NCBI GenBank assembly: GCA_029964075.1
Contig: CM057147.1
Coordinates: forward strand, 17,381,513-17,445,512
Source of the DNA: Patiria pectinifera
Taxonomy: Eukaryota > Echinodermata > Asteroidea > Valvatida > Asterinidae
Length of the DNA stretch: 64,000 nt
Direction: 5' to 3'
The translations under genes were made by a program, and so were the position numbers. Below, one piece after another: positions 1 through 64,000 of the stretch; positions within the stretch are counted from its first letter, which is position 1; every line of letters begins with the position of its first letter. A model generated the notes under the pieces. The model made no database searches. It was given only the letters and a program-made list of their open reading frames with translations, and was not told the DNA's origin.

Positions 1-1839
1 AAAGTTTGAGGTCGGCAATTTGGCCGAAAAAATTCCAGGTCGGTCGGGTTACCGTAAACACACCATTTTTTTTGTTTGGCCTGAACAGGTACTTGGATTT
101 TTTTGTGGCTACAGTTTGCCGACCTCAATATTTTTGTCACCACATTTGGCCAAAAATGTAATATAAAGAAAAATTTGAAAATGAACAAGTCTTCCCCACG
201 CGACTGTGTGTGTGTTATTGGTTAATAAAACAGATCACCTTAAAAGGTACATAAAGTAATAATGATAATATAATATATAAAGTAAACAAAGTAAGGATAC
301 AAGATCAACAGGCACACATAAAATGTTACAAAATTAAACATATTTTCCTACGTATTTTCCTATGTTCATATACTGATCGGCCTTAGTGCACAAGCCTTTA
401 TTAATACACATGCCCCTCTATTGCAATTTAAGACAAATTTGGACACCCATATGTGTAAGTGCTGCAGTTTAGTTGCTTAATTAAGCCCCAATATGCTCAT
501 GTATTTGAACCATATCCAACAGACGTTTCTAATTTCTACGCATTTATTTTTCCTCTCAGACTTTTTTGCTGAACTCTCTCCCCATTATGACAATAACTGG
601 CATGATCGAGTGCCCAGCGCGCAGCGTGTGACACCAATTCACTCACCTGTATTGTTTACCCGTTTGACGCAATCAATCATTTTTTTAACCACGACTGAAA
701 AGGGGGTTGGGGAAGGCTAGAGGCAAGCATTGTTGTATAGTTAAATCCAAGACAAGATATGATTAAGCATTTGGAGAAATTTAATTTCAACAAGAAATTG
801 TTGTTTACGAAATTTCAATTCATTTTTGAATTGTACATGTACATAGCCAGGAATTGTTTACCCCTCAGTGATCCTATTTTTGTCAGAGTACAAATGCTGC
901 ACATGTATGCACAGAGCACATTTTTCCCCTGTGGTTTTTTTTTTTTATTAAAAAAAAAAAATTTAATCGTTAAATTTTGACAAAGCAACATGAATCTGAC
1001 TCTTTCTATAATCTGTATTTGTTTAAAAAAAGGGGTAGACAATTCCTGGCTATTACTTGTGTAAAAAGGAACCAAAAAATGAAGGTATGAAATTTTGGCT
1101 ATTTGTTGCTGCAAGATGGGCATTTTCATTCAGGCCACTTCACTGGCTTAAGCCTTACATGCACATGAAGTACCGATATGTACATAAACATGTTTAAAGG
1201 CAGAGTGAACCATTCGCAGCTATCCAAAAAGTCACCGACCAAATTATTGTTAAAAATCTTACTTGGTTTAAAGATAGTAATGACACTAAACTCCCTGTGA
1301 AATTATTCCTTCTGGCAAGCTGTCATTTTGAAGAAAACAATGAGAGAAGGTCATTTACAAAGATGTGTCAAGTGACACATTTTTGGAAACTTCCATTTGT
1401 GGTTGGTTTGTAATTGTAATCCATGAATGAGTGCAAGTGTTGACTCGATGCCCACGGGCGCCCGGTTGCTATTATTCGTGCAGTGAGTGACATCAAGTAG
1501 TTACATTGGGCTGAATGAGAATCATGTCCCAAATGCTGATTTCGGGATTGTGTCACGAGAGGGCGGGTTTCAAAATATGACTCGGCAACTTTTGAACTGA
1601 AATCGAGATCCAGAATACTTTGTTTTCTCGAAATATACAGCATTCACAGAGGTAAAACTCCATTGGGTTAGTTGTTAAACACCCATCTTTAGATTTTGAG
1701 CACTTGTGTTGCTTCAAACGAAAAAAAATGACAAATGGTCCATTCTACCTTTAAAGAATTTGTGTTTTTTAATTGGTTTGTTATTTTCTTTTTTTAGTTT
1801 TTTTAATGTTCGGACATGTTTGAACTTTTGTTTTTACAG
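1..1839. other. PITPNM intron, left edge of window
   Basis: No exon is recognisable here. The reading frame of the exon at 1840 implies coding exons upstream of the window (the start of the PITP domain). Bases 1-170 look like a decayed copy of the AGGCC-ended repeat family seen elsewhere. The 3' part is occupied by a MITE copy (1192-1757), which stops about 80 bases before the splice acceptor. Confidence 0.7.
1192..1757. repeat. MITE with TTTAAAG ends, copy 1
   Basis: The left end reads TTTAAAGGCAGAGTGAACCA and the right end is its inverse, ending in CCTTTAAAG. Two further copies (3239-3742 and 4460-4873) share the interior. The interior includes TGGCAAGC..TCATTTTGAAG, a CGGTTGCTATTATTCGT-like block and a GTTGCTTCAAACGAAAA block. 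The ends suggest insertion at TTAA, but no unique target duplication can be separated from the termini. Confidence 0.7.
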
Positions 1840-1972
1840 AAAAAGAGTCGTCAAGAGAGTAGTGGGGCTGGAAGTGGCGTGGAGATTCTCATCAATCGAC
1901 CCTACGAGGATGGGCCGGGCGGAAAAGGCCAATACACACACAAAGTCTACCACATAGGCAGCCACTTACCTG
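1840..1972 (+). CDS. PITPNM: PITPNM exon: PITP domain, part 1
   Basis: The translation KKSRQESSGAGSGVEIL... followed by NRPYEDGPGGKGQYTHKVYH is the hallmark N-terminal PITP-domain segment of RdgB/Nir proteins (class IIA PITPs), which carry phosphatidylinositol and phosphatidic acid between ER and plasma membrane. A pyrimidine-rich acceptor (TTTTTACAG) opens it in phase 0, and it ends in phase 1 at a GTACAT donor. The next exon completes the split glycine codon. The gene's first exon lies upstream of the window. Confidence 0.95.
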
Positions 1973-2010
1973 GTACATGTTTCCATATAACCTCGAGTCG
2001 TCACACAGTG

Positions 2011-2760
2011 CCAGTGTTTCTGCGTAGACTGAGACCGAAACATGCAGATCTGAGACCGAAACTGACACCTAGAGGACCAAATGTTAGACCATGAGGTCTG
2101 AGTCCATGACCTTTGGGATCTGAGACAAAGTCCTGGAGGTCTGTGACCGTGACAAAGACTGAGACTGGAGATCTGAAACTGAAACTGAAAAGTGGAGGAC
2201 CAACATCAAGAGGAAGGGGTCTTTGAGAGAGACCTGGATTTCTGAGACCGAAAACCGGAGGGCCTGAGACCAAGACCAAGTCCTTGTACAGAGTCCGAGC
2301 TTAAGACAGAGACTACATGTAGACCTCAATACCGAGACCTGGAGAATCAAAACAAAGACAGAAAACCTGGATTTCAGACACCTGAGCCCTCAGGCTGAGA
2401 AAGAGACCTAGACCTCCAGGTGTGAGACTGAGACCTGGATGGCTGAGACTGAGACCTCCTGGTCTGAGGCTAGGAATGACACATTCTGGGCTTAGGTCAA
2501 GACTGAGTCTGGGCATCACATTATAAATAAAACCCCAAACCTTGAGGTTGAATGCGTAGAGGCTACAGATCTAGATCTGAGACCTTAGACTAAGACCGAG
2601 ACCTCCTGGACTGAAACTGAAAGGAAGGCCTGGATATCGGAGATGAGATTGAGTCTTAGACCTGGAGATCTAATACTGAGACTGAGACTTAGATCAAGAT
2701 CACAGGGCACTGAGACCAACATGAGTCTAATGACCTAACTAAGACACATTGAAACTCACT
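2011..2760. repeat. Degenerate GAGACCGAAAC/GAGACCTGGA minisatellite
   Basis: About 750 bases consist of imperfect short repeats built on (T)GAGACC, with units around 12-30 bases. The same GAGACCGAG theme forms the sub-terminal repeats of the hAT-like element at 61750-63833, so this may be a decayed relative. I found no clear terminal inverted repeats here. The open frames on either strand come from the repeat and are not genes. Confidence 0.75.
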
Positions 2761-3912
2761 CTCTGTTAACTCATCATTAAGGCCGCGTCTCAATCACTTG
2801 GCTACGACCAGCAATGGGAGACTTTTGAGACGTTGGTGGCAGCAAACACACCGGTCCTTTCCAATTGTTTACGTCATGTTTAAGCTAAAGATCTGATACA
2901 CCGTACCCTCTGGAGACATGCACACAGTAGGGAACAAAAGATGGTATACGTCTCCACAGGGGAATTTCTTTAGATGAATACGTCTCCACAAGGTTTTCAC
3001 GAAATAAATATTTGTATATGGATTTTACTCAAAAATTAGGAATTTCCTAGGTATGTTAATTTGTTGCAAATGGTACAGTTTTAGAAAAGGGATATTAAGT
3101 TCGAATTTCAGCCAAGGAAATTAATTCTGGTTAATATAAGCGCATTTTGAAACTGTACTTTCAAACTCGAAAACTTTAGTACACGAGAACAAAGAAATGT
3201 CTCCACAAGGATACAAATTTCAGTATGTGTGAGCACGTGCTTAAAGCTATACATGTAGTCCATCATTTGCAGCCATCCGAAAAAGTAACTGGTGTATTAT
3301 TGTTAAAAAACATACTTGGTTGAAAGATAGTAAGTGGACTAAACTCCCTGTGAGATAAAATTTCCTGGCAAGCTCTCATTTTGAAGTAATCAACGAAAGA
3401 AGGCTTTAAGACGCACCGTAGGAAAAATAAAATTAGTAGTTCGTTTTGTCATTTGGCGCAGCGCGCGCAAGCATTGGCACGACGCACAGGCGCAAGCGGT
3501 TGCTATAATTCCTCGGATCAGTGCGCGACATCGCGTATAGCTACAATTCAAAACATGATTCAGCACCTTTTGATTTGAAATTGAGATCCTAGAATGCTGT
3601 TTTTCTCGGAATATACAGCTGAAGCTGAGCTGAAACTTCATCAGGTTAGGTGTTCAGTATCCTTCATTAGATTTTGAACACTTTTGTTGCTTTAAACGAA
3701 CAAAATGCACAAATTACAAATGATGGACTATATCTTTAATATGATGCAAACAATGGAAAAAGGACCAATGTGTTTTCTGCCACCAATGTCTAAAAAGTCT
3801 CCCTATACATGAAAGTGGCTGAGGCTATCATCCATAGACTAGTGTGTTATTCCCGGCCGTGGCTAAGTAATTTTGACGCGGCCTCATATTGATTTCCTTT
3901 CACCTCATCAAG
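2761..3912. other. PITPNM intron
   Basis: No coding signal. Bases 3239-3742 are a MITE copy. The remainder is unique AT-rich intron ending at a weak-looking acceptor (CATCAAG) with only a modest pyrimidine tract. Confidence 0.6.
3239..3742. repeat. MITE with TTTAAAG ends, copy 2
   Basis: This shares the interior of the copy at 1192-1757, including ACTTGGTT.AAAGATAGTAA, AAACTCCCTGTGA and GAGATCC.AGAAT. The right end, CAAATGATGGACTATATC, inverts the left end, TGTAGTCCATCATTTGCAG. Confidence 0.65.
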
Positions 3913-4116
3913 GCTGGTTTCGTGCAATACTCCCCAAGACTGCCCTGCGAGTGGAGGAGGAATCCTGGAATGCCTACCCTTACACCAAGACCCGCTACAC
4001 CTGCCCCTTTGTGGAGAAGTTCTCCGTGGAGGTTGAGACCAAATACTATCCTGATGCTGGACATCAGGACAACGTCTTCAATTTACCCACTGCTGAGTGG
4101 AAAAGTAGATTAGTAG
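3913..4116 (+). CDS. PITPNM: PITPNM exon: PITP domain, part 2
   Basis: This encodes the conserved WFRAILPKTALRVEEESWNA then YPYTKTRYTCPFVEKFSVEV block, continuing to DNVFNLPTAEWKSRLV. The P-K-T/A-A-L-x-V-E-E-x-S-W-N-A-Y-P-Y stretch is diagnostic of PITP domains (lipid-cavity and membrane-docking region). The exon completes the glycine split by the preceding intron and ends in phase 1 at a strong GTAAGA donor. Intact. Confidence 0.97.
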
Positions 4117-5020
4117 GTAAGAAGTAGACCTGCAAGTGTAGGTTTTTTTTTTCATACTGATATTCAGTCACAATTTTGATTGATTAAAACAGCTGGTTTA
4201 TTTTTTTTGCAAATAGGTTGTTCTATAAATTTGGGGCCCACTCTTTTTCCTGTCCGTTACATGTGACATCTATGAGTTTGTAATCTGGATGCAGTCATCC
4301 TCCAAGAGTGATTACGAATAGCAAACTACCTACCTTACAAATAGGACACCATCTTATGTCATTTTTAGTTAAACTTGAATGGTATTTACAATGTACCGGT
4401 ATACAACATTCAGAGGTAATGGGGACAGAAAAGATGTCAACCATCGGGCAAAATGTCAAACATTCTGACATGCTGTCATTTTGAAGGGGAAAAAAAAAAT
4501 GCCATTTCCAAAGATGTGTCAAGTGGCACACTTTTGGAAATTTCCGTTGGTAATTGGTTTGTAATTCTGCGAATCTGTGAAATTGGTGCGCACAAGCGTT
4601 GACACAACGCACATGCACATGCGGTTGCTATTATTCGTCAGTTCAGTGTTAGACATCGCGGATGCCGATTTCGGGACTAATTCAAAACATAACTCAGTAA
4701 CTTTTGAATTGAAACTGAGATCCTAGAATGTTGTTTTCTTGGAATATGCAGTACCCACAAAGCTAAAACTTCATCAGGTTAGTTGTTAAGCACCCGCCTT
4801 TAGATTGTTAGCCCTTTTGTTGCTTCAAAAGAAAACAATGCACAAATGACAAATGATCTACCCTACCTTTAAAGTATACTATTGCATTGTATTGTATTTA
4901 AAGTATGCAATTGCCTGGAGTGTAGTTTCACTTTTGTTCCAATGCAGCAGTTTTAAAACTTTACCACCATATTGCTTTTAATTCTTTTTGTTGCTTTCCA
5001 ACCCCCCTTCACTCGTCCAG
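4117..5020. other. PITPNM intron
   Basis: Intron of about 900 bases containing the truncated MITE copy at 4460-4873. It ends in a long pyrimidine tract with the acceptor TCGTCCAG. Confidence 0.7.
4460..4873. repeat. MITE with TTTAAAG ends, copy 3 (left end missing)
   Basis: It is homologous to the copies at 1192 and 3239 from the GACATGCTGTCATTTTGAAG block to the right terminus CTACCTTTAAAG. The left inverted terminus is replaced by unrelated sequence. Confidence 0.65.
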
Positions 5021-5269
5021 AATTCATTGATATGGTTAAAGACCCAATTTCCAGTAGCGACTACAAGAAAGACGAGGACCCAAAGACATTCGTTTCCAAG
5101 AAGACGGGCCGTGGCCCACTGACCAACGATTGGATTACGCTGGACGCCGACGGCAAACTGGTGCCCATCGGGGGCTGCACGGACATCATGTGCGCTTACA
5201 AACTGTGCCGGGTGGAGTTTAGATATTGGGGGATGCAGAATAGAATAGAAAAGTTTATCCACGATGTAG
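5021..5269 (+). CDS. PITPNM: PITPNM exon: PITP domain, part 3
   Basis: The translation contains FIDMVKDPISSSDYKKDEDP, a TGRGPLTNDWI segment, then MCAYKLCRVEFRYWGMQNRI and IHDVG. The IMCAYKLC and EFRYWGMQ motifs are universal in PITP domains. The exon begins by completing a phase-1 codon and ends in phase 1 at GTGAGT. The linker between NDWI and IMCAYK (LDADGKLVPIGGCTD) aligns to a variable loop. Confidence 0.97.
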
Positions 5270-5333
5270 GTGAGTCCAGAAGAACAATTGTTTTTCTGAC
5301 ATTTGGGTTTAGTTGATATTTTGTAGTGTGCAT

Positions 5334-5705
5334 CGGAACCGGGTACCCTGGCATGCCTGGTACCAAACTGCTCGTCAGGAACCGGTTCCAGATTATGGGA
5401 TCGGTACCCATTACCAACTTTACAAGTTACTTAGTAACTTCTTAGACACTGAGAAAGAAAGTTTATGAATGCCGTCTGGGGGAAATTTTCAACATGAAAA
5501 CCAGGATATGTGAAAAACCAAAACAGATTTCACGTTAATGTGCATTTTTACGCACGGCAGATGACACTCACGAAAGTTGCAGTTTTACACCGTAAAGCCA
5601 TAAATCTCTTGAGACAACTTCCGGGATTTGAATTTTGGGGATGGGTTTCGTTTATGGGTACCGGGTACCCGTGTTTTACTTCAATAGGGTACCCGGTACC
5701 CATAC
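5334..5705. repeat. Probable MITE with GGGTACCGGGTACC-type ends
   Basis: The left region GGAACCGGGTACCCTGG and right region AGGGTACCCGGTACCCATA are inverted, and GGTACC-rich motifs also occur inside. About 370 bases within a PITPNM intron. No clean target duplication was seen. Confidence 0.45.
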
Positions 5706-6231
5706 TTTCGTGAAAGATTCAAAAAGTGTATTGTACTTGTCTTTTGTGAAACTTGAAATGAAAGGTAGTAATTTCTGAGTCTGACTTTTGTTGTAACAGA
5801 GGTTAATGTGTGCGAGTTATAAAACAAGTTCAACATGGATGATTTATAGGAATAATGCAAATTTAATAGTCGCTTAGTGTTTGCTGATTTCAATGTCAAA
5901 ATAATCAGCCAACACATCAGGATGTTAAGGTATAGACTAATCCGACGAACAAAATTAAAAGCCATTTTGGAGGTGGAACCACATCCGCCTGCATGCGTTT
6001 TTAAAGACAAGGCGCGTTCTCATGTGTTCTTAGAGATTGGTCGAAGGAGCCCGGAGTGCGTGCGTACTACCCGAGCGCAACTTGCGTGAGCCCAGTGCCA
6101 CCTCAGCAAATGGCTTTCGCCCGACCAGTCTATAATTACGCTCTCCTTCCCCTTGAACCTTGCTGTATGATCCAACTGAATTGCAAAAATGTATACTCGG
6201 AGCTAACCCAGTCTATCTGTACTCTTTCTAG

Positions 6232-6654
6232 CCTTGAACAAAACAATGTTACACGCCCACCGGCAGGCGTGGTGCTGGCAAGATGAGTGGGTGGGGCTCA
6301 CCATCGAAGACATCCGGCAACTGGAGCAGGAGGCGGCCAAGGAGCTGATGGAGAAAATGGCCGAAGCCCATGTGAACGACGCAGACGGCGACAACGACCG
6401 CAACGACTTTGCGACCACCAACAACAAGAACAACGAGCTGCAGAAGCTGGAGTACCAGGACACGCCCAGCCTCGGCCGGTCCGCGGCCAGTGCGGGGGCC
6501 GGGAACCGCCTGCGAGAGGCCCAGATGGACTCGATCTGCAGCGACTTCATAACGGACGACACACCTAGCAGTCTAGAAGACACGGAGATGGCCATGGGCT
6601 CCATGCAACTCGGAAAGCGGAGGTTGTCCAAGAAACTTTCCACGGAGAGCAGAG
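6232..6654 (+). CDS. PITPNM: PITPNM exon: end of PITP domain and acidic linker
   Basis: This opens with ALNKTMLHAHRQAWCWQDEW, the C-terminal helix of the PITP domain (HRQAWCWQDEW is family-specific), then VGLTIEDIRQLEQEAAKELM. An N/D-rich low-complexity stretch (NDADGDNDRNDFATTNNKNN) and a Ser-rich linker follow. The exon is markedly more GC-rich than the surrounding introns. It ends in phase 1 at GTAAGA. The long antisense open frame across it is a codon-bias shadow. Confidence 0.95.
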
Positions 6655-8161
6655 GTAAGATACAGTAGTTTCTCTTCAATGTTCTCTTCATCATCGACTT
6701 CTTAGCTTTAAGACTTCCGACTTTGAGATCCCCAGCCCAAAATTAGTTCATGCTCTGCTTTATGATTAGCAAATAATATAATATGAGGCAAAAAATTGGA
6801 GTATTTCCACTGTATTTGGACATCAGAGGCTTTCTCACCCCTCCCTCTCTGGCTACCAACCAGGCCAGTCCAGCAGTCAAAATAAATCAAGTGACTGTTT
6901 TTAACAGTGGAGTGCTCCCTGCCTTCATAACGCAGGATTGACTGGCTGTGATTGTTATGAAAACTGACATAGCTATGCCTTGACTGTCGGAGATTGATAA
7001 GCCGGCTGTGCCGACCAGTTGCCTGCTTTTGTCTGTTGATGGAATTTGACTGTCACGGGTGCCTATTGAAATTTCATCTGACTGTTGGTGACTAGCCTGT
7101 GTAAAAGGCATGGCAGGGGAACAGCATAGACTTCTTTGACTATCTGTGACTGATCAAACAAAAGGAGGGTTAACGATTCTGAAGCCAAAGACGAGGTCGA
7201 AGCCATAATGAAAGCCAATAAAAGCATTTCTGAGACAATTTAATGCATTTGTTATACTTTCATTGGAGTAGAAAGCACCCCTCCCCCTGCCCCCTCCCTG
7301 GCACCCATGGGTCACAGACAATGCTCCCCAACGCTTCTACTGTACCTTCCCTGTAGTCTGAACGGTCTAGTGTTCAAGGAACCATGCTCTGATGCCGTTT
7401 CGAACTATACTGGTTGTGACATTGACGAAGATAAGATCAATCTAATTAAAGATAAGATCAATTTAATTAACGGATGATGATATCACTGTAAATCACCCGT
7501 TCCATTTTCTGGCTAAGTGGATTTCCACGAATCTCAGCAGAAATGAATGCTGTTGGCTTTATGCTTCATGCACCATAACCTCAAATGTGGTATCAAATTA
7601 AAGGGGACAACAAGACATTTCATTTGCAAGATGCGCTGAGGAGATGGAATATGGTTCCAATGAAAGCGTATTTTTTTGGTAAAAAAAAATTGGTATTTTG
7701 CCTAAAGTATGGTTTTTAGGTAGTCATTATGGCACCTTGTTTTTTTCACGCAAAATTCATTCATTCATTCATTTCGGTTTTATTGTTAAAAAAGATGGTG
7801 ACCAAAGAAAAAGTCAGAGGACTAAGAATATTTGGTTTACAGTAAAATGCAAGTGCAATTGTTAGGTTTTTTTTTTAGGAAAGAGATAAAGTTTCATAGT
7901 CTAAGCCAACTGAGCTTATTTGGTTTGATTATATAAAGTGAAAGTTTCTTAAATGTTTTAACCACTTCGCGCCGGGATTATTTTGACAAGAACGGAACGA
8001 GGCACAGGATTAATTTTCACTCGACTCAAGCCAGGCGGGTTGAAGCCATCATATTTCCAGCCTCGCTCGCTGTGAGCGGGTCGCTGACAGATATTTTCGG
8101 CCTCGCTCCCTGCGTGTTTATCTGTCATCCATTCTGAATACCGCAAAACTTTTGTGGATAT

Positions 8162-8400
8162 GAGCAATTCCACGGTTACTCACGTTACATTTTTGATGTA
8201 GTTTTGAGTTTCCTTGGGCTGTAATTACCTTACTGAAAAGGTTTAATAACTGTTATCCCCATGGTAGATAGAGTAGACCTAGACCTGCCTAAGCACCAAA
8301 GATGACATCCAGAAAAATGTGTTATGTATGATAAACAAGACGCACAAAATCGGTTACTCACGTTACGAAAATGTAACATGAGAAACCGTGGAATTGCCCA
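8162..8400. repeat. TIR element with GCAATTCCACGGTT ends
   Basis: The left end GAGCAATTCCACGGTTACTC and right end GAGAAACCGTGGAATTGC are inverted over about 30 bases, enclosing ~180 bases. Related sequence (CGTAACGCGAGTTACAGTGG) recurs near 9137, so the original element may have been longer and later interrupted by the SINE at 8786. Confidence 0.55.
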
Positions 8401-8785
8401 TATGTAGCATCCGGTGCAAACTGGTTAACTTGTACCAAAGTTGGGCGGACAAAGTGTAACGCGAGTTGAATACCGAAATACATCTCTCTAGAAATTTCAT
8501 GATTGATTATTATTTGTTAACAATTGTTACGGTAGCATATGATCTAAACGCAATGGAGACTGAAGAAATCTGTCCAACAGTGCACAGTATGAAGGAATTT
8601 TCAAATGCAGAGTATTACAGTTTTTTCCATGTGCTCTGTAATGCGAGGTACCCAGAATTTTTTAATTTCCAGACCAACAGAATGTTATTGTGTTTGCCCC
8701 TTTTTGTTGTAGTTTAATCACTTAATTTCTAGTGAGTTTCTGTGGAAAAAAACCGACCCTCAACGCTTTTACTTTATAGAATAAC

Positions 8786-9075
8786 AGGGGGAATGTGACC
8801 TAGTGGTTAGGTTTCGTGACTCATGATCAGAGGGTCAGGGGTTCGAATCCAGCTGCTGGCCATATGTTGTGTCCTTGGGCAAGCCACTTCATCCCCACTT
8901 GCCTCTCTCCACTCAGGAGTATAAATGGGTACCGGCATTAGCTGGGGAGTAACCTGCGATGGACTAGCATCCCATCCAGGGGGAATAGAAATATTCTCAG
9001 TCGTTTTATGCTACTGGAACCAGAGATAAACGCCGGCCTGATAGGCCATATTGGCTCGTGACAGACTTTCCTTTT
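8786..9075 (+). repeat. tRNA-derived SINE, family 1, copy 1
   Basis: The tRNA-like head has an A box (TAGTGGTTAGG) and B box (GGTTCGAATCC). A body with TTGGGCAAGCCACTTCATCC, GTACCGGCATTAGCTGGGGA and ATAAACGCCGGCCTGAT follows. A near-identical copy lies at 57179-57470 and a disrupted one at 27786-28440. The tail is T-rich with no gene. Confidence 0.85.
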
Positions 9076-10267
9076 TTTTTACTTTACCTTTTTTTTAACT
9101 TAATAACAGACCGAAGACACCACTTTATTAAACGTAACGCGAGTTACAGTGGAATGGGCCAGCAAGACTATTCACAATTGCGTGCCCTAATTTTCAAAGA
9201 GACTTTGTTGAACCGAACTTGCCCTAAAAATAAATGATATATAAACGAACGGACACTGTCCATTTGCCTTGCATGTGTGTTGTGTAGGAAGTTACACAAG
9301 TACGACCGGTTAGTTATGCAGGGCACCGGTTAATTCAATAACCTCGGAGAAAGCCAGTCGGTCGGATGTCAGGTCTCCGTGCTCTAGGCTTTGTGTTTTT
9401 TCCGAGAAAATGCATCCAGCTCCAAGGACCTAATCAAATTAAAACGTAGAAAATCACCGGTGAGTTTGCTTAGTCACATTCACACTGATTCTCTTCTTGT
9501 TTTTGTGTGTTTGGTTCACACGGAGGTCCTTGACAGGTTTTTGAGCAATCAACTTCCATCAAGGAAAATCCTGATCAGGATTTTAGAATTTCTCAATCTG
9601 CTGAAAATTGAACAGAACTGTACAGACCAAAACAAAAAAAAGGCATTTTGATATGCCAACAACATAAAAAACATGAACATGAACACATTTTTCCTAGAGT
9701 TTTTAAAACGCAGTTTGTCATGGTTTATATTTAAAACTTAAAAAAAAGGGTTCTGATACCTTTTATTCGGGAAAATTTGCTATTGATCAGTAATTCTTGG
9801 AAACTGCCAGTTATTTATTGATGAATATGAAATGTTTTGTACATGTAACTAGAAGAAATCCAAAATTTCTGTTCTTTAAAGTTTGAGTTTCACAACAAAT
9901 AGAATTTGTTTTTAAATCGCTATTACATATTTATTCTCTTTTGAGTAAGACATTGAGCCAAAAAAAAGAGAATAATTATTTTACAAATATGAATAATTTG
10001 CTGCTGGACAGTAATTCTGGCATATCGTTTGGTGCGTTACGGATGCAGACTCCAGCCAAAATAAAATCTTATTTTTAAAGTGTTTAAAATGCTCTAGATA
10101 TAGAAAAGAGTAGTGTAGGGTTTTTTTTGGCCTAAAAGCAAACTAATTTTAATTTGTTACCTTTTAAAAATATTGGAGTCTTTTAAAGAGCAAGGGTAAG
10201 GGAACATTAAATTTGTCACAGTACAATGTAAATTGTTCCAGCTCATAATAAAAATCCTCTGGTCCCA

Positions 10268-10510
10268 ATGTCATAGCTCTTCTAACCACAGAATTCCGCG
10301 CTTACGATCACGAATTTTGTGCTAACCGCGCTAGCAGAAAAACTCTGTGCTAACCGAGTAAACACAGAATCCTTAGTTACGGGATGTACATGTACGCATG
10401 CGTAGAAGCCACAATTCCTCGCTAACACGTGAAATACGCTTACCGTAAGCACAGAATTTTCTGCTATAGTAAGCAGGGAATTTTCGCTAACTGTAAGCAG
10501 AGCCAAGACA
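10268..10510. repeat. Cluster of a degenerate ~20-25-base motif (GCTAACC..ACAGAATTT)
   Basis: Alternating copies of CACAGAATTT, GCTAACCG and GTAAGCA recur about eight times in both orientations over 240 bases. This is a decayed minisatellite or the core of an old inverted-repeat element. Confidence 0.45.
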
Positions 10511-10582
10511 TTTGGCCCTGGTCACTTCAGGTCCTTCCTAATTGAGAGGCTGGGGGACGCTGTTGTTTCCCTCTTTTTCAGT

Positions 10583-11066
10583 GTATAGCCTGTCTCAAAA
10601 AAAATGTTACAATCAGAAAAAAAATTGGTTAAATATGAAATTTCAAAATAAGTCATTCTTACTTAGCATAATATTAAAGAACAAAGACTGGGCTTTCCAA
10701 TAGTGTTTGTTTGATCTTACGTATTTGCTTTTGTCAATTCAGAGATATAATCAATTTAGTGCGATACACCAAAATCGATTTTGTGCCACTTTTATGCATG
10801 GGCAGAGTTGTTTCGAGTACTGTGCCATGCTGTCTTGAAGCTCACAAAAGATTGCAACTTGGCAAAAGAGACAAACTCGACTTTTGTGTTCCGCAATAAA
10901 CTGGAGTTATCTCTGGATTGACAAAAGCAAATGAGATGAAACGAAAAGTATTGGAAAGCCTGGTCTTTTTTCTTTAATGTGATGCTCAAAACGACTTACT
11001 TAGGTTGAGATTTAATATTGAAAAGAAATTGTTTTCGATTGTACCATTTTTTTTTGAGAGGCTTTA
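10583..11066. repeat. Foldback (long inverted repeat) element
   Basis: The left arm starts GCCTGTCTCAAAAAAAATG and the right arm ends CATTTTTTTTTGAGAGGC. Internal pairs such as GGGCTTTCCAATA/TATTGGAAAGCC and TTTGCTTTTGTCAATTCAGA/GATTGACAAAAGCAAATG show arms of roughly 200 bases around a short centre. The arms are imperfect, so the element is old. It lies wholly inside a PITPNM intron. Confidence 0.65.
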
Positions 11067-11525
11067 GTGTAAACATAAATCATTAAAAAATTGACAGATT
11101 CTCTTCATGTGTATGTGTACTTACATGTACCTGTACTGAGGCATATGATTTTTTTATACAATTTATTGAAGTGGTTCTCCCATACTTAATGCTCACAATA
11201 TCAGCACCATAATCATTCAGACCCCTCATCGTGTCCACTTTATTATGGAGTGGGCAATATGGTTATTATTCATTTCTGGCATTTTCCATCTGTTGTGCAC
11301 TTCTCATAAAATTTAATGCGCTGTGCACTTAAAATTTTTTGGTACCGTTACATGCAGTTTATAGTAAGAATACAAAAAAAATGCGTGTACCTGTAGACTA
11401 TGATGCATGGAGGTTTTATGTACGTGTATGATAATGTGTTGTCTAAAAAAGAATGAATATTACAACATCTACAGAGTGTTTCATGTTTATTGGCATGTTA
11501 TCATCTAGACCTACCTGTCCTATAC

Positions 11526-11938
11526 CAGGGTTCGAAATTAGCGGTAGCCCGCTAGCCACATGCTAGTCAAAACAGCGACAGGCTAGTCAAAGTCAAACTA
11601 TTCCTTAAGTAGCCCGGCTGGCGAGTCAAAAAATATTGGGATACGGCAAAGATGAAAGGACAGGAAGAAATATATCATTAAATTCAGAAAGCAAACCTGT
11701 ATCAATTTGTGTCTAATTTTATCAACTGTTTTAAAGGGTTAAATTATTAGATCTGTTTATTAAAAAAACCTGACAAAATTGTGACAGAATTGAGCCTGAA
11801 AGTACGCCATTTTGTATTTGAGCTAAGAAAAAAACTCGACAACAACATGCGGGCTAGTGAAAATGCCTGCGGGCTAGTTAAGAGTCTGTTTGAGTAGCCC
11901 GGTTGGCTTGTGATAAAAAAAGTTAAGGTCAAACCCTG
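11526..11938. mobile_element. hAT-like MITE, 413 bp
   Basis: The termini CAGGGTTCGAAATTA and GGTCAAACCCTG are inverted and begin with the CAGGG typical of hAT transposons. Both flanks read CCTATAC, a 7-base (possibly 8) target duplication. The interior has repeated GCGGGCTAGT/TAGCCCG motifs and no open frame, so it is non-autonomous. Confidence 0.7.
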
Positions 11939-12496
11939 CCTATACATTTGGGATGGGCAAATCCCTTAAAGCTTCTGAAAATGTGTTGGTTGCTAGTCCC
12001 TTTTTTACAGTGTAAATAGCCTTCAGTGATTGTTGTCTTTTGAACAATACCATTTCGTGTAAAAAAATAAAACAGTCCAGCAATACGCATGAGGCATGAG
12101 TAGACCTGTTGGGCATTCATTTGTTAATAAATTAACATAACAAACCACATCTAAATTAAAGTTGGTCGCTGAATGCAATTGATCTATCGAGGGCCGAGGA
12201 TGATTTAAAAAAATTGGGAGCTTTTTTCAATCTCCATTCTTTTCACAATGTCCTCAAAATTTATTTTAAACCTTAGTTTCCCAGTGATTTGTATCTGTTA
12301 CCATTACTGTATGTTTATTTTACAGTTTCTGTTTAATGGTTTGTATAATTTCCAAGTGAGACATCGAGATTTTTTTTCTCCCAATCAGGCTCCAAACTCG
12401 AATGTGTCATATGCATTATAACTGCTAGTTGTTTACTTGCCAAATTGCAAGATTTTTTAGATCATTCAATATTTCTTTTTTCTTGATATGATTTAG

Positions 12497-12592
12497 GGTC
12501 CAATAACAACAGTGACATGCTGGCACAATGGAGAATGAACAGTATTCAGCAGGACTCGGACAGCTCCGAAGATGAGTTCTTTGATGCACAGG
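12497..12592 (+). CDS. PITPNM: PITPNM exon: FFAT-like motif
   Basis: The exon translates to GSNNNSDMLAQWRM then NSIQQDSDSSEDEFFDAQ. The acidic tract plus EFFDA core corresponds to the FFAT motif by which Nir proteins bind ER-resident VAP proteins, anchoring them at ER-plasma membrane contacts. The residue at the seventh FFAT position is encoded across the splice and is Ala (EFFDAQA) rather than the consensus Glu. Phase 1 in and phase 1 out, with a GTAAGG donor. Confidence 0.93.
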
Positions 12593-12599
12593 GTAAGGA

Positions 12600-13320
12600 C
12601 TTCATTTGGATTAGAAGGGATTGGGTGGGTATGATGGTTGGGATTGAGCAGGTTGGGATGGGTTTGGTTGGGTTCGGGTGGAGAAAGGGTTGGGTGGGAT
12701 GGGTGGTATGGTCAGAGGGGTGGTTGGTTGGTACAGGTTGGGTGTGCGTGAGTAGGTTGGGTTGGGTTGGGATTGGTTTGGATTGGGTAGGTGAAGTGGG
12801 TTGGTTGTTGTGGGTTGGGGTGGGGGAAGGGCGTGGTGGAGTGGGTTAGGTTGAGTTGAGTTGGGTTGGGATGGGTTTGGTTGGATGAATGGCGAGGTAC
12901 GGTAGGTTGCAATGGGTGAAGGGTGGGTGGATTGGGATGGGTTTTGCTGGGGGAAGGGTTGGATGGTATGGATTGGGTTTGGTTGGGTAGGGTTGGGTTG
13001 GGTTGGGTTGAGGGTGAGGTGGGCTATGATGGGTTGGGTTGGGTGAAGGGTAAGTTGGTTTGTGGTGGGTTGGGATGGGTTTGGCTTGGTGAAGGGTCGG
13101 AAGGGAAGGGTTGTGTTTAGTTGGGTCGGGATGGGTTTGGTTTGGTTGGGTTGGGTGAACGGTTAGGTGAAGGGTGGGAAGGAATGGGTTGGGTTTGGAT
13201 GGGTTTGATTGGGGTTGGGATGGGTTTGATTGGGGTAAGTGTGGGTGGGATGGGTAGGGTTTGGGTGGGTGAGGTTGGATTAGAGTATGGAGGGGTTTGT
13301 TAGAATGGGATTGGGGCAGT
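12600..13320 (+). repeat. G-rich degenerate GGGTTGGGATGGGTTTGG array
   Basis: About 720 bases of GGGTTGG/GGGATGG/GGTTTGG hexamer-like units occur on the plus strand, immediately downstream of the FFAT exon. Runs of G3 at short spacing give G-quadruplex potential in the transcript. The open frames here (Trp/Gly-rich) are repeat artefacts. A compositional cousin occurs at 45715-46320. Confidence 0.85.
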
Positions 13321-14215
13321 TTGACTTGGATTCCGGATTTCCGGTCAATTTATACTTGCACAATTGGGAACGCAAAGCAGATCTGATGTCATGAAACTTT
13401 TGCAGCATAATTACATGTAACTACAATTAAAATGTAGTGACATCACAAATTCACATTGGCATTGGCTCTCTCATCCAGTATGAACCCTCGTCCTGGCTGA
13501 GCAGGATTCGTGTGTGTTTGTATATATGTTGAATTTTGTTGGTTTAGATGGAGTAAGTTGGATTTAACCACTGGTCATACTCAAAAACATTCAAACTTCT
13601 TTTCAAGTGGCTTGAAAAACTCTTCTCAGACTTGGCAAAAGTCACAGAATCTGACTTAAAAACAAACCAGCTGCTCATTAATGCAGACAATGTAAGATAT
13701 TCACGTCTCTCCACTCACTGGTGATGCACTTTTTTTTCGGTTGTTGTTCAATGATATCCTCCGAGGCACACTCTCGTCCTCAGGGATTCACTTTCGTCCT
13801 TGTCAATTGCGCGCGAGAAATGGACCCGCTAATTGTATTTGCTGACGTTGGATTGTAAGACGAAACCGCGATCCACGGTCCGACAAGATGAGGGAGAAGT
13901 CTCAAGAGTGTATCCCACAATGTCCTCGTCCATTTGCTTCCCATTTCCCGTCGAGTATTGTGATATTATTATATTTAAAAAAAATTGTCAGCAGCGGAGT
14001 ATTTGATAGCGTGCGTCCTTGGGTCTTGTAACGGAATACCCCGGGCTTTGTGAAGTGCACGGGTTATGTAAATTGAAAAGTACAGCATAAGTACAATACT
14101 GCGTTCGTGTAAGGAGCTGGTTGTCATTTGCTTGAAAAATCCCAATTACTGTCTCAAATCTCGACCATGAAATACATGTAATTTGGCTTTTTGTTTGATT
14201 TCTGTTTATTCTGTA

Positions 14216-14586
14216 AGCTTTTTTGTCTCCGGTTTCTGGTATGGAGGTTGCCCCAAAAGTGGTGCGACGACGCAGCTTTTTTTTTATACTTTTTTTTCCT
14301 TCGAATTTCGCCTAATGGCTGCAAATGGTGCTCGACTAAATTTATTGCAAAATATATGGGAGCCAAGAGAAGCCACATAAAGCTTATACTCGATCGTAAC
14401 CCCATCTAAAAACGCGTTAAAATTGTGCAGCAGCAGGATTCCAGTCAAACCAGTGAGTTTGGCGGTTTTGAGACATCATCTTACATCAAAAAATTTTTTT
14501 TTAAATTTTGCTGACGCGCATCGTCGTAGCCATGGCTACGATGATGCGCGCGCAGACCAGAAACCGGAACCTTTTTTTTTGTGGCC
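14216..14586. mobile_element. MITE of the AGGCC-polyA family, CCGGTTTCTGGT subfamily, copy 1
   Basis: A TA dinucleotide precedes the left end, which has CTCCGGTTTCTGGTATG. The right end carries ACCAGAAACCGG then a T-run and GGCC. It is 371 bases long and homologous in inverse orientation to the 370-base copy at 42144-42513. Shared interior blocks include AGCAGCAGGATTCCAGTCAA and GAGACATCATCTT. Non-coding. Confidence 0.7.
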
Positions 14587-14849
14587 TTAATTGTCAATGT
14601 TCTTTCATGTTTGAGGCACTTTAAAAAAAAAATTAAAAATTAATGTTGTGTTTACTAATTCAGACTCTGGAGGATACCCAAAATAAAATGTAGGTTGTCA
14701 TATTTTTTTGTGAAGCATTTTTCACAGCCAAGAACATGTATTGTGATAAAAAGATTTGTGTGATGATGCCGTATCGTGGCATTTTCATAACAGAATACAT
14801 GTACATAAATTCAAGCCAATCCGTACACGCTATCACTGGTACATTCATG

Positions 14850-14951
14850 GAGGCCCCCTGCAATGGCGAAAGCATTGTGCAAAGCAACTGGCCCAAGATG
14901 GATTATCTGAACAATAGCTAGCACAATGCTTTCGCCATCGAAGGGGGCCTC
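14850..14951. repeat. Hairpin, ~31-base arms, ~40-base loop
   Basis: Left arm GAGGCCCCCTGCAATGGCG then AAAGCATTGTGC; right arm GCACAATGCTTTCGCCATCG then AAGGGGGCCTC. The arms pair except for one or two bulges. The size and loop are compatible with a small foldback element or a pre-microRNA-like structure. Nothing else supports a functional RNA. Confidence 0.7.
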
Positions 14952-15150
14952 TAAATATAGCTTGCTCTGTAGGCCGTTCCGAGTTTTCCACTGTTAGTGA
15001 TTAGCCTTTCAACCATTACTGGTAAGGAAGCTCCTTAATAGCTCGCTCTACAGTTTTTCACACAATGCATTCCCCTTTGGGGACATGTTCAAAGCTATAC
15101 AAAACGCATGTACATGTATGATGGGTGCTCAGGCATGGAAGCATCCAAAC

Positions 15151-15370
15151 AGGGGAGTCAGGTTGGCGTAGCGGTACTTTCCCCGCCTTCCACCGCTGTG
15201 ACCCGGGTTCGAATCCCGCCTGGGCCAATATGTGGATTGGGTTTTCAGTCCCTACCTGATTCCGTGGGTTTTTCCCAAAATATTCTTCTGGGCTTTTCCT
15301 CCCACCTCTAAAACTGTAATATCTTCTCACAGTCTACTCTCTACAGGTTTCGTCAGGCTTTCGGGCTACA
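15151..15370 (+). repeat. tRNA-derived SINE, family 2, copy 1
   Basis: It starts AGGGGAGTCAGGTTGGCGTA, with B box GGGTTCGAATCC. The body contains GCCAATATGTGGATTGG, TTTTCAGTCCCTACCTGATT, CCTCCCACCTCTAAAACTGT and a pyrimidine tail. Related copies lie at 18834-19475 (interrupted) and 24487-24645. Confidence 0.85.
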
Positions 15371-15549
15371 CTTTTGAGGAATCCTTGGTTTCATTAACAG
15401 AAAGAAATAATAATAAAAAAAAAAAAATAACAGCTACCAGAACCATCGCCGTTATTTCAAAGTCGGATTGGTGTATACACTAACTGTAAACTGATATTTC
15501 ATAAGTGGCCTTATGAATAAATCAGATGTTTTGTTGTCCTTCCAAATAG

Positions 15550-15627
15550 CGGATGTAGATGAGGAGCCACAAACCATGTCCCAATGGAGCTCCTTGGAAG
15601 CCCTCAACCATGCAGTACTCGCTGAAG
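15550..15627 (+). CDS. PITPNM: PITPNM exon: linker after FFAT
   Basis: It translates to ADVDEEPQTMSQWSSLEAL then NHAVLAE. The MSQWSSLEAL part matches the position of the I-T-K-W-S-S-N-D-L segment that follows the FFAT motif in vertebrate Nir2/Nir3. Both splice phases (1/1) fit the neighbouring exons, with CAAATAG acceptor and GTACAA donor. Short, but position, frame and the WSS motif all agree. Confidence 0.85.
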
Positions 15628-15923
15628 GTACAAAGAAATGATAATATTCATATTAAGATCAAGATTTAGGGTAGCACCGTGTGATAAATCTCTTTTGGGA
15701 GTTTGTGAGGATCTGAAAAGAGCCAGGGGAAACTCAACATTTTTGGAAAGTACAGGGTGAGTTAAAGGGAAAATACAACATTTGCAAACATCAAAAAATA
15801 AAACTACCAAATCATTTTGAAATACCTTGCTGGACTGTTAGTGAATGACAGTGTAAAGCATCCTGTAAAATCATGGCACCTGGTATACTGTCATTTTCAA
15901 GAAAAGTGGTATTTTTGTATCAA

Positions 15924-15957
15924 TTTCCAACGCTGGTCGGCCGACCAGCGTTGGAAA
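15924..15957. repeat. Perfect 34-bp palindrome
   Basis: The half-site TTTCCAACGCTGGTCGG is followed directly by its exact complement with no spacer. It can extrude as a cruciform or act as a dyad binding site. Confidence 0.9.
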
Positions 15958-16048
15958 AAACTGGCTTTTTTTCAAATACTGGCCCCAATTGACCATCGCA
16001 CTTGTTTGCAATCGATTACACACCTATGAACGGTTACAAGCCAGCTAG

Positions 16049-16126
16049 ACTGGTTCCCTGACCTTACAATTCCCCAATGTATGTAAACTGCTCTGTTCAT
16101 TCTAATATGGAATCAGGGAACCAGAC
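16049..16126. repeat. Small inverted repeat, CTGGTTCCCTGA ends
   Basis: TAGACTGGTTCCCTGA and TCAGGGAACCAGACTA enclose about 46 bases. Probably the remnant of a miniature transposon. Confidence 0.6.
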
Positions 16127-16499
16127 TACAGGAAAATGATTGTTTTTCTTGGTTTTTATGGCATTTTCGAACCCAAAACCTAAAAAAAGTCAGTGTAACT
16201 ATATTTGCTATATATTTCCAACCCCCCAATTCCATCCATTTCTGAAAATTACAGCAAAAGCAAATGATGTATTTTCCCTTTAAAAAAAAAACCCATCCCA
16301 AATGGCAGGACCAAATTTTGAATGAAGTTTTGCCTGTAGAACTTTCAAAATCTAGGATATGAAAGCCCAGTCATTAAGCTTTTTTTTTAGTTCAAGAATC
16401 ATTCAAATCACTCATGTACTTTTCAAGTTACGGAATTTTGAACACAAAACTGTTTTAAAGTTCTGTCCACAGATCACAAAAAAGTAAGTGTTCTTTCAG

Positions 16500-16668
16500 C
16501 GATTCATAAGATGGAATTTTACGTCATGTGATGTAAATCAAATTAGGTTTTTGCCCTTCACCGACGAATAAACACTGTATACTCAGTGTGTCACCTCCCG
16601 AGTGAAAGTTGGAAAAAATCACTCGGGTGGGACTCGAACCCATGACCTCCTACTTGTTCTTTCAGCGA
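16500..16668 (-). repeat. tRNA-like SINE, family 3, copy 1
   Basis: On the minus strand a B-box-like GGGTTCGAGTCCCACC is followed by CGAGTGATTTTTTCCAAC, a TGAGTATACAGTG block and a TGATTTACATCACATGACGT block. A second copy in the same orientation is at 54828-54967. On the plus strand it reads ATAAGATGGAATTTTACGTC at its left end. Confidence 0.75.
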
Positions 16669-16763
16669 AGCAAAAACAATTCTCATAGGGATGCATGTGA
16701 ATTGTTTTCATTTTGCTGAAAGAACACGTTTTTAACTGAGTGCTGTACTTTTTTAGTACAGTA

Positions 16764-16837
16764 CAGTGTTCAAGACTGTTTGTTGGTCTGTCCCTATGTA
16801 CAGTGCAGTGTTCAAGACTGTTTGTTGGTCTGTCCCT
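16764..16837 (+). repeat. Tandem duplication of the intron 3' end
   Basis: A 32-base unit (CAGTGTTCAAGACTG TTTGTTGGTCTGTCCCT, split here) occurs at 16764-16795 and again at 16806-16837, identical, offset 42. The second copy supplies the pyrimidine tract of the acceptor at 16841. The first copy is followed by ATGTACAG, a possible decoy acceptor. Confidence 0.9.
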
Positions 16838-16841
16838 CCAG

Positions 16842-17106
16842 GTGACTCCATCCCACCCCCGCCCCACTCAGCCCCAGCCACCGGTGCCCCGCTCTGTGAC
16901 ATCAGCGTTCTCATCCTGGTGCTGCACGGCGGCAACATACTGGACGGCATGCAGGAGTCGGGGGCCAAGGCCAGCGACGTCAACACTTTCAAGATTGCCT
17001 TTGATGCCGTTGTGAGGGCGCACTTCCCCATCGCCCTGGGGAGGACAACCATCAGACTGGTGCCTTGCCCCTCCACGTGCTACGAGGCAATGGCACTCAT
17101 GACAAG
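16842..17106 (+). CDS. PITPNM: PITPNM exon: start of DDHD-side conserved region
   Basis: A Pro-rich start (GDSIPPPPHSAPATGAP) leads into ISVLILVLHGGNILD, then DVNTFKIAFDAVVRAHFPI and GRTTIRLVPCPSTCYEAMAL. The VLVLHGGxIL and LGRxxIRLVPCPxxC motifs are characteristic of the Nir family's central lipase-like region. Enters in phase 1, leaves in phase 2 (GTGAGA donor). The following exon completes the Ser codon. Confidence 0.96.
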
Positions 17107-17305
17107 GTGAGATGGGCTTCCAGACTGTACGGCAACATGATTTTGCTTGGCAAGGAGGAATCTCTGTTCTTTCATTTAATTTGTTGAAAAAAATCTACTT
17201 GTAAAATTCATAATCAAGTATTGTTATGGTAATAAATGCATGTGAGAAATTGGTTACTGTGTTTGGCATCATCAAATATACAATCTTTCCTCGACTATGG
17301 GCTTC

Positions 17306-17840
17306 GTGCGCCAACGAAAGAGGGCGCCCTTTTACCTAGCAACGACGTCTTATGGGCAGGGCATTTCGCTAGTTGACGCTCACCGTTCCTTGTGTGTGAC
17401 GCACGTACACCAGGGGATTTGTACTATGTAGGCCTACACATAGAGGCCGCGCTTCGTGGCAAATGAATTGCATTCAGGCAAGATGGCGTCGGTCGGTCAC
17501 CCCAAACTGTACTTTCTTTGCCGGTGAGGGGGAACCGAGCGGATAAGTAGAAAGGATAGCAGTAGAACTGTGCAATAAATCTGTGTGGGCTCCGTGCACA
17601 AGTACCCCCTCAACGGTAGGAAAGGGAGAGTTGGGGGAGACCACTGGGAGAGACATTTGAACGCATTGCCAACGACGCCTAACGCTCACGCGAAGACACT
17701 ATGGCTTTGTGCACATTCAGAATAAAATTAGTTGTGCATTCTTTGCGCTATACGCGCGCGAACCAGTACGCGCATGCGGTATGTCCCGTCCACGGGGCTC
17801 TCGAAGGTGGTAAATGAAGCGCCCTCTCTTGTTGGCGCAC
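17306..17840. mobile_element. MITE with GTGCGCCAACGAAAGAGGGCGC ends (see note)
   Basis: The left terminus begins GTGCGCCAACGAAAGAGG and the right ends CCTCTCTTGTTGGCGCAC, inverted over about 30 bases, 535 bases in all. Parts of the interior (17590-17720) recur inverted at 24350-24480. No open frame of note and no unambiguous target duplication. Confidence 0.7.
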
Positions 17841-18587
17841 AGAACCTTTTAGTTATGAGTGGTTCTGGAAACAAATTTTGAGATATTAAGAGCTAATTAC
17901 AATTATTTTTCATTTGAAATTTTGCATGCTATGATTGGGGATGGAATGATTGCAGGAAAAACTTCAAACCCATAGTACAACTTAAATCCTTTCTCACAAG
18001 TTTGTTGTATAGGTTTTCCCGGCTATTTTAAAACATTTTTCATTCAAACTCACCAACTGTAACATCCAGTTTTGTCCGAGAAACATTTCACAAGCTTTTA
18101 ACAACCCAATTTGGTCATTTACCATTCATTTTAAAAGTTTGGTCACCCTCTTTAGTCATTCAGCATTCAGAGATCGAATTCGTCTTATATAAATCAATTA
18201 GAAGAATTTGATTTCTGAATAACAAGGTTTGGCATAGATGAGACGAAATCGATTGCCATGGTACGAAAACGTGTGCTCATTGTTTGAATTTGCTTGAACT
18301 GAATTTAAAATTGTCTGACAAAAGACGAAATTAAACATTGGAAGTGCACTAAATAGATGTTGATAGACAAATTTGAATATTAGAAACGGTGAATTCGAAT
18401 GATAAAACGTTTTAAATTAGCCGAGAAAACCTATGTTAAGCACTGAACACACAATACCATAACATCAAAATCAATGACGGCAATACCATCAATTATTTCA
18501 AAATCTTTTGTTCATTTATGTAGACATAAAGAAGTCATACGTCAGTCTCTCTATCTTGTATGCGCTCTGGGTTTTTTTCCCCCACAG
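17841..18587. other. PITPNM intron remainder
   Basis: AT-rich unique intron. Several GAATTC/AATTTGAA-type inverted short motifs give weak self-complementarity (18000-18450, with TTTTCCCGGCTA near the start and TAGCCGAGAAAACC near the end). That could mark another decayed foldback element. No exon. Confidence 0.5.
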
Positions 18588-18789
18588 CCTTAGTCCCTAC
18601 ATTAACGACCTTTCAACGGATAACAAAGTCCCGTCCACCAACGGTGAATTCATTCCTCTCGGGGCTCTGCCGATTCTTGCCACGTCTTCGCCCGAGTACC
18701 CAGAGCTGGTCTTGGCCACCATCAACAACATGAACAAGGTCTACTTGGACTTCTTGCACTCAGAGGTGGGGCGTGGCTTCGAAGGGCAG
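18588..18789 (+). CDS. PITPNM: PITPNM exon: DDHD-side region, part 2
   Basis: The exon encodes LSPYINDLSTDNKVPSTNG, then FIPLGALPILATSSPEYPEL and NNMNKVYLDFLHSEVGRG. The IPLxALPxLATSSPxY motif is Nir-family specific. It completes a phase-2 Ser codon and ends in phase 0 (GAAGGGCAG, then GTAGGC). The window's GC content rises sharply inside the exon. Confidence 0.96.
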
Positions 18790-18833
18790 GTAGGCAGCTT
18801 TGAAATTGAAACTGAACACTGGTTCATCATTTT

Positions 18834-19475
18834 AGGGGAGTCAGGTTGGCGTATACTACAGGGGAGTCAGGTTGGCGTAGCGGTACTTTTCTCACCTTCC
18901 ACCGCCAGTGGCGTAGCACGGTCATTTTTATTGGGGGGGGGTGGTAAAAAAATTTGAAAAGGGCACTTGCACATCCGTGGTGAAATGTAGACAGGCTTTT
19001 TTCGCCGGACACTTGGCCTCCATAAAATCAAAAAGGTGGGGGGGGGGGGAACCATCTGTGTCGAGAGGGGCGCTGTTCAGAACCGATTATTATGCACACA
19101 AACGGCCAATATATGGTACTTTTCAGGTACGAAATTCAGTAAAAGGCACCCAAAACGGCAGATGCCACACAAAAGGGCACCACCTCTATTTCTAAAAGGG
19201 CACTTGCTCCGAAAAAAAGGGCTCTTCTTAAAAAAGGGCATTCAAATAGAAATAGGCAGTCTTTACAAAATATTGGGGTAAACCCCGCCCCGGCTACACT
19301 TGTGACCCAGGTTCAAATCCCGCCTGGGCCAATATGTGGATTGGGTTTTCAGTCCCTGCCTGATTCCGTGGGTTTCCCTAGAAAATCCTTTCAGGGTATT
19401 CTCCCCAGCTCTAAAACTGTAAATTCTTCTCACTGTCTTCTCTCTACCGGTTTCTTCAGGCTTGCAAGACATGAT
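18834..19475 (+). repeat. tRNA-derived SINE, family 2, copy 2, split by an insertion
   Basis: The head (18834-18905) contains AGGGGAGTCAGGTTGGCGTA twice in tandem, then breaks off after TTCCACCGC. The body resumes at about 19301 with TGTGACCCAGGTTCAAATCC and continues to TTCTTCAGGCTTGC. The intact copy at 15151 shows that the two halves were once contiguous. The insertion is described separately. Confidence 0.8.
18906..19300. mobile_element. hAT-like G-run MITE inserted in the SINE
   Basis: The left end is CAGTGGCGTAGCACGG, a common hAT-type terminus, followed by a G9 run. The right end is decayed (CCCCGGCTACACT). It contains repeated GGGCACTT.. and AAAGGGCA motifs. The 395-base size and G-run layout resemble the elements at 30070 and 39853. 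No target duplication can be read because the right end has degraded. Confidence 0.55.
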
Positions 19476-21537
19476 TAATAATCTAGGTCGCTAGGGAGAC
19501 ATTCCCATAGACTTGTGCTCAAAAAGTTTTCCAACTTTAATTACCTCTAACCATAATTTTACTGTATCCTATCCTACCCCCGTGAATTTTGGTAATTTTA
19601 CTAATTGGACCACGAGCAATCGAACTAGCCCATTTGCGACGGTAAAATGTTGCCTCTAAAGAGGGGCTGAGGCATTCGGGAGACATTGAAATGTCTCCCT
19701 AATTCCACATGTCCCCCATAGGTATAACTCATGATGCTAAAGTGTCTCCCAAAGGTCCTATTTGTGGTTGTTATAATAAAGGTGTATGCTAATGAAAGGC
19801 TTGATACTCAAGCTCATTTAGTTGCCTATTTGCTGTTTGACAGATTCAATATATGGAGAAAAAAAATTGCGAAGCTCCTCTTGCAAAACAAAGATTTTTT
19901 TTAAATTGTTGAAATGTAGTATGCCAAGCTACAGGGCGAGTCACCTTTTTTTTGGTGGCAAATAGAGTATATTGAGAGAAAAAAACTGAGTGTTTCATAT
20001 GAATGGCTATTACCTTGTCTTCCATAGGAATTTTGAATTTTTCAAATTAGTGGCTGTGGTGAGGAGTTATGCCATTTTCATTAAAGTGGCTTTTTTTCCA
20101 GTCTGCACACGGAATTGGTTTTGCCTTTTTTAAATGTGTCAATAACTTCAAGTGAGTCAGTCACCATGACTAGGTTTTTAGTTGTTATTACACTGCTTCA
20201 CATCAGTACACGATTTCAGTAAATTTGTTGAACCATGGAACCGTGGTCAGAGAGTTTTTTAGCGTGCGTTCTTCGCGAGCGCTTTTCTTCAAAATGTTAC
20301 AATGGATACACATGAAACTTTCACCAAATATGTCCAAAATACCAGCCTATAACATATCTCATTTGCACTTGTTTTGATAATTGCTACATATTTTTAATAT
20401 TTTCTTTAATTTGGGTCCAGATCATTCTGACTCACCCTGTATTATTTCAGAACCCATTCAAACTGCAAGTGAAGTCTCTCTTTCAAACCAACTGTGAAGA
20501 GAGCCCCATTAGAAAGAGTTTGATAAATGTGGCCTGTTCTGTCAAAATCAGATTTGTCTGGGCATAAGGTAAAAAACGAGATTGTTTTCATATTGTTAAA
20601 ATATTTACATTTTCCTTTTAATAGGTGGTTTAATTTTTGAAGCCGGTCATTCCTGGGCAAATGCTATTTTGAAGTTCCTCGTATCGAAAAGTAGAAAACA
20701 GAGAAAATGGCAGTTAAAGTTTGGGGTCTGTTTTAAGACCTGTTTCAAGTGACATTTCTTTAACTGATATACCTTAACAAATCATCAAAAATACTATATT
20801 TAAAGTTCAAATTAGGCTTTCAAACTTTTATCGTGTATTTTAGACACGCCTACAGTGTTTTTTGGCCCTATCTCAATTTCAACCTCTGCCCAGAAGCGTC
20901 TGCTTTTGACAGAACAGGTCACAAATCAGGCTCATGTTCATGGCTTACTAGATTGGCAGGGTTCATGTGCTAGTTTCCAGGAGGGATTTTTTTTATTCTG
21001 AATTAGATAAAATTTAAAGCGGAGATGTTCAGCCCTAAAATTCCTTTGCTTTATATTGACGTCTCTCTGAAACTAAATTCCTTAAACAATCTTTATTTTT
21101 TACACTCTTGTGTTTGAATATTGTAGCGGACTGCATGGATACTGTTCTCAGTTTGAACACCAGAAGAGTAGAATGTAGCTATTACGAACACAGAGGGTCA
21201 AACATGCTCGGTCATAGAGTGGTCATTTTTATAGCAGTATTTGGGCACTAATACTTGGTATAATTGTGCAAACAATTTGGGATAACTAGATGTCCAGTGT
21301 AGAGATGTTCAGTGTAGCAATCTTCACTGTGTTAAACTTGAAAACTCCAGGACGCAACATTTCCATTTTTGTTTTTGACATGTTCATGTGATTGAATGTA
21401 TCCCACACGTGTGTCATTGCGGATGGTGTTGGTGCTGTTCCCAGTCATGACGCAAGTATTTAAATGGACATTTGCAGGTACGAAAGTCCGTTAAATGTAT
21501 TAACAAAATGGCACATTCTTGTGGTTGAACATTCCAG
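19476..21537. other. PITPNM intron remainder
   Basis: Unique AT-rich intron with no exon or clear repeat. The 3' 300 bases contain two GTGTCATTGC-like stretches near 21412 and 21541, the second being the true exon start. GACTGCATGG occurs at 21128 and again in the exon. These are short resemblances, not demonstrable exon relics. Confidence 0.55.
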
Positions 21538-22123
21538 GTGAGTGTCATTGCCGACTGCATGGGTGCCGTTCTGGGTTACGACGCCTTGTGCCGCAGCGCC
21601 GTCCAGGGCAGTAACACCAGCAGCCCAGCCAACATGTCCGACACCCTCTCCTCCCCGGCCAGCCACGACCAGACCCCAGTGGCCACGCCCCCGCCCCACA
21701 GATGTGCCTCCAGCTCCCGTTGCATGGAGCGGCTGGGCTCGGACGGCATGGCCGATCCGGCCAGCAAGCGGCTCAGCCTCAGCAGTAGCAACCTGCAGGC
21801 CATGCAGGACGACGTGGTGTCGGTCCGCGGCCGCAGCGAGACCACCCCGAGCCAATCGGAACGCATCCGCCACTTCTCCAGTCACGTCTTCTTCAACAAG
21901 GAAGTCCCCATGGCCAACGATCCGCCGCCCACGGCCGGCAGCGCGGCCGGCTACGACTGGCGGCGGACCAGCGCCTGCAGCCAGACCAGCTGTTTCCTGT
22001 CGGACTATATGGTCCAGTCAGGGTCCGGCAAGCTGGAGTTTGAGGTGCAGCTGTTTTTCATGTTCGGGTCGCCGCTTGGGATCGTGTTGGCTCACCGGAG
22101 GCTCTTACTAGACAGCAAAGCAG
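21538..22123 (+). CDS. PITPNM: PITPNM exon: large exon, lipase-like turn, Ser-rich linker and start of DDHD block
   Basis: It starts VSVIADCMGAVLGYDALC, equivalent to the GDCVGGILAFDALC turn of vertebrate Nirs. About 130 residues of Ser/Pro/Ala-rich linker follow, and it ends with LEFEVQLFFMFGSPLGIVLA and LLLDSKA. Two Asp positions that usually open the DDHD metal-site pattern (D-F-E-x-x-D-x-F-L-F-G) are Glu and Leu here. The exon is strongly GC-rich, which creates long shadow frames on both strands. It ends in phase 1 at a GTTAAA donor, weaker than the others. Confidence 0.95.
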
Positions 22124-23124
22124 GTTAAAAAATACTCTTCGTGTTTTGTTCAGTTAACTTTTATGGTTAGCTAGAATGAGTTTTAGGCTTTGGACCATAG
22201 AGAAGTTACTTACAATTTATGTGGGTTTTTTTTTCAAATTGGAAACCTGAAAGCCCTGGGAAAGGCTTAGTTATTACCTAAATGGTAACTAGTGTACTCT
22301 GATCATCTTCAAAAGCAGCTGGCAAATCCTTCCAAATAGCAGTATATTTTAATGTGTTATTGCAAAGAGTTTTTTTTAAAATAACTTAAGTTGTTACAAT
22401 TAGGTGCTCATTACTGAAAATTTGAGGTTAACCCTTTCCTAACCACATTGTTTATTGACTTGGCTCTCCCCAGAACCAAATAGTTTTTGCTCAGTCATGC
22501 GGAAATCATGAGAGCGTTAAAAACTCTTTTTTTTTCAACCCAGATTTTCACTGCCAAGGTGTGATTAAAATCAAATGTGTTGTGTGAAAAGTTTGTTCCT
22601 TGAACTTTACTCTTTTACATGTATGTGATGTAAGAATCAAGGCCATGTGTGCAAAAATAAGAAAGTTATGCCTGTTTGTTGATCTCGTCCCAGTAATATC
22701 AAACTGCAAGCCATTTTACCACATGACCAAATGGCACTCCATACCTCAAATTGTGTGTCCAAATATACAAAATATAATGGGCAGCCAAATATAACAAACA
22801 TGCCAGCTTGCTGATAAGCAGTGAATAAATCTGTGTTGATCAGGCTGTTCTGTGTGTATTTTCCTGGTCGACTAAAGTCACCTACATGTATGGTAAGGAA
22901 AGGGTTAAGTTTTTTTAAAGAAATTTTCATTAAATTTTTAAACTTGTTTTCAAACTTATTTCAACTCTCTTAATCTTTAAATCTCTCTCAAAAATGTCTT
23001 CACTCAAAGGAAAAAAATGGGCGGATATGAGTACCGTAGTACATATCACCTAAAATTGACAACAAAATTCAGAATTATATCTTTTATTATCATTTTCTGC
23101 CTTTTTCCTCCTCTTTACACCCAG
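22124..23124. other. PITPNM intron
   Basis: 1.0 kb of AT-rich intron with no repeats recognised. It ends in a strong pyrimidine tract and CACCCAG acceptor. Confidence 0.6.
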
Positions 23125-23295
23125 TTGCCCCACCCAGACCAGCCTGTCGTCAGGTCTTCAATCTGTTTCACCGTACAGACCCATCGGCCTCCCGGATAGA
23201 GCCCCTACTCAATCACAAGTTCTCACTCTTACCCCCCACGGCAGTGGCCAGATACCAGAAGTACCCGCTGGGTGACGGGCACTCTATCAGTTTAG
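23125..23295 (+). CDS. PITPNM: PITPNM exon: DDHD domain core
   Basis: The exon encodes [19 protein letters not shown], then [19 protein letters not shown] and [10 protein letters not shown]. The F-H-x-x-D-P-S-A-S-R-x-E-P-L motif supplies the His and last Asp of the DDHD signature and is intact. Phase 1 in and out. In animals the DDHD domain assists membrane targeting with the LNS2 domain. Confidence 0.97.
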
Positions 23296-23394
23296 GTCAG
23301 TGACGTCAAAATAATTAAGCCCTTAAAACCAACCCCTAGGTTTTTTTTGCTATAGACATTCCTTAAAGATACCTAACCCCCTAGGCTCTTTTGG

Positions 23395-23760
23395 CTAGGA
23401 ACTATCCTCAATCCTGCAAAATCATCCAATTGCCACCATGCAAAAAATTGTATTCAGCCTCAATCCTCCAAAATCATCCGATATTTCTTGATTTTGTTCA
23501 GTGGAGAGGTGACCAATGCCTCAATCCTTCAAAATCCTCCAACAATCACTTTTAATGGGTTGAGGCAGTGCGGATGACATTCAGAAGCAGTGCGGATGAT
23601 ATCGAGCATAATGCAGGGCTTGATTATGCATGGCTGAATATAAACATTGCAGGGTACAGCCTACGAACTCGACACAGTGCATCCTCCAAAATCAGCCAAC
23701 ACTTTTTTTGCCATTCATCCTCAATCCTCCAAAATCCACGTGTGCCTAGCTGGCCTTTCT
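23395..23760. repeat. CTCAATCCTCCAAAATC minisatellite, cluster 1
   Basis: CCTCAATCCT(C/G)CAAAATC(A/C)TCC recurs at irregular spacing about six times, mixed with CAGTGCGGATGA and TGCC-type filler. The same unit forms a denser cluster at 27880-28315 in the same intron region. Confidence 0.7.
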
Positions 23761-23976
23761 TCAAGACTCTAATATTCCATAACTAAAGGCAGCGCTGTGA
23801 ATGAACTGTTTCTTCTCAAGGATGACTTTGAAAATCATTTTTTTTTAAAGTACTCTTGGGGGGGGGGGTATGTATGCTTTTGAAAATGTTTATCATTATG
23901 GATGACCCCTAAGCAGAGCCACAAATGTGGTCACAGATCATTTTGCTAACTCTATTCAGGGTTTTTTTTCTCACAG

Positions 23977-24138
23977 TGGACTGCATATCCCACAACACTA
24001 TCCTGTTCATGGAGGGCCAGTCGGGCTGCGTGTCAGGCAACTTCACCCCGAGTCATCGAAGGCTACCTAGCTCTGCGAGTACTTGCAGCGAGATGGCGGA
24101 GGAAGACAGTAGTGGCATGTCGCCTGCTCTTGCAAATG
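23977..24138 (+). CDS. PITPNM: PITPNM exon: linker before the WWG block
   Basis: It encodes VDCISHNTILFMEGQSG and a Ser-rich stretch (PSSASTCSEMAEEDSSGMSP). Poorly conserved sequence, but flanked by a TCTCACAG acceptor and GTATGA donor, phase 1/1, and keeping the frame from 23295 to 46836. It occupies the position of the variable linker between the DDHD core and the WWG motif in the family. The next exon is 22.7 kb away. Confidence 0.85.
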
Positions 24139-24224
24139 GTATGAATTGCTACTAGCTGAGAGGCGCACTTTTCTTAAGCTATACTTAAAAAGGGTGCTGG
24201 GGACTCAGGTTGATGCAATGGGCT

Positions 24225-24486
24225 CATGTGTGAACAAGAGAGGGCGCTTTTTTACCTCTTTGGATAGCCCAGCAGATGGGGCACACCGCGATAGCGTGCT
24301 GGTTAGCGAGCCTATAGGGCAATGCGCGCACGGCTTACTTTAGTCTGAATGTGCACAAAGCATAGCATCTTCGCGTGAGTGTCAGGCGTCGTAGGCAATG
24401 CCTCCGAATGTCTGTTCCACTGGTCTCCCCCAACTCTCCCTTTCTTACCATTGAGGGGGTACTTGTGCAAGAAGCCAATGGTACTT
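24225..24486. repeat. Partial inverted copy of the 17306 MITE
   Basis: AGAGGGCGCTTTTTTACC matches the terminus of the 17306 element. The block 24350-24480 (CTGAATGTGCACAAAGC, CTCCCCCAACTCTCCCTTTC, GAGGGGGTACTTGTGCA) matches the inverse of 17590-17720. The far end is replaced by SINE sequence at about 24487. Confidence 0.65.
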
Positions 24487-24645
24487 TCCGGTACTTTGGC
24501 CTCTGTGTCCCAGGTTCAAATCCCACCCAGGCGGACATGTGGATTGGATTTTCAGTCCCCGCCTGATTGCATTGGTTCTTCTTGAATATCATTGTATGGT
24601 TATTCTCCCATGTCTAAACATTCCTTCATTGGTTCTCTCTTAAGG
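24487..24645 (+). repeat. tRNA-derived SINE, family 2, copy 3 (5' truncated)
   Basis: CCCAGGTTCAAATCCCACCC (B box), GACATGTGGATTGGATTTTC and a pyrimidine-rich tail match the copies at 15151 and 19301. The head is missing and abuts the MITE remnant. Confidence 0.75.
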
Positions 24646-24648
24646 CTT

Positions 24649-24848
24649 TTAGGGGCTTCTAGTTACAATTATCCCCCCCCCCCCCAACAAAAAACACTAT
24701 AACAGTCATATTTTAAAAGTAATTTCCGTCCGTCTGTCCGTCTCTTCAGGCTTTTAGGGGCTTCTAGTTACAATTATCCCCCCCCCCCAACAAAAAAACA
24801 CTATAACAGTCATATTTTAAAAGTAATTTCCGTCCGTCTGTCCGTTTT
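24649..24848 (+). repeat. Direct tandem duplication, ~100-base unit
   Basis: GGCTTTTAGGGGCTTCTAG, an AATTATCCCCCCCCC run, AACACTATAACAGTCATA and AATTTCCGTCCGTCTGTCCG occur twice in order, the second copy from about 24751. The unit leads directly into the 196-base array. A diverged TTTCCGTCCATCTGTCCGGG borders the other array at 41560. Confidence 0.85.
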
Positions 24849-25945
24849 GGGGGCATTTTGTTAAAAATCTAAAATTGATCTTTTCTCACTGGATACTGAA
24901 TGTAATGAGTTGAACTCTTCAGGTAATTCAATTCTAGCCTCTAGGCACCTGATGTGAACTTTTTAGCAAATTTGATGAAGTTGAATTTTCGGGTCAAAAA
25001 CTGACTTTTTTTTGATGCCGGCTATGGAAAACGTTGAAGTTTGGGGGGCATTTTGTAAAAAAATCCAAAAAATTTTCTTTTCTCACTGGATACTGACTGA
25101 AATGAGTTGAAATCTTCAGGGAATACAATTTTGGCCTCTAGGCACCTCGTGTGAACTTTTGAGCAAATTTGATGAAGTTGGATTTTTGGGTGAAAAACTG
25201 ACTTTTTTTATGATGCCGGCTATGGAAAACGTTGACGTTTTGGTGGCATGTTGTAGAAAATCTAAAATTGATCTTTTCTCACTGGATACTGAATGTAATG
25301 AGTTGAACTCTTCAGGGAATTCAATTCTGGCCTCTAGGCACCTCGTGTGAACTTTTGAGCAAATTTGATGAAGTTGGATTTTTGGGTGAAAAACTGACTT
25401 TTTTGATGATGCCGGCTATGGAAAACGTTGAAGATTTGGGGGCATTTGGTAAAAAATTTAAAATTGTTCTTTTCACACTGGATACTGAATGGAATGAGTT
25501 GAACTCTTCAGGGAATTCAATTCTGGCCTATAGGCACCTCTTGTGAACTTTTGAGCAAATTTGATGAAATTGTATTTTTGGGGTCAAAAACTGACTTTTT
25601 CAAAACGTTGAAGTTTTGGTGGCATTTTTAAAAAAATCTAAAATTGTTCTTTTCTCACTGGATACTGAATGTAATGAGTTGAACTCTTCAGGGAATTCAA
25701 TTCTGGCCTCTAGGCACCTCTCGTGAACTTTTGAGCAAATTTGATGAAATTGTATTTTTGGGGTCAAAAACTGACTTTTTCAAAACGTTGAAGTTTTGGT
25801 GGCATTTTTTAAAAAATCTAAAATTGTTCTTTTCTCACTGGATACTGAATGTAATGAGTTGAACTCTTCAGGGAATTCAATTCTGGCCTCTAGGCAACTT
25901 GTAAGAACTTTTCAGCAAATTTGATGAAATTGTATTTTAGGGTCC
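24849..25945 (+). repeat. Array of a ~196-bp repeat, array 1 (about 5.5 units)
   Basis: Each unit contains GATGCCGGCTATGGAAAACG, TTTTGGTGGCATTTT, TCTCACTGGATACTGAATG, GAGTTGAACTCTTCAGGGAA, TCTGGCCTCTAGGCACCT and GAACTTTTGAGCAAATTTGA. Unit length measured between GATGCCGG motifs at 25212 and 25408 is 196. Some units lack the GATGCCGGCTATG part. 196 is not divisible by three, so the ~63-codon frames in the units do not join. Confidence 0.9.
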
Positions 25946-26681
25946 GGGGGACATTCCTCATGTTGCCGTAGTAGGTCACTTATCTGGAATGCATTCAACT
26001 TCCTAAGTGTAACCTGGAAAAAAAATGACACACTATGGGGGGAACTCACACTAAATTGACGTTATAGGGATTAATTAACTAACCAAACTAAACTAAATTC
26101 AGGATCTTTGAAAGGAATTCTTTGAAGGGCACCCCCTATTAGAAAGAGGTATTCGTGTACAAACCCTTTTTTTCAGGAGGGGGGAGGGGGGGGGACAATA
26201 GGAGGTCCTCTTAAGTGTAGGATATTGGGTGTGCATGCGTGTGCAAAAATTTAACTGAGCCGACCCTAGCCATGTTCTCATCTTTTAGAGCTATGATCTC
26301 ATCGTTTATAATTACAAATATGGGACGCGGTAATATAGACGTAGCCGTAGCTTTGGAAACCCACATAAAATTACAAGTTCATACTTTATTGCCTCAAACA
26401 GAAAACGTGTCTTATTATTTTCTGACACTTAATTACTCATGCGTATAGGTAAATGTTATAATACTTGTAGCAAGACGCTTCTGTTCCGTGTTTAGCAAGA
26501 AAATTCACAGTAAAATCATTTTTATCAAAATGCCATATTCATAAGTTATTCTTTAAAAAGATAGCTTGATACAAAAGTTGCACATTATGATCTATTTTTA
26601 TTATGTTTTGTCCTTCATCTACTTTACATCTAAATACCGATAGTTATTATCTTTGTTACAGCACTTTACACTTTGGTAAAC

Positions 26682-26955
26682 AGTAAAAAGCATTCTTGCA
26701 TATAGTGAGAAAATACAGAAATAAAGAAACTACAAATGCCCAAAACGAAAGTATTTTACACAAGCTCAATTAATAAACATGATAAACAGCAGTCTTGCAT
26801 ACAGTGAGAAAATACAGAAATAAAGAAACTACAAATGCCCAAAATGAAAGTATTTTACACAAGCTTAATTAATAAACATGATAAACACTTAAACAGCAGT
26901 CTTGCGCACAATTTGTGAAAATACAGATACAAAACTACAAATGCCCTAAAATAAA
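26682..26955. repeat. Three tandem ~105-bp repeats downstream of the nested gene
   Basis: CAGCAGTCTTGCATACAGTG, AGAAAATACAGAAATAAAG, AAACTACAAATGCCCAAAA and TTAATTAATAAACATGATAA occur in order twice in full (from 26682 and 26788) and once partly (from 26894). They lie within the likely 3' UTR or downstream flank of the minus-strand gene. Confidence 0.85.
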
Positions 26956-27001
26956 ATACTGTAAAATGTTGCTATATCCTTAGTTGTAATTTTTCTATTA
27001 T

Positions 27002-27007
27002 TTTATT
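27002..27007 (-). terminator. Candidate poly(A) signal of the nested gene
   Basis: AATAAA reads on the minus strand about 375 bases past the TGA at 27381. Other AATAAA hexamers occur further on (about 26597 and 26385), so the true end is uncertain. Confidence 0.3.
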
Positions 27008-27380
27008 ACCATACTACTATAAATTTTCTCCACCACTCTACCAAACTTCTGACCTAAACTAAACCTCATACCTTTGTACCTTAATAATTAGCATTATCTA
27101 CAACGGATACATGCAAATTTTTAGCACTTATCAGGGAGACATACAACCAATCAGATCCATTCCATAATTGTATACAATTTAAGTGATCATCTCATTTGCC
27201 CCACAAGTGTACAGATTATTGTTGCAGCAAATCTACTACAATGGTAACAAAATATGATGCTATAAAAGTGGAAGTGTGCCCAACACACAAATCTTTAGGG
27301 TGTTTCCCTCCTCCATGGTAACACGATTAAAATGGTAACAGCAACAGATACTGAGGCAGCCTTAAGGCCAAGGCCCAGCA

Positions 27381-27496
27381 TCAAGGCACTACATCACTGG
27401 GCTCCATGCAGAACTGACCACTTGCGTCCACGGCTTCCTTGTCTGAGAAGAACGTTGTTGTCAAATTTCCCATTGCATCAGTAGTGAGATAAAAGT
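27381..27496 (-). CDS. Nested gene exon 8: IL-1-like C terminus and stop
   Basis: DFYLTTDAMGNLTTTFFSD then KEAVDASGQFCMEPSDVVP and TGA. The W/F-Y-L/I-x-T turn followed by a final F-x-F/M strand is the usual close of an IL-1 trefoil. Acceptor TTTTGATAG. About 10 residues follow the last predicted strand. Confidence 0.88.
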
Positions 27497-30400
27497 CTAT
27501 CAAAAGAACAATTTAAAAGACACTTTTTAACTATTGCCATCTATGTAGAAAGCATACACAGTGTACAGAAGGTATTATTTACCCCATTTTTTTTTTCAAA
27601 CGAAAGTATCAAAGAAATACAGTCTTTTTTCCTTTGAAATATGAGAGATAATGTCCACCTTCCATACCTTTTTATACTATATACATGTAGTCCCACTTTA
27701 TATTATACCCCGAATCTTTTGGAAGTGGGTAGGGGGCCTTTACACTATAAATGCTATACTAGGCGGAGCAGTTGGGAATACAAACTGACTCATTATCAGA
27801 GGGTCGGGGTTCGACTCCAGCTGCTGGCTATATGTTGTGTCCTCATGCAACCCATTTTACCCCTACTTAACCCTAACCCCCTAGGCCCTTGTTGCTTACA
27901 ACCATCCTCAATCCTCCAAAATCCTCCAAAATTTTCCAAAATTTTGCAACTCCGCCTAAAGTTTTCAAAATTGTCAGACAGTCCTGCCTCAAAATGCATT
28001 CATCCTCAATCCTCCAAAATCCTCCTCATCCCAAAACTTTGCACTCGTGTTTAAATGAAGGATAACCAATGCCAAATCCTTCAAAATCATCAGACAGTCC
28101 TGCCTCAAAATGCATTCATCCTCAATCCTCCAAAATCCTCTTGTGCTTCAATCACCATTCATCCTCAATCCTCCAAAATCCTCATGTGCTTCAATCACCA
28201 TTCATCCTCAATCCTCCAGAATCCTCATTTGATTCAATCACCATTCATCCTCAATCCTCTAGAATCCTCCAAAACCGCCAGGAGGATTTTGGAGGAGTGA
28301 GGTGGGTTAGGGTTAACTGTCTCCACCCAGGAGTACGTATTGTAGTAGACATATGAAGAAATGAGTAGATTGAGTTTTTTCATTGCCAAGGAAACTGGAG
28401 ATAATGCGATCCACTGGCCTGATAAGGCATATTGATTTGAGACGGAGTTGAGTAACTACCAAACCAAAATTTGGTGATTTTTTGTTTGCTGAACTCACCT
28501 GTTCGAGATGCCAGCTGGAATGTATACTTGCCGTCTTGCATCGCAATGAAAAAGATCCTGTCATCTGTCCAAACATCGCTGATCTTGTCTGTCAACTCGC
28601 TGCTGTTCACACCCTAACAAAAAAAGTGTTTCGACTTTCTTGTCAGTACTGCAGAATATGCACAGCCGAACTAGCTTGGGTGTTTCCGAAACCTGTGTTC
28701 CCTTCTCAGCTTTGGCTTCGTCCCCAACCCAAGATTTATAAGAATCTAATAATCCCAATTTGCCCAAATTGAATACACATTGTGTGGCATGATTTAGTGT
28801 ATCTACTTCTGCCAGCAGACAATGGACAACATTGTGCTGGGGTCAGTCAAGTCTGGGGACTAAAATCATTTAAAAACTGGTGTATGAAACCAAAACCAGT
28901 CACGTAACCAGGATTTCGTAAACCCTGACTGATCCAACTAATCATTTTGCTGGACCCAAACGGCCAGCCTATATCTCTGGCTAACTGAGTCACTGACAGA
29001 CGAGTCACTGAGTGCAAATAATGTTCCAGTTTTGACGCTTTCGTATACCAGACATATACATGTACTTGGTCTTGTTTAGTCTTCTTTTTGTCGCATAAAC
29101 CATGCACTCAATATAGTTGACTGATTTGTTTTCACGATGTAAGCGTCATTTAGATTAAAATAAATTTTGCTGCGGCTGACTTACAATTCTTGAGGGCTCC
29201 CCATGATCCAACGGTGAGTTGTTATTTACGTTGATGAAAGCCATTGCTCCATATGGGTAATAGAAACGCTTAAAGCGACCTATGCCAAAGAAAAAGAGAA
29301 GGAAAACAAGCAAATAAACTTTAATATTCTGGGAAAACAAAAGTAATTTTTAAGGGTTCCTCACAAGTGGACGGGCACTTGTAGCTCGAAAGCATGAACA
29401 AATGACAAGTGAAGGAATAATGTTTAATTTATTGGTGGGGAAAAAAACACGGACAGAAATCCCTGGAAAACCCATGATGGAATTGGACAGGGAGCATTAA
29501 AAAAATATCCCTTGATAAAAATTCATGTAACAGTTTTCCCCCCTTTTTTTATGGAAATATTAACCATAAAGGAAAGATTAGAATCTGGCCCAAGCGTGAT
29601 CTTACAAGGTGTCAAGTCGTTCGCCGTTGACATGCAGAAACAATTGTTCTTGAAAATCAGGTACTTGGGGCTCTGGCCACTTTGGTTCTGGAAGATGTAG
29701 TACGGTTCCGATTCGCCATTAAATGGCAACTGGCTGACGTGTACCTTGACGTCTATATCCACCATCACCTGGTCTCCTTCGGATAGAAAACAAGAAAAGA
29801 GTAGAATGAATGACCTCGAGAGAGAACAATCTGAGTCTGCCAGTCTTGGCAAGTCCTCCTGAATTTCTGTTTCTGTCCAACTCTACTCAACTCACGTTAA
29901 CTTTGAAAACATATTGATCAAAACCTCTCTATCTGTTTTGAGAATTAAAAAACAACCTTTGTACGGTCCGGAATGTTGGATTTCGCATGCATGGTGTAGT
30001 GCATCCCCGCCCCCCGCCCCTTTTTAATTGTTTTAACTCCTTCATTATTCGCAGCTGGCAAGTAGTACCCATGGGCGTCGCCAGGATTTTTTCTAGAGGG
30101 GGGCAAACAAATTTTTGGCCAAAAAATGCTGGTATTTCTCAACACATTCTCGATTTATCAGTTTTAGAGGGGGGCAGGGACATTTTGCCCCCCCCCCCAA
30201 CTCATTAAATTTACACCACTTTGTCTTCGCCCCTCTTTTCCTTTTTTTTTCTTTCTTTTTTTTTCTTCCTTTTTTTTTTTTTTTTTTTTTTACTTTTCCA
30301 GGGGGGGGCAAGTGCCCCCCCTTGCCCCCCCCCCTCGCGACGCCCATGGTAGTACCATGGTTGTATCCATTTGCTTTGGTGACCAAATCAGATCAGTTTT

Positions 30401-33400
30401 TCTTAGGTAAACATGCTGGCCTAAACAAGATTTGTTTTGGTATTGTACCCCTTCCTTTGCGTCAGGGGTCAAAGGTGATACGCAGGACCCCAATGCGGGA
30501 CTGCGTTGAGAGATTGTGACATTGTTGTGCAATGGAAAATATTGCGTACCTTCGAGTAAAATCTTGATGGCTATTGTGACTTTATGACAAACAAAAGCAC
30601 CACCTTCGTCCTCTTGTTCGCGTTCGACGACCTGTTAACGCAAGTGGAACAGATATGATTAATTACAATGAATTTGCCTTGGCAGTGTGTCTTGGGTTGG
30701 GTTGCGTGGGTTGGGTTGGGTCCAACCTCTTTCCCAGGGTGTCGAGCAGAACGCGCCCACCACTACCTGCTCTCTCACCCTGGTATTGGATCATTTGCAT
30801 GTGAAAGATTTTTTTACACATATGTGTCGCGGGGTCTATTCCAGTTAGGAAAACCCCAATGATATAAATTCAACCGGTTCAGTTCGACAAAATAATCAAA
30901 GAAATAAAAATGTTCGGAAATAGGTATATTTACAGCTCGAATTAAAAAGGACTTTTAATTCAATTCAATCATACACTGTTCAAGTTGAAGTCAAAACAAA
31001 ATATAAACAAAGAAAGTGGATATGTAAACACAAATGAAAATGCACAGATTACAACAATTTACACAACGCAAGAAAAGGATAAGCTGTTCGCAGTTGCGTC
31101 TCCCGCGGTCTTGTCCAGATCCAGTGATGACCGACGATTCGAATCAAATCACGTCCACGAATGCGCGAGTACAAAAGTTCACGAAAAGAACAAAGTTCAC
31201 GGAGCGAGAAGTGGCAGAATCACAGGGAACGAAGGGAAGATCCGGGGCTGAACATCTTGCGGACGTCTAGACAGGCCATCGGCATCTGCGTTCTTCGAAC
31301 CTGGCCGGTACTGAATGCTGAAGTTGTAGTTGGCAAGGGCAGCCAACCACCGCTGCCCAGTCGCATCGAGTTTGGCAGACGTCAGGATGTAGGTCAGCGG
31401 ATTATTATCCGTTAGAACTTTGAAGTTACCGCCATACAGATAATCATGGAACTTCTCAGTCACCGACCACTTTAGCGCCAAGAACTCAAGCTTGTGGGCA
31501 GGGTAGTTGGCCTTGCTTCTTGACAGACCTCGGCTGGCATAGGCGATGACCTTCATTCTTCCTTCCTGCTCCTGATAGAGCGCTGCCCCAAGGCCGGTGA
31601 TGCTGGCATCTGTGTGAATCAGAAAGGGGGAGTTGTAGTCCACAAACCCCAGGACCGGAGCGGTTGTAAGCTTCCCAATCAGGGCATCAAAGGCATCCTG
31701 GCAGTGTGGTGTCCATAGGGCCCCAAAGGGTTCGGTGGCACTTCTGTAGTTGGCCTGCATTCTCCCCTTTTTGAACTTCTTCTTGGTGAGGTCACATCCT
31801 GCGGTCAGTTGGTTTAGGGGTCGGGCAATGGAGGAGTAGTTCGCCACAAACCTCCTGTAGTAGCCCGTGAATCCTAAAAAGGACTTCAACTCTCGGGCAT
31901 TTGTTGGGGTGGGCCACGACTTAACCGCGTTGATTTTGTCTGGATCGGTGCTGACTCCATCCCTCGACACCACGTGGCCTAAGCATTTGACAGAGGTCTG
32001 GAAAAACTGGCATTTTGCGTGGTTGAGTTTAAGACCAAACTCCTGCAAACGGACCAGAACTTCCATCAACCTCTGCTCATGCTCTTCCAGAGTTTTGGAG
32101 AAGATGAGGAGATCATCCAGGTAAACCATTACATCCATCGGGTTCAGATCTCCCACACACTTCTCCATAAGCCTCTGGAAGGTCGCTGGGGCATTGGTGA
32201 TGCCCTGTGACATCCGGTTAAACTCGAAGAACCCCAGGGGACACCAGAAGGCTGTCTTGGGTTTGTCGACCTCCTCAAGCTCTATCTGGTAAGGCCAAAA
32301 AAAAGAATAGTTCTGCTTCCGGTTACCCGACCGACCCTATTTTTAGGCTGCGACCCTAAAAATTTTATCGGCAATTCCAAAGAAAAAAAAAAAAAAAGAT
32401 TGAATAAATAAAAATAAAAACCTTATGTCTTTTCTGTCTTCACAAAATACCTCTCAACAACCCTTTTGCATAAAAAAAAGCTTGTATTTATTGTTTTCTT
32501 ACTTACATTCGCTATTTTTTCAAAAGAAACCTCCGTTATTTTACAAATTCGCTGCGCGATTCAACTACTTCGCAATTCGATGTCTATAATCACGTGCGTA
32601 ATAAGCGCAATGCGGCGACGACTGGTTCCCGCCGCGCCGCGCAGGGGCCAATTATGAAAATGCGGTAACTAGTCTGTGCACGGCTATGCGATCGATATCG
32701 CTAGCAGTAGCATGGCTATGCAGCAGGCGCAGGCACGTGCTCTGTCAACTGGTCGGACTCGACATCGTAAAAATGCTGAGAAAGACATCGTAAAAATGCC
32801 AAGAAAACACCGATGGAGAAAGAACATTTTTGCAAGTTAATTCACAGATTTGATCTAGCTTGTCTGTGTATGTATTGACTAGCGTTGTGCCTATGGTGCG
32901 AACGACCTGAATTGTCCACAATTTTTTTTGCGAATTATCGAACGTAAATATATTGACAATAATTAAGGTAGGTTTTACTCACTTTTTGTGGCCATTTTGT
33001 GTACAGCTTTTGTAGTGCAATGGAAATAGTTCAGGCTAAAACTTCGCATATATATTAATACCCCATTCAATCTGCATAAAAAAAATTGGCAAAAAAAAAA
33101 AAAATTCCGACCGACCGACCCTATTTTTGAAAGGCATGTAATCGGAAGCAGAACTATTTTTTTTTTTTGGCCTAATACCCAGACTTGAAGTCCAGGCATG
33201 TGAACCACCGGGCACCATTTAGAGCGTGGAGGGTCTCCTCAATCCTAGGAATGGTGTATTGGTCCCTGATGGTCCTCGAGTTCAACTTGCTATAATCAAT
33301 GCATAACCTCACATTACCATTCTCCTTCCGGACGACCACAATGGGTGAAGCGAACTGACTCTCGGAAGGGCGGATGATGTCACGATCCATCAGCTCCCTC

Positions 33401-36400
33401 AGATGTCTTCTCACGTCTAAGTAATCTGCGGGGGCGATGTTCTGTGACCTCACACGGAAGGGCGAGTCGTCAGAAAGGTGGATTTGGTGTTTGACTGCTG
33501 AAGTGCAGCCAATATCCAAATCCCCTCTGGAGAACACCTGCGACCTATCCCGTAAGAGCCGGGTGACCCGTTCTTTTGTCTCTTCTGGAATTGGGGAACC
33601 CTTGAAGTCAAATTCAAGTGGTTGCTTCTCTGGGACCTCAATATTCGCACAACTGGCCTGATGTCTAGGGGATGTGACTTTTCCATCTAATCTATCTGGG
33701 TGTAGGGACTGAAGCACCTCCACAGCATATGCATGAGCGATGGTGATACCTTCCGGGAGAATGATAGCATGCTCGGACTCATTCCTCACCATCACTGCCA
33801 CCTTGCTTCCGGAATTTGGGGAAATGACGTCTACTGTCCGTTGGACGACCAGACCACCAGGGGAAAAACAGTCTTCATCGGACTCAACCATAATCACTGC
33901 CTCAGCCGGGAATGAATTGTGAATTGAGCCTTGCAGTTCTACATGGTTGCCCCTCTTTATTGACACAGGACCGCTGAGAAGCTGAACATCTGATGCTTTG
34001 CCGTCTGGCCTAGTCGACATGGCAGAAGCTTCAATCTGGAGGTAGGCTGCCACCCAAGCGCTGGTTACCTGTAACTTCTGTAGGAAGTTTGGGCCAGCCT
34101 CTTGTTTGCAGCTTTCCAACAGCCTCCCAACAATGTTGGTGTTCGTGCCTAGAAGGAGAGGTGCTCGGTTGCTGCCATCTCGGCTGGGGGTGACCAGTGC
34201 CAACGTGGTGGTTTCCATGTCAACTCCAGCCGTCTCTTTTGTAAATCGCACTCTCACCTCTATGTACCCCAGGTAAGGCACCGATCGTCCACTTGCTCCC
34301 ACCACAAGAAGATTGGTGATGGGCTGTAGTGGATGATGACGAAGATGAGTCCTGTAAAAGGACTCAGCGATGCACGTTACCTGGGACCCAGTATCCATAA
34401 GGCATGGGACTTGAGTACCCTCTATCTCAGCAGTAAGTATGGCCGGGTTGCCCACCAGTTTCTTTGGTAGCCCTTGGAGGGGGCTACTGCTCATGCTGAG
34501 GGAGAGGGTTGTCTTCTTGGATACTTCTCGCCTTATGGGACTCGGTATACTCTTGGCCGCAGGTTGTCCCGCTACTGGCGGCCACCTTCGTTTCCCAAAG
34601 TGGAAGCGGACTTACACCTTGAGGCCATCTGCTGTTGGACTAGTGGTGCGTTGGTTTCATTTGCGCACTCCGTCAGACGATGTCTGGGCTGGGCTCATGG
34701 GTTGGGCTCATGGGTTGGGTTTGGTTGAGTTTGTTTCTGCATTCAATAGGGGACGTTGAACAATAGAGGGCAATAGGGTCCCCAATTTCCTGAAGGTCCC
34801 CAATTTACGATCATGTACAAAACATATGGGAGGTCTTCCTAAAAAGTTTGAGTACAAATACAAAAGAGGGACAATAGGGGTCCCAGGCAAATACACACTT
34901 GTGTGGGTTGAATTGGGTTGGGTTGAATTGGGCTGGGCTGGGTTGGTCTGAGATGTTTCTAGTCAGGTCTAACTTAACAAAGTTAAAGATGAAAAACTAA
35001 TTTAGAACCGTTTGTCTGCTCCATGTACTTACAATTTTGAAGTCCACTTCATCCAAAGAGCCAAAAAACTGCTGGAGCTCCTTGAATTCCCAACTCGTGA
35101 CATCATTTTCATTGACGCTGACAATGATATCGTTTTCCCTGTTCAAAAACAAACAAAAAACGTTTTGAAGGCCCAATACTTCATGGTGATAATAGAATAG
35201 TCTAAAGCTACTTTTGTACACTAATGACGCAGGATATCCTTATTCCTCTTTTTATCCAGTTATTTATTTTTTTTTTCTGTAAATGAATTTCCAAGTAGGC
35301 CTACATGTATATCATTTCCTTGTTATGTTTTGCCATTTGGCAATTGGGAACACTGATAGTTTTTCACAGAAACATTAAATTGTTCCACTTTTGTTTGATG
35401 GGATAAACTTGTTGGTTTCATTTAACCATGGACCATTTACACCACTTGAATATCAGTTTTGAGATGGTTTATTATTAATTAAGTGATCAATTCACTCAAT
35501 CAATCATTGAATTTAATAGCCTAACGACAGGCTGTCCGATAGAATGATCAGTTAATTACTTGATCAATCTGTCAGCCAATCAATGAATTAATCTGATCGA
35601 TTATAGTTCGCTGATGAAAGTTATTGTCAACTGATTCACTTATAATATCAACTGATCAAAAGATAAATATCCAACCGACTGATTGATCGTTATTTTAACT
35701 GATCGAATGATAGATAAATTAATTGATGGATCATTCATTGATTAATTAGCTTGTTGATAGATTCCAATGACAGAGCAATTAATTCATTTATTTTGTTTAT
35801 AGATTTTATCCGTGGATAGATTAATTGATGCATCATTCAGTTGATCGATCGATTGATAGATTCATATGCTCATCAGAATGAACTACTAACTTCAAGCAGA
35901 ATAAGATGGAATTGATAATGTCAAAACAAGCTTAACCCTAACAACCCTGAGCCCATCAAGCTCCAACAGCGGGTTTTGCTTGATTTTGGCAGGGTTGGTA
36001 CCGAACACTGGCCAGCTGGTGTTGGACTTTGATTGACTGGGTACCAAAGGCCCAGGGAGACCCTGTTGAATTTTGTGAGGTTCGGGGCAGAAGGGCATGA
36101 GATTTGTGAACACGTTGGAGTTCACTGGCATTTCTTCGTGGGTATGCTCACCCACGGTCCTCAGCACAGCTTGTGGTCAAATGTGCATGTACATATTGCT
36201 TTATTTTGTTAGGTTGGGTACCATCCCTATCCAATCACTCGACAATGCATAGGCCCATCCATACCAAGTCAATCAAACTCCAACAGTTGGAGTTTGGCAG
36301 GTTTAGTACTGTTCCCCGTACAAGGCCTGTTGGAGTTAGGCAGTTTTGGTACCAGTGCTTACAGACCTGTATGCAGCTGCTGAAATTTGTTAGGTTTGGT

Positions 36401-37491
36401 ATCCTTTCTAGTGCAAGAGCCTAGGGGGTTAGGGTTAAGGCTGACTCTGTTTAATTGTGATAGTTTTTAATTATATGAGTTTTCTGAATTGGGAAAAAAA
36501 CTTACTGGAGTTTAGAATTGGCCGCCAAACCATCAGGAATTACGCTGTGGACAAGATGACCCTTCGCGTTCTTCCGAATATGCATGCCCAGTCCCACCAT
36601 TCCTCCAATCAGCTTGTCAGGATGCCGCACGTGCACGTTGTTGTCCGGGCGGTGCTCCAGAGAACTCTGCATATAGAATGTCACACAAGTATAAACCATA
36701 ATCGTAATCAAATCCACGCTAATAATAATATTGTGGGGACAAAATATTCGGATTCGGCTGAAGAACAGTCACATTTCCCTCCGATCGTATTTTAGCCGAC
36801 CCTAATTGCAACTGCAAATCAGGTGTACATTCAGTTTTTCATACACGGGATCGGAGATTTAGAAACGCCGGTTGTTTTTTACTGTGTTGCTTCTATAAAG
36901 AGTTGACTTAAAAAGTCATGTTGCTTGTCTGGAATGGAAAACGCGCTTTGGGTTCAGTTTTAAATGCCTTTGTAAACCGATACCGATCGTTTTTTGGTAA
37001 GGTATATATACCTGCGGCAACGGCAAGACTTGGCGAAACGGCTCGACTAATTTCCTGACAATCTTGCGGGCTTGTTTCTTCCCCGTGTGCACCAGGTCGG
37101 AGAATATTCCGTCGATCACATCTTCACCACCTCCAAGCACCTGCTGGAAACCTTGGCTACATGGTAGTTCTCCTTCTTCTTCTTTCTTGTTCCCCTGTCC
37201 AACTCCCTCCCCACCCGGTCCAACGGTGATCGCTTCATCTACCTCTCCACCTCCCGCTAACAGGTTCTCCCCAACATGGGAGTCCCCGAACTTCGGGTTG
37301 CTTTGTAGGCGGCAAAACTGGCGAATTCCCGGTCCGATCTCGTCCGAGACCGAACGCTGGCTCTTGTACACCCTGCTGTCATCATCGTGGTCGGCAGAAG
37401 GCGGTGTTTTCCTCGGCCGCTGAGGCGCGCCAAACGCTGTGGACGCAGTGGGCTTCGCGGCAAGATTTGTCGGCGTGTCGTCTTCACTCAT
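27381..37491 (-). CDS. Nested gene: PDZ domain plus IL-1-like beta-trefoil protein (8 exons, 441 aa)
   Basis: Eight minus-strand exons (37012-37491, 36506-36666, 35033-35138, 30550-30631, 29606-29776, 29185-29279, 28499-28613, 27381-27496) sum to 1326 nt and join in one open frame ending in TGA. All junctions are GT-AG. Layout: residues 1-110 disordered, acidic, no signal peptide; ~125-158 a basic amphipathic segment; ~178-255 a PDZ domain with GLGM carboxylate-binding loop (185-188); ~285-436 beta-rich. The C-terminal 70 residues follow interleukin-1 family proteins in order and spacing: DDRIFFI, then KYTFQLAS, then DFYLTTD, then FFSDKEAVDASGQFCME. IL-1 cytokines also lack signal peptides. 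I do not recognise a named orthologue. The PDZ call is firm; the IL-1-like call is inference. The whole gene lies antisense within one PITPNM intron. Confidence 0.85.
27786..28440 (+). repeat. tRNA-derived SINE, family 1, copy 2, split by a minisatellite
   Basis: TCATTATCAGAGGGTCGGGG, TTCGACTCCAGCTGCTGG and TATGTTGTGTCCT are the SINE head and body. The end (CTCCACCCAGGAGTACG, AACTGGAGATAATGCG, CTGGCCTGATAAGGC) resumes at 28320. The intervening 27880-28315 is CTCAATCCTCCAAAATC minisatellite, flanked by CTAACCC / GGGTTAGGG. Confidence 0.75.
27880..28315. repeat. CTCAATCCTCCAAAATC minisatellite, cluster 2
   Basis: ATTCATCCTCAATCCTCCA then AAATCCTC recurs at least six times, with two ~50-base higher-order units (CTTCAATCACCATTCATCC). 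It starts after TTAACCCTAACCCCCTAGG and ends with GGTGGGTTAGGGTTAA, i.e. inverted ends, so it may be a mobile repeat-bearing element inserted into the SINE. Confidence 0.75.
28499..28613 (-). CDS. Nested gene exon 7: IL-1-like C-terminal segment, part 1
   Basis: GVNSSELTDKISDVWTDD then RIFFIAMQDGKYTFQLASRT. The run (L)TDK..DDRIFFI...KYTFQLAS corresponds in order and spacing to the ITDL..DKRFAFI...SFESA part of IL-1 receptor antagonist and other IL-1 family members. Phase 0 in, 1 out. Confidence 0.88.
29185..29279 (-). CDS. Nested gene exon 6: middle of beta-rich domain
   Basis: RFKRFYYPYGAMAFINVNN then NSPLDHGEPSRI. Aromatic-rich strand pair followed by a polar loop. It completes a Cys codon and ends phase 0 at GTAAGT. 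No paralogous family recognised from this exon alone. Confidence 0.85.
29606..29776 (-). CDS. Nested gene exon 5: start of beta-rich domain
   Basis: GDQVMVDIDVKVHVSQLPF, then GESEPYYIFQNQSGQSPKY and LIFKNNCFCMSTANDLTP: alternating hydrophobic strands of about 5-7 residues separated by turns. That is what the first beta-trefoil leaf would look like. Phase 1 in, 1 out at GTAAGA. Confidence 0.88.
30070..30348. mobile_element. hAT-like G/C-run MITE, 279 bp, 8-bp target duplication
   Basis: The termini CATGGGCGTCGCC and GCGACGCCCATG are inverted, and both flanks read GTAGTACC, a perfect 8-base duplication. The interior has GGGGGGC and a matching C-run, plus a long T/C-rich stretch. It sits in nested-gene intron 4. 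Confidence 0.85.
30550..30631 (-). CDS. Nested gene exon 4: post-PDZ strand
   Basis: VVEREQEDEGGAFVCHKVT then IAIKILLEG. VVERE completes the last PDZ strand begun by DFKI in exon 3. An acidic turn and a hydrophobic strand follow. Acceptor GTTAACAG, donor GTACGC, phase 0 in, 1 out. It was identified by splice sites and frame because it is too short to stand out alone. Confidence 0.8.
31197..32291 (-). CDS. Gypsy pol fragment B: C-terminal RT and RNase H
   Basis: Resumes the RT at the insertion junction: FNRMSQGITNAPATFQRLM, then VYLDDLLIFS (catalytic YLDD). RNase H motifs follow: FLIHTDASITGLGAALYQ, ASRGLSRSKANYPAHKLE, KVLTDNNPLTY. The last residues include KNADADGLSRRPQ, the usual end of gypsy RNase H, after which homology stops and integrase is missing. 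Confidence 0.92.
   Translation of the reverse strand, partial: YQIELEEVDKPKTAFWCPLGFFEFNRMSQGITNAPATFQRLMEKCVGDLNPMDVMVYLDDLLIFSKTLEEHEQRLMEVLVRLQEFGLKLNHAKCQFFQTSVKCLGHVVSRDGVSTDPDKINAVKSWPTPTNARELKSFLGFTGYYRRFVANYSSIARPLNQLTAGCDLTKKKFKKGRMQANYRSATEPFGALWTPHCQDAFDALIGKLTTAPVLGFVDYNSPFLIHTDASITGLGAALYQEQEGRMKVIAYASRGLSRSKANYPAHKLEFLALKWSVTEKFHDYLYGGNFKVLTDNNPLTYILTSAKLDATGQRWLAALANYNFSIQYRPGSKNADADGLSRRPQDVQPRIFPSFPVILPLLAP
32292..33172. mobile_element. 881-bp TA-flanked AGGCC-polyA element inside gypsy RT
   Basis: The ends are AGGCCAAAAAAAAGAATAG and CTATTTTTTTTTTTTGGCC, and the subterminal TTCTGCTTCCGGTTAC/ATCGGAAGCAGAAC is inverted. CGACCGACCCTATTTTT occurs near both ends. TA directly flanks both sides, and the RT frame is continuous if one TA and the element are removed. 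No transposase frame inside. It is the largest member of a family also found at 14216, 41654, 42144 and 52472. Confidence 0.85.
33173..34494 (-). CDS. Gypsy pol fragment A: protease and N-terminal RT
   Basis: About 440 codons open. CLMDTGSQVTCI near residue 31 is the aspartic protease active site (DTGS). Further on, RPSESQFASPIVVVRKENG, RLCIDYSKLN and FTCLDFKSGY are RT fingers/palm motifs, including the first catalytic Asp. The frame stops at the junction with the inserted element. Upstream gag sequence is absent. Confidence 0.9.
35033..35138 (-). CDS. Nested gene exon 3: PDZ, second half
   Basis: It reads ENDIIVSVNENDVTSWEF then KELQQFFGSLDEVDFKI, the G/E-D-x-I-x-x-V-N strand and following helix of a PDZ domain. 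It completes the Gln codon split by intron 2 and ends phase 0 at GTAAGT. Note ENDI where many PDZ domains have GD. Confidence 0.92.
35460..35880. repeat. ATTGATC/TGATCAAT cryptic simple repeat
   Basis: About 420 bases of intermixed GATTAATTGAT, TGATCAAT and CAATCAATC motifs on both strands. AT-rich with many short palindromes (TTAATTAA, TGATCA). No gene. Confidence 0.7.
35930..36440. mobile_element. Probable MITE with CTTAACCCTAAC ends, in nested-gene intron 2
   Basis: The left terminus is GCTTAACCCTAACAACCCTG and the right terminus is CTAGGGGGTTAGGGTTAAGG, inverted. The interior has repeated CTCCAACAG, TTGGCAGG and TTGGTACC motifs in both orientations. It lies between nested-gene exons 2 and 3 and ends 66 bases from exon 2. 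Confidence 0.6.
36506..36666 (-). CDS. Nested gene exon 2: PDZ, first half
   Basis: SSLEHRPDNNVHVRHPDKL is followed by IGGMVGLGMHIRKNAKGHL and VHSVIPDGLAANSKL. GLGM is the PDZ carboxylate-binding loop (GLGF class), and the P-x-G-x-A-x-x-S-x-L pattern is the usual PDZ helix A region. Acceptor ATATGCAG, donor GTAAGT, phase 0 in and 2 out. Confidence 0.92.
37012..37491 (-). CDS. Nested gene exon 1: start codon and disordered N terminus
   Basis: It starts MSEDDTPTNLAAKPTAS, rich in Asp, Ser, Pro and Gly with no hydrophobic leader. It contains DHDDDSRVYKSQRSVSDEI and a Gly/Glu-rich part (GGGEVDEAITVGPGGEG), and ends in a basic amphipathic stretch (VHTGKKQARKIVRKLVEPF). 160 codons, phase 0 out at GTATAT. 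The GC-rich exon creates plus-strand shadow frames. Confidence 0.85.
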
Positions 37492-37620
37492 GCTCGCTCG
37501 GCTATATTTGCCCCGGTAAATTCAACTAGCTAATGTAAGACTATCGCCTCTTGTATTGACTGAGCCGTTAAATAAAAAGTTCAGTATCCTGCTTTCTGTT
37601 TTTATATTCCCCTTGAAGGA
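37492..37620 (-). promoter_or_regulatory. Candidate 5' UTR/promoter of the nested gene
   Basis: On the minus strand a TATTTAA box-like motif lies about 80 bases upstream of the ATG. The ATG context is CGAGCATGAG. CpG is more frequent here than in the surrounding intron. No transcript evidence is available, so the transcription start is a guess. Confidence 0.25.
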
Positions 37621-39744
37621 AGTAGGTTTCACCATATGGAGCCGTAATGCGGTTTCCCAGGCTGAGTCCCAGGAACAAGCCGAGGGTTCAACGGAAATTT
37701 GAGGTCTGGATTGGAAACTGTAACCCGAATCGATGTTGGTTCCAGTTTATGTGAACTATTATGACACGTCACGGGGTAACCTAATTCGAATATTCACGTG
37801 CAAGCAAAGACCATAGATGGTACGGGTCATATGGAAATGGAATAAAACATCTTCTTATTCCATATCTATGTCTAGTATTGACACGGTACAGACAGAGCAC
37901 GCGTTCTACGCACTGTGAGAATCTGGCCAATCAGACTGCGGGAATGGAAGAAACATCATGGAGCATGGCAACCAATGAAATCTTAGAAGGTCTGAAGTCA
38001 ATACATGTACATGTCTATTTGGTACAGAAACCAATATAGATAAGTGTAGTCAGGAACGATGTAATATGTATTGTTAGTTATTGAACGGCTTGTGCCCTTG
38101 CCCCAGGTCTCAGAATACTGCGCTATGTGGTCCTAACCCCGTTACTTACTTGAACCTCACCTCATACCACCAGCCTTGCCCTTAATTCTGTGCATGCATG
38201 CATTTCGTGACCTTGATCGCGTTCAATCAAAATTATGTTACTGTGAGCTGAGGGTGACTGTGGCATGCACACAGGATCACACGATACACCAACTGACCTC
38301 GAGATCACGCGATGTGAAACGAAAACTCTCAACTTCTGGAACCTTCAATATGTGATCGTGATCATCGTGTTATTAGTCCAAACAAAAAATGTTCACATTG
38401 CTCAGATTAAAATTATACACGTGAGGATCAGTTTAAATGCTTCTGTGTTGTTTGAAACGATAAAATTGCTCAGAATTGGAATTAAACATGCAGAACACCT
38501 AACCTGGTGAAAAAAAAAGCGAAGTGGATACTGTACACGTTTTGAGGAAAAAACTTGCCGCAATATTTTTGGTGTCGTTTCTAACACTTCCAATTCAAAA
38601 TTTCACCCACTTATGAATAGTCCCCGAATCAGCTCCCGGGACATGATTCTCGTTCAGACGTTCACAGTTAATGCGCTATCTTTGCAGTATATTTAACTTC
38701 AGTGGGGAAATAGGTTCATTTCTGGGTATTTATCACCAATATTCATACGTGCCTTATATCCGAAAAGTAACCTTAGCTAGCGAATTACCAAAAAGCGTAT
38801 TTGGGCTAAAAATATTCCGTCTGGGGCAGATATGGGGAAAATATTTGGGGGAATTGTGCCTTTGATGATACAAGCATGGCATTTACGGTCCGAGTATGTC
38901 TTAAGAAGGATATTTGGCTATAGGGCCATCACAAATTTGTCGTTTGATCAAATAGAGGTAGAATAGCAAGCAATTTACCATTTTTTTAATGGCTGCTGTA
39001 GCTTGTTGACCGAAACAATAAACTATTGACGTAGATCCAGCCTCATCTGCTATAAAATAGATCCTCAAACTTCACTTGATAAGTTCCGCCCTGCACAACG
39101 CTTACCCAGATGACTAAAAACATGACTACCGAACGGAAACTGGTATGGTTGTTTTAAAAATTACGACAAGAGTTATAGTTTCTGTCAAAACCAAATCTGA
39201 CATAAAGAACCTCTGGCCATCTAGTACGCGTCCAATCGGAAACTTTATTGGCTCCTCATGAAAAATTCCTCAGTTATTTCCTCCGATATAAACAGCTGGT
39301 AATAATCAAGTTTCAGTTATCTTCTGGACCTGTACAGGCATGGCTACCCCTAGCCCTCTGGTGCGCCTATGCACCACCATGGCTCCACCAAGCAACAACC
39401 TCGGTTCGGAGCCGGCTGTAATGAAGACTGAACACGAAAACCTCATAAACTTAGCAAATCAATCTGACTTACCTTCATAATATAGTTTTGGCTTGCAGGA
39501 TATCAAACCATGGAGAAATTTCTCCATGATCAAACTGTTTGTCGGCTTCCCTGGCCTTGCATTGTGATGTGACAGCGAGTACATAGCGACTATTGCAGCG
39601 GCGTCAGTCGAGTGGTTTGCGCCCGCGATCGCAAGCACGTGGCACTGCACAACTTGTGTTGACGATGACAGCAAAACAATAACACGTAGATAGAGGGCGC
39701 GCTTTATGTTCACCGTTAACTCAAATTCAGTTTTTGCAGGTGTT
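37621..39744. other. Intron DNA upstream of the nested gene
   Basis: No exon or clear repeat was found in these 2.1 kb. They may hold regulatory sequence for the divergent, nested gene, but no motif can be named with confidence. Confidence 0.5.
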
Positions 39745-39846
39745 ACATGCCATAGCACAATGAGAAATAATTCCCACCTTGGACTTTTCACGTTATGTAC
39801 ATCATTTTCAAAGGTGGGGGTTATTCCTCATTATGCTATGGCATGT
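39745..39846. repeat. Hairpin, ~35-base arms
   Basis: ACATGCCATAGCACAATGAG then AAATAATTCCCACCTT pairs with AAGGTGGGGGTTATTCC then TCATTATGCTATGGCATGT around a ~30-base loop. Its right edge is exactly where the hAT-like MITE at 39853 was inserted. Confidence 0.75.
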
Positions 39847-39852
39847 TAAAGC

Positions 39853-40230
39853 CAGGCGCGGTTCTAGAACCAATATTTTTGGGGGGGGCTAACACGGTGG
39901 ATCAAGAAAAAATTTTCAGGGAGGCGTGCTGAAATGAAGACCGGTTATTTTTTCCAGACACTTAGGCCTCCGAAAATCAATAGTTGGGTGGGGCTCATGC
40001 CATATTTTCAATGCCGGAGCGCCAATAAAATCCTAAAATCATTCACACTATATTAACTAATGCACCCTTGTCACGACTATTTCTTTAGGAGGGGGGACCG
40101 TTCGCATGTACATCACAATTTTTCTTTTGGCTAATGCAATTTTTTTTTGTACGGAATTTATTTTGGGGGGGCTAGACAAAATTTTGGGGGGGCTTCAGCC
40201 CCCCCTAGCCCCCCCGTAGAACCGCGCCTG
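39853..40230. mobile_element. hAT-like G/C-run MITE, 378 bp, 8-bp target duplication
   Basis: The termini CAGGCGCGGTTCTAG and GTAGAACCGCGCCTG are inverted, and GTTAAAGC occurs directly on both sides. The interior has GGGGGGGGCTA at the left and GCCCCCCCTAGCCCCCCC at the right. Non-coding. Together with the 30070 element it defines a G-run group. Confidence 0.88.
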
Positions 40231-40559
40231 GTTAAAGCGCAATCATTGGCTTTCCAATGACTCCAAATTTATTTCTGAAGCTTAATTTATTCCAAAGATA
40301 TGAAGCGGGAACTTTAACAATGTCCTGCCAAGTTTCTCTAACCTCATTTCGAGAAAAACGACTGTGAAACCACAACACGCATTGCGCCGCCAACGGCAGT
40401 GAAAAATGTTTTTCAGTTTTCCACTTTTGTGGGTGTTTTTTTTCCCAACAAAAATGCATAGTGTGGATACCTTGACTACTCAAAAATACAAAACAATAAA
40501 TATCGATTTTGACAAAATTTGTCTAGTATATCCGAATTCGGGATTTGATTACTCAAAAC

Positions 40560-41540
40560 AAGGTTTTGGGCCAAAAACTTTTTTGATGATGCCGGCTATG
40601 GAAATCGTTGAAGTTTTGGTGGCATTTTTAAAAAAATCTAAAATTGTTCTTTTCTCACTGGATACTGAATGTAATGAGTTGAACTCTTCAGCAAATTCAA
40701 TTCTGGCCTCTAGGCAACTTGTGTGAACTTTTGAGCAAATTTGATTAAATTGTATTTTTGGGTCAAAAACTGACTTTTTTGGTGATACCGGCTATGGAAA
40801 ACGTTGAAGTTTTGGTGGCATTTTGTAAAAAATCTAAAATTGTTCTTTTCTCACTGGATACTAAATGGAATGAGTTGAAATCTTCAGCGAATTCAATTCT
40901 GGCCTCTAGGCAACTTGTGTGAACTTTTGAGCAAATTTGATGAAATTGTATTTTTGGGTCAAAAACTGACTTTTTTGATGTTGCCGGCTATGGAAAACGT
41001 TGAAGTTTTGGTGGCATTTTGTAAAAAATCTAAAATTGTTCTTTTCTCACTGGATACTGAATGGAATGAGTTGAAATCTTCAGGGAATTCAATTCTGGCC
41101 TCTTGGCACCTCGTGTGAACTTTTAAGCAAATTTGATGAAGTTGGATTTTCGGGTGAAAAACTGACTTTTTTTATGATGCCGGCTATGGAAAACGATGAA
41201 GTTTTGGTGGCATTTTGTAAAAAAATCTAACATTTTTCTTTCTCACTGGATACTGAATGTAATGAGTTGAACTCTTCACGAAATTCAATTCTGACCTCTA
41301 GGCACCTCGTGTGAACTTTTGAGCAAATTTGATTAAGTTGGATTTTCGGGTCAAAAACTGACTTTTTTGATGATGCCGGTTATGGAAAGCGTTGAAGTTT
41401 TGGGGGCATTTTACAAAAAAATCTAAAAAGTTGCTTTTCTCACTGGATACTGAGTGTTATGAGTTGAACTCTTAAGGGAATTCAATTCTGGTCTCTAGGT
41501 ACCTTGTGTGAACTTTTGAGCAAATTTGATGAACTTGCGA
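40560..41540 (+). repeat. Array of the ~196-bp repeat, array 2 (about 5 units)
   Basis: Same unit as array 1 (GATGCCGGCTATGGAAA, TCACTGGATACTGAATG, GAGTTGAACTCTTCAG, CTGGCCTCTAGGCA, TTTTGAGCAAATTTGAT), in the same orientation. It is followed at 41556 by AATTTCCGTCCATCTGTCCG, the motif that precedes array 1. The two arrays flank the nested gene about 15 kb apart. Confidence 0.9.
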
Positions 41541-41653
41541 GCCTATGTTATACCAATTTCCGTCCATCTGTCCGGGTGTCCGTTTGGCGTCCGCGTTCAG
41601 ATAAAAATGTTGAAGTTTTTGGTTCTAGCTAACTTGGTAAAAAAATGCAGTTT

Positions 41654-42019
41654 AGGCCAAAAAAAAAATATTTGGTCTCTGGTCAGACCAAAGTTCAGAA
41701 TTGATGCGGTGACGCGGTTGTTTTGGGGGGGGCCCGTTTTTTTTTTTTTGAAGCTTGGATTGTACAGACAAGATGGGTACTATTTTGCTTTTGTTTCATC
41801 CTCATATACATTGTGGACCTCCATAATTTGCCTTGGTGCCCTCCATCATTTGCGTTGGTGCAATTTCCCCATTCCTTGGTACAAAAATTTGAGGAGGTGC
41901 GGCAATAGAGGGTGCTGCTGTAGCTACCGTGAATATTTGAAGAAGAAAAACAGGTTGACGCGCATGATTAAAAACGACGCGCGCGCTGACCAGAGACCGA
42001 CTTATTTTTTTTTTTGGCC
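41654..42019. mobile_element. MITE of the AGGCC-polyA family, GGTCTCTGGTCAG subfamily, copy 1
   Basis: Left AGGCCAAAAAAAAAATATTT then GGTCTCTGGTCAGACC; right GCTGACCAGAGACC then a T-run and GGCC. The interior shares CACCAAGG/CCTTGGTGC and GGTACTATTTTGC blocks with the copy at 52472, in inverse orientation. Flanked by TA on the left and TTA on the right. Confidence 0.75.
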
Positions 42020-42143
42020 TTACATGTATCATCTCTGTAACTTACAATTAGGTTCATTTCTTTGCAGTTAATTTTATGATTTCATTGATACGGTGGCCCT
42101 GGAAGGACATTTTAATTTTGACTTTTTTAATGTGAACCTTGTA

Positions 42144-42513
42144 AGGCAAAACAAAAAGTCTCCGGTTTCTGGTATGCGCGCGCGTCTCCGTAGCCATGCA
42201 CGTCGGCAAAATGAAAAAGTTTTTTTTTTCACTGAAAGATGATGTCTCAAAACTGCCAAACTCACTACTTTGACTGGAATCCTGCTGCTGCACAATTTTA
42301 ACGTGTTTTAGATTGGGTTATGGTCGAGAATAAGCTTTATGTGGCCTCTCTGGACTTTCATATATTTGCACTAAGTTTAGTCGGGCACCATTTGCAGTCA
42401 TCAGCCGACATTTGAAGTAAAAAAATCAGGTAAAAAAACAAAAAGCCGCGTCACTGCACCACTTTTTGGGCAAGCTCCATACCAGAAACCGGAGAGAGAC
42501 TTTTTGGGGGGCC
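42144..42513. mobile_element. MITE of the AGGCC-polyA family inserted in the left TIR
   Basis: It begins AGGCAAAACAAAAAGTCTCC and ends GACTTTTTGGGGGGCC, flanked by TA on both sides. Removing the MITE and one TA restores alignment of the left TIR to the right TIR. Inverse-orientation homologue of 14216-14586. Confidence 0.85.
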
Positions 42514-42900
42514 TAACCTCTTAATATTGACGTTGTACCTTCGCAATATGCACGTTGCACGTAGCTTAATATCGCATTGTGGAAGTTGTTCCTTTTTAAT
42601 GTGAATGTTCCAACTTGTTAATATTCATGTTCGATCTTGTCAATGTACACCATCGGAAATCTCTCGTAACTATGATTAAAAAAAAAATAAAAAAATCTGA
42701 ATAGGGCTTGAAGGATGTAAAGTATTATGATAAAAGCCTTCTTAACGTGATCACAGAACACTGTTTTTGATTATTGTAATTGACGGAGAGTATACCGTCA
42801 AGAAATGAATTAGTCTCATGAATTGAACACATCTTTTCTAGTGAAACAGCGCTCATTAGCCTGAACATGAATTATAAATTGTTATGTTTTGGATATCAGA

Positions 42901-43400
42901 TTAAAGCTTAGAGGGTTTTTTTTCATTAAATACTGAAAAGAAAAACATGAAAACAGCAAATTGGGTTACTGAGAAAATGCCAATTATGTAACACAACTCC
43001 TTTATGGTCCATTCCAATGGCATTACCACAGTTAAAGGATTCACACTGTACCTATTTGTGCATGAAATGCATGTAGCGCATTGTGTCCTAATCCTTACAA
43101 ACAACACGGCACATGACAAGAGTACGAATGAATTTGATGGAAATACCTTTTGTTTTCCACCCGAACAGGTATCTTATCCTTTTAGTCCTATTGTAAACCT
43201 TTTCAGCATCATAAATATGTCCAAAGACTATTGAAATTGCACAATTAATGAAAGACATATTAAAATAAATGTTTCTTAACTGTGGTAATGTCATTGAAAT
43301 GGACCAGGAGTGGTGTTACTTAATTTGCATTTTCTCAGCCACGCGATGTACTGTTTTTATGACTTTTTCAGTATACAAGAGAAAAAGCTCTCAGCTTTTA
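42901..43400. repeat. Foldback element inside the long-TIR element, A
   Basis: GGTCCATTCCAATGGCATTACC, shortened here to CCATTCCAATGGCATTACC, then ACAGTTAA pairs with TTAACTGTGGTAATGTCATT then GAAATGGACC. ACTGAGAAAATGCCAATTA pairs with TAATTTGCATTTTCTCAG. Arms of about 130 bases surround a ~230-base centre. Imperfect pairing. Confidence 0.65.
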
Positions 43401-43415
43401 TCTCATATCCAAAAC

Positions 43416-43911
43416 TTAAAGAGGTTGTGGAATGCTCGAAGACATTTCCGTCATTTTTTGGGGGTATATGTAGCCTAAGGTGTGATGAAATAAAAACGAC
43501 TATTGTTTCTGTCATGAAATGAGTACAAAGGGTACTTTTGAGAGCTATTTTTCAGGTTCTGTTTCGACTCGAACGTGCAATTTGTGTAAAAGTCATCGTT
43601 GCGGGCAGCAAACTAAACACAGTAAATCGTGACGTAATAAACAGGACTCGTTTATGCTATTCTGCATCGGGAGTCCTGTCTATTACGTCACGATTTACTG
43701 TGTTTTGTTTGCTGCCCGCAACGACGACTTTTACACAAATTGCACGTTCGGGTCGAAACAGGCATGACAGGACTTGAAAAACAGCTCTCAAAAGTACCTT
43801 TTGTACTCATTTTATGACAGAAACAATAGTCGTTTTTATTTCATCACACCTTAGGCTACATATACCCGAAAAATGACAGAAATGTCTTCGAGCATTCCAC
43901 AACCTCTTTAA
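43416..43911. repeat. Foldback element inside the long-TIR element, B (near-perfect ~230-bp arms)
   Basis: Starts TTAAAGAGGTTGTGGAATGC and ends GCATTCCACAACCTCTTTAA. The arms match almost base for base through ACAGTAAATCGTGACGTAAT / ATTACGTCACGATTTACTGT to a loop of about 25 bases at 43650-43672. TTAA at both ends could be the target site (piggyBac-like) or part of the terminus. A transcript would fold into a long hairpin. Confidence 0.85.
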
Positions 43912-44103
43912 AAATTCATAGTGTTTTTGAAAAAAAGGGACAAATGTTTCAGGGTTGCATTTGTTTGGGTCACCTGTATATAGTAAGCAATCATAGACAC
44001 CGATATTTTGCCATCGGGAGACGAATGTATCTTTAATTTCAAAAATGTATGTTTTGGTGTACATCTTGACCGGTTTTCTTTTTCTATGTATAGCCATCCA
44101 TGC

Positions 44104-44166
44104 AACATTTTCTGGAAAGAAATGTAATCTACACCGTATAGATTACCTTTCTTTCCAGAAAATGTT
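44104..44166. repeat. Short hairpin, ~28-base arms
   Basis: AACATTTTCTGGAAAGAAAT then GTAATCTA pairs with TAGATTAC then CTTTCTTTCCAGAAAATGTT with one mismatch and a 7-base loop. Total about 63 bases. Pre-microRNA-sized, but also typical of a MITE tip-to-tip remnant. Confidence 0.75.
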
Positions 44167-45714
44167 CCAATTCTAGTCTAACCCCATTCTGTTATTCAAC
44201 CACATCAAATTAGGTTACACATCCTCATCTGTAGTTAGTCAGGTTTCGAGGAAGAGGCCAACATCGAAAGCGAAACGACAAAACATTTCCGGAAATATTT
44301 CCGAGTAAATACCTAGAATCAATGCAGGCTTATAATTGACACCGTTCGCATACATCTATATATTCCCTTTAGTGTCGTTACGTTACAAGTCGTTTGGTCT
44401 AGCTTATTCACCAGCGAGTGTTGCTGGTCGAGTATATATTTATATCTGTGATAATTCTTTTGATCACGCACCGACGACAAAGACGAGTCTGCAACGGACA
44501 GCTCCAGTTGAGATGAGATATTACGGAACCCAGCCAGTCACTCACGGTCAAGCCCGGTGAAGCTGCCATGGCGTGCGGCAGCGGACGCTGTCAACAGTTA
44601 TGTTGTCTTAAGAACTTTGGCAGCGCTACCCAGGAGATTTCAGGCATATACTCCGCGCACGCATTACCTTGTCAATACAGAATAAAATACAGCATCCAGC
44701 CTCGGGCAAAGACTACGGTATAGGTCTCGATCAGTTAAGTTTACATGTAAAATTAAAAACTCAATGGTTCTTGATGAACACTGTTTTTTTTTCTCTGTGT
44801 GGTTGAAATAATTATATAGTTAACCACTATTTTGTATACGATTCTGAGCAAACTTTACAGTTGCGATAACTTGGCTCATGTGGACATCTGAATGGCTGCA
44901 AGCGTGTACACTTCACGCTTGCATGCGGTTTCCATTGTGTCAGTTCATGTCAGCAGTGCTGCAACTCCACGATGCACGACAACTTACAGCGCCCCTATCA
45001 TAGTATTTATGGAAACTCCCTGTATTAGAATATTTCAATTAATATGCGCACACAGTGATCAACAATAGGTGTGAAATATATCAGAGAGCCTTGATTCATG
45101 ATAAAAATCACTACAAGGTAGACCCAGGTTAAGTGACATTAAACAGCTGTCAGATTGAAACTCCATCATAACTGGTTGGTTAACTATATAGGGCTTGACA
45201 AGGACTTCGTACTTTTTAGAATGCATGATTCACATTGCGAAGGAGGACGGTTCAACAATGATATTAACAAGATGCAAGGTCAAACGTTCACAATGCGAAG
45301 GTACATGGTTCATATTGCGAAGAAGCAAGGTGCAACGTTGACATCAAGCATGATTCATGGTGTACATTGACAAGATCGAACGTGAACATTAACAAGTTGG
45401 AACATTCACATTAAGAAGGAACAACTTCCACAATGCGATATTAAGCTACGTGCAACGTGCATATTGCGAAGGTACAACGTCAATAATAAGAAGTTACAAG
45501 GTTCATATTAAAAAAGGTCAATATTAAAATGTCGTTCCAGGGCCACCGTACATTGAGGAATTTTGATTAAAGAAAATGTTAAAGTTTTTAATTGTTAAAG
45601 TATGTATACTGGCATAACATGTACATGTACATGTATACCTGTATAACATGTGCACTATGCATTTTGGAGGAGCATTCATATGTATGTGAAAGTGCTTCTG
45701 GTTTGATCGTTTAG

Positions 45715-46320
45715 GTTTATGGAGTTGGAGTAGGGATGGGTAGGGATAGGTAGGGGAGGGTGGGGTCGGGGTGGGGCATAGGGCTTTGGATTGGGATGGG
45801 CTACGGGAGGATGGGTGGAGGATAAGGGGTTGGAATACTGAGTGTGGGTGGGGTAAGGATGTGTAGGAATGGGTGGGGACAGGTAGGGGGAGACAGGTAG
45901 CGGGAGGATGGGATAGGTGGGTGTAGGGTTTGGGTTAGGAGGGGGTGGGTTAGGGGCGGCATATATGGATTGGAGTAGGGGTTGGGGTTGGGTGGGGATG
46001 TTTAGGGGTGGGTGGGTGTAGGGGTTGAGAGGTTCGGGGAGGGGCTGGGGCTGGGATATAGAGATTGGAGTAGGGTTGGGGTGGGGATGTATGGGTGGGT
46101 GAGAATGGGGTTGGTGGTGGTAGGGGGTTGGGGTAAGGGAAGGTGGGGGAAGGGGAAGGAGATAGGGATTGGAGTTTGGGTGGGATTGAGTTTTGTAGGT
46201 AATGGGTTGGGATGGGTAGGGGGAAAATGGAGTGGGTATTAGGGGGTTGGGGTGGATAGGGGGTTATGGTGGGTTGGGGGAGGGGCAGGGCGGGGATGGG
46301 GTAAGGTTTGAGGCATGTGG
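45715..46320 (+). repeat. G-rich GGGTAGGGATGGG array
   Basis: Degenerate GGGTAGGG/GGGATGGG/GGGTTGGGG units run over about 600 bases on the plus strand, just outside the long-TIR element. G-quadruplex potential on the PITPNM transcript strand. The Pro-rich minus-strand frame over it is an artefact. Confidence 0.85.
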
Positions 46321-46680
46321 TGATGATGCTGTGTCTACATTTACATACCCATTCATGTTCCACATTTGTGGATACTACACAAGAGTTCTTCCATGGTAAT
46401 ACATGTATGGGGACAGAAAACGCTGTTGGGCTGCAAAAAGGCTCCACAACTGGGTCGTTAATGCCCTAACAATGGAAACCTTCCATGTAAAAATGTGTAC
46501 ATGTACATGTATTTATTAGGACATTTGTTGACTATTTATGTTGGCATTTAAAAACTGACCCCTACACCTTGGCACATCAACCAGAATCCTGATCCCCATC
46601 GTGCCCATCCCCAACCCTACCTTCAGCCTCCCTTCCTGCCTTCCACAGCGAGCCATGGCGGCGTCACCGTTCTAGTTTTT

Positions 46681-46874
46681 TATTTTAGTCAGGTGCCTGT
46701 GACAATCCATACATTTTCTTTTGTGTACCATGCAGTTGTGCAGTCCATAAGTAGTAGGTGGTGGGGTGCAAGACTTTCTGTGTATTTTAGTCTGGTTCCT
46801 GTTAATATCTCATTCCTCCTTCGTGTACCATGCAGTTGTGCAGTCCATCAGTGGTAGGTGGTGGGGTGCAAGAC
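46681..46874 (+). repeat. Tandem duplication of 3' splice region and exon start
   Basis: Copies at 46681-46774 and 46783-46874 (offset ~100) each contain TATTTTAGTC, GTGTACCATGCAG, TTGTGCAGTCCAT and GTAGGTGGTGGGGTGCAAGAC. Copy 2 is the real acceptor and exon start. Copy 1 duplicates the acceptor and the first ~39 coding bases but has no donor. Use of the copy 1 acceptor would shift frame into a stop (TAG) inside copy 2. Confidence 0.92.
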
Positions 46875-46996
46875 GCCTCGACAATGCCTTGTACTGCCCA
46901 GAAGCCCTGCAGGCGTTCCCCACCGGTGCCCTGCCTCATCTTTTCCATGCCAGCTACTGGGAGAGTACCGATGTGGTTGCGTTCATTCTCAGACAG
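46836..46996 (+). CDS. PITPNM: PITPNM exon: WWG and HASYWES block
   Basis: [19 protein letters not shown] then [20 protein letters not shown] and [19 protein letters not shown].(R/K)R.D.ALYCP and [16 protein letters not shown] are among the most conserved Nir-family motifs, upstream of LNS2. Phase 1 in (completing the codon left by 24138), phase 0 out at GTAAAA. This junction shows that the 22.7-kb stretch with the antisense gene is an intron. Confidence 0.97.
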
Positions 46997-47926
46997 GTAA
47001 AACTATCAACAGCAAAATTTGAAAGCGACGTAAAATTTTCATGGTCTGCAATTTTCAAACATGCAAGCAGAAGTTGCAATAGGGCTTTCTCACAAACCCT
47101 CATGACCTGGCTACACCCAGGTATGAGAAAGTCAGCATGGCCATTGTAGTAGGCAAAGAAAGTATACTGCAGGATGTAGTTGGCACTAGGCAAGCCATTA
47201 AAGTTGTGATGGATGGCAAAAACTGTGAGAAAAAAAAAGCTGGAGTACTAAGTCAGTACTAGGTCAGCAATCGGTATTTTCCAAAATAGTCTAAAATACA
47301 GCAAGGTCGCCGATTTTTCGCCGATTTTTTTCAGGATAACCGCGGCAGATAAATGCACACAAGGCTATGGGGGGACGTGGTAACCAAATCTGCATTCTGT
47401 GCAATTTTTTCATGCAATCCAAAAGAGATGGAACTTTAGTTCGCACAAAAGTTTTGGCACACAAGACGCCTAAAAACACTTCGCTGTCCAAAGGTTTTTT
47501 GCAAAATGTTATACTTCAGAACACGATGATCTCTTCAATTTTGCTGGTACCCCGCTATGCTTTTGCACGAATACCATGACATTTTTATCGCGAAAGAAAA
47601 ATCGTCCAAACTTGGTGTGCACATGCGCTGTTGGAATACCGAACTTTGCTTATTATGGCATCACTAGTGACCATTATGCCATTGTGGTTATTTTACATGA
47701 AAATAAGCCCTATTGTGTAATTTACAGCGTGGTTGCTATAAACCATGAACACTTGTCTACTGCAGTGGTGGCTGATCATGGGAAACTGGATGGTCACATG
47801 GTACTATAACATTGTACGCAAGAAACCTATAAAGATAATCACATGTCAATCACAGTGTCAAATCAGTCAGTCGTGTCACAAGTTTGTAATGCATCCAATT
47901 TTGGGTTTTTTTCCCCCATGTCACAG

Positions 47927-48043
47927 ATTTTCCAGAATGATTGTGTCAGCATACACACGGGTGACGGGACATCAACTGCAGCGTTTATTCCTTCCAACCC
48001 ACGGGAGAAATGGCAACGCAAGAGAACTAGCGTCAAGATGAAG
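47927..48043 (+). CDS. PITPNM: PITPNM exon: PREKWQRKRT block
   Basis: IFQNDCVSIHTGDGTSTAA then FIPSNPREKWQRKRTSVKMK. PREKWQRKRT.VK(L/M) is the conserved entry to the LNS2-preceding region. 39 codons, phase 0/0, TGTCACAG acceptor and GTATGA donor. Confidence 0.96.
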
Positions 48044-48574
48044 GTATGATCAATTGGCTTTTCATGCATTGCTATAATGGATGCTGTTTGAGGAGGGAGG
48101 GGCGGAGATAGAGGGTTAAGACAAGGGAGGATGCAGTGACTTGTGTTGGTTGGATGCTTTTGCAGGGGGGAGGGGGCAGGGATAAAGGGTTAAGATGAAT
48201 TAAGGTGGTTATGACAAGTATTTATGTTGAAATTTTGTCTACAATTTTTACATGTTCAATTTGTGTACATATGTATGCTATCAAGGGGAAAAAATGGGAC
48301 TGAATTGGTCATGCTGCAATATCACAATGAATGAACAAATTTTTCGTAATTATTACAATTTTTGTTATTACGAAAATACATTTGCTCAACAGAATCATCT
48401 ACCTATGAAAAAAAATACTTGGTATCGTGCCACTGGCTGTCCATAAGGATGGACTGTGACAGTATAAGTCAGTCACACCTATGACATCAATGCAGTTCAA
48501 GTACTGAGTGCAGACTGCATTTTTCAATGGTTGTATTTTGTGTGCATCTCGTTGTTCTGTGTTAATTGTGGTGA

Positions 48575-48662
48575 GTACTTTTCAGTGACGTGTGACACAT
48601 GGCGTTTATTCTTGAGACCCACGGGTTTAATCATGAATTTCCATGCCAGCTACTGGGAATAA
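48575..48662 (+). pseudogene. Fragments resembling two PITPNM exons, in reversed order
   Basis: GCGTTTATTCTTGAGACCCA CGGG (48602-48625, split here) resembles GCGTTTATTCCTTCCAACCC of the exon at 47927. TTTCCATGCCAGCTACTGGG at 48638-48658 is identical to the HASYWE coding stretch of the exon at 46836. In the gene these exons come in the opposite order. They are too short to prove common origin, but the second match is exact over about 21 bases. Confidence 0.5.
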
Positions 48663-49254
48663 TGGTATACAGTGAGTTTGATAAGATAAATCAGCATGTT
48701 TCAAGGTATGTTGCTATTTTATTGCATAGCAGCCGTGCGGTGGAAATGCAGAAAGACATGATACGAATGAAATCCACATGTAGCAATTTCTGCAATATGG
48801 ACATTTAGCATTATTTTTTGACTCATAAACATACAGCTTACAAATATTTTTTTTAAATTTTTTGCCTACCATACATTTTATCACAAGAAGAAGGGTATGC
48901 ACATGTATGGGTACATGAAACCATTACTGTGCTCATGTTGGTAAAGCTTGTGTCAGGTTGAAATATGCCTTGATTAATAATTGGGATTTTGAATTACCAA
49001 ATGAACATTTACAAAGATATCATGGAACACAAAATGCACATTGCCATGTTTTGCATAAAAATGATCAAAATATGTCACTGTCAAGGTCACATGCAACCAC
49101 CCAGAATTGTTTTACCATAATGCCTCCATTTGAAAATCACCATTTCATGCACGATCAGCTGAACGATACTACAAGAAGTGCTATGGATAAAATGGTTTTG
49201 AGAGGCAACAATATGATCTGGTGAACAGCTACAAATTAATTGGTGTAAGGGAGC

Positions 49255-49372
49255 AATTAAGAAAGCAACTCCACAGCAAATGTGAATAACCATGCAGGAC
49301 ATGATCTGTCAGAAGCACCCCAGACCCTGGCTACGGTTATGCACTCTACATGGTCACACTGACTGGAGAAAA
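49255..49372 (+). pseudogene. Frame-broken remnant of the PITPNM MVTLTGEKV exon
   Basis: One frame gives ANVNNHAGHDLSEAPQTLAT and another YALYMVTLTGEKV. In the family these belong together (TANH..ND....PQ.LT.RFMYGPLDMVTLTGEKV). About 10 bases appear missing between them, and the upstream acceptor is poor (CTCCACAG without a pyrimidine tract). As written it cannot be translated in one frame. Confidence 0.65.
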
Positions 49373-51221
49373 GGTTGGTCACTTGTGAGTACATAATCTG
49401 GTACTGGTAGGGTTTAGGAATATGTAAATAAATCACTTTCCCTCTGTCTGGGATTCATTCAACAAAACAAATTAGTAAATGACCACGCAGTGAATCTCTA
49501 AATAGCACACTATTTGTTTAACTTAAATTACTTCATTCTAACCTTTTATGTCATTTTTACTTTTATGGGTTGTTTTTGCTGTTTTTAGTAGAATTTCTTT
49601 CTGACAAATAGCAGCAGAAATAAAAATATCCACAAAGTTAAATTTATTTACTAAATCTTTTTTTGGTTTCCTGACACATGAGAGCATGAGCAATTTTTAC
49701 AAAACAATACACTGTTGAATAAAATGAAAAAAACTGAATACCTGTTTCTGAAATGATATCACGCAACAGGTGTATTCTAAACAAAATTTTAAATGATTGC
49801 AATGTTTTGATTAACCAAAAATGCATATCATGTTTTCTAATAAAAAATGAAATTAAAATGTTTCATGGCACAGGCCATTTAATTTTTTACAAAGATTTAA
49901 CAAGTATCTGGAAAAGTCAAAGCATAATTGCCAGGTTTCAATGTAAAAAATTTGTGACCATTTTACATTACAAAGAGTTTAAGATCTGAGCAGTGATCAG
50001 ATTTAAAGGTTTTTAAAATCTTCTGTGTAGCCAGTTTGGATGTCAGCTCCAACCCTGATGTTTGACATAATCTCCCCCAGGTCATGATCTGCATTTATCA
50101 TGTGAGGTGACAACACAATATCTGGTACTGTCATTACAATGGTTGTAAATTTGGAGCCACTTTCATATCTTGTGTAAGCAAATTTTACCTTGAGGTGTGT
50201 CATTTTCAAGGGGCTGTTCTTGTATCCACATGGACTGATTTAGAGGATACTTGTGATTAAATAATGACTTTGGTTTTTGTCTCACCCTGTGTGTTTGCAT
50301 AAGTACTTGTGTTTGTTTTAATTTTGTTTTTGTTTTTTGTTTAAATAATACATCCACATAAATACCCAGCCATGGTTGGGTATTTTGAGAAAATAACCCA
50401 CGGCCATGACCTACAATGTAGCAAAGGAGTCTGTCACACTACCCAGTCAAAATGGTTGTATAAGGGAAAAAGTTTGTTAGGCAGAAATCTTGTTTGTCAG
50501 AAATTGATTTTAATATGAAAATTTTTTTTTTTCTTTAAATCAAATATTGTGGTCAAATTTTAAAACAAAGCACCAATGATTTACAAATGAAAACACCATT
50601 TGTGTCAGAAATGACAAACAGCAAGCCCATGTTTACAATACAAGTTGAAAAGTGTATGTCAAAAATGTATTTTGTGCCCCAAACCTTATTTTTTTTTTTT
50701 TGGTAAATGTTCCCAGTTTTTTGGCTTCCTTGTTTTTTTACATTGACAGAGCAAAGTGTTGTCACAGGCAGAACAGTAAGCAGGTAGTTCTCAAGTTGAA
50801 GTTAGAAAAATTTGCTGTGTTTTAAAATTTTCTGCTGTACATGCTTTTAACAACATCAGCCAAACAAAACATCAATGAAAATTTATTTCAGTCAATTTGA
50901 AAGAAACCCCTAAACTGAACATGTCTTTGAAATGACATCACAGCCAGTGTTGTGAAAATTGGCACCTGTTATTTACAAAAAATGGACATGATCAATTTAA
51001 ATCATTAACCAAATGGATGTCAAGTCACAGTCATTAACTGTCATTGAGAAACATTCAGAATAGCATTAAGTACAGAATATTTAGAGATAAAATAATCACA
51101 AAAATCTCTAACTGCACAGAATTTACTCCTGGAGATGCAGAGAAAAAGAGTGACAAGATGCCAATGGGACAGCACTACAGAAGGCTGGACAACAAATCAT
51201 GCAAGTTGGACAGAGAAAAAT

Positions 51222-51320
51222 TGATTGCAGAAGGGTTGGAACCCCTAACCTCTGGAACAGTGTACCACCGCTCAATCCAACCCCATGTCAGCAGTGTCCC
51301 AATTTGTCCAAAGCCACGAA
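51222..51320 (-). repeat. tRNA-like SINE head, family 4
   Basis: On the minus strand TTGAGCGGTGGTACACTG (A-box-like) and GAGGTTAGGGGTTCCAACCC (B-box-like) have tRNA spacing. No tRNA cloverleaf closes at the 5' end, so this is a SINE relic, not a tRNA gene. Confidence 0.5.
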
Positions 51321-51436
51321 ACCCATACATACCATGTGGCAAGGGACCACAAAGCAAATAACAAGGAAATAACAAGCAAAAGTCACTCAAAGAGGCTTCA
51401 GGTTTTTTATTATCCTGTTTTATATATCCTCTGCAG

Positions 51437-51586
51437 AGGGGACCACACGTCAGCGGAGGGCTACCTGGCCATTGTTCCACCCAAGTGCGAGTGCGTGGTG
51501 TTCAGCATCGACGGCTCCTTCACAGCCAGCGTTTCCATCATGGGGCGTGACCCCAAGGTCAGGGCGGGGGCTGTGGATGTCGTCAG
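51437..51586 (+). CDS. PITPNM: PITPNM exon: LNS2 domain, part 1
   Basis: GDHTSAEGYLAIVPPKCE then CVVFSIDGSFTASVSIMG and RDPKVRAGAVDVV. FSIDGSF is the HAD-like nucleotide/phosphate loop of LNS2 (lipin DxDGT equivalent). It lacks the first catalytic Asp (Ser instead), as in other Nirs, consistent with a phosphatidic-acid-binding rather than phosphatase role. Enters in phase 2, leaves in phase 2 at GTAAAC. Confidence 0.97.
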
Positions 51587-52471
51587 GTAAACTCAAACTG
51601 GCAATTTTTCTTTGTATTCTAACTTTTTTTCTTGATACAAGACATATTATGACACTGAGGTCTTAACATAAGGGCATCCCTATTTATTTCTTTAGTTCTC
51701 ATTTCCAACTGATGCTATTTTGGGCTCCCGATCCGATTTTTTTAATTGCTGCCCACTCTGGAATCCCATTAACAAAACAAAACAAAAACAACAAAAAAGT
51801 TAACAAGTGCAACAAAAAAAATGAATACAACATTCAGGCAGGCAGGTTCTGAAAAACTATTGAAAAATTAATACTAAATTTTTACGCCAAGTACGGCGTA
51901 AAACACAGTGGAAAACAAGATGAGAGGATGTTGCCCCTCATCATATTATTAGGTGTCTATAGCACACCTTCACTGGTATGTCATGGCTTCCACTGCAGCC
52001 AAAACGTTAGTGAGCTGCTTAGTGCAGATATAATGGAAGTTAACTACATCTTGCCACATTATGATTTTATTATTTCATTCAGTGATATCAAATCATGATA
52101 AACTCATTGCAATAAACAAAACTAGAGACAATACGCACTTTGCATCATTCAATTTGGCCATAGATCTGTTTGGGTGCAATTTGTGTTTCTTTCAGTTTTT
52201 TTTTTCTTTCTTTTTTCGACCGACCAACCCTACCTCAAAGGCCCAAAAAAATATGAAAAACATAGAAATAAGAAAGGGACGCCCTGATATGGACCCCAGC
52301 TGTTGGGCATTGTTCATTGTTGCATTCGTTGTATGTTGTAAACATGTTTTGAATGCCTATTAGAATTTTATCTTCTTGATGTTTGCAACTTGGCGGACCT
52401 GCGACATCTGCCTATTTCTACTCAACTTTCATTTGTGAGGTCTAGTTTTCAATGGTTTATGTATTGGTATA
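51587..52471. other. PITPNM intron
   Basis: AT-rich, with a CGACCGACCAACCCTACC motif near 52220 shared with the AGGCC-polyA elements. No exon. Confidence 0.55.
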
Positions 52472-52837
52472 AGGCCAAAAAAATATACTCCGGTCTCTTG
52501 TCAGCGCGCGCATCGATTGTAACCATGCGCGTCAACCTTTTTTTTTCTTTCAAATTAACACGTAAGCTACAACAGCGCCCTCTATTGTCACACCTCCACA
52601 CATTTTTGTACCAAAGAGCACCAAGGAATGGGAAATTGCACCAAGGCAAATGATAAAGGGCACCAAGGCAAATTATGGAGAACACCAATGTATAATGAGG
52701 GCGCAAAATAGTACCCACCTTGTCTGTACAATTCAAGCTTGAAAAAAAAACCACACACACACTCAAAACCTGTGTCGCAGCATCAATTCCGGAACTTCGG
52801 TCTGACCAGAGACCGATTATTATTTTATTTTTTTGCC
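52472..52837. mobile_element. MITE of the AGGCC-polyA family, GGTCTCTGGTCAG subfamily, copy 2
   Basis: Begins AGGCCAAAAAAATATACTCC then GGTCTCTTGTCAG and ends CTGACCAGAGACCGATTATT then a T-run and GCC. TA lies on both sides. The interior shares CACCAAGGAATGGGAAATTG, AAAATAGTACCCACCTTG and CTACAACAGCGCCCTCTATT with the inverted copy at 41654. Confidence 0.82.
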
Positions 52838-52974
52838 TAATGGAGAGTTAATTTTTTTCGAGATTTAAAAACTTGTGATGACAAGAGAGCTTGGGGTTAA
52901 CATAGTAAGGTATGTTTGAACACAGAGATGCAGTAATTGATGTTTCCCCCCCCCCCCCTTTTTTTTCCCTGCAG

Positions 52975-53158
52975 GCACTGGCAGGACCTGAATTACCTGA
53001 TCATCTACATCACGGCCCGGCCCAGCATGCAGAAGCAGAAGATAGTAGCCTGGCTGGCCCAGCATAACTTCCCTCATGGTATGGTCTACTTCATCGATGG
53101 ACTGTCTACCGATCCGCTGCGACAGAAGGCCAACTATCTCAGGAGTCTTACCGAACAG
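52975..53158 (+). CDS. PITPNM: PITPNM exon: LNS2 domain, part 2
   Basis: HWQDLNYLIIYITARPSM then QKQKIVAWLAQHNFPHGMVY and DGLSTDPLRQKANYLRSLTE. YLIIYITARP and WLAQHNFPHG are LNS2 core motifs. It completes the Arg codon from 51586 and ends phase 0 at GTACGT. Confidence 0.98.
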
Positions 53159-54326
53159 GTACGTAAAGAAAAGTAAAACTGCAAATCTTCATAACAGGTT
53201 TACAGATATAGGAATAAGAAAAAAATCCAGAACTTGTTCTGTGATGAACACATGAGATAAGCTTTTGGAGCATTTTTCTTTTCAGAAATTGATTGAGACT
53301 TGGGACATGGAAAATGTCTGTCCTTGTGCCCTGCTAAAGGAGAAAAAAACACACCGGCCTTTCGTTATGTGACTCATCTGTAATGAACCAATTTTAACTG
53401 TTAAGATACATGAAATCATTGTCACATTAGCACTAAACTTTCGTATAAATATGACATTAAATAATACAAAAGTAGCTTAAGAGGCAAGAAACAGTAACGA
53501 AATGAACGTTGGAAAAGCTTCACAATGTCTGCCTGTCAGCCATCGGGAAATATCTTTGTAAATTTACTCTATTAAATCGAGACTCATCTGGTACAAGAGC
53601 ATAGTTTAGGTCTGAGAGGAAATATATTCTCACTTACCTTCAGGTCATGCACTCATATACGTGTTCTACATGACCCCCAAGGACAGACACACAAACAGAG
53701 AACAACAGATCCTTTCAGTCCTCGGGAGTTGGGTCTTTTGTTTAAAACGGTCCTCTGCAGTAGGTTCGTGTGCTTTGTCTATGGGAGAGTGTTATATTGC
53801 AGTTACAAAGAGAAACACAAAGCATTGTCCTCAGGAGTATAGTAAAACAAGAGTGTATGAGTATACTTGTGTTAATAGAGTCCTCGCACAAATGAGCCCT
53901 AAAAGGCGACAGAGAGTTAGGCCGAAAATCCATGTGTTCGTTTTTGATTACGTGTTTTGCATTGTGCGTTTATACCAGGTGCGTATCCTTGATGCGTACT
54001 CTGTAAATTCATGTGTACGCATTTCTCTGCACACTCGACGGACGTAAAAGCTCAAATAGAGAGCACGCCGCAGTTTTGCGAGTAGAAAAATCAAACATCC
54101 GGGAAAACTCAGGGGATTTTGTTTTCATAAAATGCTGGGAACCCTGGTTTTTCGTGTGCCATTCGTGCGTATCTTCCAAGACACTCAATGATAGTGTCCT
54201 GTACAGAGAGCTCTTTTGAAGCACAAGTCATTCCAAAGCCAATAACGCAAAGTAACACCTTTGAAATGCAGTCCAGTGACCTGTGTGTTCTCACCTTTGT
54301 CCTTTGACCCCCCTCTCTCTCCATAG
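53159..54326. other. PITPNM intron
   Basis: 1.17 kb with no exon and no repeat recognised. It ends in a CCCCCCTCTCTCTCCATAG acceptor. A 128-codon frame at 53661-54047 has no family resemblance or splice context. Confidence 0.6.
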
Positions 54327-54455
54327 AGCAAGATGGTGATCCATGCAGCGTACGGTTCCAGCAAGGACATCTGGGTATATACCACCATCGGCCTGCAGTC
54401 CTCGCAGATCTACATCGTGGGCAAAGTCTCCAAGAAATATCAGACCCATGCCCAG
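54327..54455 (+). CDS. PITPNM: PITPNM exon: LNS2 domain, part 3
   Basis: SKMVIHAAYGSSKDIWVYTT then IGLQSSQIYIVGKVSKKY and QTHAQ. HAAYGS.KD..VY and QIYIVGK close the LNS2 Rossmann-like fold. 43 codons, phase 0/0, GTAAGC donor. In vertebrates the next residues are F(I/L)xDGYAAHL. I could not find that segment downstream in the window. Confidence 0.97.
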
Positions 54456-56383
54456 GTAAGCAAGTTACAAAAAATCATGACTCTGTTGGCTCGTCACAAA
54501 CTTCGTCAGGCTGCAAGTCCCATCTCGGACTTGATTCAGCATGTTTTTGTTTTGATTTTTTTATCACTTTTTTAAATGTTAGTGTTATGTTTTTGCAAAG
54601 TCTTGAATATGAATATGAACTAACAAGAAATACTTTTGGTGAAGGGATTCAAATTTTTGAATGAACACAAATACCTCAGCAAATGGTTTTAATTCTGTAT
54701 AATTAAGCCAAAACAAAAAATTGTTGTGTTGCCCTAACCCGACCGACCCAAAAATTTGGAAATCTCTAGTCGGCTTTTCTTTTCTTTATTTTAATATTTG
54801 AAATGCCATAATTATGCATTTCTATTATAAGATGGAATTTTGCGTCGGAGTGATATAAATCAAATTAGGTTTTGCCCTTCACCGACGTGTTTTAAACACT
54901 GTATACTCAGTGTGTTACCTCCCGAGTGAAAGTTGGAAAAAAATCACTCGGGTGGGACTCGAGTTATGCATTAATACAAAATGCACTTCGTTACAAAATG
55001 TGCATACATGTACCTAAATTGTAGTACAGTTCGAACTAACCGTATTTTGTACGGATGGTGTAACGGAGGTCGAGATCTGGGGCATGTGGTGTAATGAACT
55101 TACTGCATACATCGTATCTTCAATGTGTACTAGCCCTGTACAGTCATGATATCGCATGCATGTACATGTACACAGCATACTGGATTAGCGCATGCAGTAC
55201 TCGTAGCCTAAACGTTTTGTGTATGTTGATACCTGGTAACCAAATGGAATCCTTGACAAAATATTGGTCAAAATGACCACTTAAGCTTCAAGAAAATAGG
55301 ACATGTTGATATAAAAATTAAACAAATTAACTATTTTAAACATCATGACTCAATCAACGACGAAAATCAATCTTCTATTATATGGGTCGTTACTACCCGC
55401 TATTTGCTTTGTACACTAAATCTGACGGCACGTTGTGCCACTCCTGCGCAAATGCAGTCATGAGATAGCCAATATCGACAGCTCCGCGGTGTCCATGACG
55501 GCGATGTCAGGAACAAAACAACTTTTCAGTTGCATCGCAAAAATGTCATTATATGGTGATTTTGCCGAATTATTCAAGAAGTACAACTCAAGGCACCCCA
55601 GAGGTTGTTTTGTCAGATGTTATGGTCTCACTATTGCAACACAGGCCCTTACAAACTGTTTTGCCAGATTCTGTCAACTGTCATGGTGTTGCGTGACCTT
55701 GGATTTTGCTTCGCCCTGTTTAGATATGTTCTGTATGTGTTCTATGTATTACCCCCCACACACACACACAAAAATCCCTGACGGCCTGACCCTCCTGAAA
55801 TTTTTCATATGAGGGCAACACTGCAAGTTGTTTTTGGCCATAAGGGAGTTAGTATGGCATTGATATTTCACATCTATGTCTTGGGTTTATAATCCCACCC
55901 ACCCTGACAAACAGATTTTGTTTTCAGTTCCTGCCTGATTCTCTTGGTAACTGCTTGTTCATCCTTCTTGACTTTTCCGCCCTCCTTCTACAACTAAACA
56001 TTTCTTCATTGTTCCCTCTCTCTTTAGGTTTCTTCATTCTCGCAAGCTACTTGCAGTACTTTTTGTAGTTTTGGGCAATCCCTGGTTTCAATAACGTAAT
56101 CAAAATTATTTTTGCACAGAATTGCAATATGGGAACAAAAATGAGGTTATGCTTAGAAAGCAGACTATTCCATGCTGATTTTGCTACATAGTTTTCTACG
56201 CTATTTTGTAAAATCGATTTAAGGGGCTTTACATCTGCCCATATAGCCTCTTTTTGAACCCAGTGCAGTAGTAAAATGTTCCTGAGCATTTTGGAAGCCA
56301 TGTTGATTCTACAAACTACAAAGAGTTGATCATTATTCAATCCAGAAAATGCCATTAATCGTTGGTTTTGCTCCCCTGTTTAG
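54456..56383. other. PITPNM intron
   Basis: It contains a SINE copy (54828-54967), otherwise unique AT-rich sequence. A DGYAAHL-like exon was looked for and not seen. The 125-codon frame at 55435-55812 shows no homology that I recognise. Confidence 0.55.
54828..54967 (-). repeat. tRNA-like SINE, family 3, copy 2 (head truncated)
   Basis: Matches 16500-16650 through ATAAGATGGAATTTTGCGTC, ATAAATCAAATTAGGTTTTG, CCCTTCACCGACG, ACTGTATACTCAGTGTGT and AATCACTCGGGTGGGACTCG, where it stops before the rest of the tRNA-like head. Confidence 0.8.
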
Positions 56384-56434
56384 AGGTTTCGAGAAAGACA
56401 CAGCCTTGGCGATATCGCAGAAGAGCCGGCCACG
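56384..56434 (+). CDS. PITPNM: PITPNM candidate cassette exon A (51 nt)
   Basis: A TTGCTCCCCTGTTTAG acceptor and GTGAGA donor bound RFRERHSLGDIAEEPAT. Length is a multiple of three and phase 0/0 matches the preceding exon, so it can be included or skipped without changing frame. It shares SLGDIxEE and a basic residue cluster before the Ser with the candidate exon at 57575. No similarity to a named domain. The RERHS motif resembles a basophilic-kinase or 14-3-3-type site. Inference from splice sites and the paralogous exon. Confidence 0.6.
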
Positions 56435-57574
56435 GTGAGATTTCCAACGACTTTAATCTTAACCCGGTTGAGGATTTATAGATGATAGAAACGGGATGTC
56501 CTGCTTAAATCTCTAATGAAGAAACAAGCTCCATTGAATATTGTGGAACGTCGCTATCCCGAGCACCGCTATACCGAAGATCCAGCTATGCCTAACATCG
56601 TCCTTGGCTCCCGATTTGTTTTGTAGAAAACATACCGAACATTGTTGTTGAAAATGTCATTAGAAGAGCCACAATTGGCTATTATTTCCCCAAGGAATGG
56701 AAGGGGAAAGCCACCCGTTGTTGTAGCTAGTAAGCTCAAAAACTGTGTAATTACATTATTCAATAGTCGGCACGTGTTCCAAGTCGTCTTTCAGTAACTA
56801 CCAGGGCGTGCAGGGTGAAGTTCGTAAGGGCGCCATTTATTGAAAAGTGAGTACCAGAGCACTCGCAGCTTAAAATTGCTATACCCAACAATCACTTTTA
56901 CGAACGATTCTGTGGATCCTGTGATGTTCGTTATAGCGGCGTTCCACTGTACTGCAGTTAAACATTGTTTAATCCTCATTGAACACAACAGTTATTGATG
57001 GTTTGACTATTTTGTTCACTATTCGTGACCAGCCCAACATTGAAGGACCTCTGGGCACCATCTTGGTTCACGCACACCGGTATTATGAGATAACATTAAC
57101 GTTGAACACTGTGTGTGAACCAGTGAAGTGTCCTTCACAAAATTGTGTTAGATAGCATCCTCGTTTGTTCGCACACAGGTGGGGAAGTGTGGCCTAGTGG
57201 TTAGGGTTTGTAACTCATGATCAGAGGGTCAGGGGTTCGAATCCAGCCGCTGGCCGTATGCTGTGTCCTTGGGCAAGCCACTTCATCCCCACGTGCCTCT
57301 CTCCACCCAGGAGTATAAAAGGTACCGGCATTAGCTGGGGAGTAACCTGCGATGGACTAGCATCCCATCCAGGGGGAGTAGAAATATTCTCAGTCGTTTC
57401 ATGCCACTGAAACCGGAGATAAACGCCGGCCTGATGGGCCATATCGGCTCAGGACAGACGTCACTTACTTACCACTCAACAATTTGCCAGGAATATAAAT
57501 GCGTGTTAGTTTGTATTTCCATCTCTGATACATATTCTTATATTTGATCTTTTTTTCCCGCCCCTCCATTTTAG
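56435..57574. other. Intron between cassette candidates A and B
   Basis: Contains the SINE at 57179-57470. The rest is unique with no exon recognised. Confidence 0.6.
57179..57470 (+). repeat. tRNA-derived SINE, family 1, copy 3
   Basis: GTGGCCTAGTGGTTAGGG (A box), GGGGTTCGAATCCAGCC (B box), TTGGGCAAGCCACTTCATCC, GTACCGGCATTAGCTGGGGA and ATAAACGCCGGCCTGATGGG match the 8786 copy at high identity, suggesting recent activity. TTACTTAC follows the 3' end. Confidence 0.88.
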
Positions 57575-57634
57575 AGTTCACATAACCAAGGCAAACGGTT
57601 AAGTCTCGGTGATATTCAGGAGGAACATTGCAGG
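57575..57634 (+). CDS. PITPNM: PITPNM candidate cassette exon B (60 nt)
   Basis: A TTTTTTTCCCGCCCCTCCATTTTAG-type acceptor (strong pyrimidine tract) and a GTGAGG donor bound SSHNQGKRLSLGDIQEEHCR (20 codons). Phase 0/0 and a multiple of three. KRLSLGDIQEE parallels RHSLGDIAEE of candidate A, so the two look like duplicated exons, used together or alternatively. Placed after the last recognised LNS2 exon. Confidence 0.62.
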
Positions 57635-57787
57635 GTGAGGTAGAATCGGCAGATTTGTTGGGAAGTAGGCCGGGACAATAGCCCTGATAAAAATAACAAC
57701 TTCACATTTTTGTTTACGTGTGTAATTTCATGAGCGTGCTACACCTTCCCCTTGCCCCATGATAGCTCGCCTACCTAAGCACACCGT

Positions 57788-58715
57788 GGGTATGTTCAGA
57801 CGGAGGGCAGCCTTTGAGCTAGGTCTTCTCCAATAAATGAAATCAACGGGGGGCTCTGTGGAGCTGGTGATCAAATCTAGTGTTCATACAATGATGGTTT
57901 AACTCTGGAGCTGGAGTTACAGTGGAGCTAAAAGGTCACCAAATAGGTTACGTAATACAGAGTTTGCCAAAAAAAGTGCAACGTTCAGAAAACAAATAAT
58001 TGAACTGTTTAATGTTTTTTTCTTCAATGAAATTATATATTACAGTAAAGCCCGACTATTTTCCAATCCACTCCTTTTTACCCCATTCCATTTGGGTCCC
58101 TAGATCCAAAAATAGGTTCAAATAAGTGAAAGGGTGTCAATGTTTGCTTGGGCCACTCTCACCTGGACATTCTGAATCTAGGTTAAGCATTGAACATGCA
58201 GGCATTGAAGTTGGTGACAACACAGGTGAGAGTAGTAGTTAAAGTATAATGTACACCCTTTCACTTTCTGGATCTAGGGACCCAAATGGAATGGAGTGAA
58301 AAGGAGTGGATTGAGAAATTATATATAATATCACTGAAGAAAAAAAAATTAAATAGTTTTAATTATTTGTTTTCAGAATGTTTTACTCTTTTTTTTGGCA
58401 CACTGTGTATATGTTCATGGATGACGCGGTGAATTAGACAAACTAAACAATGACCGGATGCGTCAGCATGGAGCTAGGTCGGTTGCGTCCAAAAGACAAA
58501 TAACGGTGGAGCTAGGTCGTAAAAAGAAGCCCCACTGAGCTGAATGTGGAGCTAGCCCCACAAATTTTGCATGGCTAGAATTGGCCCTGGCTAGCTCTGT
58601 AGATACAATGTAGCTCCAGAGGTGGAGTTAAGTTGCGTCCAAATGACAACTATGTTGGGTGGAGCTAGCTAGCTCCAGATCTATCTCCAGAGATAGCCCT
58701 CCGTCTGGACGACCC
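57788..58715. mobile_element. TIR element with GGGTATGTTCAGACGGAGGGC-type ends, containing a nested TA element
   Basis: The left end GTTCAGACGGAGGGC and right end GCCCTCCGTCTGGAC are inverted. The interior is full of GGAGCTAG/CTAGCTCC motifs. A 450-base TA-flanked element (57958-58407) interrupts it. Non-coding. No clear target duplication. Confidence 0.7.
57958..58407. mobile_element. TA-flanked foldback MITE (Tc1/mariner-type), 450 bp
   Basis: Left CAGAGTTTGCCAAAAAAAGT and right ACTCTTTTTTTTGGCACACTG are inverted, with TA directly on both sides. The arms are about 150 bases, with CATTCCATTTGGGTCCCTAG / CTAGGGACCCAAATGGAATG pairing perfectly. Nested in the 57788 element. Confidence 0.82.
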
Positions 58716-59087
58716 TTATGTAAACAAAGCGTTGCTTCATTTCACCTAGGGGCTTTGGCTCACTCGCTTTTATAACGCTTGCTGTGGTAAAACTTCTTGA
58801 ACAAGACTATCTTGAACACAACCTGAGCTAGCCATTGTTTGACCCCAAAAAATGGTGTAGACTTTGCATAGTCTAAAAACCTAATGGACTTTGGATCAGG
58901 CCCAGGCGTGTTGGCTTTGACACAACCAATATTTAATCAGATATTTGCTTAGATTCCTGTCGCTCTTTTTCTTTTCTAAATAATAGCGACCATTTTCTGC
59001 AATGCTATATATTTTTCAAATCAGCGTTTTCTTTCCGTCTCTCTTTGTTATTTCTTTTCTGTTTACTAATCCTACTTTCTATCCCAG

Positions 59088-59108
59088 GAGGAGCTTTCTA
59101 CCAGCAAG
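59088..59108 (+). CDS. PITPNM: PITPNM candidate 21-nt microexon
   Basis: EELSTSK in phase 0/0, between TTTACTAATCCTACTTTC then TATCCCAG (a strong TACTAAT-like branch site, pyrimidine tract and acceptor) and AAG then GTACTTCC. It follows cassette candidates A and B in the same frame. Only splice-signal quality and frame support it. Confidence 0.45.
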
Positions 59109-61749
59109 GTACTTCCTCTTGGTTGGCTTTTGCGACAGGGAAAATGTGATTTTTTAGTTTTTCTCTTTTTTTTGCCCTTCACTGATTGATGTAATTTTAT
59201 TCAAACAGCCACCCAACCCTTGAAAGCTCGACGGTCAAATGTAAAGACATTTTGCACAACTAAGGCGAAAGTTACGAGTTCAAGTCCCACTCCAGCAAAA
59301 CGATGAATTTTCCTCACAAGCTGTCGGACAGTACAAAACATATAAAATTACATCAGTGAAGAACCAAAAAAAAAAAAAAATAGTATAGTATAGGTTTTCC
59401 CAGCCACTTTCCTAAAATGTTCATTCAGTTTTTTAAATTGGTCATTCTTTTTCGTCTGAATTTGAGAATCGCTCTGAACACTCGTTTCGTTTTCGCTACC
59501 AGGGCATTCAATTCCATTTCAGTTCAATCAATTAAGTGATTGAGCAGCACCTTTCGTTTATGTCCATTCGGATTTGTTTACAAGACTTCTTTTTCGCTTT
59601 TAGAAGGCGATTTCAAACATGCACCATTTTATTTCACTTTTAGTTAAATGCCATCGGCACCAGATGCAATTAGGGGTTTCTTTTTCATTAACCGTCCATC
59701 AAATTAGCTGTACCTGAAATCAATTTAGACAAAGTATGCTTGTGTAGATGAATGCACAGGTAACGCAATTGGCTGTCTGTTTCTCAAAACCGAATGCACG
59801 GACAAAGAGAATGATTGAACTTTCGTTGAATTGAAATGGAATTAAAGATGAAAATGAATGACCGATTTTCAGAAGCGATTGAACATTTCAGGAAATTGTC
59901 CGGGAAAACCTATATAATAAAAAAATGCTTACTTGCAGAGGTCCTATCTTCTTATTTTCAGCTTCACTCCAGCTTTTTGTAGAAACCACAGCTCCATTTA
60001 ACTCAACTTAACAATCTTTTTAATTTTATTTACTTTCCTCTTTTTGTACTAATCAAAAAAGTCAAAATTGCTTGCAGGTGGATGTGCCAACATAAAAGGG
60101 AAGTTTTGATTACGAATCTGAGGTTTACACCTTTTTTTCACTGAAGCAAATGCACTGCTCTAAATCCTAAACATAGAGTGCGTATCAACTAACAAGCAGA
60201 GAAAACATATGCAGACTGTATTTGGTCCCGTAACTGCTTTCCATTGCTAAAGCACATACAATGGTGTGCCTGCAGGCCCTTTTTTTTTTTTTTTACACGT
60301 TTAAAAGCACCTTTAAAATCACCTTCAATTTTCTTTCAATCGAAACTATTTCTGGTTGAAAAATGTCACTTGATAGTTAGTACCAGTTCCATCTTCACTT
60401 TGAGCAAGATTTTTCTCATTAAGTTTGATAAGTTCTTTTCCCGGTAATTACAAATACTCCAACCAGCCTTTGAGAAAGACAACCCAATTGTATAAACCCC
60501 CATTCAGAAATACCTGAGACAGTGTACCCATTCCTATTGGTCAAGAACCCGTCACGCGTTCTGCGCCTCATCGTGCAATACGCGCCACCCGCATACCAAT
60601 TTCAATATAAGGAGATTTTTAGCACTGCACAAACGAGGCACATACCATAGACATGGCCAATCGTTGAAAATTAGTGAAATTTTTGTGTTGACTTCTTGAC
60701 CGAAAGGTATTTATGAATGGGAATAAATATGTGCTTGGGCCGGTTTTGGCTAGAGGCCTGGCCGCGGATAATGGCCTTCCCCTTCGTCTGGTGCCATTAT
60801 CCGTGTCAAGGCTCCTAACTGGTTTTAAACATGCTTGTTTAAAACCAGCCAAACACATATTTATCCCCTTAATGTGACCCACTACACCATTTTCAAAGAT
60901 ATAATAATCTTGCTGCAATTGAGCCCTAACATGCTCTCACAATCAATCACAAATCATCCAGCCTCATGTCAAGAGTCAAGCCATGCACATGAACTGTGGC
61001 ACACGCATTTCTGTTATCATAGTTCATCCCTTGTTGCGTTTGACTACATTGTGCTTCACTTGTGATTTACTCAATAACAAATCTGTGTAACATTATGAAA
61101 GCGTTACAGTACAATGTATATTATAATTCCCAGCTTTTTTATCATTGTTGAAGAAATTCAGAGTGTGAGTGTCTGTCAACCGTGGAAAACAGAAACTATT
61201 TTCCCTATAGACCTTTATCATGCTGCCACCATTTCAGTTATGTTCCCTGTATCCAATAACAGTACTGAATGATATTGTGTTTTGTGCAAAAAGGAACCAG
61301 ACTATTTTTCCTTCCAGCCTCGCTTTGGTTACGTTGATTTGAATGGGAAAAAAAATCAAGATGGCCGCAACATGATAATGGTCTATAGACAAGTCTGGAC
61401 ACAGAATCAACGTAAACCAGTAGAGGTTCCCTTAAACCTAATCCCATTGAGCGATTTACTACGAACCATCCTCACCCCTGCAAAATCCTACACCATATGG
61501 TAAACTCTAGACCCAAACTGTTGGACCCTGATTATGGTGGTACGCCTGACCCCATGTCAAGCATAATCAGTTTACTAGTGCAGTACACACTCCAACAGAT
61601 TCCAACAAAATACGCAGTTGGATTTTGAAGAGTTGGGGGTGGATAGGGTTAATTGTGGAAGCAATGTCCTTGCAATTCAGGCGATTCACAATGCAGTGCG
61701 CCACCAAGAGTTTGCCAGGGAGAGTTCATTTTTCCCCATGCATTGTGGG
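59109..61749. other. PITPNM intron
   Basis: AT-rich intron with the hairpin at 60718-60868. A tRNA-like GAGTTCAAGTCCCACTCC near 59278 is probably a decayed SINE head. AGGTTTTCCCAGCC (59392) and GGGAAAACCTATATAAT (59902) mark another probable foldback of ~520 bases. No exon. Confidence 0.55.
60718..60868. repeat. Two-level hairpin, ~150 bases
   Basis: GGGAATAAATATGTG..GGCCGGTTTT pairs with AAAACCAGCC..CACATATTTATCCCC. Inside it GGATAATGGC pairs with GCCATTATCC around CTTCCCCTTCGTCTGGT. Stem-loop of pre-microRNA or foldback type. Confidence 0.7.
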
Positions 61750-63833
61750 CAGTGTTGTAGTCGAGACCGGATAGTCCGAGACCAAGACCGAGACCTGAAG
61801 TTGCGAGACCGAGACCGAGACCGAGACCAACCCCTTCAAGGCGGGCCGAGACCGAGACCGAAATGGTCCGAGACCGAGACCGAGACCGCGGATAATAAAT
61901 AACAATAATCTAATTAAAAAAACAAGACACTAATTACAGCTGAACAGTCTGTCCTTGAGATGATGATGTTGATGGGATGTGAAGGAAGTGATTGAAAGCT
62001 AGGAATCACCTGTACCTGCTTAATTGGGTCATGCGAGTGCTCTTCATGTGTGCTTCATACCATAAATTACAACATGGCAACAGAATTTGTTATTGTCCAA
62101 TCAATTTTTTTTTTTTAAAGGGAAACAACCTAATTTAAAGAAGGGGAAAACCTAATTTGATGAACTCCATATATTGTTGCCACTTTTTTGAAAAACATTT
62201 TTTTAAATATAATATTGTTTAACTACTATAAAGTGTCAATCTGATGAAGAAACTCTAACTTTATAGGAGTACGGCAATTTGTACTAGTTTTTTGCAATGT
62301 TGAAACTTGACAAAAGTAAAAAGTTAAAGGTGGATGTTTCATCTGTTATATAGGAACTAAACTAAACTGTTACAGGACCCTAAACTCCACAACCACCCCT
62401 TGGTTTCAGCCGATGACTACTAACGGATATTTAAAAGCAGCTTTAATTTTACATTGGACCTCCTTGTAAACCTGATTCAAAAAAAATTTGGAGCAAGAAA
62501 ATATTGATTTATTTTTTAAAATTTCAGTCATGGAATATAGACTTGTACATGTAGACCCAAAAATTGAGAGGTGGTAGCCAGAGAGGCCTGGCTTAGGCTG
62601 AAATGTAGTGCCACTTTATTTGTGTATAATGTCAATACCATTGCATACACTATAGAAGATCGATGAACCATATTTGCCTGATCTATCTTCTGTTAATCTG
62701 CCCGCCGTCATCATCGCCATTAGCCTATTTGAGAATATGGCCGACACAATAGAAGGGCGCTGTCACAAACTGAATGTGGTGGGCGAGATGTACTTTTAGG
62801 ATTCATGGCTGCGTGCGCACGCCTATTTGTGTTTTAGTAATTTACAAGTACAACATATTGCCAATATTTCAATCGTTTATTGTGATGGCCGTAAACAGCA
62901 TTTAGCGATTAATGGAACAAAAGTCTTCTCGACTCATGCAAACTCAATTGACATTTAGAAAGGAGACAAGGCAGGCAATTAGACTCTATTTTTGTGTGAC
63001 TATGGCAGTAGCTCAATTTGTGTTTATCACAGATGAAAAGATGAATACATGGCAAGTCAAAAATAAAGTGACAGTATGATAAAGAAAAAGAAATGGCACC
63101 CTCCATTTTGTAAAAAAATATATAATTGGGATAAAGAACATGTTATTGAGTAGTAACTCTGAAAATTTCACGTAATTTGCATCCTCTATTCCCAAGTCGT
63201 GCCTATTTTAATAAAGAGATCACAAAATTCAGCTGTCCACCACTAATAGCAATTTAACGGTCTACGAATTGATGAATATCCATTAATAAATATAATGAAA
63301 AAAAAACATTTTCCCGCCTCCACGAATAAAGTTAAAATTGAAAAGGAAAATAGAAAAAAAATCACCAATATTTCTGGGGGAAAAGAGTTGAATTGTTTCC
63401 CATATTCAAAACAAAAAATCTGACGGTAAAAATAATGTTTTAATCTTGATTCATAAGATTTTAATCTCAGTTGTAGTTGGAATCAATGTGGATGGCTATA
63501 AAGTGCTTGTTTCAACAAACCATCCCACATTAAAAACGAGAAACAAGAAAAGGAGCAATGGTTGTTGGACTATGCCTCACTCACTAGAAAGTGAAGAGAG
63601 ACATGTCTATCAGCATCACACTGCAGTCACATTTGCCCTCAACTGATTCTTTACTTAATCCAAAACTAGGGCCGGGGCAGAATCCGCCCCCCTCACTTTT
63701 TGGCTGGTCTCGACTCGAGACCAGCCAAAATATCGAGACCAAAGGGGACCGAGACCAAGACCGAGTCCACAGCTCCCGAGACCGAGACCGAGACCGAGAC
63801 CAGCAAAAAGTGGTCTCGAGACCTACAACACTG
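61750..63833. mobile_element. hAT-like element, 2084 bp, perfect 8-bp target duplication
   Basis: The termini CAGTGTTGTAGTCGAGACC and GGTCTCGAGACCTACAACACTG (here given as GGTCTCGAGACC then TACAACACTG) are inverted. ATTGTGGG occurs directly on both sides (61742-61749 and 63834-63841). Sub-terminal blocks of GAGACCGAGACCGAG lie at both ends in the same orientation. No transposase-like frame was found in the AT-rich interior, so non-autonomous. The fresh duplication and matching ends suggest relatively recent insertion. Confidence 0.9.
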
Positions 63834-63979
63834 ATTGTGGGAGATGGTCGACAAATTTGCAGCGCAGGACATTTGAAATTGGTCGTTTTTCCGGTTGATT
63901 ATTTCGTAAGCACATGATTCGAATATCTGTTTGCCCCCTTTCTTTTCATTTTATCAATATGGTGTTTTTTGTAAGGCAG

Positions 63980-64000
63980 CAGAACGCCATGCCCCAATCT
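63980..64000 (+). CDS. PITPNM: Possible start of a further PITPNM exon at the window edge
   Basis: TTTTTTGTAAGGCAG followed by an open QNAMPQS in phase 0, with a pyrimidine-rich stretch (TTTGCCCCCTTTCTTTTC) 40-60 bases upstream. Only 21 bases are visible, so this is a weak call. Confidence 0.25.

Follow-up and report, generated by a model that had tools for sequence, protein, structure and literature searches.

A gene on the minus strand of a 64,000-nucleotide stretch of the Patiria pectinifera genome (the window) raises the question of whether a starfish protein can join a PDZ domain to a tail of the interleukin-1 (IL-1) type, as an earlier note on this DNA had suggested. The gene model, the history of the locus and the nature of the C-terminal domain are taken in turn.

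Gene model and PDZ domain

Eight exons on the minus strand joined into one open frame of 441 codons, with GT-AG borders at all seven introns. Lobe borders in the putative trefoil were set by eye.

Exon 1, 37012..37491, minus strand: residues 1-160 at the N-terminus, no Pfam match, including KSQRSVSD; the database relative P0001 aligns over it
Exon 2, 36506..36666, minus strand: first part of the PDZ domain, with GLGM
Exon 3, 35033..35138, minus strand: second part of the PDZ domain
Exon 4, 30550..30631, minus strand: end of the PDZ domain and start of the linker, residues 250-277, beta-rich by eye
Exon 5, 29606..29776, minus strand: linker and lobe A (the first) of the putative trefoil, from residue 301
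Exon 6, 29185..29279, minus strand: middle lobe of the putative trefoil
Exon 7, 28499..28613, minus strand: end of the middle lobe and start of the last lobe
Exon 8, 27381..27496, minus strand: last lobe of the putative trefoil

Exons 1-6 matched a paralogue at C16:7.55 Mb end to end with identical splice sites, and in a protein-level comparison the proteins of Patiria miniata and Acanthaster planci aligned over the exon joins of the window frame. The eight-exon gene is genuine and its model stands: the exon structure and 441-codon frame read earlier are borne out by the GT-AG introns and by relatives whose proteins span the joins.

The PDZ domain is real as well. The window protein matched Pfam PDZ (PF00595) at E 6.5e-8, with 33.3 bits against a cut-off of 23.2, which confirms the domain first recognised from a GLGF-type loop, GLGM, at residues 185-188; all five database relatives (P0001-P0005, isoforms counted) also scored above the cut-off. 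No hydrophobic N-terminus was found within the first 40 residues of the window protein, where the best 11-residue mean hydropathy was 0.55, in agreement with the absence of a signal peptide claimed before. By the same measure none of nine family proteins had a signal-peptide-like start or a membrane-spanning stretch.

Duplication and relatives

At least four loci of the PDZ-tail family were found in the P. pectinifera genome, among them the window copy, C16a, C16b and C3. Neither this number nor the cut 3' end of the window copy had been noticed in the earlier note. The following features surround the gene.

27400..39008, minus strand: duplicated block, common to C16:7.55 Mb, 92-100% identity in six pieces
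31197..34611, minus strand: within intron 3, pol pieces of a retroelement (protease, reverse transcriptase, RNase H), located in a segment unaligned to the C16 copy
6207..47149, plus strand: pieces of a PITPNM-like gene (IP_trans end 6207-6668, DDHD start 21529-22128, DDHD end 46751-47149)

The window copy sits antisense between the two DDHD pieces of the PITPNM-like gene, whose name follows from the domain pair IP_trans and DDHD. Similarity to the C16 copy breaks off at 27400, within exon 8, and neither the final five codons nor the stop has a C16 counterpart. An alternative first exon present at C16 lies outside the duplicated block. Exon 1 comprised 480 bases versus 522 in the C16 copy, a net loss of 42 in frame, and exon 7 was two codons (6 bases) shorter. 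The window copy is a recent partial duplicate of the intact C16 gene with its last exon clipped. The window copy and C16a gave a dN/dS ratio of 0.86; between C16a and C3 it was 0.17 for the PDZ domain and 0.42 for the putative trefoil part, and the small family is under purifying selection.

Although its frame remains open, the window copy may be turning into a pseudogene. It is an even question whether it is already a dead duplicate, with protein made from the other copies alone: the block border inside exon 8, the first exon left behind, the ratio of 0.86 and the retroelement within an intron all speak for this, while the fully open frame, the net length changes of 42 and 6 bases that preserve it and the GT-AG pair at every splice site speak against it.

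The relatives in other starfish are uncharacterised proteins, P. miniata LOC119723861 and LOC119723747 and Acanthaster planci LOC110981036, which carry the same PDZ and C-terminal domain and align over the joined frame. LOC119723861 was 88% identical to the window copy and 96% to the C16 copy. The P. miniata and Acanthaster proteins continue for at least 18 residues past the last lobe, whereas the window copy has only five, and both LOC119723861 and LOC110981036 have isoforms with differing N-termini. Five proteins among 5824 candidates belonged to the family, all from Patiria and Acanthaster. This distribution is a lower bound, because a search with Acanthaster residues 285-485 recovered only the two isoforms of its own gene and none of the P. 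miniata relatives already known. The PDZ-tail pairing, which the earlier note had proposed looking for elsewhere, thus recurred in these two genera and, within the limited reach of the search, in no further animals.

Fold and family of the C-terminal domain

The IL-1 reading had drawn on FQLASRTDFYLTT, which agrees with five of the eight fixed positions of the PROSITE IL-1 signature. A match of five or more was present in 1547 of 5000 shuffles of the window protein, and the protein itself held a second one at residue 68. At the motif site C16a, C3, C16b and P. miniata LOC119723747 scored 4 and Acanthaster lower; only LOC119723861 also reached 5. Human IL-33 itself agreed at four of the eight positions. 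A published account (PMC12108812) gives FES-PG-WF as a motif of the IL-1 family. The S and P positions differed in all six aligned members. The motif was discarded as evidence because it occurs at chance level in shuffles, and it is also unconserved in the family. The case shows motif spacing to be weak evidence within the trefoil fold: on the ten-sequence IL-1 profile IL-33, a true IL-1, does no better than the starfish candidate.

Pfam IL1 (PF00340) never matched the window protein or its relatives, full-length or trimmed, in scans whose HMMER filters discard most matches above E 0.1. The missing match speaks against IL-1 but is not decisive, since human IL-33 was not matched either, while IL-18 and IL-38 were. 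A PF00340 search of the P. pectinifera genome gave nothing and was uninformative, because none of the control genomes gave a match.

The domain in question covers residues 318-455 in P0001 and about 135 residues in each protein. Pfam Fascin (PF06268) matched four of six trimmed segments below threshold (best E 0.0051; 17.4 bits against a cut-off of 23.1), and FRG1 matched one (E 0.22). Non-trefoil models were similarly weak, Hpf1_C and MIOS_WD40 at 0.13 and DUF386 at 0.17. Human IL-33 gave cross-matches of the same kind (AbfB, a trefoil, at 0.0077 and EstA_Ig_like at 0.052), and such matches therefore point at best to a fold and say nothing of the family. In four of the six segments (C3, C16a, P0001 and P0003) the same fascin lobe motif fitted lobe A, with a weak 1.5-2.2 bits, as well as lobe C; the two-lobe pattern was not seen in the window copy or the Acanthaster segment, and the window copy gave no fascin-profile match to lobe A. 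Three bacterial NCBIfam families at E 0.086-0.12 were dismissed as noise. Fascin matches were also recorded on contig C18 of the P. pectinifera genome, where translation of the given strand yielded nothing useful, and this locus was left out of the comparisons.

It is a doubtful but serious alternative that the C-terminal half is some other beta-rich domain and the profile resemblances are twilight-zone noise. Indeed, this half had no library match over any cut-off, and scanning whole proteins gave no Fascin match, with hits admitted up to E 1 for the window protein and up to E 10 for P0001-P0005. A PDB profile search listed no trefoil protein among eight distinct chains at E up to 10, with an antibody chain at the top (E 0.074). 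The lobe-symmetry test was also empty, the best starfish pair being reached by 13 of 120 shuffles, but it has little power: of six control pairs taken from fascin and IL-1, five likewise gave no signal, and the best was reached by 3 of 60 shuffles. Against noise stand the recurrence of Fascin across segments, with FRG1 in addition, and the home-made fascin profile, which scored the six segments at 5.2-9.7 bits, a level reached by 0-3 of 1000 composition shuffles, with reversed segments at most at -0.6. The C-terminal domain probably folds as a beta-trefoil.

Which trefoil it resembles was approached by hhalign. The alignment of six starfish segments scored 23.6 against ten human IL-1s, 21.2 against fascin and 14.3 against FGF. 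The first value exceeds both the yardstick of IL-33 against the other nine human IL-1s (20.4) and every one of the 15 comparisons of fascin with IL-1 (17.8 or less), and was reached by one of 150 column shuffles, although the reversed alignment still gave 20.1. An earlier comparison, from four rows and a single fascin domain, had given the opposite order, fascin 24.7 and IL-1 22.2. On the home-made IL-1 profile the segments scored 1.9-9.2 bits, above all but 0-6 of 1000 shuffles, but reversed segments reached 7.9, which serves the case for noise as well. IL1RN gave z values of 3.1-4.2 in all five segments compared, while the mean z over the ten human IL-1s was 0.9-1.9. The IL-1 alignment was restricted to the second half of the domain (33 columns of the last lobes); lobe A aligned in three of six segments, scoring -0.9 to -3.1 bits and falling on the middle of the profile.

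A divergent IL-1 trefoil of the IL-33 or IL-1 alpha kind, intracellular, released by damage or cleavage and signalling through an IL-1R-like receptor, is improbable on this record. The lack of a signal peptide by hydropathy, the hhalign score, the IL1RN values and the advantage over shuffles count in its favour; the missing Pfam match, the chance-level motif, the reversals, the half-domain match, the low mean z and the roughly equal fit of fascin count against it. These do not refute it, since by the same measures IL-33 itself is no nearer to the rest of its family. From the earlier claim, a trefoil tail is thus plausible, given the sub-threshold Fascin and FRG1 matches and two profiles above shuffles, and the IL-1 identity is not upheld. 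IL-1 membership is possible but unlikely, and sequence by itself does not establish an IL-1 tail.

Proposed function and comparison with known systems

We lean slightly towards an intracellular PDZ-trefoil adaptor as the product of the window gene, which arose recently by incomplete duplication of a starfish gene. Such an adaptor would consist of a variable N-terminal region from alternative first exons, the PDZ domain, a linker and a putative trefoil of about 135 residues. Through its PDZ domain it would dock to the tail of a signalling or membrane partner, and the trefoil may bind a second one, with actin binding of the fascin type as the nearest model.

Descent of the fused trefoil from IL-1 is a long shot for the family, and if true would supply invertebrates with their first molecular IL-1 candidate, in the same class of animals as Asterias forbesi. 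A 1986 study of that species reportedly described an IL-1-like protein without a gene. A 2022 review (PMC9020223) states that outside vertebrates no orthologue of IL-1 is known, although it mentions IL-1-like activities in echinoderms. For this gap the starfish protein, which may have a trefoil and shows no signal peptide, offers something definite to test. Among the literature matches listed there was no PDZ-IL-1 or PDZ-trefoil protein of starfish, and the architecture would be new to those matches even if the tail is not IL-1.

Fascin consists of four tandem trefoils and bundles actin. The starfish protein shares with it two lobe patterns, KYL----CRF in the first lobe and YLT-D--G-LT in the last, and differs in having one candidate domain, fused to PDZ, in place of four in tandem. 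The likeness to the IL-1 family lies in the 33 columns of the last lobes, where the ten-sequence profile comes as close to the starfish segments as IL-33 does to the other members; the differences are the PDZ fusion, the absent signature and Pfam IL1 match, and a first half that aligns out of order.

Gene model and surroundings

The window copy is read from eight exons, whose joined frame comprises 441 codons and a stop, with GT-AG borders at all seven introns. Proteins of Patiria miniata and Acanthaster align over the exon joins, and the joining proposed in the earlier note is therefore correct. The PDZ domain, also proposed there, was matched by Pfam at residues 185-239 (E 6.5e-8, 33.3 bits against a cut-off of 23.2) and was found in all five database relatives; the N-terminal region of these proteins and of the window protein gave no Pfam match above cut-off. 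Neither a membrane span nor a signal-peptide-like start was detected by hydropathy in any of the nine family proteins, isoforms included, in agreement with the reported lack of a signal peptide.

Features of the window copy and its surroundings
Exons 1-8 of the window copy, minus strand, joined frame: 480, 161, 106, 82, 171, 95, 115 and 116 bases
31197-34611, minus strand: protease, RT and RNase H pieces of a retroelement-type pol, within intron 3 of the window copy
6207-6668, plus strand: PITPNM/RdgB-like, end of IP_trans
21529-22128, plus strand: PITPNM/RdgB-like, start of DDHD
46751-47149, plus strand: PITPNM/RdgB-like, end of DDHD

The PITPNM-like pieces (window 6207-47149) lie on both sides of the window copy, on the opposite strand, and if both DDHD pieces are parts of a single gene, that gene would contain the window copy in antisense orientation. 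The intron 3 stretch with the pol pieces showed no alignment to the C16 copy; its RT match is divided between two open reading frames, ending at 33172 and starting at 32336. Long proline-rich open frames on the minus strand (12611-13349 and 45524-46465) resemble simple repeats and are probably not genes.

Family members and the duplicated block

The closest database proteins to the window copy were from P. miniata. The protein search with query residues 140-441 gave five proteins among 849 candidates, i.e., P. miniata LOC119723861 (two isoforms) and LOC119723747, and Acanthaster planci LOC110981036 (two isoforms), and the profile search gave the identical five among 5824. Known relatives were missed when part of the Acanthaster protein served as query, so the distribution may be wider than Patiria and Acanthaster. 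In the own genome (613.5 Mb, 1020 contigs), 29 matches were assigned to four loci, where exons were set by homology; all carry open frames, of 470 (C16:7.55 Mb), 441 (C19:17381513-17445512, the window), 461 (C3:10.17 Mb) and 461 residues (C16:11.11 Mb). The last two are 96-97% identical in DNA over long stretches and form a second, more recent duplicate pair (dS 0.008).

Compared with its counterpart at C16:7.55 Mb, which is itself 96% identical to LOC119723861, the window copy is a duplicate with a clipped end. Six pieces common to both loci span window 27400-39008. Similarity in exon 8 stops at base 97 of 116, and after the residues MEP the C16:7.55 Mb copy has an 18-residue tail, while the window copy reaches its stop after five codons. 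The long isoform has an alternative first exon, which was found at C16:7.55 Mb (98.9% over 178 residues), outside the duplicated block; the window gave weak partial matches only. This exon, at L012 1-536 with L011 9919-9999, contains a shared motif YKSQ[RK]SVSD and, by eye, an NLS-like PPAKRPL. Between the window copy and C16:7.55 Mb dN was 0.050 and dS 0.058 (ratio 0.86); dN/dS between C16:7.55 Mb and C3:10.17 Mb was 0.17 for the PDZ domain and 0.42 for the putative trefoil.

Comparison of the C-terminal domain with trefoil families

The earlier note had based an interleukin-1-like fold partly on a signature-like motif. The window protein matches five of the eight fixed positions of the PROSITE IL-1 pattern, but an equally good match arose in 1547 of 5000 shuffles and a second one occurs elsewhere in the protein, so the motif is dropped as IL-1 evidence. 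The same site scores 4 in the C16:7.55 Mb, C3:10.17 Mb and C16:11.11 Mb copies and LOC119723747, and 5 in LOC119723861; the aligned Acanthaster motif is outside its top three matches. Eight of ten human IL-1s score at least 6, IL-38 scores 5 and IL-33 scores 4. The FES-PG-WF motif, named in PMC12108812, is not conserved in the starfish family.

Pfam IL1 (PF00340) was not listed in any scan of the window protein, relatives or trimmed segments. Fascin was listed below cut-off for four of six trimmed segments (best E 0.0051) and for none of the full-length proteins, and some non-trefoil models reached E 0.13-0.17. In calibration, IL-18 and IL-38 matched PF00340; human IL-33, besides matching its own model, gave a weak match to AbfB (E 0.0077) and none to PF00340. 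The absence of PF00340 is thus not decisive against an IL-1 relationship, and a weak match of such size marks a fold at best, not a family. No trefoil proteins were among the matches listed in the PDB profile search.

Scores of the six starfish segments in hhalign were 23.6 against IL-1 (reached by 1 of 150 shuffles; 20.1 when reversed), 21.2 against fascin (0 of 150; 13.5 when reversed) and 14.3 against FGF (18 of 150). Comparisons inside each family gave 20.4 for IL-33 with the nine other IL-1s, 33.9 for IL-18 and 22.7-56.7 for fascin domains; fascin/IL-1 cross-family scores did not exceed 17.8 (n=15). In a previous comparison, made with a four-row alignment and a single fascin domain, the scores were 22.2 (IL-1) and 24.7 (fascin). 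Taken singly, the six sequences scored 1.9-9.2 bits against the IL-1 HMM (reversed -0.2 to 7.9) and 5.2-9.7 against fascin (reversed -1.3 to -0.6), with 0-6, 0-3 and 44-115 of 1000 shuffles reaching the score for IL-1, fascin and FGF, respectively. The fascin profile placed the same lobe motif on the first and last lobes in four of six members, in the window copy on the last lobe only, and Acanthaster aligned in a different register; the IL-1 profile covered mainly the second half of the domain. Family-mean pairwise z for five segments was 0.9-1.9 (IL-1), 0.8-2.9 (fascin) and -0.1 to 2.4 (FGF), IL-33 against other IL-1s giving 1.5. IL1RN alone was consistently high (3.1-4.2 in all five), and fascin domain 1 gave 1.4-4.2. 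Judged from sequence comparison, the tail is rather more probably a beta-trefoil than not, with the fascin and IL-1 types about level as candidates.

Possible function and known systems

A non-cytokine reading is favoured because of the PDZ fusion, the absence of a signal peptide and the occurrence so far in starfish only. The usual ligands of PDZ domains are C-terminal tails, and trefoils, too, serve in binding; together with the alternative N-termini this suggests an adaptor, in which the first exon would set location or regulation. The papers listed in literature searches included no description of a starfish PDZ and trefoil-like family, and "PDZ" and "starfish" are absent from the main text of a trefoil-protein survey (PMC12225799). 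According to PMC9020223, no IL-1 gene is known from invertebrates, and IL-1-like activities have been described in echinoderms.
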